A stretch of 38,120 nt of DNA from an uncultured Bacillota bacterium (lineage in GTDB: Bacteria; Bacillota; Clostridia; Oscillospirales; Oscillospiraceae): positions 1 through 38,120 of the forward strand of contig CANSSJ010000016.1 of the NCBI GenBank assembly GCA_947649625.1, in the 5' to 3' direction. The number at the start of each line of letters is the position of its first letter. The first letter of the stretch is position 1. Made by a program: the position numbers and the translations under genes. Shown here one piece after another: positions 1-38,120 of this stretch. Below the pieces are notes generated by a model. The model made no database searches. It was given only the letters and a program-made list of their open reading frames with translations, and was not told the DNA's origin.

Positions 1-1
1 C

Positions 2-3000
2 CGTAACCAGGTGGCCCAGCTGGCCCTGAACACCCTCAAGTCCCCCGTGGTGGACTTGAAGGACGGCACCTTTGACATCTCCAGCGGTGACGGCCAGGTC
101 GTCATCACCGGCGGTTCCCGTGAGTACATCGTCCGGTCCAGCCGCGAGAGCTACGCCTACGCCATCAACGACACTGAGAGCGAGGGCAGCTCCGCCTCCG
201 GCGTCAGCGGCGCCACCGTGGAGCTGGGCGAGCACCTGTACAACGGCGACCTGGAGCTGAACGACGAGACCGACGTGTTTGGCCGTCCCGCCCGCGAGTG
301 GGTCTATGACGGCAAGGAGATCGGCACCTACGCCAAGGACGAGCTGCTGCGCCGGGAGTACACCGCCAAGGTGACCGGCCGCGACCTGTACGACCAGCTG
401 GGCTCCTCCATCGTGAACAACATCGGCGGCTCCGGCAACAATGCCTGGACCCTGATCGTCTCTGTCGACGGCGAGCCCGACACCACCCTGTCCAAGGCTG
501 ACATCACCCGCAGCAACACCGACGGCGTGCTGAAGACCGACAAGGGCGTGCTGACCCAGGTGTTCGTGGACTCCGGCAACAAGGAAGTCTACATCGCCGT
601 CATCAACACCTTCCTGGCCATCGCCACCGAGGACTATGACTCCAAGAACGAAGAGGTCAAGCTGGACGTCTACGCTCTGGACCGGAGCGCCAACTGGACC
701 TCCAAAGCCCCCGACTATATCAAGAACAAGGGCAATGAGAAGACCTCTGTCACTGTTGAGGACGAGGACATCGACGTCTCCGGCGTGAAGGACGGCGACA
801 TGTTCCTGGTCACCGTGGCCGACGGCAAGATCCAGACCATGACCGCCCCCGAGGTGCTGTCTGACCGCGAGATCAACAGCTTCAAGGTGGGCAAGGACGT
901 GGAGTCCGAGGGCAAGACCTATGAGTACGCCGACACCGCCAAGTACGACGTGGACGTTCTGAAGGGCTACGCCAACACCAACCTGAAGGACAACACCTAC
1001 AACATCATCCTGGACAAGTACGGCTACCTCATCGGCATCGAGCAGAATGAGGACGCCGACCAGTACCTGTTCCTCACCGGCATGGACGGCAACAGCAGCG
1101 ACCTGGCCACCAAGAACGCTGACGCCAACGTCATCTTCCTGGACGGCACTATGGAGACCGTCACTGTGGCCGTGAAGGACAGCAAGCTGCCCACCAGCGG
1201 CCCCCAGATGAACACCTGGTGCACCTACAGCGTGGACAGCAAGGGCGTCTACACCCTGAAGCAGGTGGGCCACGCCGACGTGAGCAACTGGGATGTGTTC
1301 CAGAAGGATACCAACCTCACCAACAAGGGCACCGACGACGTAACCATCGACAACAAGAACGTCTCCCTGCCCGCCAACACTGGCAACGCCTACGGCAATG
1401 ACAAGACCGTCTACATCAACGTGGAGACCGATGCTATCAAGGCCGCCACTATCGCGAGCACAAGCGCCGGTATCAACTACTACTGGCACGTTATTATTGA
1501 CGACGTGGATTCCGTCACCGTGGGCGTCCGCAACACCAGCCTGAAGGTTGTGGACCAGACCGCTGCCGGCACCGACGGCACCACTGAGGCCAAAGCCAAG
1601 GCCATCAACTCTGAGATTTACGCCCTGTACGATGACGACGGCTACATCATCGCCGCCGTGACCATCGGCGTGGACGACGGCGCGAGCAAGACTTACGCCT
1701 ACATCCACAGTGACGGCGTGATACGCGAGCGCTACAACAAGGCCGACGACGAGTGGACCTGGGTCCGCGAGGCCATTGTGGACGGCAAGATCGTTGAGCT
1801 GACCGAGGTCGGCAGCGGCACCGCTCTGAGCGTGCTGAAGGACGACGTGGCCCAGGGCAGCTGGTATGAGGTCAAGTCCGACTCCAAGGGCAATGTCAAG
1901 AGCGTCAAGTTCCTGGACACCAAGGATTACACTCCCGGTTCCAACCAGCAGTGGATTGACGATGTCGCCGACGTGGAGGCCGCTGTCAATAAGGAAGATA
2001 CCGTAATCCTCCAGGTGGAAGGCATGGACAAGGCCACTGTCAAGCTGACCGTTGAGGAAGGCACCCTGTACACCGACACCGCCGCCAAGAAGGGCTTCTC
2101 CATCTCCCCCGACGTGAAGACCGTTCTCTGCCTGTCTGACGGCACCGCCCACAAGGCCAACCACATCAGCGACGGCTGCTTCGACGACTGCGACGACAAG
2201 TACACCGGCCGCACCGCTCTGGACCAGGCCATCCGTAACCTGGACAGCAACTTCACCGGCGAGCTGAACGTCGTGTTCGACAAGGGCGACGCTGTGGTCA
2301 TCATCCTGGTCGACCAGACCGTGGACGAGGGCGCTGAGCCTGATCCCGGCCCCACCCCCACTCCCACTGGTGATTTCGGTTCCCTTGTTGACAAGACTGC
2401 TGTGGCAGATACCTTAGACCTGGTTAACTTCAGCGAAACTGGCTCCTATGACATGAACACTGATACTGGTGTAATTAGCCAGTTCAATCGGATTGCCGGC
2501 AAGAGCCTGCCCACGCAGCTCACTGAGTACCTGGCCAACCAGGGCTTCACCGAGATTGGCGATATTGCGCGGAACAGCAGCAACAATGGCTATGAGGTTG
2601 AGGCCAAGAACGCTGATGGCATCAAGATGAAGGTAGCCCTGGCCGATTCCGCAATCGACCTGATTAACGAGGTTACCATTGACGGTGATAAGTACTACGC
2701 TGCCGCTACGGACGGTATTGATGACATTCTGGGCGCTGATTATGATGCCGCTGAGCACGGCACATATGCCAAGACCGGCACCAGCTATGTTGCTGTAACT
2801 GCTGCCCCTGAGAGTGGCAAGAGCTACGAGACCGGCTATGTCGCCGTGACCGCGAGTACCACGGTTGCAGGCATGGGCGCTTTGACCAATGCTACTGATA
2901 AGACAAAGAGCATTACCGCTACAGCTGCACCCACTGAGGGCGCTTATGCCAAGATTGGCGCCGCCACTACCGTAAAGATTACTGTGACCTATGATGTTGC

Positions 3001-3181
3001 GGGTGGCGACTCTTCCAAAGCTACAGCCGCTATTGCCTTTACCTGTGACCAGACCACATCTGCGACTACGGGTTCCCTTGCGGCTGGTGCCAAGACTGCC
3101 ACCGTGACGGTTTCTCTGGTTGCCAATGACGTGGCCGCCGGTACTGACGTTGAGATTGAGTTGACTGCTATCGACGGTTAA
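2..3181 (+). CDS. S-layer / SLH-type surface protein, 5' end cut by window
   Basis: The reading frame is open from the first bases and ends with TAA at 3179-3181, so the N-terminus lies outside the window. The first visible residues (NQVAQLALNTLK) resemble the end of an SLH repeat, the module that holds S-layer proteins on cell-wall polymers. What follows is about 1,050 residues of Asp-, Thr- and Gly-rich beta-type sequence with almost no cysteine, as in Oscillospiraceae S-layer proteins. A Pro/Thr linker (about 2338-2370) separates this body from a C-terminal domain that carries two related segments (GTYAKTGTSYVAV and GAYAKIGAATTVKI). Codon use changes at the linker: before it about nine in ten sampled codons end in G/C, after it about six in ten. 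The likely role is a structural cell-surface protein. Exact family assignment is inferred because the SLH repeats are mostly missing. Confidence 0.75.
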   Translation, partial: RNQVAQLALNTLKSPVVDLKDGTFDISSGDGQVVITGGSREYIVRSSRESYAYAINDTESEGSSASGVSGATVELGEHLYNGDLELNDETDVFGRPAREWVYDGKEIGTYAKDELLRREYTAKVTGRDLYDQLGSSIVNNIGGSGNNAWTLIVSVDGEPDTTLSKADITRSNTDGVLKTDKGVLTQVFVDSGNKEVYIAVINTFLAIATEDYDSKNEEVKLDVYALDRSANWTSKAPDYIKNKGNEKTSVTVEDEDIDVSGVKDGDMFLVTVADGKIQTMTAPEVLSDREINSFKVGKDVESEGKTYEYADTAKYDVDVLKGYANTNLKDNTYNIILDKYGYLIGIEQNEDADQYLFLTGMDGNSSDLATKNADANVIFLDGTMETVTVAVKDSKLPTSGPQMNTWCTYSVDSKGVYTLKQVGHADVSNWDVFQKDTNLTNKGTDDVTIDNKNVSLPANTGNAYGNDKTVYINVETDAIKAATIASTSAGINYYWHVIIDDVDSVTVGVRNTSLKVVDQTAAGTDGTTEAKAKAINSEIYALYDDDGYIIAAVTIGVDDGASKTYAYIHSDGVIRERYNKADDEWTWVREAIVDGKIVELTEVGSGTALSVLKDDVAQGSWYEVKSDSKGNVKSVKFLDTKDYTPGSNQQWIDDVADVEAAVNKEDTVILQVEGMDKATVKLTVEEGTLYTDTAAKKGFSISPDVKTVLCLSDGTAHKANHISDGCFDDCDDKYTGRTALDQAIRNLDSNFTGELNVVFDKGDAVVIILVDQTVDEGAEPDPGPTPTPTGDFGSLVDKTAVADTLDLVNFSETGSYDMNTDTGVISQFNRIAGKSLPTQLTEYLANQGFTEIGDIARNSSNNGYEVEAKNADGIKMKVALADSAIDLINEVTIDGDKYYAAATDGIDDILGADYDAAEHGTYAKTGTSYVAVTAAPESGKSYETGYVAVTASTTVAGMGALTNATDKTKSITATAAPTEGAYAKIGAATTVKITVTYDVAGGDSSKATAAIAFTCDQTTSATTGSLAAGAKTATVTVSLVANDVAAGTDVEIELTAIDG

Positions 3182-3214
3182 GCACCAGCGAAAGATACCT
3201 TTGCAATGAGAAAA

Positions 3215-3246
3215 AGGACCCGCCCCGGGAGGGGCGGGTCCTCTTT
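3215..3246. terminator. Bidirectional rho-independent terminator
   Basis: An 11-bp GC-rich stem (GGACCCGCCCC with GGGGCGGGTCC) and a GGGA loop lie between the convergent S-layer and tail-fibre-like genes. It is followed by TCTTT on the plus strand and preceded by AAAAA, which gives a U-tract on the minus strand. It can end both transcripts. Confidence 0.8.
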
Positions 3247-3251
3247 GCCTC

Positions 3252-3725
3252 TCAGTCCATCGGGCAGAAAGCGAATACGTGGTAGGTGTAATTAAACCAG
3301 TTCGACTGGAAAAAGACATCGTCCGTATACCATGTGACGGTGTTCCCGTTCCAGGTAATGTGCATCGTAAAGGTCCGGTTGCCTGAGCCGACGGTATGAG
3401 TGCTGTTGAAGGGGAGAATAGTCATCTGCAACCCGCCGGTCGAGGTAAAGATAAAGACCAGCGCCGGCTTTTTCGGAAAGGTCAGACTGTTGGGGTGGCT
3501 CTCGCCGAAGTTTTCGGAGTTGGTGCCGTCCCCCTTGTAGCTGGTGATGTAGATTTGGCAGTTGCCGTGCCTGGGCGAGGCTTCCGTCAGCGCGGCCAGG
3601 GCGGCGGCGTGCTCCCCCAGCGCGGCGTCGATCTTGGCGTTGTCCGCGTTGAAGTCTTCCATCAGGACGCGGTCGTCCCTCGACCACTGGCTGAGAGAGT
3701 AGTTGGGTGTTTGATTACTTGGCAT
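3252..3725 (-). CDS. Tail-fibre-like phage protein (orphan)
   Basis: A 157-residue protein. The start is the ATG at 3725-3723, seven bases after an AGGAGG; another ATG six bases upstream lies too close to that Shine-Dalgarno. The N-terminal part (NYSLSQWSRDDRVLMEDFNADNAKIDAAL read as two pieces, about residues 8-36) matches the style of short tail-fibre or tail-collar proteins in Clostridia prophages, where a Trp-rich start precedes a DFNxDNAKID helix. The rest is rich in Asn, Thr, Phe and Trp with no cysteine until the last residues, consistent with a beta-structured receptor-binding tip. It stands alone between an S-layer gene and a PTS gene, about 26 kb from the tail operon that ends at 29387. 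Function is inferred from composition and the N-terminal motif. Confidence 0.6.
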   Translation of the reverse strand: MPSNQTPNYSLSQWSRDDRVLMEDFNADNAKIDAALGEHAAALAALTEASPRHGNCQIYITSYKGDGTNSENFGESHPNSLTFPKKPALVFIFTSTGGLQMTILPFNSTHTVGSGNRTFTMHITWNGNTVTWYTDDVFFQSNWFNYTYHVFAFCPMD

Positions 3726-3797
3726 GTTCATGCCTCCTTTCACCAATGGAGGAGAAAGGGGAAAAATTGCACGTTTCCATACATTTATTGGCAATGA

Positions 3798-3818
3798 GGG
3801 CGCACTGCGCCCTTTTTT
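3798..3818 (+). terminator. Terminator-like hairpin with T-tract
   Basis: GGGCGC-ACT-GCGCCC followed by TTTTTT on the plus strand. No plus-strand gene ends just before it; the nearest is the S-layer gene at 3181. It may be a remnant terminator whose gene was separated from it by the tail-fibre-like gene, or it may insulate fruA from upstream transcription. Confidence 0.6.
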
Positions 3819-3875
3819 GTTTATAATGTCCAAAATCGAAATGTAATTTTTGTGAGTAAAATTGATTAAATCTGA

Positions 3876-3904
3876 TTGACTTACTTTAAATATGCTGATA
3901 TAAT
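3876..3904 (+). promoter_or_regulatory. fruA promoter
   Basis: TTGACT (3876-3881) and a consensus TATAAT (3899-3904) are separated by exactly 17 bp, in an AT-rich stretch 62 bp before the fruA ATG. The octamer TCTGATTG (3871-3878) overlaps the -35 box. A near copy, TCTGATCG, sits at the -35 region of the fruR promoter (6951-6958), which makes it a candidate operator for the local DeoR-type regulator. Confidence 0.8.
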
Positions 3905-3965
3905 CACAATACAAAAACAATTAAAACTATATAATCTTAAATGGTCAAGAAAGGAAGTATCCACA

Positions 3966-5888
3966 ATGCGCATTACCGATCTGCTTCGGCCCGAAGCCAT
4001 CCAGCTCCACGCCGCGCCCGCCGACAAGGCTGCCGCCATCGACCTGCTGGTGGACCTCCACGAGAAAGCCGGGAATATCTCTGACAAAGCGGCCTACAAA
4101 AAGGAGATCTGGGCCCGGGAGGAGTTGGACTCCACCGCCGTGGGCGACGGTGTGGCCGTCCCTCACGCCCGCTGCGCCGCCGTGAAACAGGCCAGCCTGG
4201 CCGCCGTCACCGTCCCTGACGGGCTGGATTACGACTCCCCCGATGGGGAGCCCTCCAGGCTGTTCTTCATGATCGCGGCTCCGGAGAACGGCGGCGACAT
4301 CCACATGGACATGCTGGCCCACCTGATGGTCATGCTCATGGACGAGGAGTTCTGCCAGAAGCTGCTGGACACCCGGGATGTGCGGACCTTCCTGGAGCTG
4401 ATCGACACCCAGGAGCGGGCCAAGTACCCCGACGAGGCCCCCACCGCCCCCGCGGAGGAGGCCGGAAAGCTCCGGGTGCTGGCCATCACCGCCTGCCCCA
4501 CCGGTATCGCCCATACATATATGGCCGCCGAGGCACTGGAGAAGAAGGGCCGGGAGCTGAACATCGGCGTCAAGGCCGAGACCCAGGGCTCCGGCGGGGC
4601 CAAAAATATCCTCACCCGGGAGGAGATCGCCGCCTGCGACGGCATCATCATCGCCGCCGACAAGAACGTGGACCTGGCACGGTTCGACGGCAAGCCCCTG
4701 CTGCGGGTGCCCGTGTCCGACGGCATCAACAAGCCCCAGGAGCTGATTGAGAAGATCGTCAACGGTCAGGCCCCCGTCTACCATCACCAGAGCGGGGCCG
4801 TGGAGGAGGACACCGGCAATGAGAGCCTGGGCCGGCAGCTGTACAAGCACCTGATGAACGGCGTGTCCCACATGCTCCCCTTCGTCATCGGCGGCGGCAT
4901 CATCATGGCCCTGTCCTTCCTGCTGGACGGCGGGGCGGCGGGGACGGCGGCCTTCGGCTCCTCCTGGGCCCTCCCTGCCTTCTTTAACAAGGTGGGCAAT
5001 CTGGCCTTCAGCTTTATGGTGCCCATCCTGTCCGCCTTTATCGCCCAGTCCATCGCCGACCGGCCCGGCCTGATGGTGGGCTTTGTGGGGGGCTCCCTGG
5101 CGGCCACCGGCGCTACCTTCGCCTACTTCGCCGACCCCACTGTGCCCATCATCCCCGCCGGCTTCCTGGGCGGCCTGCTGGCCGGTTTTGTGGGCGGCTG
5201 GTTCATGAAGTGGCTGCGCCGTGCCTGTGACAAGCTGCCCCAGTCTCTGGAGGGCTTGAAGCCCATCCTCATCTACCCCGTGGCGGGTCTGCTGTTCATC
5301 GGGGCCTTCATGTGCCTGGTCAACCCCTTTGTGGGGATGCTCAACAGCGCACTGACCAACGGGCTGAACTCCATGGCCGGTTCCTCCGCAATCATTCTGG
5401 GCGCTCTGGTGGCCGGGATGCAGGCCACCGATATGGGCGGGCCCATCAACAAGGCGGCTTACGTATTCGGCACCGCCTCCATCGGTATGGCGGCGGGGGG
5501 CTTCTCCCCGGTGATGGCCGCCGTGATGGCGGGCGGCATGGTGCCCCCCATTGCCATCGCCCTGGCCACCATCTTCTTTAAAAACCGCTTTACCGAGGAA
5601 GAGCGCAAGTCCGGCCCGGTGAACTTCATCATGGGCCTGTCCTTCATCACCGAGGGGGCCATCCCCTATGCCGCTTCCGACCCTCTGCATGTAATTCCGT
5701 CCTGCATTGTAGGCTCCGCCGTGGCCGGCGCACTGTCTATGGCCTTCGGCTGCGCCTCCCCCGCGCCCCACGGCGGGCTGTTCGTCTTCCCCGTCATGCA
5801 GAATCCCCTGGGCTACGCCGCCGCCATCGCTGTTGGCTCTGTGGCCGGTATGTTTATGCTGGGGCTGCTGAAAAAGAAGAAAGTGTGA
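3966..5888 (+). CDS. fruA: PTS fructose transporter, EIIABC
   Basis: A 640-residue protein with all three fructose PTS domains in the order A-B-C. EIIA occupies about residues 1-150, with the phospho-accepting His67 in VAVPHAR. EIIB starts near 168, with the phospho-cysteine Cys177 in the CPTGIAHT loop. EIIC (about 280-635) is a polytopic membrane domain. It takes up fructose and phosphorylates it to fructose-1-phosphate using phosphate passed from PEP through EI and HPr. The start is ATG 3966, about 8 bases after GGAAG; upstream codons in the same frame lie inside the promoter and are not coding. It has its own promoter and is followed by an oxidoreductase and then fruR-fruK. Length and domain order fit FruA well. 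Confidence 0.95.
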   Translation: MRITDLLRPEAIQLHAAPADKAAAIDLLVDLHEKAGNISDKAAYKKEIWAREELDSTAVGDGVAVPHARCAAVKQASLAAVTVPDGLDYDSPDGEPSRLFFMIAAPENGGDIHMDMLAHLMVMLMDEEFCQKLLDTRDVRTFLELIDTQERAKYPDEAPTAPAEEAGKLRVLAITACPTGIAHTYMAAEALEKKGRELNIGVKAETQGSGGAKNILTREEIAACDGIIIAADKNVDLARFDGKPLLRVPVSDGINKPQELIEKIVNGQAPVYHHQSGAVEEDTGNESLGRQLYKHLMNGVSHMLPFVIGGGIIMALSFLLDGGAAGTAAFGSSWALPAFFNKVGNLAFSFMVPILSAFIAQSIADRPGLMVGFVGGSLAATGATFAYFADPTVPIIPAGFLGGLLAGFVGGWFMKWLRRACDKLPQSLEGLKPILIYPVAGLLFIGAFMCLVNPFVGMLNSALTNGLNSMAGSSAIILGALVAGMQATDMGGPINKAAYVFGTASIGMAAGGFSPVMAAVMAGGMVPPIAIALATIFFKNRFTEEERKSGPVNFIMGLSFITEGAIPYAASDPLHVIPSCIVGSAVAGALSMAFGCASPAPHGGLFVFPVMQNPLGYAAAIAVGSVAGMFMLGLLKKKKV

Positions 5889-5895
5889 TATCATG

Positions 5896-5922
5896 GTTTT
5901 CCCGCCCTCCGAGCGGGGAAAC
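5896..5922 (+). other. Intercistronic hairpin after fruA
   Basis: GTTTTCCCGC and GCGGGGAAAC form a stem of about 10 bp (one non-Watson-Crick pair) around CCTCCGA, eight bases after the fruA stop. There is no T-tract, so it is more likely an mRNA-stability or partial attenuation element between fruA and the oxidoreductase than a full terminator. Confidence 0.45.
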
Positions 5923-5954
5923 AGGGAAAAGTTTTGGAAAGGCAGGATTATGAT

Positions 5955-6935
5955 ATGAGTGACAATAAACAGCTGCGCTGGGCCGTGCTGGGCACGGGGG
6001 TCATCGCCAATCAGATGGCCCAGGCCCTCCAGTCCATGGGCCGCACGCTGGACGCCGTGGGCAACCGCACCTATGACAAGGCGGTCGCCTTTGCCGGGAA
6101 ATACGGCGTGCCCAAGGTCTACACCGACTATAACGAGATGTTCACCGACCCGGACATCGACATCATCTACATCACCACCCCCCACAACACCCATATGGCT
6201 TTTCTGGAGCAGGCCCTGTCCCACGGCAAGCATGTGCTGTGTGAGAAGTCCATCACCCTGAACAGCCAGGAGCTGGACCGGGCTGAGGCGCTGGCGAAGG
6301 AGAACGGCGTGGTGCTGGCCGAGGCTATGACCATCTACCACATGCCCCTCTACCGGGAGCTGCGGGAGCGGGTGGCCTCCGGGGCGCTGGGGAAGGTCAA
6401 CCTGATTCAGCTCAATTTTGGCAGCTATAAGGTCTACGACATGAACAACCGCTTTTTCAATCCCAATCTGGCCGGGGGCGCTATGCTGGACATCGGGGTG
6501 TACGCCCTCTCCCTGGCCCGGCTGTTCCTGGAGTCCAACCCGGATCAGGTGAGCTCCTTCGTCCGCAAGGCCCCCACCGGAGTTGACGAGAGCGCCGCCA
6601 TCGCCATGGCCAACCGGGAGGGCCAGCTGGTTACCGCGACCCTGTCCCTCCACTCCAAGCAGCCCAAGCGGGCGGTGATCTCCTGCGAGAAGGGGTACAT
6701 TGAGATCATGGAGTACCCCCGGGCCGACGAGGCGGTCATTGTGGACGCCGAGACCGGGGAGCGGGAGGCCGTCCGGGCCGGAAAGACCGCCGACGCCCTG
6801 CGCTATGAGCTGGAGGACATGGAGGAGGCCGTCCGCGCCGGGGGCGATATGCTGCTGCCCTATACCGCGGACGTAATGGAGCTGATGACCGGCCTGCGAA
6901 AGGAATGGGGCGTGGTTTATCCGGAGGAAAAATAA
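5955..6935 (+). CDS. Gfo/Idh/MocA family oxidoreductase
   Basis: A 326-residue NAD(P)-dependent dehydrogenase of the Gfo/Idh/MocA family. The Rossmann nucleotide-binding loop GTGVIAN is near residue 15. TPHNTHMAFLEQAL and GKHVLCEKSITLN follow, the latter being the family EKP region with Ser in place of Pro. The C-terminal substrate domain contains GGAMLDIGVYALSLA. Such enzymes oxidise or reduce sugars, sugar alcohols or dihydrodiols; the exact substrate cannot be read here. The start is the ATG at 5955 after GGAAAGG; a TTG 21 bases upstream is in frame but overlaps the Shine-Dalgarno. It lies 66 bp after fruA on the same strand, so it probably shares the fruA transcript. A role in sugar or polyol use is inferred from that position. 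Confidence 0.9.
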   Translation: MSDNKQLRWAVLGTGVIANQMAQALQSMGRTLDAVGNRTYDKAVAFAGKYGVPKVYTDYNEMFTDPDIDIIYITTPHNTHMAFLEQALSHGKHVLCEKSITLNSQELDRAEALAKENGVVLAEAMTIYHMPLYRELRERVASGALGKVNLIQLNFGSYKVYDMNNRFFNPNLAGGAMLDIGVYALSLARLFLESNPDQVSSFVRKAPTGVDESAAIAMANREGQLVTATLSLHSKQPKRAVISCEKGYIEIMEYPRADEAVIVDAETGEREAVRAGKTADALRYELEDMEEAVRAGGDMLLPYTADVMELMTGLRKEWGVVYPEEK

Positions 6936-6945
6936 TTAAAACCGC

Positions 6946-6974
6946 TTGCTTCTGATCGTTTGTGATGATATGAT
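6946..6974 (+). promoter_or_regulatory. fruR-fruK promoter
   Basis: TTGCTT (6946-6951) and TATGAT (6969-6974) with a 17-bp spacer, starting 10 bp after the oxidoreductase stop. The spacer begins with TCTGATCG, shared with the fruA promoter, and contains further TGAT repeats, as expected for a regulator binding its own promoter. Confidence 0.7.
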
Positions 6975-6984
6975 GAAGAAAAAT

Positions 6985-7011
6985 GGTTCCCGTCCCGGAG
7001 GGGCAGGAACC
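6985..7011 (+). other. 5'-UTR hairpin before fruR
   Basis: GGTTCC (6985-6990) pairs with GGAACC (7006-7011), with further pairing inside (TCCC with GGGG). It lies in the predicted leader, about 20 bases before the fruR Shine-Dalgarno. On the minus strand it is followed by ATTTTTC, so it could also act as a weak terminator for antisense transcription. Confidence 0.45.
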
Positions 7012-7043
7012 AAAACGGAACATTTGGAAGGAGCGGCAAGCGT

Positions 7044-7793
7044 ATGGCACTGTTGGCGGAGCAGAGGATGGACCGGATTCTGGAGGAGCTGTCTCATCAT
7101 GAGTCGGTGAGCGTGGCCTATCTCAGTCAGGTGATCGGCGTGTCGGAGGCCACCGTCCGGCGGGACCTGACCGAGCTGGCCCAGCGGGGCAAGCTGAACA
7201 AGGTCCACGGGGGGGCCCTCCCCGTGAAGGAGACCTTCTACAGCGAGGAGCCCACTATGGAGGTGAAGCGCCAGCTCCACACCCCGGAGAAGAAGCGCAT
7301 CGCCCAGTACGCCGCCGGGCTCATCCGGGACGACGACGTGGTCTTTCTGGACGCCGGCTCCACCGTCATGCACATGGCCGACTACATCCGGGCACCCAGG
7401 GCCACCTTTGTCACCAACAGCGTGGAGTGCCTCCAGCGCCTGCCCCGGCTGGGGCTGCGGACCTATGTGCTGGGGGGCGTGCTCAAACCGGGCACCCTGG
7501 CCATTATCGGCGGGGAGGCCATGGAGGGGCTGAAAAAATACAATTTTACCAAGGTGTTTTTGGGCACTAACGGTATCTCTCTGGGCCAGGGCTTCACCAC
7601 CCCCGACCCGGAGGAGGCCATGGTCAAGGCGCTGGCCGCCGCCCGGTCCCAGCGGACCTGGGTGCTGGCCGACTCCAGCAAGTTTGACATTGTGACGGCG
7701 GCGGTGACCCTCCCCCTGGAGGGGGCGGAGATCGTTACCGACCGCCTGCGGGATACCCGATATTTGGACTATACAGTGGTCAAGGAGGTTTAA
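7044..7793 (+). CDS. fruR: DeoR/GlpR-family transcriptional regulator
   Basis: A 249-residue regulator. The N-terminal winged helix-turn-helix (about residues 5-58) contains VSEATVRRDLTELA, the DeoR-family recognition helix, followed by the family motif VHGGAL. The sensor domain (about 75-235) has DAGSTVMHMADYI and FLGTNGIS, the phosphosugar-binding fold of this family. FruR regulators of this class usually respond to fructose-1-phosphate and repress fru genes. Start ATG 7044 follows AAGGAG. The stop is two bases before fruK, whose Shine-Dalgarno (AAGGAGG) lies inside the last fruR codons, so translation is probably coupled. The symbol is given on the strength of the adjacent 1-phosphofructokinase and fructose PTS genes. 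Confidence 0.88.
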   Translation: MALLAEQRMDRILEELSHHESVSVAYLSQVIGVSEATVRRDLTELAQRGKLNKVHGGALPVKETFYSEEPTMEVKRQLHTPEKKRIAQYAAGLIRDDDVVFLDAGSTVMHMADYIRAPRATFVTNSVECLQRLPRLGLRTYVLGGVLKPGTLAIIGGEAMEGLKKYNFTKVFLGTNGISLGQGFTTPDPEEAMVKALAAARSQRTWVLADSSKFDIVTAAVTLPLEGAEIVTDRLRDTRYLDYTVVKEV

Positions 7794-7795
7794 TT

Positions 7796-8698
7796 ATGGT
7801 TTATACCGTCACCTTCAACCCGGCGCTGGACTATGTGGTCCGGGTGGAGGATTTTCAGCCCGGCGAGACCAACCGGACCGCCAGCGACGAGGTTCAGTTC
7901 GGCGGCAAGGGCATCAATGTGTCCACGGTTCTGCGCAATCTGGGGGTGGACAACGTGGCTTTGGGCTTTCTGGCCGGGTTTACCGGCAGGGGGCTGGAGC
8001 AGGGGCTGCGGGAGACCGGCATCCACACCGATTTTATCTGGCTGGAGCGGGGGCTGACCCGGATCAACGTGAAGATCAAGGCGGGCCGGGAGACCGAGAT
8101 CAACGGCCAGGGGCCCGACATCTCCCCCGAAGCCCTGGACCGGCTCTTTGGCAAGCTGGACCAGCTGAGGGAGGGGGATGTGCTGGTGCTGGCGGGCTCC
8201 ATTCCCAAGACCCTTCCGGACGATATCTATCAGCGTATTTCGCAGCGGCTGGAGGGCCGGGGCATCCTCACCGCGGTGGATGCCACCCGGGACCTGCTGT
8301 GCGCCGTGCTGCCCTACCGCCCCTTCCTCATCAAGCCCAACGACCGGGAGCTGGGGGAGATTTTCGGGAGGACCCTCACCTCCGACGGGGAGATTGAGGA
8401 CTGCGCCCGGCAGCTCCAGGCCAAGGGGGCCCGGAACGTGCTGGTGTCTATGGCGGGGGCCGGGTCCCTGCTGGTGGACGAGACAGGAAAGGCCCACCGG
8501 CTGGGCGTCCCCAGAGGGACGGTGCGTAACTCGGTGGGGGCGGGGGACTCTATGGTGGCCGGGTTTTTGGCCGGGTGGCTCAAGGAGCACGACTACGCCG
8601 CCGCTCACCGGATGGGGGCCGCCGCCGGCTCCGCCACCGCCTTCTCCGACGGCCTGGCCACCGCCGCCGCGGTCCAGGAGCTGTTGAACGCTTTCTAA
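7796..8698 (+). CDS. fruK: 1-phosphofructokinase
   Basis: A 300-residue PfkB-family sugar kinase. It begins MVYTVTFNPALDYVV, typical of FruK/LacC kinases, then has the N-terminal PfkB signature FGGKGINVSTVLRNLG (about residues 36-51) and the C-terminal signature NSVGAGDSMVAGFLAG, whose Asp is the catalytic base. It phosphorylates fructose-1-phosphate, the product of the EIIABC transporter, to fructose-1,6-bisphosphate in the cytoplasm. It follows fruR by two bases and is closed by a strong terminator. Tagatose-6-phosphate kinase is the main alternative within the family; the linkage to fruA argues for FruK. Confidence 0.92.
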   Translation: MVYTVTFNPALDYVVRVEDFQPGETNRTASDEVQFGGKGINVSTVLRNLGVDNVALGFLAGFTGRGLEQGLRETGIHTDFIWLERGLTRINVKIKAGRETEINGQGPDISPEALDRLFGKLDQLREGDVLVLAGSIPKTLPDDIYQRISQRLEGRGILTAVDATRDLLCAVLPYRPFLIKPNDRELGEIFGRTLTSDGEIEDCARQLQAKGARNVLVSMAGAGSLLVDETGKAHRLGVPRGTVRNSVGAGDSMVAGFLAGWLKEHDYAAAHRMGAAAGSATAFSDGLATAAAVQELLNAF

Positions 8699-8705
8699 AA
8701 ATATA

Positions 8706-8756
8706 TTGGACGGCACTCCAGGTCTGGAATGCCGTCCAACTCTTTTTAATTTTTTT
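8706..8756 (+). terminator. fruRK terminator
   Basis: A 14-bp stem with one mismatch (TTGGACGGCACTCC and GGAATGCCGTCCAA, loop AGGTCT) is followed by CTCTTTTTAATTTTTTT. The T-tract doubles as the last codons and stop of the convergent prmA gene. Confidence 0.9.
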
Positions 8757-9714
8757 GGAGGCCTGCGGCAGCGGCCGGTCCGCACTCCAGGGCCACCCAT
8801 CCATTTTTCTCCCGCTTTCTGGTCAGGACCAGCCCCGCCCTTTTCAGGGCGCTCTCCACCTCGTGGGCTCGGGTGTCGATGATGCCGGAGCAGAGGAACA
8901 CTCCGTCCTCCTCCAGCAGAGCGGGGACCTGGGGGGCCAGGGGGATGATCACGTCGGCCACGATATTGGCCAGCACCAGATGATACCTTTTCTGTGCCAG
9001 CTCCGCCGCCAGAGCGGTGTCGGAGAGCACGTTGCCCGCCCGGACGGTATACCGGTCTCTCCCGATGCCATTGAGGGCGGCGTTCTCATAGGCCACATCT
9101 ACCGCCTTGGGGTCGATGTCCACCGCCACGGCGGACCGCGCGCCCAGGCACAGGGCGGCGATGGACAAAATGCCGCTGCCGCAGCCCAGGTCCAGCACGC
9201 CCCGGCCGGGGACGGTGTGCTCCTCCACCCCCTCCAGGCACAGCTGGGTGGAGGCGTGGGAACCGGTGCCGAAGGTGAGGCCGGGGTTGAGGTAGAAGGG
9301 CATCCGGCCCGCCGGGACGGGTTCCTCCCGCAGCCACTCCGGGACCACGTAGAGCCGGGAGCCGATTTCCAGAGGCTTGTAATATTTCTGCCAGCTGTAG
9401 GCCCAGTCGTTGTCGGTGAGGGGGGCAGCGGCGTACTCGCAGTCCAGCCCCCGAACATACTGCTCCAGCTGCTTTTTCCCGTCGTCATCGTCGGTGACGT
9501 AGAATTTGACCCGAGTGACCCCCTTCATCCGGTCCAGCAGCTCCTGGTCCACATAATCCCAGTACTGCCGGTTCTGCTCCAGAAAGGTGAGGAAATCCCC
9601 CTCGTCCTCGATGACCAAACTGTCCATCCCGGCGGCGGCCAGCTTGGCGCATACCTGGTCCAATTGATCCGGGGTGGTGTTGACGGCCACCTCCAGCCAT
9701 TTGATCTCGTCCAT
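8746..9714 (-). CDS. prmA: Ribosomal protein L11 methyltransferase
   Basis: A 322-residue SAM-dependent methyltransferase. The PrmA hallmark NPGLTFGTGSHAST is followed by the SAM-binding motif VLDLGCGSGILSIAA and the LANIVADVI segment; the N-terminal part (about 1-110) is the L11-recognition domain. PrmA trimethylates lysines and the N-terminus of ribosomal protein L11. It is the last gene of a minus-strand operon: its ATG lies three bases after the degV stop, with AGAGG as Shine-Dalgarno. Its 3' end overlaps the terminator of the convergent fruRK unit. The C-terminal tail (GPAAAAGLQKN) is Ala-rich and probably unstructured. Confidence 0.95.
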   Translation of the reverse strand: MDEIKWLEVAVNTTPDQLDQVCAKLAAAGMDSLVIEDEGDFLTFLEQNRQYWDYVDQELLDRMKGVTRVKFYVTDDDDGKKQLEQYVRGLDCEYAAAPLTDNDWAYSWQKYYKPLEIGSRLYVVPEWLREEPVPAGRMPFYLNPGLTFGTGSHASTQLCLEGVEEHTVPGRGVLDLGCGSGILSIAALCLGARSAVAVDIDPKAVDVAYENAALNGIGRDRYTVRAGNVLSDTALAAELAQKRYHLVLANIVADVIIPLAPQVPALLEEDGVFLCSGIIDTRAHEVESALKRAGLVLTRKREKNGWVALECGPAAAAGLQKN

Positions 9715-9717
9715 ACG

Positions 9718-10590
9718 TTACCTCTCTGTCCCCGCGTAGAACAGCGCCACGGTGCCCGGACCGGAGTGGGCTCCGATGACGGGGCCCACATAGTTGATAT
9801 AGACCTCTTCCACCCCGAAGCGTTTTTTTACCATGTCCGCCACGGTCTGGGCGTCCTCCAGGCAGTCGCCGTGGCTGATAAAGACGGTGAGGCTGCCCGA
9901 ATCCAGCGCGGTCTCCTCCATCCGGTCCACCAGGGCCTTCAGTGCAGCCTGACGGCCCCGCACCTTACCGATGTTGATCAGGTGGCCCTCGTCGTCCACA
10001 TGGAGGACAGGCTTGATCTGAAGCATGGAGCCCACCACCGCGGTAGCGGCGGAGATCCGGCCTCCACGTTTGAGGAAATGCAGGTCGTCCACAGTAAATT
10101 GGTGGCATATATTCAGCCTGTGCTCCTCGATCCAGTCCCGGACCTCCTCGATGGAGTGGCCCCGGTCCCGCTCCCGGGCGGCGTACCACACCAGCAGGCC
10201 CTGGCCCAGAGAGGCGCACAGGGTATCCACCGTGTACAGTTTTCGCTCAGGGTATTTGGCGCTCAGCTCCTCCACCGCCAGGCGGGATGAGTTATAGGTG
10301 GTGGACAGTCCAGAGGAGAAAGCCAGGACCAGCACATCCTTCCCCGCCTGGAGCAGAGGCTCCAGGGCCTCCGCATACTGAGCCACGTTGACGGCGTTGG
10401 TAGTGGCCACGTCGCCGGCCCGCAGGCGGTCGTAGAACTCGTGGGGGTCCATTTCCCGGTTGTCCGGGTAGTTTCGATAGGTCTGGTTGTCCAGCACAAA
10501 GCCCAGAGGAAGGACCTCCACATTCAGCCTCTGCGCCATATCGGCGGACAGGTCGGCGGAAGAGTCGGTAAGGATCACAAAATCAGGCAT
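9718..10590 (-). CDS. DegV family fatty-acid-binding protein
   Basis: A 290-residue DegV protein. It opens with FVILTDSSADLSADMA and carries the DegV fatty-acid pocket region with TTNAVN (about 80) and FSSGLSTTYNSSRLA (about 95-110). DegV (FakB-like) proteins bind a fatty acid; in Firmicutes some present it to the FakA kinase. No FakA is visible here, so a FakB role is only possible. The ATG at 10590 is chosen over a GTG nine bases upstream because that GTG lies in the Shine-Dalgarno (AGGAG). The start overlaps the end of the DUF1836 gene by 8 bp, indicating coupled translation. Confidence 0.9.
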   Translation of the reverse strand: MPDFVILTDSSADLSADMAQRLNVEVLPLGFVLDNQTYRNYPDNREMDPHEFYDRLRAGDVATTNAVNVAQYAEALEPLLQAGKDVLVLAFSSGLSTTYNSSRLAVEELSAKYPERKLYTVDTLCASLGQGLLVWYAARERDRGHSIEEVRDWIEEHRLNICHQFTVDDLHFLKRGGRISAATAVVGSMLQIKPVLHVDDEGHLINIGKVRGRQAALKALVDRMEETALDSGSLTVFISHGDCLEDAQTVADMVKKRFGVEEVYINYVGPVIGAHSGPGTVALFYAGTER

Positions 10591-11128
10591 CCGTAACACT
10601 CCTTTTGTTTTTTTGCTTTTTCTCCTCCTGGGGCTGGAGGATACTCAGAACACGCTGGCAGGCCAGCTGATTGGCGTAGCTGCGCACGGCAAAGTCCAGA
10701 GCCATTTTGGCCAGATCGGACTGGTCCGCCTCCGGGTCGATGGACTGGGCAGTGTCGCTCAGAGCCCGGTCCAGGGCGTCCCGAAAGTAGGCGTACTGCT
10801 GGGGCGGGGTCTTTTCCAGAGCCCGGCCCGCCGCCATCAACGCGCCAATGTCCCGGACGGAAAGCACCTGCTTCAGGGCCACCACCGCCGTGAGATATCC
10901 CAGGTGGATAGGGCCGTAGCGCTTGCCCTCCGCCCGGGGGACCAGCCCGTCCTTGATATAGTTGTTCACCATGGCGGAAGTGAGGGCGGGGCCGCCGTCA
11001 AACCGGATCAGCTGCCGGGGCATATAGGAGATGAGCTGATCCATATACAGGGCGATATCAGGCAGGTCCTCCCAGGGGGCGGGCCGTTCCCGCTCCATCC
11101 GGTTTTTCAGGTCTTGCAGCTCGTCCAT
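10583..11128 (-). CDS. DUF1836 domain protein
   Basis: A 181-residue protein of the DUF1836 family. The core (about residues 40-110) has ALTSAMVNNYIKDGLVP followed by GPIHLGYLTAVVALKQVLS, a MerR-like helix-turn-helix arrangement in which the YIKDGLVP turn resembles MerR recognition. The C-terminus ends in a Lys-rich tail. A DNA-binding role is inferred from this similarity; no target is known from the sequence. It is the first gene of the operon with degV and prmA, has a good promoter at 11164-11193, and starts at ATG 11128 after AGAAGG. Confidence 0.8.
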   Translation of the reverse strand: MDELQDLKNRMERERPAPWEDLPDIALYMDQLISYMPRQLIRFDGGPALTSAMVNNYIKDGLVPRAEGKRYGPIHLGYLTAVVALKQVLSVRDIGALMAAGRALEKTPPQQYAYFRDALDRALSDTAQSIDPEADQSDLAKMALDFAVRSYANQLACQRVLSILQPQEEKKQKNKRSVTDA

Positions 11129-11163
11129 GGGGGCGGACCTTCTTTCTTAATGTGATATCGGTA

Positions 11164-11193
11164 ATTATATCATAGAATATCAGGCACTGTAAA
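11164..11193 (-). promoter_or_regulatory. Promoter of DUF1836-degV-prmA operon
   Basis: On the minus strand TTTACA (11193-11188) and consensus TATAAT (11169-11164) are separated by 18 bp, placing the start of transcription about 45 bases before the DUF1836 ATG. Confidence 0.75.
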
Positions 11194-11201
11194 GGGGCTT
11201 T

Positions 11202-12095
11202 TCAGCGCCTGCCACGCTGAGTCCCCGTCCACCGGTGCAGCCGCTCCAGCGCGCCGGCGTGGTCGATGGACCGCAGGCGTGGGAATGCCTTCAGCAGACG
11301 GCGGCGGCCGAAAAACTCCCCGTCCCGCAGCTCCTGCACAGACATGCGCCACTCCTCCAGCTGACGGCGGGCCTGGGCCAGACGCTCCTCCTGCCGGCGC
11401 TCCCAGTCCTCCCGCTCGTCGGCCAGCTCTGCCCGGCGCTCCGCCAGCTTGAAGGCCAGCTCGTCCAGGTCCTCTTTCCAGTCGGCCCCACGCTCGGCGG
11501 CGTCCAGCACCCGCTCGGCCAGATTTTCCCCGAACTCGTCGGAGGCCTCCTTGATTTTCGCGGCCAGCTCGTCGATTTGGGCCAGACGGCGGTTCAATTT
11601 GATAACGGAAGACACCGTGGCGGCCAGATCGACAGCCATCACCGCCCCCAGCAGCGCCAGCAGGACAACGCCCAGTGTTTTGGGGATCAGCCGGATCAGC
11701 AGCAGCACCGTGGGGTGGAGCAGCTTGACCACAAACAGACAGGCAAAGCCCCAGGCAATGGAGAAACGCAGACAGATATAGCCGCTGAGGTTGAAGGGTT
11801 CTTCCGAGTAGTCCCACCACCGCTGATGGAACAGCTTCTCCAGCACAAAGCCGGTGAGCCACTCCAGGGCGGAGGTGAGGGCTACCGAGCCCAGGAACAG
11901 CAGAAGCAGGTTCTCCTCCAGAGGGGTGAGGCAGGTGAGAACGATCACCACCCCGAAGCCATAAACCGGGCACACCGGCCCGTTGAGAAAGCCCCGGTTG
12001 ACAAACTTTCCCGTGACCAGGGCGGCGTAGCTCACCTCGGTGCACCAGCCCAAAAAAGCGTAAATAAAAAAGATCCAGACCAGGCGGTACAGCAT
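11202..12095 (-). CDS. CmpB-type (putative ABC permease) membrane protein with coiled coil
   Basis: A 297-residue protein. The N-terminal half (about 1-170) has four to five hydrophobic segments and the family motif FLGWCTEVSYAAL near residue 14, followed by FVNRGFLNGPVCPVYGFG, characteristic of the Pfam ABC_trans_CmpB / YitT-neighbour family common in gut Clostridia. The C-terminal half (about 175-270) is a long charged helix rich in Glu, Arg, Ala and Leu, a cytoplasmic coiled coil. Transport function is only a family label and has not been shown for most members. Start ATG 12095 follows AGGAGGGG. The gene stands alone between the clpB terminator and the DUF1836 promoter. Confidence 0.75.
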   Translation of the reverse strand: MLYRLVWIFFIYAFLGWCTEVSYAALVTGKFVNRGFLNGPVCPVYGFGVVIVLTCLTPLEENLLLLFLGSVALTSALEWLTGFVLEKLFHQRWWDYSEEPFNLSGYICLRFSIAWGFACLFVVKLLHPTVLLLIRLIPKTLGVVLLALLGAVMAVDLAATVSSVIKLNRRLAQIDELAAKIKEASDEFGENLAERVLDAAERGADWKEDLDELAFKLAERRAELADEREDWERRQEERLAQARRQLEEWRMSVQELRDGEFFGRRRLLKAFPRLRSIDHAGALERLHRWTGTQRGRR

Positions 12096-12165
12096 GGTTC
12101 CCCTCCTGTTGCAATAGTCGTTTTGAACATTATAGCGGATTTTGGACCGCTTGTCCAGACAGAGC

Positions 12166-12193
12166 TTGGGCCGCCCCCACAGGGGCGGCCCAA
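12166..12193 (-). terminator. Hairpin downstream of clpB
   Basis: A perfect 12-bp GC-rich stem (TTGGGCCGCCCC with GGGGCGGCCCAA) and a CACA loop lie ten bases after the clpB stop. The downstream minus-strand sequence is GCTCTGTCTGG, a poor U-tract, so termination may be incomplete or factor-aided. Confidence 0.65.
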
Positions 12194-12203
12194 GGTATAC
12201 TCT

Positions 12204-14798
12204 TTACAGGACCACCAGTTCTCCGTCCCCCACATCCACTGTGAGGGATGCGCCGGAGTCCACCTGGTCGGCGATGATTTTCCGGCCAATGAGGGTCTCC
12301 ACCGTGTGCTGGAGGTAGCGGCGCAGGGGCCGGGCCCCGTAGATGGGGTCGTAGGCCGCGTCGATGATGGCGCTCTTGGCGGCGGGAGTGAGGGTTACGG
12401 TGAGCTGCTTGTCGGCCAGGCGCTTGTTCAGGCCGTCCACCAGCAGGTCGATGATGTGGGTGATGTTCGCCTTGGTCAGCGGCTTGTAGAAGACGATCTC
12501 GTCCAGCCGGTTGAGGAACTCGGGCCGGAAGGACCGCTTGAGCAGTTCTCCTACCTGGCTCCGGGCGGTCTCGCTGATTTCACCGTCCTCGTTGATGCCG
12601 TCCAGGAGGGCCTGACTGCCCAGGTTGGAGGTGAGGATCAGAATGGTGTTCTTGAAGTCCACCGTCCGGCCCTGGCTGTCGGTGATCCGGCCGTCATCCA
12701 GAACCTGGAGGAGGACATTGAACACGTCGGGGTGGGCCTTCTCTACCTCGTCAAAGAGGACGACGGAGTAGGGTTTTCTCCGCACCGCCTCGGTGAGCTG
12801 GCCTCCCTCCTCATAGCCCACGTACCCCGGAGGAGCCCCGATGAGCCGGGAGACGGAGAATTTTTCCATATACTCGGACATGTCGATGCGCACCAGGTTC
12901 TTCTCGCTGTCAAACAGGGCCTCGGCCAGGGTCTTGGCCAGTTCGGTCTTGCCCACGCCGGTGGGGCCCAGGAAGAGGAAGGAGCCGATGGGCTTGTCCG
13001 GGTCGGCGATACCGGCGCGGCTTCTCAGAATGGCCTCGCTCACCAGCCGGACGGCCTCGTCCTGGCCTACCACCCGCTTGTGGAGGATGTCCTCCAGGTG
13101 GAGCAGCTTCTCCCGCTCCCCCTCCATCAGCCGGGCCACCGGGATGCCCGTCCACCGCTCGATGATCCGGGCGATCTCCTCCTCGGTCACCTTGTCCCGG
13201 AGGAGGGAGCGGGCCTTGCCCTCGTTGGCGATGGACTCCTCCGCCTCCAGAGCCTTGCGCAGCTCGGGGATGCGGCCATATTGCAGCTCGGCCGCCTTCT
13301 CCAGGTCGTACTCCCGCTGGGCCTTCTCCAGGGCGGCGTTGGCCGCCTCCAGGTCCTCCCGCAGCTTCTGGACCTTGCCGATGGCCCCCTTCTCGTTGTC
13401 CCACTGGGCCTTCTTGGCGTTGAAGTCGTCCCGCATGTCGGACAGCTCCCTCTGAATCTCCGCCAGGTGCTCCTGAGACAGCTTGTCGGTCTCCTTTTTC
13501 AGGGCGGCCTCCTCAATTTCGTGCTGGATGATTTTTCGTTGGATGACGTCCAGCTCGGTGGGCATAGAGTCCATCTCGGTGCGGATCATGGCGCAGGCCT
13601 CGTCCACCAGGTCGATGGCCTTGTCGGGGAGGAAGCGGTCAGAGATATAGCGGTTGGACAGGGTGGCGGCGGCAATGATAGCCCCGTCGGTGATCTTCAC
13701 CCCGTGGTACACCTCATACCGCTCCTTGAGCCCCCGGAGGATGGCGATGGCGTCCTCCACGCTGGGCTCGTTCACCATGACGGGCTGGAAGCGGCGCTCC
13801 AGAGCGGCGTCCTTCTCGATGTACTGCCGGTACTCGTTGAGGGTGGTGGCCCCGATGCAGTGCAGCTCTCCACGGGCAAGCAGGGGTTTTAACAGGTTGC
13901 CCGCATCCATGGAGCCCTCGGTCTTGCCCGCGCCCACGATGGTGTGGAGCTCGTCGATGAAGAGGATGATCCGACCCTCCGACTTCTTTACCTCGTTGAG
14001 GACGGCTTTCAGCCGCTCCTCAAACTCCCCCCGGTACTTGGCCCCGGCGATGAGGGCTCCCATGTCCAGAGAAAAAATGGTCTTGTCCTTCAGGGAGGCG
14101 GGCACGTCTCCCTTGACGATCCGCTGGGCCAGCCCCTCGGCGATGGCTGTCTTGCCCACGCCGGGCTCGCCGATGAGGACGGGGTTGTTTTTGGTCTTCC
14201 GGGACAGGATGCGGATGACGTTGCGGATCTCGTCGTCCCGGCCGATGACCGGGTCCAGCTTGTTCTGCCGGGCCCGCTCCACCAGGTCGGAGCCGTACTT
14301 TTTCAGGGCGTTGTAGGTCTCCTCCGGGTTGTCGGAGGTAACCCGCTGGCTCCCCCGCACTTGGGCCAGAGCCTGCATGACCTTCTCCTTGTCCAGGTTG
14401 TAAGTGCGGAACAGCTCCTTTAAAGCGGCGTTGGGGTGGGCCAGGAGCCCTAAAAGGATGTGCTCCACCGAGATGTACTCGTCCTTCATGGCCTGGGCCT
14501 CCCGCTCGGCCCCCTGGAGGGCCCGGTCCACGTCCTGGGAGACGTACACTTTCCCGCTCTCCCGGCCCGAGCCGGACACCTTGGGCAGCTTGTCCACCTC
14601 TGCCCTCACCGCCGCCTCAAAGCTGGGGACGGTCATGTCCATGGCGGTGAGCAGCTGGGGAATGAAGCCCTCCCCGTCCCCCACCAGGGCCAGCAGCAGA
14701 TGGGGCTGCTCGATCTGCTGGTTGCCATGCTCCAACGCGATATCCTGGGCCCCTTGAATGGCGGCCAGAGACTTTTGGGTAAACTGATTCATGTTCAT
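12204..14798 (-). CDS. clpB: ATP-dependent disaggregase ClpB
   Basis: An 864-residue Hsp100 protein. It has an N-terminal Clp repeat domain (about 1-150), AAA+ domain 1 with Walker [10 protein letters not shown] near residue 205, the long middle coiled coil (about 400-525) that distinguishes ClpB from ClpC, AAA+ domain 2 with [10 protein letters not shown] near 610, and a C-terminal D2 small domain. ClpB works with DnaK to dissolve protein aggregates in the cytoplasm. The ATG at 14798 is chosen because AGGAG lies seven bases upstream; an open frame of 31 codons before it runs into the CIRCE region and is not coding. It is controlled by a perfect CIRCE operator at 14885-14911 and is transcribed separately from hsp20. 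Confidence 0.97.
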
Positions 14799-14884
14799 AA
14801 AAACACTCCTTTCAGGAATAAGTCTGCGGTATGGTTGTAGTATAAGCCGGCCCGCCGAATATTTCATGAACAATCCGTGAATTT

Positions 14885-14911
14885 TTAGCACTCATAATTT
14901 TAGAGTGCTAA
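14885..14911. promoter_or_regulatory. CIRCE operator (HrcA site) of clpB
   Basis: A perfect match to the CIRCE consensus, TTAGCACTC-N9-GAGTGCTAA, ends 87 bp before the clpB ATG. HrcA binds this inverted repeat and represses until heat shock. A clear sigma-A promoter beside it was not identified. Confidence 0.95.
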
Positions 14912-14922
14912 TTTCGGAGAAC

Positions 14923-14947
14923 AAAAAGGCGGGCCCAAAGGCCCGCC
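14923..14947 (-). terminator. hsp20 terminator
   Basis: On the minus strand GGCGGGCC-TTTG-GGCCCGCC is followed by TTTTTG. It lies between the hsp20 stop and the clpB CIRCE, so the two heat-shock genes are separate units. Confidence 0.85.
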
Positions 14948-14962
14948 CGATATGCTGTTCTA

Positions 14963-15385
14963 TTACTGAATCGCAATTTTGCGGCTCTGGGGCAGGACCT
15001 CCTGCCGCTTGGGCAGGGTCAGCTCCAGCACGCCGTTGTTGTAGGAGGCGGTGATGCCGTCCTCCTGGATGCCGTCCAGATTGAAGGAGCGGCTGAAGCT
15101 GCCGCTGCGGCGCTCCCGGCACAGGTAGTTGTCCCTCTTGGTCTCGCTGGACTCCTGATGGCTGGCGGAAATGGTGAGGAAGCCGTCCTTCACGTCCAGG
15201 TCGATGTCCTCCTTGCTGAACCCGGGCAGCTCGGCCTCCAGCAGATAGTGGCTGCCCTCGTCCCGGATGTCGGTGGAGAAGGCGGGGGTGCGGCGGCCGT
15301 TCTCGCCGAAGACGCTGCGCTCAAATTCGTCGAACAGGTCCATCAGGCTGGAAGAACTGCGGCTGGTGTAAGGGATCATATACAT
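14963..15385 (-). CDS. Small heat-shock protein, Hsp20/alpha-crystallin family
   Basis: A 140-residue small heat-shock protein. After a short N-terminal arm containing SLMDLFDEFERSVFG, the alpha-crystallin domain (about residues 38-130) has YLLEAELPGFSKEDIDLDV, GFLTISA and the family motif GVLELTLPK, followed by a tail with IAI as the IxI oligomerisation motif. It holds unfolding proteins for refolding by ClpB/DnaK. Start ATG 15385 follows AGGAG by nine bases; a second in-frame ATG two codons later is less well placed. A perfect CIRCE operator at 15493-15519 implies HrcA control shared with clpB. Confidence 0.93.
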   Translation of the reverse strand: MYMIPYTSRSSSSLMDLFDEFERSVFGENGRRTPAFSTDIRDEGSHYLLEAELPGFSKEDIDLDVKDGFLTISASHQESSETKRDNYLCRERRSGSFSRSFNLDGIQEDGITASYNNGVLELTLPKRQEVLPQSRKIAIQ

Positions 15386-15439
15386 AGGTCAAAACTCCTT
15401 TCGGACCTCTTTGGGGCCCTCCTTAAATTTGACCTTAGT

Positions 15440-15469
15440 ATAGTACCTACTTATGAACAATTCTTGCAA
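15440..15469 (-). promoter_or_regulatory. Candidate hsp20 promoter
   Basis: On the minus strand TTGCAA (15469-15464) and TACTAT (15445-15440) are spaced by 18 bp, between the CIRCE and the hsp20 ATG. An alternative, TTGTCA (15529-15524) with a weak -10 TTTATG inside the CIRCE, would place the operator over the promoter, a usual arrangement for HrcA. The two cannot be separated by eye. Confidence 0.4.
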
Positions 15470-15492
15470 ACAATGTGTCCAAACTGTAAATA

Positions 15493-15519
15493 TTAGCACT
15501 CATAAATTTAGAGTGCTAA
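15493..15519. promoter_or_regulatory. CIRCE operator (HrcA site) of hsp20
   Basis: A second perfect TTAGCACTC-N9-GAGTGCTAA, 108 bp before the hsp20 ATG. The nine-base spacer (ATAAATTTA) differs from the clpB copy by a few bases, so these are independent conserved operators rather than one copied segment. Confidence 0.95.
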
Positions 15520-15561
15520 TATTTGACAAAAAGAAAAGACGGTCTTACGCCGCCCGCATGT

Positions 15562-15620
15562 AAAAAAGAAATGACCCTTGACTGTCCGTTTCGTAATCCG
15601 TTACAGTCAAGGGTCATTTC
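15562..15620 (-). terminator. Strong terminator of the RNA unit
   Basis: A perfect 18-bp stem (arms at 15568-15585 and 15603-15620) with a 17-nt loop is followed on the minus strand by six T. It is the longest perfect terminator stem in the window. Confidence 0.9.
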
Positions 15621-16004
15621 TGTTCTGTCTTATTATCTAACATCATATGGCTACCTCCGTTTCTATTGGATACGCGCCGCCGCATTCCCTGCCGCAATCC
15701 TCCAGTTCTTCCACGACCATCCTTTTTGCTGCCGTTATTACGGCCTAACTCCTCATATGTGAGGCCCTTTGGTCGAATCCCTTTCCTGCTTGCCGCTGGG
15801 GTCTGGACTTCGCGCTGACTGAAACCTTCTGCCCTTCCCGGTCGTAATCTCGGAGATACACTCTTTTCTCAGATTCCTGTTTTGTTTCTCCTTAGCTCCC
15901 TCTCAAGGCCGAAACCGATGTTTACCACAGAATAGTTCGACCGGACAGTCGATTTCAGTTCCTGGGGCGTCTACCTGTACATTGGACTCACCCTTCCTTG
16001 TTCT
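15562..16004 (-). ncRNA. Unidentified structured RNA, about 440 nt
   Basis: A complete transcription unit on the minus strand: a strong promoter (16039-16011) and an 18-bp terminator stem with six U (15620-15562) enclose about 440 nt without a convincing gene. Several local stems are visible in the RNA: GCCGT-AATA-ACGGC, CCTCA-CATA-TGAGG nested within GGCCT...AGGCC, and CGAC...GTCG. Unpaired purine-rich stretches such as AAGGAGAAACAAAACAGG lie between them. Short ORFs exist (for example a 10-codon MMLDNKTEQK after GGAGG near 15650), but none has family features. It lacks the conserved cores of RNase P RNA, tmRNA, SRP RNA and 6S RNA as far as I can judge. The decamer AGACAGAACA occurs near both ends. 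A decayed small gene is the main alternative. Confidence 0.5.
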
Positions 16005-16010
16005 GTCTAT

Positions 16011-16039
16011 AATTTACCACACTAACGCGCTCCTGTCAA
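16011..16039 (-). promoter_or_regulatory. Promoter of the RNA unit
   Basis: On the minus strand a consensus TTGACA (16039-16034) and TAAATT (16016-16011) are spaced by 17 bp. Transcription would begin near 16004. No Shine-Dalgarno plus long ORF follows. Confidence 0.75.
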
Positions 16040-16149
16040 GAATTTTCGTTCGGTTTATTTAACAAATATGGAGGCTCAAATTTTACATTCTGCATAATCC
16101 TCGGCCCGGACTTGCAAAGCCGCGCTCTTGCGCTTCTGGCCGGAAGGGC

Positions 16150-16196
16150 GTAAAATGTAAGAAATCCGTAAGAGAAACCCCGCTTGATTTGTAAGA
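16150..16196 (+). promoter_or_regulatory. GTAAGA direct repeats upstream of the two-component operon
   Basis: GTAAGA occurs at 16157, 16168 and 16191, with a related GTAAAA at 16150. The first two are 11 bp apart and the third lies 23 bp further, so they fall on about the same face of the helix. OmpR/PhoB-type regulators bind direct repeats with this spacing, so autoregulation by the adjacent response regulator is plausible. Confidence 0.45.
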
Positions 16197-16211
16197 AGTT
16201 TCTGATACACT
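16184..16211 (+). promoter_or_regulatory. Promoter of the two-component operon
   Basis: TTGATT (16184-16189) and TACACT (16206-16211) are separated by 16 bp, 31 bp before the response regulator ATG. One GTAAGA repeat lies in the spacer. Confidence 0.6.
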
Positions 16212-16242
16212 GACCCCAGCGAACGAGGAAGGAGCGACCCCA

Positions 16243-16944
16243 ATGAGCGAGCGAGAGACCATCCTGGTGGTGGACGACGACAAGGAGATCGTGGGAGCCA
16301 TCGCGGCGGCCCTGGAGAAGGAGGGATTCACCGTTCTCCGGGCCTACGACGGCATGGAGGCGCTGGACCGTGCCCTGGACCCCAACCTGCGGCTGATCCT
16401 GATGGACGTGATGATGCCCAAACTGGACGGGCTGTCGGCGGTCCTGCGCGTCCGGGAGCGGCGCAACCTGCCCATCATCGTCCTGTCCGCCAAGAGCGAG
16501 GAGAGCGACAAGGTGCTGGGCCTGAGCATGGGCGCGGACGACTACGTCACCAAGCCGTTCAGTATGCAGGAGCTGACCGCCCGGGTGCGCAGCCAGCTCC
16601 GGCGGTATACCCGGCTGGGGGACGTGAACGCCACCCCTGCGGGGGTGATCCTCAACGGCCGCCTGGCCTACGACCCCGCCGCCCGGGAGCTGTCCGCCGA
16701 CGGGGAGATCGTCAAGCTCACCAACATCGAGACGGGCATCATCGACCTGCTCATGCGCAACCTGGGCCGGGTGTTCCCCGCCGAGGAAATTTACCGCCGG
16801 GTGTGGGGGGAGGAGGCCTTCTCCTCCGAGGGCACGGTGATGGTGCATATCCGGCGCATCCGGGAAAAAATCGAGCTCAACCCTCGTGAGCCAGACTATT
16901 TAAAGGTGGTGTGGGGCATTGGATACAAAATGGAAAAAAAGTAA
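16243..16944 (+). CDS. Response regulator, OmpR/PhoB family
   Basis: A 233-residue response regulator. The receiver domain (about 1-120) has the acidic cluster VVDDD at 9-13, phospho-acceptor Asp55 in LILMDVMMPKLDG, the switch Ser82 (VLSAK), and Lys104 in VTKPF. The C-terminal winged helix (about 135-230) contains LTNIETGIIDLLM, VWGEEAF and VHIRRIREKIE, typical of OmpR/PhoB DNA binding. Start ATG 16243 follows GAAGGAG. It overlaps the kinase gene by 26 bp. The regulon cannot be read directly; the GTAAGA repeats in its own leader and the adjacent deacetylase gene are candidate targets. Confidence 0.93.
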   Translation: MSERETILVVDDDKEIVGAIAAALEKEGFTVLRAYDGMEALDRALDPNLRLILMDVMMPKLDGLSAVLRVRERRNLPIIVLSAKSEESDKVLGLSMGADDYVTKPFSMQELTARVRSQLRRYTRLGDVNATPAGVILNGRLAYDPAARELSADGEIVKLTNIETGIIDLLMRNLGRVFPAEEIYRRVWGEEAFSSEGTVMVHIRRIREKIELNPREPDYLKVVWGIGYKMEKK

Positions 16945-19240
16945 GGCGGTTCTGGGCTTTGTGGCCTTCCTGCTTGGCATTTCTCTGCTTCTGGAGGGGG
17001 CGCTGTTCTTCGGCACCAAGTTGACCTCCTCCGGGAGCCGCCGGTGGATCTCCGACAGCTTCGCCTCCGACTGGCGGGATACCACGGAGTTTCGTGGCTT
17101 TGTCTCCCACCGACTGGAGCGGCTTATTATGATGGGGGCCGGGGGCGGAGGGCAGGTCTACAGGTACAACAGCTCCTCCGGCGGCCTGGCGCAGATGCAG
17201 ACCCGGGCCGACGCTATCCACAGCGCGCTGAAAGAGGACAAAAACCTCCTCTACCGGGTGGAGAAGGAGGGGAAAGTCCTTTACAGCAACTCGGACATTC
17301 TCTCCCCAGGCATGACCTTATCCCGCCTCCCAGAGGGCTACCATTTCCTCCTGCAATTTGATGGGGAAAAGGTCAGGGTCTGGCAGGACGCAAAGGAGCT
17401 GGACATCTACGGCGACGGCTACTACCGCTTTGAGCGCATCGACGAGCCCTGTCAGTGGTACGTCCCCGGCTACAAGAATTTCACCGTGGACGAGGCGGGC
17501 AGCAAGGTAAAGGTCACCATGGCGGTGATCGACAACCCGCAGATTTTCATCAAGGGCAGCTACGGCAGCTCCGGGACCAACGAGTACAACGAGCTGTACT
17601 ATCTGAAACAGAACCTGAGCACCTACCGGGAGAGCATTCTGGGCCACGCCGTCCGCATGGGCGCGGGGCTGGCCCTGGTGGCCGTTTATTTCCTCCTGCG
17701 CAGGGACAAGAAGCGGGCGGACATGGCCCTGGTCTGGGGCACAGGAAAAATCTGGTTTGAGGTGAAAATCCTCGCCGCTCTGCTGCTGGTGTTCTTCTGT
17801 ATGCCCCGGATGGAGTATCTGGGGGACGTTTGGCAGGAGCTGACCTTTGCCTACGGCGATACGCCCCAGGCCTCCAGCGCGGCCGTCCCCGGAGATATCT
17901 CTATTGACTGGGAGATGCTGGACCAGCTGTCTGGCGAGGAGCGGGACATCATCCTCCAGGAGTACGGCTACGCCCAGATCGCCTCCGTGGAGCAGTCCAG
18001 CGACTTTGCCACGGCGGTGACCGTTCTCACCGAGAACGGCGGCTGGCTGCTACGGGAGTACCTGTCCGAGCTGGCGGACCACCCCCTGAACCTGCTGGTG
18101 GTCTTCTGGGGGCTGTACCTACTGATTCTCAATGACTGGCGGTATAACAAGCGCCCCTGGAGACAGGGTGTAATCGCCATGCTGGCCGCCTGGGGGCTGG
18201 ACCTCCCCATCCAGAAGCGGCTGAGCCGGGTGTGCGGCCTCACCGCTCTGGCGGTCCTCCTTCTGGGGGCGGTCAACCTGAACATGCTGGTCTATGAGAG
18301 CAGCTACAACGGCGGCGTGCCCCTGGAGGCCGTCTGGGCCGTCGTCACCCCCGCCGCCCTGCTGCTCCTGGTAACCGTGGCCTTTCTCTGGCGGCTGCGC
18401 CGGCTGTGGACCGACTTCGGCGCGGTATCGGACCAGGCCGCGGCCATTCGGGCGGGCAGGCTGGAAAGGGAACTGACCTTACAGAAGGGCAGCGACCTGT
18501 CCGCCCTGGCCGACGACCTGAACCACATCGGCCAGGGCCTCCACCAGGCGGTGGAGGAGCGCACCCGCAGCGAGCGGATGAAGGTGGAGCTGGTGACCAA
18601 CGTCTCCCACGACCTGAAAACCCCCCTGACTTCCATCATCAGCTACACCGAGCTGCTGGCTCAGGAGCCGTTAGACCCCCCCGCCAGCGAGTATGTCCAG
18701 ATCATGGGGGAGAAGGCCCAGCGGCTGAAGGCCATGGTGCAGGACGTATTTGAGGTGAGCAAGGCGGCCTCGAGACAACTCCCGGTAAATCTGGAGCGCC
18801 TTGATTACGCCCGGTTATTACGCCAGACCCTGGCCGACATGGCTCAGGCCATCGAGGACAGCGGCCTCATCTTGCGGACCTCCATTCCGGAAACAGAGGT
18901 GCCCATCACCGCCGACAGCGACCGGCTGTACCGGGTGTTCCAGAACCTCATCGGCAACGCCTTGAAATACTCCCTGCCCGGCTCCCGGGTCTATCTGTCC
19001 CTGACAGTGGAGGGCGGGACCGCCTCCGCCAGCGTGCGGAATACCTCCGCCGCCGAGCTGAAACCGGGGACCGAGTACACCGCCCGCTTTGTCCGGGGGG
19101 ACGAGAGCCGCACCGACGGCGGCTCCGGCCTGGGCCTGTCCATCGCCGACTCCTTCACCAAAGCCTGCGGCGGGACGCTGGCCGTCACCACCCAGGCCGA
19201 CCTCTTCACCGCCACAGTGACCTTCCCGGTGGCCGGGTAA
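16919..19240 (+). CDS. Sensor histidine kinase, multi-pass membrane
   Basis: A 773-residue sensor kinase. A first membrane segment (about residues 11-32) is followed by an extracytoplasmic region of about 210 residues, then hydrophobic segments near 244-262, 282-298, 391-406, 440-460 and 472-493. A HAMP-like linker (about 495-550) leads to the dimerisation domain with phospho-acceptor His564 in VTNVSHDLKTPLTSI. The ATPase domain has the N box FQNLIGNALKYS and the G box DGGSGLGLSIAD. The repeated membrane segments make the sensor part unusually large. The start is a TTG at 16919 after AGGTGG, inside the regulator's 3' end, consistent with coupled translation; I found no better in-frame start. 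The signal is unknown. Confidence 0.9.
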   Translation: MDTKWKKSKAVLGFVAFLLGISLLLEGALFFGTKLTSSGSRRWISDSFASDWRDTTEFRGFVSHRLERLIMMGAGGGGQVYRYNSSSGGLAQMQTRADAIHSALKEDKNLLYRVEKEGKVLYSNSDILSPGMTLSRLPEGYHFLLQFDGEKVRVWQDAKELDIYGDGYYRFERIDEPCQWYVPGYKNFTVDEAGSKVKVTMAVIDNPQIFIKGSYGSSGTNEYNELYYLKQNLSTYRESILGHAVRMGAGLALVAVYFLLRRDKKRADMALVWGTGKIWFEVKILAALLLVFFCMPRMEYLGDVWQELTFAYGDTPQASSAAVPGDISIDWEMLDQLSGEERDIILQEYGYAQIASVEQSSDFATAVTVLTENGGWLLREYLSELADHPLNLLVVFWGLYLLILNDWRYNKRPWRQGVIAMLAAWGLDLPIQKRLSRVCGLTALAVLLLGAVNLNMLVYESSYNGGVPLEAVWAVVTPAALLLLVTVAFLWRLRRLWTDFGAVSDQAAAIRAGRLERELTLQKGSDLSALADDLNHIGQGLHQAVEERTRSERMKVELVTNVSHDLKTPLTSIISYTELLAQEPLDPPASEYVQIMGEKAQRLKAMVQDVFEVSKAASRQLPVNLERLDYARLLRQTLADMAQAIEDSGLILRTSIPETEVPITADSDRLYRVFQNLIGNALKYSLPGSRVYLSLTVEGGTASASVRNTSAAELKPGTEYTARFVRGDESRTDGGSGLGLSIADSFTKACGGTLAVTTQADLFTATVTFPVAG

Positions 19241-19242
19241 CA

Positions 19243-19271
19243 TTGCCTTTCCCCCCGTCCTGTGGTATATT
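19243..19271 (+). promoter_or_regulatory. Candidate promoter of the PIG-L gene
   Basis: TTGCCT (19243-19248) and TATATT (19266-19271) with a 17-bp spacer begin two bases after the kinase stop. The deacetylase can therefore be transcribed separately from, or in addition to, read-through from the two-component operon. Confidence 0.6.
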
Positions 19272-19292
19272 GGAGCAAAAGGGGGAAAGGGC

Positions 19293-20768
19293 ATGAGAAA
19301 ATTCCGTGCTTTTGGGCTGTTTCTGCTCCTCTGCGCCGCGCTCACCGTCTCCGCCGGCGCAGAGGAGGCGGTATACACCGGCGCCGCCTTCGGGGCGGAG
19401 GGTTTTTCCAACTCCAAACAGCTGTGGGACGGCAGCCAGACGACCTGGTCCGCCACGAAAGACGGGGGCAGGATAACAGTCTCCCGGGAGGACGGGGTCG
19501 CTGGGCTGTATCTTCTCTTCGACCGCCCGCCCCAGCCCTGGACGCTGAACGGGACCGTCGCCTGCGGGGAGGATGGCTTCCTCCACCAGTACGTGGACGT
19601 GTCCGCCCTGCTGGGGGGCGCGCCGGCCGGGCTGACGTTGGACTTCCCGGCGGGGACCGCCCTCTCGGAAATTTATGCCTTCTCCCCCGGAGACCTGCCC
19701 GGCTGGGTCCAGCGGTGGGAGCCCCCTCTGGAGGAGGCAGACCTGATGCTGGTCTCCACCCACTCTGACGACGAACAGCTCTTCTTCGCCGGCCTCCTGC
19801 CCTACTACGCCGTGGAGCGGGAGCTGGCCGTCCAGGTGGTCTATTTCGTCCAGCACTTTGAGGTCAACGGCCAGCAGGACCACCGCCGCCCCCACGAACA
19901 GCTGGACGGCCTGTGGACGGTGGGTATCCGGAACTACCCCATCATCTCCGACTTTCCCGACCTGTACGCCGAGTCCAAAAACCGGGCGGAGGCCCTGTCC
20001 CGGGCGAAGGCGGTCTTCCGCCGGGCGGGGGCGGAGGACGAGGACTTTGTGGGCTATCTGGTATCCTGCATCCGCCGGTGCCGGCCCCTGGTGGTAGCCG
20101 GCCACGATCTGGACGGGGAGTACGGCCACGGCGCCCATGTGCTGTGCGCCGACGCCCTCACCCGGGCGGTGGAGGCCGCCGCCGGCCCCGGCCAATACCC
20201 CGGAGAGCCTTGGGCGGTGGAGAAATTGTACCTCCACCTGTATGAGGAGAACCCCGTAGTTCTGGACCTGGACACCCCTTCGGACAGGCTGGGGGGCAAG
20301 TCCCCCTTCCAGGTGACCCAGGAGGGCTTCGCCTGCCATAAAAGCCAGCACTGGACCTGGTTCTACAAGTGGATCTATGGTACAAAGGCTAATCCCATCA
20401 CAAAGGCCGCCGACATCAGAACCTACTCCCCCTGCCGGTACGGGCTGTACTACACCGCGGCGGGCCCCGACGAGGCGGGCGGCGACCTCTTTGAGCACGT
20501 GGAGACCTACGCCGCCCGCCGGGCCCGGCTGGAGGCGGAGGAGCGGGCGGCCCGGGAGGCCGCCGAGGCGGAAGCGCGCCGTCAGGCGGAGGCCGAGGTG
20601 CGGGCCAAAGCGGAGGAAGAGGCCAGGGCAGAAGAAGAGGCCGCGCTGGCAGAGGCCCTCCGGCGGGAGCAGACCCGGCAGCGTACCCTGTTCCGAATGG
20701 CGGCAGTGAGTGCCGGCGCCCTGGTCCTCTGCGTCGCGCTGCTCCTTGTTGTAAAACGCCGCAAATAA
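19293..20768 (+). CDS. Membrane-anchored extracellular PIG-L/LmbE-type deacetylase
   Basis: A 491-residue protein with four parts. A signal peptide (about 1-23) comes first. A beta-type domain follows (about 30-140) with NSKQLWDGSQTTWSA, resembling discoidin-like carbohydrate-binding folds. The PIG-L/LmbE domain (about 145-400) has the metal-site motif HSDDE (His157, Asp159, Asp160, Glu161; usually HPDDE) and HGAH (His279, His282). The C-terminus is an Ala/Glu/Arg-rich coiled coil (about 410-470), a membrane helix and KRRK. This topology puts a Zn-dependent N-acetylglucosaminyl-type deacetylase outside the cell on a helical stalk. Cell-wall or glycan deacetylation is inferred; the substrate is unknown. 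It lies 52 bp after the histidine kinase, which may control it. Start ATG 19293 follows a GGGGGAAAGGG purine run. Confidence 0.8.
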   Translation: MRKFRAFGLFLLLCAALTVSAGAEEAVYTGAAFGAEGFSNSKQLWDGSQTTWSATKDGGRITVSREDGVAGLYLLFDRPPQPWTLNGTVACGEDGFLHQYVDVSALLGGAPAGLTLDFPAGTALSEIYAFSPGDLPGWVQRWEPPLEEADLMLVSTHSDDEQLFFAGLLPYYAVERELAVQVVYFVQHFEVNGQQDHRRPHEQLDGLWTVGIRNYPIISDFPDLYAESKNRAEALSRAKAVFRRAGAEDEDFVGYLVSCIRRCRPLVVAGHDLDGEYGHGAHVLCADALTRAVEAAAGPGQYPGEPWAVEKLYLHLYEENPVVLDLDTPSDRLGGKSPFQVTQEGFACHKSQHWTWFYKWIYGTKANPITKAADIRTYSPCRYGLYYTAAGPDEAGGDLFEHVETYAARRARLEAEERAAREAAEAEARRQAEAEVRAKAEEEARAEEEAALAEALRREQTRQRTLFRMAAVSAGALVLCVALLLVVKRRK

Positions 20769-20772
20769 AGGA

Positions 20773-20808
20773 AAGCGCCCCGATCCCCTGTGGGACCGGG
20801 GCGCTTTT
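20773..20808. terminator. Bidirectional terminator between PIG-L and ACT genes
   Basis: The 10-bp stem AAGCGCCCCG / CGGGGCGCTT has a second stem TCCC / GGGA inside. TTTT follows on the plus strand and TTT on the minus strand. It separates two convergent genes. Confidence 0.8.
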
Positions 20809-20824
20809 GGCGCTGACATCCGGC

Positions 20825-21259
20825 TTACAGCTGCTCCATTTCCTCCTGCTCCACCACCTGGATGCCCCGTTTGGCCAGGGCGGCAGCGGCGGCGGCGTTG
20901 TCCGCCACCCGGAAGATCATATAGGCGTGGCCGGTGTCCTTCCCGCCCAGGAAGGCGTACATATACTCCACGTTCACCTGGGCATCGGTGAGGGCCTGGA
21001 GGACCTTGTTCAGCCCGCCGGGCACGTCGGGGATAGCCACCCCCAGCACGGGGGTGACATTGTGGACATAGCCCGCGTCCTTCAGCACAGTTGTGGTCTT
21101 GTACACGTCGTCCACGATGATCCGGGCGATGCCGAAGTCGCTGGTCTCGGCCAGAGAAAAGGCCCGCATGTCGATCTGATTCTGGGCCAGCACTCCGGTC
21201 ATGGCGTAGAGCGCGCCGGGCCTGTTCTCCAAAAAAACGGAAATCTGCTTGATGCTCAT
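20825..21259 (-). CDS. Tandem ACT-domain protein, PaaK-associated
   Basis: A 144-residue protein of two ACT domains. The first (about 1-70) has ISVFLENRPGALYAMTGVLA and the second (about 72-144) has VAIPDVPGGLNKVLQAL; both carry the Pro-Gly turn that binds amino-acid ligands. Proteins of this type are regularly encoded next to phenylacetate-CoA ligase and IorAB in Firmicutes and archaea, and probably sense an aromatic amino acid or modulate the ligase. It is the last gene of the cluster, with the paaK gene 71 bp upstream and a strong hairpin between them. Start ATG 21259 follows GGAGG. Confidence 0.88.
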   Translation of the reverse strand: MSIKQISVFLENRPGALYAMTGVLAQNQIDMRAFSLAETSDFGIARIIVDDVYKTTTVLKDAGYVHNVTPVLGVAIPDVPGGLNKVLQALTDAQVNVEYMYAFLGGKDTGHAYMIFRVADNAAAAAALAKRGIQVVEQEEMEQL

Positions 21260-21285
21260 AGTTTTTCCTCCAAATATAATGACAT

Positions 21286-21324
21286 ATTATTCTTTTCTCC
21301 CCCTTCGAGGGAGAAAAGAATAAT
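21286..21324 (-). other. Long intercistronic palindrome between paaK and ACT gene
   Basis: A perfect 16-bp inverted repeat (arms 21286-21301 and 21309-21324, loop of seven) begins seven bases after the paaK stop. On the minus strand it is followed by ATATGTCATTATATT rather than a T-tract, so it is better read as an RNA-stability or attenuation element than as a plain terminator. Confidence 0.7.
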
Positions 21325-21330
21325 TAAAAA

Positions 21331-22641
21331 TTAGATTTTCCGCTTGTCGATCACCCGGACAGCCTTGCCCTCGCTGCGGACGATGGTCTTGGGGGCAACG
21401 AGAGTGACCTTGGCGGCCAGACCCAGCATGGACCGCAGGCCGTCCACCAGCTCCTTCTGCCGCTTGGCGATCTCGCCCATGTTGTCGGTGAACATCTCGG
21501 GGGTCATCTCCACCTGGACGTCCAGCGTGTCGGTGGATTTCACCCGGTCCACGATGATCTGGTAGTTGGCGGGGTAGCCGTGGTTGAGCAGGACGGTCTC
21601 GATCTGGGACGGGAACACGTTGACGCCCCGGATGATGAGCATGTCGTCGGAGCGGCCCATTGGCTTGCACATCTTCACGTGGGTGCGGCCGCAGGAGCAC
21701 TTCTCCCGGGTGAGCATACAGATATCCCGGGTGCGGTAGCGCAGCAGGGGGAAGGCCTCCTTGGTGATGGAGGTGAACACCAGCTCCCCCTTGCTCCCCT
21801 CGGGGAGGACCTCGCCGGTGTCGGGGTCGATGATCTCAGCGATGAAGTGGTCCTCGTTGATGTGCATCCCCGTCTGGGCGGAGCACTCGAAGGACACACC
21901 CGGGCCGGACAGCTCGGTCAAACCGTAAATATCATAGGCTTTAATACCCAGCGTATTCTGAATGTCCTGGCGCATCTCCTCGCTCCAGGCCTCGGCGCCG
22001 AAGATGCCCGCCTTCAGGGGGATCTGGTCGGGGGTGAGGCCCATCTCCTTCATGGTCTCGCCGATGTAGGCGGCGTAGGAGGGGGTGCAGCACAGGATGG
22101 TGGCGGACAGGTCTTTGATGAACATGATCTGCCGCTCGGTGTTGCCCGAGGAGGTGGGGATGGTGAGGCAGCCCACCTTGTGGGAGCCGCCGTTCAGGCC
22201 GGGGCCGCCGGTGAACAGGCCGTAGCCGTAGGACACCTGGCACACGTCCTCGTCGGTGCCGCCGGCGGCCATGATGGCCCGGGCGCAGCAGTCCTCCCAC
22301 AGGTCGATGTCGTGCTGGGTGTAGAAGGCCACCACCCGCTTGCCGGTGGTGCCCGAGGTGGACTGGATGCGCACGCACTCCTTCAGGGGCTTGGCTACCA
22401 GCCCGTAGGGGTAGGCCTCCCGCAGGTCGGCCTTGGTGATGAAGGGCAGCTTGTGCAGGTCGTCGCTGGAGCGGATGTCGTCAGGGGTGAGGCCCTTCTC
22501 CTCCATCTTCTTGCGGTAGTAGGGCACATTGTCCCAGACGTGGCGCACCTGCTTCACCAGGCGCTCGTCCTGCCACGCCTTGATCTGTTCCCGGGACGCG
22601 GTCTCGATTTCGGGCTGATAATATCTTTCCACTGGAATCAT
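21331..22641 (-). CDS. paaK: Phenylacetate-CoA ligase
   Basis: A 436-residue adenylate-forming enzyme. The ATP-binding P-loop motif STSGTTGKRVV lies near residue 95, then YDIYGLTELSGPG near 240, and RYRTRDIC and GRSDDMLIIRGVNVFPSQIE, all diagnostic of PaaK. It activates phenylacetate or related aryl acids to CoA thioesters with ATP. In this setting, with IorAB upstream, it may also serve indoleacetate or hydroxyphenylacetate, or run towards acid plus ATP-equivalent; the direction cannot be read. The annotated ATG (22641) directly abuts AGAGGA, too close to be an ideal start. A GTG three codons later (V4) would have 9-10 bases of spacing, so the true start may be there. Confidence 0.93.
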   Translation of the reverse strand: MIPVERYYQPEIETASREQIKAWQDERLVKQVRHVWDNVPYYRKKMEEKGLTPDDIRSSDDLHKLPFITKADLREAYPYGLVAKPLKECVRIQSTSGTTGKRVVAFYTQHDIDLWEDCCARAIMAAGGTDEDVCQVSYGYGLFTGGPGLNGGSHKVGCLTIPTSSGNTERQIMFIKDLSATILCCTPSYAAYIGETMKEMGLTPDQIPLKAGIFGAEAWSEEMRQDIQNTLGIKAYDIYGLTELSGPGVSFECSAQTGMHINEDHFIAEIIDPDTGEVLPEGSKGELVFTSITKEAFPLLRYRTRDICMLTREKCSCGRTHVKMCKPMGRSDDMLIIRGVNVFPSQIETVLLNHGYPANYQIIVDRVKSTDTLDVQVEMTPEMFTDNMGEIAKRQKELVDGLRSMLGLAAKVTLVAPKTIVRSEGKAVRVIDKRKI

Positions 22642-22661
22642 TCCTCTCGGATTATGTGTAT

Positions 22662-22714
22662 GTTCTTTTTCTTGTAAGAAAAAGAACCAAAAAGAACTTT
22701 ACGAAAAATTTCGT
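22662..22714. repeat. Palindromic A/T-rich elements between crcB and paaK
   Basis: A perfect 12-bp inverted repeat (GTTCTTTTTCTT-GT-AAGAAAAAGAAC, 22662-22687) is followed by a direct repeat of AAAGAAC and a second small palindrome (ACGAAA-AA-TTTCGT, 22701-22714). They fill the whole intergenic space. They could end the crcB transcript partially or be copies of a genome-wide palindromic repeat. Confidence 0.6.
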
Positions 22715-22722
22715 TTTTCTCC

Positions 22723-23076
22723 TTATTCGGCCAGCCGCCGCCCCAGGGCCACCCCGGCCAGGCACAGCCCCAGGCTGAGGGCCATATAGCTCCCGCCCAG
22801 GAGCCACTTTTTCTCCTCCAGGAGGGTCAGGCTCTCCAGAGAGAAGGTGGAAAAGGTGGTGAAGCCGCCGCACACCCCTGTCTTCCAGAACAGGGTCCAA
22901 TTGGGGGACAGCCGCCCCTGGCCCGCCATGCCCACAATAAAGCCGATGAGCAGCGCGCCCAGAAAATTAGTGCACAGGGTGAGCAGGGGGAACTCCCCCC
23001 GCCAGGGCAGCAGGCTGATCCCACACCGGCCCGCCGCCCCCAGCGCCCCGCCGGCGGCCGCCAGAAGTACGTTCAT
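22723..23076 (-). CDS. crcB: Fluoride channel CrcB/Fluc
   Basis: A 117-residue protein with four hydrophobic segments. It has the family signature GGFTTFSTFS (residues 70-79), with the phenylalanine-box residues that line the fluoride path, and TNFLGALLIGF (36-46) with the conserved Asn37. Fluc channels export fluoride passively as antiparallel dimers; a single gene suggests dual topology. Its ATG overlaps the stop of the upstream 123-residue gene by 4 bp (ATGA), so the two are co-translated. No fluoride riboswitch was seen upstream. Confidence 0.93.
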   Translation of the reverse strand: MNVLLAAAGGALGAAGRCGISLLPWRGEFPLLTLCTNFLGALLIGFIVGMAGQGRLSPNWTLFWKTGVCGGFTTFSTFSLESLTLLEEKKWLLGGSYMALSLGLCLAGVALGRRLAE

Positions 23077-23444
23077 TTCGCCAGCAGACGGCCCCGGTTC
23101 ATGGTAACCTTGTTCTTGCCGCCGAAGTCCATGTCAAAGATGACGGTCACCGTGACCGGAGGGGCGGGCAGCAGGTCAAAGACCCGCTCGGACTCCCAGT
23201 CCGCCAGCTCCGCGAAGTTTTCCTTGGCAAAGCCGTCGTAGGCAGACCCGTCCGCCGTCATATCCATGTTGATTCGGGCCTCGTAGCCCTTGTCCCCCTG
23301 GGTGATGGAGATGGCGTATTTGGCGGAATTGATAAACTCGCTGGGCAGATTCTCCTTGAAGAACTGCTTCAATGCCTGGGCGTTGGCGTCGTTGACCTCC
23401 TCCACTTTCTTGCCGCCGCCAAAGAGGTTTGATAAGAATCCCAT
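23073..23444 (-). CDS. Small protein of unknown function, coupled to crcB
   Basis: A 123-residue protein I do not recognise. It begins MGFLSNLFGGGKKVEEV, a short amphipathic start like that of small membrane-associated proteins, followed by a soluble alpha/beta region with aromatic and charged residues (YAISITQGDKGYEARINMD) and VTVIFDMDFGGKNKV near the end. There is no cysteine, signal peptide or membrane helix. Start ATG 23444 is about ten bases after AAAGGAA. The stop overlaps the crcB start (ATGA), which ties its expression to fluoride export, though the link may be only positional. Confidence 0.7.
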   Translation of the reverse strand: MGFLSNLFGGGKKVEEVNDANAQALKQFFKENLPSEFINSAKYAISITQGDKGYEARINMDMTADGSAYDGFAKENFAELADWESERVFDLLPAPPVTVTVIFDMDFGGKNKVTMNRGRLLAK

Positions 23445-23489
23445 GTTTCATCGTTCCTTTCCATGTTTTAAATAGTTTAAAGGGTGGTT

Positions 23490-24062
23490 TTATGCCCTCT
23501 TTCCCAACTCAAAGGCCTTTTTATTCAGCTCCAAAAACTTCGGGGGCACCATGGCCTCCAGGGATTCCTGCCAGGCCTCGTCGGGCAGGTCGAAGTAGTG
23601 GGACAGCCGGCCCATAAGGACGATGTTCACCGCCTTGGCGGACCCGGCCTCCTCGGCCAGCTTGAGGCAGTCCAAAGCGTCCACCTTTGCCCCGGCGGCC
23701 CGCATCTTCTCCACCAGATTGTTCGGGTAGGAGGCCGCGCCGGTGATGACGGGCATGGGGTCGATCTGCTGGGTGGAGGTGACGATCTGGCCGTCGGGCT
23801 TGAGGTAGCTCAGCCACCGGGCGGCCTCCAGCAGCTCGAAGGAGACGATGTAGTCCGCCTCCCCCTTGTCGATGACGGGGGAGTTCACCTTGCTGCCGTA
23901 GCGGACGTAGGTCACCACCGACCCGCCCCGCTGGGACATGCCGTGGACCTCGGATACCTTCACGTCGTGGCCCTGTTCCATGAGAAGGTGGCCCAGCAGC
24001 TTGGAGGCCAGGAGGGAGCCCTGTCCCCCCACGCCGACGATCATGATATTTTTGGTTTCCAT
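23490..24062 (-). CDS. iorB: Indolepyruvate:ferredoxin oxidoreductase, beta subunit
   Basis: A 190-residue gamma-type 2-oxoacid oxidoreductase subunit. It opens with IMIVGVGGQGSLLASKLLG and SEVHGMSQRGGSVVTYVRYG, the hallmarks of IorB. With IorA it decarboxylates indolepyruvate, phenylpyruvate or hydroxyphenylpyruvate to the aryl-acetyl-CoA, passing electrons to ferredoxin. The ATG lies three bases after the iorA stop. It sits in a cluster with PaaK and a tandem ACT protein, the usual partners for aromatic amino acid fermentation. Confidence 0.95.
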   Translation of the reverse strand: METKNIMIVGVGGQGSLLASKLLGHLLMEQGHDVKVSEVHGMSQRGGSVVTYVRYGSKVNSPVIDKGEADYIVSFELLEAARWLSYLKPDGQIVTSTQQIDPMPVITGAASYPNNLVEKMRAAGAKVDALDCLKLAEEAGSAKAVNIVLMGRLSHYFDLPDEAWQESLEAMVPPKFLELNKKAFELGKRA

Positions 24063-24065
24063 CTC

Positions 24066-25808
24066 TCAACCCTCCTTCCTGGTGCTCTGGAACGCCTGGA
24101 CGGGACACAGCTGCTCGCACACGCCGCAGCCCACGCAGAGGGTGGCGTCCGCATGGGCCTTGCCCTCCCTGATGGAGATGGCGGGACAGCCGATCTTCAT
24201 GCAGCTGCGGCAGCCCACGCACTTCACGGGGTCCACAGCAAGCGGAGCCTCATGCTTGACATACTTCAGCAGGGCGCAGGGCCGGCGGCTGATGATAACC
24301 GAGGGCTCGTCCGCGGCCAGCTCCTCCTTCACGGCGGCCTCGGTGGCCTTCAAATCGTAGGGGTCCACCACCCGCACCCGATGGAAGCCCATGGCCTTAC
24401 ACAGAGCCTCCAGGTCGATCTTGCCGGCGGGGTCCCCCTTGATGTTGTAGCCGGTGGTGGGATTCTGCTGGTGGCCGGTCATGCCGGTGATGGAGTTGTC
24501 CAGGATGATTACCGTGGAGTTGGACTGGTTGTAAGCGATGTTGGCCAGCCCGGTCATCCCTGAGTGCATGAAGGTGGAGTCACCGATGACGGCCACCGTC
24601 CTGCTCTCGGACTCGGCCCCACGGGCCTTGTTGAAGCCGTGGATAGCGGAGATGGAGGCCCCCATGCACAGGGTCATATCCATAGCGGCCAGGGGGGCGA
24701 CAGCGCCCAGGGTGTAGCAGCCGATGTCCCCAAGGACGGTGACCTTGTTCTTGCTCAGGATATAGAACAGTCCCCGGTGGGGGCAGCCGGCGCACATGAC
24801 GGGGGGCCGGGGGGGGATGGGGTCGTCGATGGATTTTCCGGTATGTACCTCCCCGCCCAGCTTGGCGGCAATGAGATTCTGGGAGAATTCCCCCTCCATG
24901 GGCAGCACATCCTTGCCGGAGACAGCAAGGCCCAGGGCTTTACAGTGGTTCTCTATAATGGGGTCCATCTCCTCCACGACCACAAGCCGCTCCACTTTAC
25001 CGGCAAAGTCCTGGATCAGCTTCACAGGCAGAGGGTTGGCCATCCCCAGCTTCAACACGGAGACGGAATCTCCAAAGACCTCCTTCACATACTGGTAGCT
25101 GGTGGAGGAGGTGATAACGCCGATTTTTGTGCCCCCCATCTCCACCCGGTTGATGGGGGCGGTCTCCGCCCACTGGGCCAGTTTCCGGGTGCGCTCCTCC
25201 ACAAAGGGGTGGCGCTGGATGGCGTTGCCGGGCATCATCACATACTTGGCGATGTTTTTCTCATAGGGCTTTATTTCGGGCTCCGACCGGGGGGAGGTCG
25301 CCACCAGGGACTGGGAGTGGGCCACCCGGGTGCACATCTTCAGCAGCACCGGGGTGTCAAACTCCTCGGACAGCTCATAGGCCAGCTTGGCGAACTCCAG
25401 GGCCTCGGCGGAGTCGGAGGGCTCCAGCATGGGAACCTTGGCGGCGATGGCGTGGTGGCGGGAGTCCTGCTCGTTCTGGGAGGAGTGCATCCCCGGGTCG
25501 TCGGCCACGCCGATAACAAGCCCGGCGTTGACCCCGGTGTAGCTCATGGTGTACAGGGGGTCGGCGGCCACGTTAAGGCCCACGTGCTTCATGGCGCAGA
25601 AGGACCGCTTCCCCGCCAGGCAGGCCCCGAAGGCGGTCTCCATGGCCACCTTCTCGTTGGGGGCCCACTCGCAGTAAATCTCGGGGTATTTCACGGCCTC
25701 TTCGGTGATCTCGGTGCTGGGGGTGCCGGGGTAACTGGAGATGACGCAGCACCCCGCCTCATACAGTCCACGGGCAACGGCGGCGTTGCCCAGCATCAGT
25801 TGTTTCAT
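24066..25808 (-). CDS. iorA: Indolepyruvate:ferredoxin oxidoreductase, alpha subunit
   Basis: A 580-residue catalytic subunit. The N-terminal pyrimidine-binding domain begins GNAAVARGLYEAGC. The TPP-binding part has GDIGCYTLG near 360 and GDSTFMHSGMTG, then NSITGMTGHQ, for Mg-TPP. The C-terminus carries two ferredoxin-like clusters, CVGCRSCMKIGCP and CVGCGVCEQLCP, for two [4Fe-4S] centres. It oxidatively decarboxylates aryl pyruvates to aryl-acetyl-CoA in the cytoplasm. Start ATG 25808 follows AGGAAAACGAC. The gene is the first large gene after the YerC-like regulator, from which it is separated by a palindromic repeat. Confidence 0.97.
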   Translation of the reverse strand: MKQLMLGNAAVARGLYEAGCCVISSYPGTPSTEITEEAVKYPEIYCEWAPNEKVAMETAFGACLAGKRSFCAMKHVGLNVAADPLYTMSYTGVNAGLVIGVADDPGMHSSQNEQDSRHHAIAAKVPMLEPSDSAEALEFAKLAYELSEEFDTPVLLKMCTRVAHSQSLVATSPRSEPEIKPYEKNIAKYVMMPGNAIQRHPFVEERTRKLAQWAETAPINRVEMGGTKIGVITSSTSYQYVKEVFGDSVSVLKLGMANPLPVKLIQDFAGKVERLVVVEEMDPIIENHCKALGLAVSGKDVLPMEGEFSQNLIAAKLGGEVHTGKSIDDPIPPRPPVMCAGCPHRGLFYILSKNKVTVLGDIGCYTLGAVAPLAAMDMTLCMGASISAIHGFNKARGAESESRTVAVIGDSTFMHSGMTGLANIAYNQSNSTVIILDNSITGMTGHQQNPTTGYNIKGDPAGKIDLEALCKAMGFHRVRVVDPYDLKATEAAVKEELAADEPSVIISRRPCALLKYVKHEAPLAVDPVKCVGCRSCMKIGCPAISIREGKAHADATLCVGCGVCEQLCPVQAFQSTRKEG

Positions 25809-25840
25809 GTCGTTTTCCTGCTTTCTGTTTGGTTTTGTTC

Positions 25841-25940
25841 TGTAGGGGCCGACGACCTCGGCGGCCCGTCCGGATCGTGCAACATGGCGGGCCGAGTCGT
25901 CCCGCCCTACAGCCGGCGGCGGCCACAGGCCGCCCCTACA
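25841..25940. repeat. GC-rich palindromic intergenic repeat, copy 1
   Basis: About 100 bp bounded by TGTAGGGGC (25841) and its complement GCCCCTACA (25932-25940). Inside lies an inner arm from GGCGGGCCGAG (25886) to CGCCCTACA (25911) that recurs as an identical 26-bp match at 31804-31829. The arms TGTAGGG...ACGAC...TCGG and their complements make an imperfect hairpin. It fills the space between the YerC-like gene and iorA and supplies the stop codon of the former. Confidence 0.75.
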
Positions 25941-26247
25941 GCTCGTCTTTTTCGTGCAGCCCCTCCCGGGCGATGACCTCCCGCATTACGCCTCCGGCCC
26001 CATTGTCCAGCATGGACCGCCGGACCCGGCTGATGGTGGCGCTGGAGGCCCCGGTCCTGTCCAGAATATCCAGATAGACCAGCCCCTGCTGTAAGTACAC
26101 CGCCACATCAAACCGCTGCTCCAGGCTGCGCAGCTCGGTGGGGGTGCACAGATCGTCGAAAAACCGGCAGCACTCGTCCAGATCCTTCAGCTTCAGGATG
26201 GTCTCATACAGGGCCATGCTCCGCTCCCGCTTTTCCGCCTTTGCCAT
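25936..26247 (-). CDS. YerC/YecD family TrpR-related protein
   Basis: A 103-residue protein of the YerC/YecD family, related to the tryptophan repressor. It has the TrpR-like core FFDDLCTPTELRSLEQRFDVA (read as two parts) and the helix-turn-helix GASSATISRVRRSML near residues 65-79. Members are DNA-binding and probably respond to an aromatic amino acid; no target is established. It leads the IorAB-PaaK cluster and has its own promoter (26301-26329), so a regulatory role in aromatic amino acid breakdown is a reasonable inference. Start ATG 26247 follows AAGGAG. The TAG stop falls inside the end of the palindromic repeat, so the original C-terminus may have been altered by its insertion. Confidence 0.87.
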   Translation of the reverse strand: MAKAEKRERSMALYETILKLKDLDECCRFFDDLCTPTELRSLEQRFDVAVYLQQGLVYLDILDRTGASSATISRVRRSMLDNGAGGVMREVIAREGLHEKDEL

Positions 26248-26300
26248 AGCAATACACTCCTTATACTTAATTTAGCATCCGGGGAAATTTATTTGTGTAA

Positions 26301-26329
26301 AGTGTAGCACAGGAAAGCGTGGAAGTAAA
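26301..26329 (-). promoter_or_regulatory. Promoter of the YerC-IorAB cluster
   Basis: On the minus strand TTTACT (26329-26324) and TACACT (26306-26301) with a 17-bp spacer, about 54 bp before the YerC ATG. Confidence 0.65.
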
Positions 26330-26368
26330 GACCGGGCCCCCGAAAATTTTTGGTAGGCTGGAATTTTC

Positions 26369-26397
26369 TTGACAAAGGGGGAAAAATGCGCTACACT
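26369..26397 (+). promoter_or_regulatory. Promoter of the acyl-CoA synthetase gene
   Basis: Consensus TTGACA (26369-26374) and TACACT (26392-26397) with a 17-bp spacer, 65 bp before the ATG. Its -10 is the same TACACT as in the divergent YerC promoter 62 bp away. A small palindrome CGGA-ATATA-TCCG lies in the leader. Confidence 0.8.
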
Positions 26398-26461
26398 ACT
26401 TTAGCGGTTAAAATCAATAAAGTACTGCGGAATATATCCGTTTTGGAAAGGAAAGAGTAAT

Positions 26462-28096
26462 ATGCCCATCACCGACCTGTTGGAGCGCAACAGCAAGCTG
26501 TACGGCGACGAGCCCGCCCTGGTGGAGATCAACCCCGAGGTCCGGGAGGAGCAGCGGGTCTCCTGGCAGGAGTATGAGCTGATCCAGCCCACCGGCGACG
26601 CCCCCTACCGCCGGGAGATCACCTGGTCGGTCTTTGACGAGAAGGCCAACCGGGTGGCCAACATGCTGCTCAGCCGGGGCATCCGCAAGGGCCAGAAGGT
26701 GGCCATTCTGCTGATGAACTGCCTGGAGTGGCTGCCCATCTACTTCGGCATTTTAAAGACAGGGGCCATCGCCGTCCCTCTCAACTTCCGCTACACCTCC
26801 GACGAGATCGACTACTGCCTCAAGCTGGCGGATGCCGACGTGCTCTTTTTCGGCCCGGAGTTTACCAGCCGGATGGAGCCCATCGTGCCCAAGATCAACC
26901 GGCAGATGCTGCTGTTCTTCGTGGGAGAGCACTGCCCCTCCTTCGCCGAGAACCATCTCCGGGCCACCGTCAACTGCTCCAGCCGCCCCCCAAAGGTTCT
27001 GGTGGACGACGAGGACGAGGCGGCCATCTACTACTCCTCGGGCACCACCGGCTTCCCCAAGGCCATTCTGCTGAAACACACCGCCCTGATGCAGTCGGCC
27101 CGGATGGAGGCCATCCACCACGAGACCACCCACGAGGACGTCTTCCTCTGCATCCCGCCCCTGTACCACACCGGGGCCAAGATGCACTGGTTCGGCTCCC
27201 TGTTCACCGGAAGCAAGGCGGTGCTGCTCAAGGGCAACTCCCCCTCCGCCATCTTTGAGGCGGCCAGTCAGGAGCGGTGCACCATCGTCTGGCTGCTGGT
27301 GCCCTGGGCCCAGGACATCCTGGCGGCCCTGGACCGGGGCGAGCTGAAAATTGAGAATTTTCACCTGTCCCAGTGGCGGCTGATGCACATCGGGGCCCAG
27401 CCGGTGCCCCCCTCCCTCATCAGACACTGGCTGCAGTACTTTCCCCACCACAAGTACGACACCAACTACGGCCTGTCCGAGTCCACCGGCCCGGGCTGTG
27501 TCCACCTGGGGGTGGACAACGTCCATAAAGTGGGGGCTATCGGGGTCCCCGGCTACGGCTGGAAGATCAAAATCGTAGACGAGCAGAACCAGCCCGTCAA
27601 GCAGGGCGACGTAGGCGAACTGTGTGTCAAGGGCCCGGGCGTGATGGTGTGCTACTACCACAACCCGGAGGCCACCGCCGAGGTGCTGGAAAACGGCTGG
27701 CTCCACACCGGCGACATGGCCCGCCAGGATGAGGACGGCTTTGTCTTCCTGGTGGACCGGAAGAAGGACGTTATCATCTCCGGCGGCGAAAACCTGTACC
27801 CCGTGCAGATCGAGGACTTCCTGTCCGCCTACCCCAAGGTCCACGACGTGGCGGTGATCGGCCTGCCCGACAAGCGGCTTGGGGAGATGGCCGCCGCCAT
27901 CATCCAGGTAAAGGAGGGCATGACCTGCACTGAGAGCGAGATCAACCAGTTCTGCATGGACCTGCCCCGGTATAAGCGCCCCCGGAAGATCATCTTCGCC
28001 GACGTCCCCCGAAACCCCACCGGCAAGATCGAAAAGCCCAAGCTGCGGGAGAAGTACTGCGGCGTGCGCCTGGTGGAGGCGCAGAATCAGGGATGA
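26462..28096 (+). CDS. Acyl-CoA synthetase / AMP-dependent ligase
   Basis: A 544-residue enzyme of the ANL superfamily. The P-loop YYSSGTTGFPKAI is near residue 190, the A5 motif NYGLSESTGPG near 335, then HTGDMARQDEDGFVF and DRKKDVIISGGENLYP (A7-A8), and the catalytic lysine region NPTGKIEKPKL near the end. It makes an acyl- or aryl-CoA from acid, ATP and CoA. The closest styles are medium/long-chain acyl-CoA and o-succinylbenzoate-like ligases; the substrate is not readable. It is divergent from the YerC-IorAB-PaaK cluster, which suggests a role with aromatic or branched acids. Start ATG 26462 follows AAAGGAAAG. It is monocistronic with its own terminator. Confidence 0.9.
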   Translation: MPITDLLERNSKLYGDEPALVEINPEVREEQRVSWQEYELIQPTGDAPYRREITWSVFDEKANRVANMLLSRGIRKGQKVAILLMNCLEWLPIYFGILKTGAIAVPLNFRYTSDEIDYCLKLADADVLFFGPEFTSRMEPIVPKINRQMLLFFVGEHCPSFAENHLRATVNCSSRPPKVLVDDEDEAAIYYSSGTTGFPKAILLKHTALMQSARMEAIHHETTHEDVFLCIPPLYHTGAKMHWFGSLFTGSKAVLLKGNSPSAIFEAASQERCTIVWLLVPWAQDILAALDRGELKIENFHLSQWRLMHIGAQPVPPSLIRHWLQYFPHHKYDTNYGLSESTGPGCVHLGVDNVHKVGAIGVPGYGWKIKIVDEQNQPVKQGDVGELCVKGPGVMVCYYHNPEATAEVLENGWLHTGDMARQDEDGFVFLVDRKKDVIISGGENLYPVQIEDFLSAYPKVHDVAVIGLPDKRLGEMAAAIIQVKEGMTCTESEINQFCMDLPRYKRPRKIIFADVPRNPTGKIEKPKLREKYCGVRLVEAQNQG

Positions 28097-28101
28097 AAAA
28101 G

Positions 28102-28132
28102 CAGCGGAGGAGCAAAACTCCTCCGCTGTTTT
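28102..28132 (+). terminator. Terminator of the acyl-CoA synthetase gene
   Basis: The 11-bp stem CAGCGGAGGAG / CTCCTCCGCTG with loop CAAAA is followed by TTTTCC, five bases after the stop. Confidence 0.85.
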
Positions 28133-28227
28133 CCTTTTGTAACTGAATTGTCTATTCTCTGTAACGATTTTCCCGGCTGTCCGGAATATCATAGAAATCC
28201 CATTCCGCCGACAAAGGGAGGCCCGTT

Positions 28228-29343
28228 ATGAAATTATTCGTCCTGTACCTGCTCCTGACCCTGTGCCTGACCGGCCATGCCTCCTTCCAACCCCAGAGGG
28301 CCGATATTCCCCCGGGAGACTACGCCCCCTGGCAGGAGGCCTACGCCGGATTTTTAACAAACCTGCGTTCGTCGGAATACCGGCACACGCTGGGGGAGTT
28401 CGGCTTCCCTGGGGACGATATGCCCAGCGATTCCTACTCCCTCTACGACGTGGACAAGGACGGCGTCCCCGAGCTCTTCTTAAAGTGCGGCACCTGCGAG
28501 GCGGACTATCACACGTTTGGCTACACCTTCCGCGGCGGGCAGGTCTCCAGTTTGGGCTCTTTCCCGTCGGGCCACTCCTCTCTGTACACCGTCCCGGGGG
28601 AGGACGGGATCATTTACCACGAGGGCCACATGGGCTATGGGAGCATAGAAAAATTTTCCATGGCGGGCGGCGGAATCATCGGCCCCTGGGAGACCCTGCT
28701 CACCGAAACCGAAGAGGATACCCGCCGCGACGGCTACACCGACCCCGGCGCGCTGGTTCCCGGCTCTCAGCTCATCCCCTCCCACTACACCTGCACCCAG
28801 TTCCGCCCGGCGGACAGCCCCGCCCTGTTGCTGCCCATCTACGATTACCAGGGCCGGGAATTTCCCGCTCCCATGGAGGAGGCGGAGGTGCGGGCGGCCA
28901 TCGGCAAGGTGCTGTATGAAAACGCCCCCTTCTTCGGCGTGTCCGGGGACGGCTTCCACGGGGACACCGGTCCGGTCACCCTGGAGGAATACCTCCAACC
29001 CGAGGCGGCCTATCCTTACGGAAAACAGCCCCTGAAGCTCGAAAAAACCGCCTGGGCCGACGTGAACGGCGATGGTCAGACCGACTGTCTCCTATGGCTG
29101 GAGCAGGAGGAGGAAAAATGGACCAATACGTTCTGCACAGTCCTCAGCCTGGAAGAAGGGCAGGTTTACGCGTACTTTTTTGACAGCGTCCGGGATGTGG
29201 CAGTGGAGCCTGACGGCACAGTAACCTTTCAAATCTATAAGGATTACTGGGCACGGGCCTCCTTCTATAAAAACCAAAGTTACACCGTCCCTGCGCTTGA
29301 GCCGATCCACAGAGACAGCTTGTCCTGGGACACTTTCACATAA
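28228..29343 (+). CDS. Exported protein of unknown function with EF-hand-like loops
   Basis: A 371-residue protein I cannot place in a family. It has a clear signal peptide (about 1-19, LYLLLTLCLTGHA). Two calcium-loop-like motifs, DVDKDGVPELFL (about 74-85) and DVNGDGQTDCLLWL (about 279-292), resemble the DxDxDG loops of dockerin/VCBS-type exported proteins found in gut Clostridia. No catalytic motif or membrane anchor is seen. It starts at ATG 28228 after GGGAGG and is closed by a hairpin shared with the tail operon. No clear promoter was found in the 95 bp before it. A surface or secreted ligand-binding role is likely but unproven. Confidence 0.75.
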   Translation: MKLFVLYLLLTLCLTGHASFQPQRADIPPGDYAPWQEAYAGFLTNLRSSEYRHTLGEFGFPGDDMPSDSYSLYDVDKDGVPELFLKCGTCEADYHTFGYTFRGGQVSSLGSFPSGHSSLYTVPGEDGIIYHEGHMGYGSIEKFSMAGGGIIGPWETLLTETEEDTRRDGYTDPGALVPGSQLIPSHYTCTQFRPADSPALLLPIYDYQGREFPAPMEEAEVRAAIGKVLYENAPFFGVSGDGFHGDTGPVTLEEYLQPEAAYPYGKQPLKLEKTAWADVNGDGQTDCLLWLEQEEEKWTNTFCTVLSLEEGQVYAYFFDSVRDVAVEPDGTVTFQIYKDYWARASFYKNQSYTVPALEPIHRDSLSWDTFT

Positions 29344-29348
29344 CATAA

Positions 29349-29383
29349 AAGCGCCCTGCGGCTTGTTTGGCCACAGGGCGCTT
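29349..29383. terminator. Bidirectional terminator closing the tail operon
   Basis: A 10-bp stem AAGCGCCCTG / CAGGGCGCTT with an inner GGC/GCC pair lies between the convergent exported-protein gene and the last tail gene. The flanks are TCTCTT (plus) and TTATG (minus), so the U-tracts are short. Confidence 0.65.
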
Positions 29384-29386
29384 CTC

Positions 29387-29956
29387 TTACAGATATTCCA
29401 CAAAGGTCTCCAGCTGTGTCCAGGACAGGTCCAGGTCCTCAATGGACTGCCAGCTGGGGAAGTTGTCCTCCAGCTCCCGCCAGGTGAGGAACCAGAAGTC
29501 GTATTCGATGCCCAGGTGGGCGGGGAGGATATCCTCGATGATTTTTTTCAGCTCCTCGAACCCCTGGGGCACCCCGGCCACCCCGGGGAAGGAGACGGAC
29601 GCCTGCCCCTTTCCCAGTTCCCTCACCACGGCGGGAACGCCGCAGCCGGCGACGGTGTCATTGATGGCGGCCAGCGTAAAGCTGTCCCCGCCGATGCGCA
29701 GCAGGGCGGCCAGGGCGGCGGCCAGCTTCCGGGGGTCTGTGGCCACCGGCCTCCGGGCCAGGAGGGAGGCGATCTTCTCCAGCCCCCAGCCCTCCGCCGT
29801 GGTCAGCGAGGCCTCCTTCTGGATGTCCTCCAGCCGGGCCAGCACCCCATCCAGGGCCTCGCCCTGGGCGTCCAGCTCGCCGCCGTTGAAGGGGGCCGTC
29901 AAATCATAGACCCCCAGGGGACGCAGCAGGTCCCGCAGATATTGGGCGTGGCTCAT
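29387..29956 (-). CDS. Baseplate/tail protein, XkdU-like (DUF2313)
   Basis: A 189-residue protein. The start is the ATG at 29956, overlapping the stop of the baseplate J gene by 4 bp (ATGA). It has the style of XkdU / YmfQ-like proteins: an N-terminal YLRDLLRPLGVYDL, a helical DGVLARLEDIQKEASLTTA, then LPAHLGIEYDFWFLTWRELE, where the last part is typical of DUF2313. These proteins sit at the edge of contractile baseplates next to gpJ and usually precede the tail fibre. Here it is the last gene: the terminator and a cellular gene follow, with no fibre, holin or endolysin. Confidence 0.8.
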   Translation of the reverse strand: MSHAQYLRDLLRPLGVYDLTAPFNGGELDAQGEALDGVLARLEDIQKEASLTTAEGWGLEKIASLLARRPVATDPRKLAAALAALLRIGGDSFTLAAINDTVAGCGVPAVVRELGKGQASVSFPGVAGVPQGFEELKKIIEDILPAHLGIEYDFWFLTWRELEDNFPSWQSIEDLDLSWTQLETFVEYL

Positions 29957-31008
29957 GACTTCTCCTCCACGCTCAGCGTACCCAGTATGGGCAGCTGGTC
30001 CTTCTCCACCGGCACATCGGCCGCCGGGGCGGCGATCACATAGTTGGCCACCCCGCCACAGTTGTAAATCAGGTGTCCCAGCCGGGCCCGGAGCACGTCC
30101 TGTCCCAGCAGCTTTCCGGTAAACCACCCCCGGACGGCCGCCTCCACCCGGTCCAGCACCTCCTCCTTGTTCCGGCCCTCCTCCGGCTCCACCTGGACCT
30201 GGATATTTACCGTCACCGTCTCCGGCGCCCGGACCTCCAGGTCCACGGCGATCTCCCGCCGCTCCTCAAAGTAGTCCAGGAGGGTGTCCAGCAGCGCCTC
30301 ATCGGGCACGCCGGCCAGGGTGGCGGGCACGATATCCACCGACCCCACCCCCCGGGGCCTGGAGACCACCGCGGCAGCGGCCACCTGGTCGAAGGACAGC
30401 GCCTCCTGCTCATAGAAGGCGGCGTTGGCTCCGTTGGGCAGCCGCTTGAAGGTGTCCAGCACTCGCTCCCGCAGGGCCTCATCCCCCTCGCCGTCCGCCC
30501 CTCCGGCGAAGGGCTGGGGGTTGGCGCAGGCGGCGATCCCCATGGGGGCCACCGCCATGGACACGATGGCCCCGGCGGAGATGTTGCCCGCCGCCCCGGC
30601 CTCCAGCGCCCGGACAGGCACATCCGCCGTCAGCGCACCCGCCTCCAGGACGCCCTCCTCCTCCGTCTCAAAGCGGACCAGTCCCGCCGTCATGCACACC
30701 GTCCCCTTGGGGATGCTTCTGGGCGTCCCGGCGGCCTCCCCGGCGGTAAAGCGCACCGTCCCCCGGGCGGCCACCGGCTGCTTGCGCTCCAGCCCCCGCA
30801 GCCGGGCGTGGGCGTCCAGATATTCCCCCTCCGCACTTTGGGGAAAGGCCTGCCGGACCACCCAGTCCGCCTGGATGTACAGCGCGCACACCTGGGCGGC
30901 CACGGCGTACAGCCGGGCCGACAGGTCGCACCCCTCCCGGGGCTCCAGCCCCGTCCGCTCCCCGAAGCTGGCCAGCAGCTCCTGATAGATCTCGTCAGCG
31001 GTTTTCAT
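29953..31008 (-). CDS. Baseplate J family protein (XkdT-like)
   Basis: A 351-residue baseplate wedge protein. It has AEGEYLDAHARLRGLERKQP near residue 70 (split here), GTVRFTAGE, and GGADGEGDEALRERVLDTFK, the baseplate J signature, followed by GVGSVDIVP and VTVNIQVQVEP. The start is ATG 31008 after GGAGGAGGG. It builds the wedge that links hub and fibres in contractile tails. Its stop overlaps the XkdU-like start. Confidence 0.9.
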   Translation of the reverse strand: MKTADEIYQELLASFGERTGLEPREGCDLSARLYAVAAQVCALYIQADWVVRQAFPQSAEGEYLDAHARLRGLERKQPVAARGTVRFTAGEAAGTPRSIPKGTVCMTAGLVRFETEEEGVLEAGALTADVPVRALEAGAAGNISAGAIVSMAVAPMGIAACANPQPFAGGADGEGDEALRERVLDTFKRLPNGANAAFYEQEALSFDQVAAAAVVSRPRGVGSVDIVPATLAGVPDEALLDTLLDYFEERREIAVDLEVRAPETVTVNIQVQVEPEEGRNKEEVLDRVEAAVRGWFTGKLLGQDVLRARLGHLIYNCGGVANYVIAAPAADVPVEKDQLPILGTLSVEEKS

Positions 31009-31021
31009 TGTCCCTCCTCCT

Positions 31022-31366
31022 TTACACCGGGAGCTGAGCCACAAGCTCTTCTCCCTGCCAGTCCAGATATACGGTGAGCCGCCCCGTCTCCCCCTCCTGG
31101 GCCAGCTCCACCCCCCGCACCGACAGGTCAGGCTCCTCCCGGAGGGCCTCGGTCACATACTGGGCGGCCAGGGCCTGCCGGGCGGAGGGCTTCTCCCGCC
31201 CCAGCCAGTACAGCCGGCTGCCCAGCTCGGGCATAAAGGGCAGGGCCCCCCGCCGGGCGGTGAGGCGGTACAGCACCCGGGCCAGCATCTCCTCGCCGCC
31301 GTTCAGGGCGGTCAGCCCGCCCGCGCCGTCGGGGACGTAGTCCCCCCGGCTCAGCTTCCACTCCAT
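31022..31366 (-). CDS. gp25-like baseplate wedge protein (XkdS-like)
   Basis: A 114-residue protein with the gp25 / lysozyme-like-wedge signature: LARVLYRLTARRGALPFMPELGSRLYWLG (about residues 28-56, read in pieces), where the P-x-LGSRL turn is the conserved core. In T4-type baseplates gp25 contacts sheath and hub. It lies between the gpV-like and gpJ genes in the expected order. Start ATG 31366 follows AGGAGG. Confidence 0.85.
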   Translation of the reverse strand: MEWKLSRGDYVPDGAGGLTALNGGEEMLARVLYRLTARRGALPFMPELGSRLYWLGREKPSARQALAAQYVTEALREEPDLSVRGVELAQEGETGRLTVYLDWQGEELVAQLPV

Positions 31367-31378
31367 GCTTCTTCCTCC

Positions 31379-31768
31379 TTACCCCAGCAGGTCGATCACG
31401 ATATCCCGCACCACGTCGTACAGTGTCCGGCCGTTGAGATACAGGTCCCCAGTCAGCTCCAGCCGGTCCTGGCCCAGAAAGACGGAGCTCTCCCCGCCCT
31501 TCAGCCGCACCTCCCCGGGCTCCAGCTCCGCCTCCTCCTGGGCCACCCCAAGCAGGCAGGGGGCCTCCCCCTCCACCCCCGCTTTGAGCACCAGCACCTT
31601 GTCCCCGGCGGTGGGCCGCCAGCTGTAGCCCCCGGGCCCATATACGCCGATCCACCGCCGCTCGCCCCCCAGGCTCACCCCGGCCGGGTCGCCGCCCAGA
31701 GTCACGGTGCCCAGCTCCGCCGCCGGCTCGCCCGACCGCGGGTTCCGATTCCGTTCCGATGTCCACAT
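31379..31768 (-). CDS. Baseplate spike / gpV-like OB-fold protein
   Basis: A 129-residue protein. An OB-fold-like central region (GTVTLGGDPAGVSL and GDKVLVLKAGV, about residues 20-70) and a C-terminal LELTGDLYLNGRTLYD resemble the short gpV/XkdR-type spike proteins of Clostridia tails. Start ATG 31768 follows GAGGTG. A second reading frame starting 28 bases upstream is also open at the N-terminus, so the true N-terminus is uncertain. The gene is separated from the hub gene by a palindromic repeat. Assignment is by position and motif; DUF2577 is the alternative. Confidence 0.65.
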   Translation of the reverse strand: MWTSERNRNPRSGEPAAELGTVTLGGDPAGVSLGGERRWIGVYGPGGYSWRPTAGDKVLVLKAGVEGEAPCLLGVAQEEAELEPGEVRLKGGESSVFLGQDRLELTGDLYLNGRTLYDVVRDIVIDLLG

Positions 31769-31803
31769 GGTCGTTCACCTCAACAATCATTTTCATAAGA
31801 GGC

Positions 31804-31880
31804 GGCGGGCCGAGTCGTCCCGCCCTACAATCAGAAGCTCTCTCTGTGTAGGGCGCGACGACCCCGGCGCGCCGCAGCTG
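31804..31880. repeat. GC-rich palindromic intergenic repeat, copy 2
   Basis: The 26-bp segment GGCGGGCCGAG...CGCCCTACA (31804-31829) is identical to that at 25886-25911. A divergent inverted arm (TGTAGGGCGCGACGACCCC from 31851) follows after a 20-bp spacer. It sits in the only gap of more than 15 bp inside the tail operon, between the hub and spike genes. Confidence 0.75.
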
Positions 31881-31890
31881 ATTTCTGTAG

Positions 31891-32841
31891 TCAAACGGTA
31901 AAATTGGGATTTGCCAGCTCCATGCGGCTCCAGTACCCGCTCCCGTCCATCCCCACGGTCACCTGGGCAGCCCGGTAGCGGCCGTTCCAGTCCCAGCCCT
32001 TCCGCTGGACGGTCACCAGTTCCCCCGGCCAGACGCAGAAGGCCTCTCCCACGGTGATCTCCAGCCGCTCCAGCTCGGAGGCGGACCGGTCCAGCTGAAA
32101 CTGGCCGGAGTAGCGCATGGCCTTGTAGCTGCTCCGGGAGGGCATGGTGATCACCCGGCGGGCCCGGCCCCCGGCCCGCCGGAAGGCCGCGTTCTCCACC
32201 CGCTCTACCTTGCCGCTCCAGCGGTCCCGCACCAGCACCTGGGACAGCACGCCGTAGCGCCTGTCCCGCCGCACCATGGAGATCACGGGGGTGGTGTCGT
32301 CCACCACCCGCTCCCGGCTGTCGTCCCAGCCGGAGAGCACCAGCCGCCCCTGCCGGTCAAACCGGGGGGCCGCGCCGCCGTAGTACCGGGCGAAGTCGTA
32401 GACCACCGACCATTCACTGCTCCCGCTCGCCACCGAGAAGCGGGACACCGGGGGCAGCCAGGCCCCCGGCGCCGCTGTGATCCCGTAGGGCGTCACGTGG
32501 TCCCGGAGGATGTCCGCCTGAGTGGCAAGCTGGTAGTCCTCCCCCAGGGCCTCGTTGTCCAGCAGCAGGGCGGCCATCCCCCGCCCGGACGCCTCCAGCA
32601 GGCGGCCGGAGGAATTTACCGACACCTCGCACTCGTCCACCACTCCGGTGAACACCCGCTCCCCCTGGTGCTCCGCCCGGAAGCCCGTCCACGCCTCCGG
32701 CTTCACCGCGTTGCCCGCGTCCCAGCCGCACCGGATCCAGAAGCTGTCGCAGGGCACCCCGGCGGTGTACTCCATCCGCCAGGCCAGAGGCGGGGGGAGG
32801 GCCCAGCTCCCCCCGGCCGCGTCAGTCATATAGGCGGTCAC
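31891..32841 (-). CDS. Baseplate hub, late-control-D / XkdQ-like
   Basis: A 316-residue protein. The start is a GTG at 32841 overlapping the LysM gene stop (GTGA). It has WRMEYTAGVPCDSF near the start, GVVDECEVSVNSSGRLLEASGRGMAALL, which is the XkdQ/gpD hub signature (split in evidence), and VISMVRRDRRYGVLSQVLVRD in the middle. The C-terminal part is a second beta domain that includes FQLDRSASELERLEI. It forms the tail hub that holds the spike. The order hub, LysM, upstream matches PBSX-type baseplates. Confidence 0.87.
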   Translation of the reverse strand: MTAYMTDAAGGSWALPPPLAWRMEYTAGVPCDSFWIRCGWDAGNAVKPEAWTGFRAEHQGERVFTGVVDECEVSVNSSGRLLEASGRGMAALLLDNEALGEDYQLATQADILRDHVTPYGITAAPGAWLPPVSRFSVASGSSEWSVVYDFARYYGGAAPRFDRQGRLVLSGWDDSRERVVDDTTPVISMVRRDRRYGVLSQVLVRDRWSGKVERVENAAFRRAGGRARRVITMPSRSSYKAMRYSGQFQLDRSASELERLEITVGEAFCVWPGELVTVQRKGWDWNGRYRAAQVTVGMDGSGYWSRMELANPNFTV

Positions 32842-33413
32842 CGCACCCGCACCTCCTGCCCCACATAGATCAGGTTGGGATTTTTGATCTGGGGGTTGAG
32901 GGCCACCAGCTCCTTCAGGTCCACGCCGTACCGCCGGGCCAGCCCCCACAGGGTGTCCCCCTTCACCACCCGGTGGTACTCGGGCTGTGCCGCCGTCTGG
33001 ACCGCCGCCCCGGACAGGCTCCGGGCGGGCTCCGCTGCCCGGTCGGCCACCCCCCGGTAGCGGCCTACCTCCTCCCAGAATTCGAAGGAGTAGCGCACAT
33101 AGTCGGGCCGGGGAGTCTGTTCCAGCCGCAGCGCCACAAAATAGGCGTCGGCCGCCTGCCAGAGGGGATGGACCAGCAGCCCCGTCCCCCCCTCGTAGAA
33201 GAGGCAGGCCAGCCGCTGAAACTCCTCATAGGCCCCCGGCCCCACAAACTCCCCCGAGCCCTTCATCACCCGGTGGCCCATCCCCAGATCCTGGAGCTGG
33301 TAGCGCCCGAAGGGCATCTTGTGGGCCGCCATAGCCCTCTGAAAGTCGATGGAGTAAATTCTGGGGTTGTGGGGCCAGGTATAGCCTTTATAGCGCATGG
33401 GCGATAAATCCAT
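32838..33413 (-). CDS. LysM hub-associated tail protein (XkdP-like, DNA-circulation N-domain)
   Basis: A 191-residue protein. The N-terminal part (about 1-110) has MRYKGYTWPHNPRIYSID and FGRYQLQDLG followed by GSGEFVGPGAYEEFQRLA, the style of DNA-circulation/gp43-type tail proteins. The C-terminus (about 145-191) is a LysM repeat: YHRVVKGDTLWGLARRYGV and LNPQIKNPNLIYVGQEV. Proteins of this kind link the tail tube to the hub, and the LysM may bind peptidoglycan. Start ATG 33413 follows AGGAGAGC. It overlaps the hub gene (GTGA). Confidence 0.85.
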   Translation of the reverse strand: MDLSPMRYKGYTWPHNPRIYSIDFQRAMAAHKMPFGRYQLQDLGMGHRVMKGSGEFVGPGAYEEFQRLACLFYEGGTGLLVHPLWQAADAYFVALRLEQTPRPDYVRYSFEFWEEVGRYRGVADRAAEPARSLSGAAVQTAAQPEYHRVVKGDTLWGLARRYGVDLKELVALNPQIKNPNLIYVGQEVRVR

Positions 33414-33425
33414 CTGCTCTCCTCC

Positions 33426-33980
33426 TCAGTACAAATAGAAGCCCCCGTCATACCGGCGGCTGTCCCGGCGGAAGGCCCGGTCGGCCTGTTCCGCCCATAT
33501 CATCTCTCCCGACGCGGGAGAGCCGGAGGGGACAGGTCCTCCCCCCGGCGCCTCAACCTCCGGCACGCCGCCGGAAATCCACCCTGAAGCAGGTCCGCGC
33601 GGGGGGACGGAACCGCTGTTCCGCCGTCCGTCTCGCCTGGCCGGGACCCCCTCAAGCTCCGGCGGCGGCAAAAACCCTTCCCGGCCGCCGTCCCCGGCGC
33701 CCGCCGTCTGGAGGGACTGGAGGGAGCGCTCCGCGCCCCCGTCCACCTCTAAACTGCCGCCCCGATCCACATTTTGCCGGGAATCAAATCCGTCTTCGGT
33801 GATCGCTCTCTCGAGCTCCGATGTCACCCGGCTCCTCCTCCAGGGATTTTTCTCCCTCCGGCGGATGTTCGGGACAGCTTCCGCGTTTTTCTCTTCGCCG
33901 GCGGAAAACGTCCCCATCTGCCGCAGCCGCCGGGCCAGAACCTCCAGCCCTTCCAGGGCCTCCTCCAGATAGTCAGTCAG
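33426..33980 (-). CDS. Short protein in the tape-measure position
   Basis: A 184-residue reading frame in the slot where contractile phages encode a tape-measure protein of several hundred to over a thousand residues. The start is proposed at a CTG (33980) that overlaps the upstream gene by 8 bp and is preceded by AGGGAGG with eight bases of spacing; the first ATG (33917) has no Shine-Dalgarno. The N-terminus (LTDYLEEALEGLEVLARRL) is a helix and the C-terminus ends QADRAFRRDSRRYDGGFYLY. The middle is Gly-, Pro-, Arg- and Glu-rich and looks disordered. I do not recognise the family. It could be a very short tape measure, a chaperone partner, or the remnant of a deleted tape-measure gene. Confidence 0.55.
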   Translation of the reverse strand: MTDYLEEALEGLEVLARRLRQMGTFSAGEEKNAEAVPNIRRREKNPWRRSRVTSELERAITEDGFDSRQNVDRGGSLEVDGGAERSLQSLQTAGAGDGGREGFLPPPELEGVPARRDGRRNSGSVPPRGPASGWISGGVPEVEAPGGGPVPSGSPASGEMIWAEQADRAFRRDSRRYDGGFYLY

Positions 33981-34401
33981 GGTTCCCGCCTCCCTTCATC
34001 TCCAAAAACCGTCCGGGGTCAAAGGCGGGATTGGCGGCCGCCTCCCGGCCGGCCTGCTCCCGGCCGCACGCCGGGCAGCGCTCCTCCAGCGCCCTGCTCC
34101 GGCAGTCGGGACACAGCTGGTCCAGTCCCGGATCGTTTGCCCGGCGGAAGGCGCTCCACCGGGCGGCCAGCGCGCCGATCTCTCCCGCCGTCAGCCCGGC
34201 CAGCACCGCCGTCCCGTCGGGGTACACAGGCGTTTTGCTCTCCTCATCCTCCAGCGCCCGGGCCAGGAGACAGGCGTTGTCACACAGCGCCCGCTCCCGC
34301 CTGTCCTTTGCCAGCCCGGCCGCCTCTCTCCGGGCCTGGAGCAGCTCCAGCGCCGTCAGCGGCCGCAGCGTCCGGCCGCCGCCCAGGGATACCCCGGTCA
34401 C
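33973..34401 (-). CDS. Tail assembly chaperone-like protein with zinc-ribbon motif
   Basis: A 142-residue protein starting at a GTG (34401) that overlaps the tube stop (GTGA). The first 90 residues are helical and Ala/Arg/Leu-rich (LTALELLQARREAAGLA), in the position and style of XkdN-type tail assembly chaperones. Near residues 96-112 there is a CxxC-x8-CxxC pair (LCPDCRSRALEERCPACGRE), a likely zinc ribbon that ordinary tail chaperones lack. The C-terminal tail is Gly/Pro-rich. The chaperone role is inferred from its place between tube and hub genes. Confidence 0.6.
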   Translation of the reverse strand: MTGVSLGGGRTLRPLTALELLQARREAAGLAKDRRERALCDNACLLARALEDEESKTPVYPDGTAVLAGLTAGEIGALAARWSAFRRANDPGLDQLCPDCRSRALEERCPACGREQAGREAAANPAFDPGRFLEMKGGGNPD

Positions 34402-34787
34402 GACTGGATCTCGATGCGCCGGGAGGCCACCAGCGAGACCTTCTCCAGCACCATGCTCCCGATGCTGGCGCTCTCCTGAATGGCGCTCCACTGGCATCCG
34501 GAGTAGATCACCTTCCGGTCCGGCTTGCAGATCACCAGGGAGAAGTCCTTCATGTCGTAAAAGTTCAGACCGTCCCGAATGGCCTGATCGGTGGCGTAGA
34601 GCCTGCTCAGCTCGATCACATGGGCGGCCTGGCCGGGGGAGGTGGCCACCGGCTCCGACTCCCCAAAGGCCTCCACCGCCGTGCTGCTCTTGGTGGTCCT
34701 GGCCGCGTAGCTCTGCACCACCGCCACCCGCACGCCATCCGCCTCCAGGTAGATGTCGCTGCTGGTGGGAAATCCAGGAATACTCAT
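34398..34787 (-). CDS. Contractile tail tube protein
   Basis: A 129-residue protein in the position directly after the sheath, with MSIPGFPTSSDIYLEADGV at the start and IQESASIGSMVLEKVSLVASR at the end, in the style of XkdM-type tube subunits. It would form the inner tube through which the particle's content passes. Start ATG 34787 follows AAGGAGG. Confidence 0.85.
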   Translation of the reverse strand: MSIPGFPTSSDIYLEADGVRVAVVQSYAARTTKSSTAVEAFGESEPVATSPGQAAHVIELSRLYATDQAIRDGLNFYDMKDFSLVICKPDRKVIYSGCQWSAIQESASIGSMVLEKVSLVASRRIEIQS

Positions 34788-34799
34788 TCTTCCGCCTCC

Positions 34800-35858
34800 T
34801 TAAACAGTGATGTGCGCCGTGAGCCAGATCTGGTTCAGCCCGTGGGCCACGGCAAAGGAGAAGTCCACCAGGCACCGGGAGGGGTCGGTACTGTCGGCGG
34901 ACACGTTCACCCCGTCGTAGCCGGTAATGATCTCCCGGGCCAGCTTGTTCTCCAGCTCCAGCACCACCTGGGACCGGATGGCCCCCCGGCTCTGCTGGGT
35001 GTTTTTGGCCCGGCGGAACTTGGTCCGCAGGGTGGAGCGCAGGCCGGGGATCACGTCGTCCACCACCCGGATGGCCGACAGGTCCCGCCAGGTGGCGTCC
35101 GCCGCGCCGCCGGAGACGGTGCGGGTGGTCACCCCCCGGACCACGCTGACCACGCCGCCCAGGCTCTCCACCGGGGTGACGCCGCCCAGGATCAGCAGGT
35201 CGATGTCGTTGTCCTCCAGCCGGGCGGACAGGCCGTTCAGCCCTTTCAGCTCCGCGCCTCCCAGGGGGACGGCGGGGTCGTTCTCCCCGGCGATCACCCC
35301 CGCCACAGCGGCGGCCAGCCCCAGTCCGGAGAGGGCCGCGCCCTGGCCGTCCACCCCGCCGGGGGCTGCCAGCACCACCCGCTCGTGATTGAGCTCCTTT
35401 GCCCGGGCGATCAGCTGCTCCACAGTCTCGTCCTTGGCTCCCGCTACCACGCACAGGCGCTCCCTGCGCTGGCTGGAGGCCTCCGCCACGCTGTCGCGCA
35501 GCTTTTTCTGCACCGTGATGTCGGTGCTGTCGCAGATGACCAGGGCAATGTCCTCCAGTCCGGCGATGGCGGCAAAGGCCGCCTCATAGCCGTCGGCAGA
35601 GGAGACGGCCGCCGCCGCCACGCCGGAGGCCCCGTTTTTCAGGGCCAGCCGGATCAGCTCCGCCATGCCCTCGCTTCCCTGATCCCCGAACAGGGTCAGG
35701 GCCTGGTCGTAGCTGGTCACGGTCTGGACCGTCCCCGCCTGGACCGCGGTGTTGATGCCCGCCAGGCCCACCAGCCGGCCGGCGCCGCTGCCGCTGACCA
35801 GACCGGACGCGTCGTAGGAGGAATACACCCCCGGACGCTGATGTACGGTAATACTCAT
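34800..35858 (-). CDS. Contractile tail sheath protein
   Basis: A 352-residue sheath protein (XkdK-like), shorter than the 430-460 residues usual for PBSX-type sheaths. It begins MSITVHQRPGVYSSYDASG and has GLAGINTAVQAG, YDQALTLFGDQGSEGMAELI, and the C-terminal sheath core with DVIPGLRSTLRTKFRRAKN and ITGYDGVNVSADSTDPS. Its ATG overlaps the stop of the upstream gene (ATGA). This is the gene that identifies the tail as contractile. Confidence 0.93.
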   Translation of the reverse strand: MSITVHQRPGVYSSYDASGLVSGSGAGRLVGLAGINTAVQAGTVQTVTSYDQALTLFGDQGSEGMAELIRLALKNGASGVAAAAVSSADGYEAAFAAIAGLEDIALVICDSTDITVQKKLRDSVAEASSQRRERLCVVAGAKDETVEQLIARAKELNHERVVLAAPGGVDGQGAALSGLGLAAAVAGVIAGENDPAVPLGGAELKGLNGLSARLEDNDIDLLILGGVTPVESLGGVVSVVRGVTTRTVSGGAADATWRDLSAIRVVDDVIPGLRSTLRTKFRRAKNTQQSRGAIRSQVVLELENKLAREIITGYDGVNVSADSTDPSRCLVDFSFAVAHGLNQIWLTAHITV

Positions 35859-36358
35859 TCTTTTACCACGCCTCTCAATTCAAAATCGGTAAACGCGCCG
35901 CCCGCGTCCACCGCGGCGCTGAGATAGAGGGTAAAGACCGCCGTCACCGGCCGTTTCAGCCGCCGGCTCTCCCCATCCCGCACCGTTTCGCCGCAGGACA
36001 GCTCCTTCAGCACCATTCCCTCTGGGCCCTCGAGGAGCAGGGCTCCGGCCAAAGCGTCAAAGGCGGCCTGCAAGACCTCCCCGTCCCCCCGTTCCGGGGC
36101 GTAGAGGTCCAGCCCGAAGGTGAGCTCGGCCCGGTGTCCGTACCGCTCCTCCCACCGGCCCGTCTCCTCCTGAAACCGCTCCCCCAGGTAGTTCTGGAAC
36201 CCGGAGCTCACCGCCCTGCACCCCCGGAGGGAGACCACCGCCACCGGCCGGGCCTCCTCTCTCCGGGGGGCGGCCGGGAAGGCGGTCACGGCGGGGACGC
36301 CCCGCCTGCTGAGGTGATCGGCCAGCTCACGGCTGACCTTTTCCAGTCCCACGCTCAC
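35855..36358 (-). CDS. Tail completion / tail terminator-type protein
   Basis: A 167-residue protein. The start is the GTG at 36358, overlapping the stop of the upstream gene (GTGA); a longer reading of this frame exists but overlaps two upstream genes. The sequence has VSRELADHLSRRGVP at the start and LTFGLDLYAPERGDGEVLQAAFDALAGAL in the middle, an alpha/beta pattern of tail terminator proteins. The assignment rests mostly on its position between the head-closure gene and the sheath. Confidence 0.6.
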   Translation of the reverse strand: MSVGLEKVSRELADHLSRRGVPAVTAFPAAPRREEARPVAVVSLRGCRAVSSGFQNYLGERFQEETGRWEERYGHRAELTFGLDLYAPERGDGEVLQAAFDALAGALLLEGPEGMVLKELSCGETVRDGESRRLKRPVTAVFTLYLSAAVDAGGAFTDFELRGVVKE

Positions 36359-36675
36359 GGCGCAGCCTCCTCTCCGGGGTAGAGGATCGCCCGCCAGTGG
36401 GGGCAGACGCCCTCCCCCACCAGATGGGCCGACCCCACCCGGTACTCCCGGCCCCGCCACTCCACCACGGTGTCCAGGTCCAGGGGGTGTCCGGCGGGAC
36501 CCAGGTAGCGGAACCGGTCCCGCCTGCCCAGCCCCAGGGGGGAGGCGGTCTCCTGCTCTGCCCCCCGGTCCAGAAGGGGCTGGACCATGGCCTTGCAGGA
36601 CACGGTCTTCGTTCCCCGCAGTGTCACGTCCTGCCCGAAGCGGTCCAAAATTTCGCTCCACATTCGTTCCATCAT
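36355..36675 (-). CDS. Head closure / minor capsid protein
   Basis: A 106-residue protein. The start is taken as the ATG at 36675, which overlaps the upstream stop by 4 bp; a second ATG follows at once. It has the pattern of small head-closure (XkdH-like) proteins: MWSEILDRFGQDVTLRG, then VVEWRGREYRVGSAHLVGE near the C-terminus. Position and size support the call. Confidence 0.6.
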   Translation of the reverse strand: MMERMWSEILDRFGQDVTLRGTKTVSCKAMVQPLLDRGAEQETASPLGLGRRDRFRYLGPAGHPLDLDTVVEWRGREYRVGSAHLVGEGVCPHWRAILYPGEEAAP

Positions 36676-37037
36676 CCCGCTACCCCCTGAAAGACAAATC
36701 CGGTGTCCCCCAGCCAGGGGGCCAGCAGCCCCTCGGCCTGAGCGGACAGGCTCTTTCCAGCCAGCCCGCCGCTTCCGCTCTCCTTCCGGATGGTCAGGTC
36801 CCCGGCGGTAAAGGAGGCCACCTCGCCGGACCTGCCGCCCGTCATCCCGGACAGCCAGTCCATCACCAGCATGGCCGCGGCCAGTGAGAAGGCGGGCCCG
36901 CAGTCCTCCGGAGCCACGCCCGCCCGCAGCCGCCCGGACAGCCATTCGCTCACCGCCTGGACCAGAGGAAGCAGCAGCTCCTCCTGGTCCTGAGGCGCTC
37001 CCATCGCCCCGCACAGGGCCAATATCTGCTCCGTCAT
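36672..37037 (-). CDS. Head-tail connector-type protein
   Basis: A 121-residue, mostly helical protein, ATG 37037, one base after the capsid stop. The helices EELLLPLVQAVSEWLSGRL and GPAFSLAAAMLVMDWLSG and the C-terminal GDTGFVFQG resemble the small head-tail connector proteins (gp6/XkdG-neighbour type) that follow the capsid gene. Assignment is positional. Confidence 0.55.
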   Translation of the reverse strand: MTEQILALCGAMGAPQDQEELLLPLVQAVSEWLSGRLRAGVAPEDCGPAFSLAAAMLVMDWLSGMTGGRSGEVASFTAGDLTIRKESGSGGLAGKSLSAQAEGLLAPWLGDTGFVFQGVAG

Positions 37038-37038
37038 A

Positions 37039-38016
37039 TCAGGCAGTCTTCAGCACCTGGCTGGCCTTGTTGAACACCTTGGCAAAGCCGCTGATGGTGG
37101 TAATGGCGGCCCGCTCCAGCTGGCGGTCGATCAACTTGTCATACTCCACCATCACGCCGCCGCTCTGGACCATCTCCAGAGCGAAGCGGCGGTCCAGACC
37201 GATGGCGGTCTTCTCGGGCAGCACGGAGGTGCGCAGCAGGGTGGCGCCCAGGGGAGTGGTCAGCTTGCCGGTGCCCTGGAAGTTCAGCCCGGTGAGGGGG
37301 TTCTGGAACTCGGGCAGCTTGAGCAGCTGGAGCATCACGTCCCCGGACACCAGCAAAGTGTTCATGGTGTAGGGGTCAAACTTGGCCCAGAAGTCCACTA
37401 GGGCGCCGTAGTCCAGGTCCTTGCCGGCGGCGATGGAGGTCACGGCGGCGGGATTCTGGTTGCCGTCCCCGTTGATGAGCACATCCACCGCATCCTCCAA
37501 GTGGGTGCAGGCGATGTGTGCGCCGATCTGCCGCAGGGTGACGGAGAACAGATCCAGCTTCTGGAAGCGCACCGCCTCATAGCTGGCCACCAGCATCCGG
37601 CCCCGCTTTTTCAGTTTGACCAGATTGGCCTGCACCTTGATGGTGGTGGAGGGAATGGCCGCCCCCTCGTTCACCGGCTTCAGTTTCTTCTCCTCACCTC
37701 CAGACTCAGAGGTGATGGAGCGGTAGTCCATCCCGTCGATCTTGGTAATTGCGGCGGTGATGTGGGGCAGGACGTCCCCCTCCTCCATTCCCTGGCGGAC
37801 GGTGCGGGCGATGTACTCGGGGAAGAGGACAGCGGCGTCCGAGGTGCGGAAGAAAGCCTCCACCGGGTCGCTGGCCTCCCCTTTCACTTTAATGCCGAAC
37901 CGCTTCAGCTGCCGCTGGAAGGCGTCCAGTCCCTCCAGGCTGGTGCCCTTGTACCGCTCGCTGGGGTCCTGACTCTCCAGTACCTGGCTGAAGGACCGCC
38001 CGCTCTCCCGGTACAT
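37039..38016 (-). CDS. Major capsid protein, HK97-like, with frameshifted N-terminus
   Basis: A 325-residue frame with the style of HK97-fold major capsid proteins: an N-terminal helical arm (DAFQRQLKRFGI), then DPVEAFFRTSDAAVLFPEYIA, the spine and P-domain (VRFQKLDLFSVTLRQIG), a loop with INGDGNQNP, and the C-terminal A-domain with PEKTAIGLDRRFALEMV and DRQLERAAITTISGFAK. It would build an icosahedral shell. The frame's first ATG (38016) has no Shine-Dalgarno. A properly spaced AGGAGG lies before an ATG at 38053 that reads MAYYYDNLKLDK, then shifts by one base into this frame. The gene is either frameshifted at the 5' end or carries a sequence error there. Confidence 0.75.
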   Translation of the reverse strand: MYRESGRSFSQVLESQDPSERYKGTSLEGLDAFQRQLKRFGIKVKGEASDPVEAFFRTSDAAVLFPEYIARTVRQGMEEGDVLPHITAAITKIDGMDYRSITSESGGEEKKLKPVNEGAAIPSTTIKVQANLVKLKKRGRMLVASYEAVRFQKLDLFSVTLRQIGAHIACTHLEDAVDVLINGDGNQNPAAVTSIAAGKDLDYGALVDFWAKFDPYTMNTLLVSGDVMLQLLKLPEFQNPLTGLNFQGTGKLTTPLGATLLRTSVLPEKTAIGLDRRFALEMVQSGGVMVEYDKLIDRQLERAAITTISGFAKVFNKASQVLKTA

Positions 38017-38068
38017 CCTTGTCCAGCTTCAGATTGTCGTAGTAATATGCCATGCTTTATACCTCCTA

Positions 38069-38120
38069 TTACAATATAATTTGGTTGGAACCCTTGGCAG
38101 CCAGCCGGGGGTTTCGTCCG
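38069..38120 (-). CDS. C-terminal end of an upstream phage-structural gene, partial
   Basis: The last 16 codons of a minus-strand frame, GRNPRLAAKGSNQIIL, end with tandem stops TAA TAG (38071-38066) just before the capsid Shine-Dalgarno. Its position suggests the scaffold/protease or portal-associated gene expected upstream of a capsid gene, but too little is visible to name it. Confidence 0.35.
   Translation of the reverse strand, partial: GRNPRLAAKGSNQIIL

Follow-up and report, generated by a model that had tools for sequence, protein, structure and literature searches.

The window analysed here is the whole of contig C16, 38,120 bp, and a structural operon of capsid, connector and contractile-tail genes runs on its minus strand, with a fibre-like gene and an S-layer-like gene towards position 1. 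The features are:

37039..38016, minus: major capsid protein (PHROG 3922 major head protein, 8e-104; Pfam Phage_capsid_4)
36672..37037, minus: connector c1, head-tail adaptor-like (weak PHROG 541, E 0.039; conserved position)
36355..36675, minus: connector c2, head closure-like (weak PHROG 501 and 82, E 0.08-0.09; conserved position)
35855..36358, minus: connector c3, tail terminator by position (PHROG 25177, unknown function, 2.6e-31; conserved position)
34800..35858, minus: tail sheath, 352 aa (Pfam PF04984, Phage_sheath_1, and PF17482, Phage_sheath_1C; PHROG 279, 1.5e-43)
34398..34787, minus: putative tail tube protein, 129 aa (PHROG 27038, unknown function, 2e-56)
33973..34401, minus: tail assembly chaperone-like protein, a single in-frame ORF here (a -1 frame pair in many relatives)
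33426..33980, minus: slot ORF, candidate miniature tape measure, ending in RRDSRRYDGGFYLY
32838..33413, minus: LysM and DNA_circ_N baseplate protein (Pfam LysM 7e-16, DNA_circ_N 5e-5)
31891..32841, minus: baseplate hub (PHROG 177, 1.6e-34)
31379..31768, minus: spike-like protein, by position (PHROG 25991, unknown function, 6e-21)
31022..31366, minus: gp25-like baseplate wedge (PHROG 975 and 43, 4e-6 and 4e-5)
29953..31008, minus: gpJ-like baseplate wedge (Pfam Baseplate_J 2.1e-53; PHROG 6, 5e-75)
29387..29956, minus: XkdU / Mu Gp48-like baseplate protein (Pfam Phage_Mu_Gp48 2.7e-4, below its cut-off; PHROG 521, 4e-13)
3762..3783, minus: operator-like motif TGTATGGAAACGTGCAATTTTT, two mismatches from the pattern that the operon's promoter matches exactly
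3252..3731, minus: dispersed fibre-like gene, 159 aa, N-terminal domain NYSLSQWSRDDRVLMEDFNADNAKID (no PHROG match of its own)
2..3181, plus: S-layer-like protein, truncated at its 5' end by the contig edge and convergent with the fibre-like gene

This order, from capsid through connectors, sheath, tube and chaperone-like gene to the LysM, hub, spike, gp25, gpJ and XkdU-like genes that follow the slot protein, is the one read in the initial annotation. Its statement that most junctions carry 4-bp overlaps holds for only 6 of 13 in the coordinates given here. The 129-aa protein is taken as the tail tube from its position and a beta-rich AlphaFold model of moderate confidence (pLDDT 74); a profile search of PDB sequences gave no match for it. 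The S-layer-like gene, which has no Pfam match of its own, is named for its arrangement and its visible similarity to the copy at locus L392.

Because the window is an entire contig, the terminase and portal genes are cut off by its end rather than absent, and a search beyond the window located them on contig C58 of the same genome (TerS 7865-8107, TerL 8114-9361, portal 9421-10509, protease 10512-11393). The complete operon is about 13 kb long and runs from TerS, TerL, portal, protease, decoration and capsid through neck, sheath, tube and chaperone to the slot protein and onward, and the window holds its distal two thirds. The initial codons of the capsid gene (from 38053, at the contig edge) are out of frame with its body, which may be an assembly fault, given the intact copies in relatives. 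The same gene set recurs in other genomes: 17 genes, the chaperone pair excepted, form a single run in all 20 relatives first fetched; the profiles were seeded from the window and these relatives, not all of which gave a recognisable chaperone. The run is not a product of chance. No replication gene was seen in the operon.

The slot protein and tail length

The operon had been described as having no tape measure, with a 184-codon ORF in its place. That ORF is present, with a CTG start at 33980 and its earliest ATG at 33917, and the slot is short throughout, at 199-1553 bp in all 98 sheathed loci with visible tube and LysM genes (counted from distinct capsids, as are the genes after xkdU, sheath loss in sister families and the 133 upstream regions below). 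Relatives with a full-length tape measure were sought and none was found among these 98, which rules out a deletion peculiar to the window's copy. The slot ORF has a median of 193 codons. In 92 of 113 sheathed loci its product ends in an RRYD-type motif, and this count, like those of chaperone frames, includes some genomes twice (e.g. L062/L133, L039/L110); the other 21 include loci with a clear variant (L155, L159, L071 and L066) and three loci of sister family f4 (L170, L172 and L173). The protein's middle is variable, and its model (pLDDT 62) lacks the long-helix form of a tape measure; the alignment (A4) draws on 24 of 59 available sequences, chosen largely for a full N-terminus.

Where the chaperone continues in the -1 frame, a run of at least six A lies within the open overlap in 52 of 52 loci, compared with none of the 12 in-frame loci and a background of 16 runs in 99,981 bp. 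In most loci the slot thus encodes a small protein whose C-terminus is conserved, behind a chaperone gene that often keeps a poly-A frameshift, and this fits a miniature ruler better than an empty slot. Such a tape measure would be held by its conserved ends and assembled with the aid of the chaperone.

The gene transfer agent of Rhodobacter capsulatus (RcGTA) is built from different protein families; its parts are encoded at dispersed loci and, to our knowledge, its tail lacks a sheath. The passages of PMC7296036 on its tail give a tape measure of about 216 residues and five tube hexamers, close to the median slot ORF, and since that particle works with a ruler of about this size, the shortness of the slot stands while the absence of a tape measure is not supported as stated.

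Inheritance and selection

By sheath score, the element is found in 50 of 150 genomes of the family; the sheath occurs in 52, two of them without the element's head genes. The capsid profile matches 71 of 394 genomes of the order, and the capsid was found in 3 of 398 genomes of the phylum, the window's own being one of the three. The element is present in tens of genera, with related elements in sister families, and record titles among 80 of 583 loci name Flavonifractor, Pseudoflavonifractor, Lawsonibacter, Oscillibacter and Dysosmobacter as carriers.

Distances for 11 genes in up to 30 genomes follow those of rpoB (Mantel rho 0.56-0.81, 0 of 999 permutations). Furthermore, the head-gene tree recovers all 13 rpoB splits with support of at least 95, and the two trees have 15 of 27 splits in common, compared with at most 3 in 1000 label shuffles. 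The element is thus inherited vertically with its host, as a gene transfer agent would be. Nineteen genes, a set without the slot ORF, have median dN/dS values of 0.04-0.29 in up to 8 close pairs, and this tested set is under purifying selection, again as in a gene transfer agent. No integrase occurs among the 25 commonest of the 120 Pfam families in the flanks; integrases lie somewhere in the genome in 30 of 30 genomes searched, among the matches listed. Within those 25 families, these are phage-like genes fixed in the host with no adjoining integrase or replication gene. Together, the agreement with rpoB and the selection on 19 genes indicate that the element is domesticated and most likely gene-transfer-agent-like, which, with no flanking integrase seen, supports the earlier suggestion that this is a domesticated particle, akin to a gene transfer agent, whose contractile tail would be very short.

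These results bear on three other readings. That the element is a decaying prophage remnant might be suggested by the out-of-frame capsid start and the CTG start of the slot ORF; this idea is already contradicted by purifying selection on the 19 genes and by presence in tens of genera, and we give it almost no credence. A compact active prophage or satellite, still moving between hosts, is very improbable. Capsid relatives do occur in 366 IMG/VR stretches and five faecal virome records, but the element tree mirrors that of rpoB, the operon shows no replication gene, and sheath and capsid reach at most 31% identity among 50,697 phage records, unannotated virome scaffolds excepted. The integrase, replication and regulatory modules that an active prophage carries with its structural genes did not appear beside these, with 25 of the 120 flanking families covered and integrase absent from them. 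We likewise see little room for a DNA-free contractile injection device, also proposed initially, with the head kept by chance. Such a device would account for the complete baseplate and sheath and for an operon that contains no fibre gene; however, it is made less likely by TerL, portal and capsid genes kept at dN/dS medians of 0.087, 0.082 and 0.052, and by retention of the head module where the tail is lost. Tailocins and extracellular contractile injection systems have no capsid, portal or terminase, all of which are encoded here.

Two virome records, both labelled as human faecal samples from Mexico, contain parts of the element: MT835769 extends from TerS into the hub gene and also includes recG, and MT835508 carries the head module among apparent ribosomal-protein and other host genes. 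These were not counted as evidence of packaging, because their possible source, PMC8361208, mentions neither accession and reports that about 28% of reads mapped to bacteria.

Fibre-like genes and S-layer cassettes

The element had further been described as lacking lysis and fibre genes. In the window neither directly follows the XkdU-like gene, and a holin-like gene does so in 5 of 116 loci; for fibres the description appears wrong, and the window itself contains a fibre-like gene. In sister families f5 and f4 a fibre-domain gene lies directly after xkdU (12 of 18 and 2 of 3 loci, respectively). In the window's family this arrangement occurs in 0 of 36 and 0 of 54 loci, and fibre-like genes are scattered through the genome. 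The fibre domain is found in 33 of 50 element-bearing genomes, leaving 17 of the window's family in which it was not found, and in 7 of 100 other genomes (odds ratio 26, p 4e-14, kinship ignored). The encoded proteins have a common N-terminal domain and differing tips, and one of ten scanned matched known tail-fibre families.

Many of these genes are neighbours of surface-coat genes. Thirty-one of 43 are convergent with an ORF positive for an SLH profile built for this analysis, with a median gap of 70 bp, and one such fibre-like/S-layer-like cassette occupies positions 2-3731 of the window. The element's cell-recognising fibres therefore appear, from gene content and arrangement, to be encoded elsewhere, often beside the coat genes they may recognise. 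Co-divergence of the two partners was considered as a further indication and set aside: similarity of fibre tips and S-layer proteins is weakly correlated within genomes (rho 0.33, 10 of 2000 permutations) and uncorrelated between them.

A promoter motif is common to the operon and some fibre-like genes in four genomes. The operon's copy, at C58:7757-7778, fits the pattern exactly. The window's genome has eight sites, compared with 1 for a reversed control, and they precede TerS, six fibre-like genes and one DUF6291 gene; over 15 genomes there are 22 sites versus 4. When each genome served as its own background, 8 of 43 fibre promoters, including 3 of 6 in the window's genome, scored above all 60 random pieces, and the core of the terS motif occurs in only 51 of 133 upstream regions. 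A stricter palindrome form has no match in the window at up to 3 mismatches and, with 12 sites versus 9 for its reversed control in 10 genomes, is hardly above chance. In some genomes, the fibre genes that carry the motif may be controlled together with the operon. SOS control was also considered and rejected, GAAC-N4-GTTC being found in 1 of 133 upstream regions with about 0.4 expected.

Tail loss and related particles

PBSX of Bacillus subtilis has a contractile tail and the order capsid, sheath, tube, chaperone, tape measure, LysM, hub, gp25, gpJ and XkdU, together with a full-length tape measure and lysis genes. The element resembles it in gene order and contractile tail and differs in its slot, which in none of the 98 loci measured holds a full-length tape measure, and in that no lysis gene follows in the window. 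Diffocins of Clostridioides difficile share a short sheath with the element and have, as far as we know, no head genes, and we know of no fibre gene paired with an S-layer gene in diffocins or phages of that species. The S-layer protein SlpA has been reported as a receptor for C. difficile phages, a likeness in S-layer-directed recognition that is only proposed for the element here.

A PBSX-like killing particle, in which host DNA is packaged and never delivered, competitors die by contraction and S-layer-linked fibres set the range, would suit the contractile tail and agree with the role of SlpA; we regard it as unlikely. Among sister elements with the same head and enough sequence, the sheath is not recognised in 22 of 23 f5 and 7 of 10 f4 loci, as if the head and not the contractile tail were under constant selection. 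Across the order, the tail genes that accompany this head differ: some elements have a complete contractile tail, some have only a tube-like protein, and others have a baseplate but lack a recognisable tube. The ruler protein ranges from about 190 codons down to 46; two sheathless f5 loci (L187 and L189) have no slot ORF of at least 35 codons. One of the seven sheathless f4 loci, L174, looks like a prophage.

Closer to the host, Borodovich et al. (2026) reported gene transfer agent-like packaging by faecal particles of Oscillospiraceae and Ruminococcaceae, including host DNA packaging for Onthomonas, a member of the Oscillospiraceae, and of the four genomes they searched, Onthomonas included, Faecalibacterium alone yielded a strong candidate operon (PMC12946183). 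Onthomonas is absent from the titles among 80 of our 583 loci. The Faecalibacterium agents, FpGTA I and II, have no identifiable tails and were called most likely podovirus-like, and the main text uses neither "sheath" nor "tape measure" (PMC12946183). FpGTA and the element both have a head-packaging operon without replication genes. FpGTA also packages host DNA and splits its structural, fibre and lysis genes over two loci (PMC12946183), further likenesses if the element works as proposed below. The element differs in that its sheath, tube and baseplate genes sit in a single operon and its fibre-like genes are dispersed. The f4 head-plus-hub elements L061, L168 and L171 resemble FpGTA in content, as compared by description only.

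Proposed function

The element is probably a domesticated, vertically inherited gene transfer agent-like element of the Oscillospiraceae, with a DNA head, a very short contractile tail, a miniature tape measure and dispersed fibres, that hands over DNA in an S-layer-directed manner. Gene content and selection suggest that the operon builds a DNA-filled head with such a tail, and separate genes elsewhere in the genome would supply the receptor-binding fibres. Once freed by lysis, particles would attach to relatives that have an S-layer and, on contraction, pass host DNA to them. A more specific version, which we offer tentatively as one possibility, holds that this contractile gene transfer agent draws its receptor-binding proteins from S-layer/fibre cassettes, each fibre gene lying next to that of the coat protein its product binds; particles would thereby be directed to kin with a matching coat, the cassettes a genome keeps would tune DNA exchange, and the sister elements would form a series of tail loss with a shrinking ruler.

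With a published operon only in Faecalibacterium (PMC12946183), the element is a concrete candidate for DNA packaging in the Oscillospiraceae; if the proposal is true, gut bacteria would have a gene transfer agent whose tail contracts. Each S-layer/fibre cassette would keep a receptor next to its ligand and so open host recognition by domesticated particles to experiment, and the tail-loss series offers a test of the tape-measure rule at the short extreme. Judged from their genomes, many gut bacteria of one family carry an old, inherited virus-like particle, which probably serves to package and hand over their own DNA.

Operon content and the tape-measure slot

The window is the whole of contig C16 of its genome, and its minus strand carries an operon for a phage-like head and contractile tail.

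Window 38016 down to 29387, minus strand: element operon, 14 genes, capsid to XkdU-like

The genes run in the order capsid, three neck proteins, sheath, tube, chaperone-like, a 184-codon ORF in the tape-measure slot, LysM/DNA_circ_N, hub, spike-like, gp25-like, gpJ-like and XkdU-like. The initial annotation proposed looking beyond the window for terminase and portal, and both were found at the end of C58, another contig of the same genome, where the genes for TerS, TerL, portal and protease keep the order that they have upstream of capsid in relatives; the decoration gene, like a short gap, is not seen in this genome. The proposed search for the same gene set elsewhere was also borne out: with profiles seeded from those very loci, the first 20 loci fetched showed a single run of ~13 kb encoding TerS, TerL, portal, protease, decoration, capsid, neck, sheath, tube, LysM protein, hub, spike, gp25, gpJ and XkdU. 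At window 38053-38016, 70-100 bp from the contig end, the opening codons of the capsid gene and its body are in different reading frames.

The short tape-measure slot is conserved, measuring 199-1553 bp in 98 distinct loci that have a sheath gene and visible tube and LysM genes. Many of these slots contain, besides a chaperone ORF, a second part of the chaperone and a small ORF. Both chaperone parts were recognised in 64 loci, 52 in the -1 frame and 12 in-frame, the window's copy being of the latter kind; a run of at least six A residues lies in the open overlap of 52/52 -1-frame loci versus 0/12 in-frame loci (background 0.16 per kb). The small ORF has 56-289 codons (median 193), an N-terminus resembling MTDYLE in 24 picked sequences, a variable and poorly predicted middle, and, in 92 of 113 loci, an RRYD-type C-terminal motif, typically RD[AS]RRYDGGFxLY. 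Two sheathless loci of the sister family f5 (L182 and L193) have an ORF of only 46-47 codons between the tube-like and LysM genes that retains a form of this motif; two others (L187 and L189) have no ORF of at least 35 codons there. The RcGTA tape measure has ~216 residues, with five tube hexamers (PMC7296036). The first reading of the window, that only a short ORF fills the slot, is borne out in that the slot is short in all 98 loci; in place of its corollary that a tape measure is lacking, the ORF would encode a miniature tape measure.

Distribution and tail loss

A sheath search matched 52 of 150 genomes of the window's family, in 44 of 106 genera, mostly at one copy per genome. Because the matches in G110 and G138 are weak (23% identity) and head genes are absent from the stretches fetched, element-bearing genomes number 50 rather than 52. 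A capsid profile matched 71 of 394 genomes of the order, one of them (G834) prophage-like; that locus, L174, has the look of an ordinary prophage whose portal, protease, decoration and capsid genes are distant relatives. A single-sequence capsid search, less sensitive than the profile, matched 3 of 398 genomes drawn phylum-wide, the window's own included. Named relatives number at least 583; among the titles of the best 80 are Flavonifractor, Pseudoflavonifractor, Lawsonibacter, Intestinimonas, Oscillibacter and Dysosmobacter, and on that ground the window's family is taken to be Oscillospiraceae. A 46.7-kb faecal virome record (MT835508, L054) carries a head module of the same family, with sheath and baseplate not recognised; judged by eye, its ribosomal-protein and Rnf-like genes read as bacterial chromosome.

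The head is the constant part of the element across relatives. Counting only loci with enough sequence downstream of capsid, and allowing that a very divergent sheath could be missed, sheath, tube and baseplate were present in 36 of 39 loci of one genome set from the window's family and in 58/58 of a second set picked by capsid similarity. The sheath and baseplate are not recognisable in three loci of genus g52 of that family. These (L205-L207) have head, neck and tube-like genes and a short LysM-gene relative, after which no baseplate genes were recognised, another reduced form. The sheath is not recognisable in 22 of 23 f5 loci and 7 of 10 loci of the other sister family, f4; 18 of the 22 sheathless f5 loci keep a baseplate adjoining the head. 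Several f5 elements (L060, L181, L185, L195 and others) have head and baseplate with no recognisable sheath or tube between them.

Vertical inheritance and flanks

The element is inherited vertically. Pairwise identities of 11 element genes correlate with those of rpoB in 30 genomes (Mantel rho 0.68-0.81 overall, 0.56-0.80 within the window's family; 0/999 permutations each). The rpoB tree and that of four head genes, both by maximum likelihood, have 15 of 27 splits in common, as against at most 3 after label shuffles, and every one of the 13 rpoB splits supported at 95 or more recurs in the head-gene tree. Purifying selection acts on the 19 genes of the dN/dS set, to which the slot ORF does not belong, with medians over up to 8 close pairs of 0.036 for tube, 0.052 for capsid and up to 0.29 for chaperone.

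Flanking proteins, 109 of them over 140 kb, fall into 120 Pfam families, the 25 commonest of which include transporters, regulators, RecG and three holins, and no integrase. Since integrases occur somewhere in 30/30 genomes searched (among the matches listed), it is on the element's flanks that their absence rests. A RecG gene lies close to the element in several genomes (L034, L043, L044, L055), perhaps marking an old insertion site. A holin-like gene follows xkdU in L036, L038, L040, L107 and L119 (Pfam Phage_holin_4_1 in three flanking proteins), and another small ORF of no recognised kind does so in L049, L051, L052, L072 and L152.

Dispersed fibre-like genes and their S-layer partners

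Six small genes in the window's genome have one N-terminal domain in common, NYxLSQWSRDDRVLMxDFNxDN with near variants, and differ in their tips. One lies in the window:

Window 3252-3731: fibre-domain gene

Within the window's family the domain occurs in 33 of 50 element-bearing genomes versus 7 of 100 others. Its coding sequence comes immediately behind xkdU in 12 of 18 f5 loci and 2 of 3 f4 loci, and in none of 90 from the window's family, so that the original remark that no tail fibre follows the operon holds for position, while fibre-like genes are present at a distance. Among ten fibre-domain proteins scanned, the tip of one matches families of phage tail fibres and collars (PHROG 8469, 6e-26), and the dispersed genes probably encode the particle's fibres.

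The fibre-like genes are paired with S-layer-type genes. The stretches fetched contain 43 fibre-domain genes, out of 54 matches overall. With a profile built from SLH-bearing paralogues, 31 of the 43 are convergent with a positive ORF 52-237 bp away, four others with a large ORF truncated at the sequence end, and eight have neither neighbour, one being the in-operon copy of G526. Pfam SLH was confirmed in both intact S-layer proteins scanned; the cut S-layer-type copy in the window gave no Pfam match. All six fibre genes of the window's genome are paired, the S-layer match being strong in three, weak in one and, in two, with the N-terminus not visible. The S-layer may be the receptor of the fibres. 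In G128 an array of S-layer-type genes (~1000 aa each) with convergent fibre-like genes occupies C1:563-589 kb (L387, L388); five of these sit at intervals of 4.1-4.2 kb, and the array as a whole is roughly 20-50 kb away from the element.

A promoter-like motif common to operon and fibre genes

A palindrome approximating GTTGYAC-N6-GTRCAAC-WTTT lies upstream of TerS, the first gene of the operon. Its core, CAAC[AT]TTT, occurs ~50 bp from the gene in 51 of 133 TerS upstream regions, against 1.25 expected from base shuffles. The strict pattern with two mismatches is a weak discriminator (12 sites in 10 genomes versus 9 for the reversed control); the form TGTACNNAAACGTRCAACTTTT with at most 3 mismatches gave 22 sites versus 4 in 15 genomes, 7 of the 22 preceding TerS, and 8 versus 1 in the window's genome. 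Of these eight, one precedes TerS, six precede fibre-domain genes and one precedes the following gene:

G000:C31:357-773 (L393), window's genome: DUF6291 protein gene (Pfam 1e-11), exact match to the motif pattern upstream

In G071 the same palindrome precedes 6 of 7 fibre genes (four beyond all random pieces); a shared promoter sequence also stands before both fibre genes tested in G147 (23 of 24 bases identical) and 2 of 3 in G082. Such sharing was not seen in G128, G118, G064 and others. In some genomes, then, operon and fibre genes have the motif in common, which is consistent with their co-regulation.

Other genes also follow the motif. At G068:C21:23088 (L322, L335) and G071:C2:103937 (L334) it precedes genes for HPNC[RH]C proteins, followed in G068 by what we take to be a barstar-like gene; the two may possibly form a toxin/immunity pair under motif control. 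Two similar genes near contig ends (G082:C4:819 and G082:C39:818; L325, L330) presumably encode DUF4417 proteins. At G143:C225:69027 (L348) the motif precedes an ORF of 361 aa that contains collagen-like repeats and may encode a further appendage protein.

Relation to gene transfer agents

As far as the listings of an open-licence literature search go, neither a contractile element like this one nor S-layer/fibre cassettes have been reported. Borodovich et al. 2026 describe GTA-like packaging by several gut bacteria, among them Faecalibacterium, Gemmiger, Ruminococcus and Onthomonas; of the four genomes that they searched, one, a Faecalibacterium, yielded a candidate operon, and its particles have no identifiable tails (PMC12946183). 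For the element described here, we infer that the particles would package and transfer DNA.
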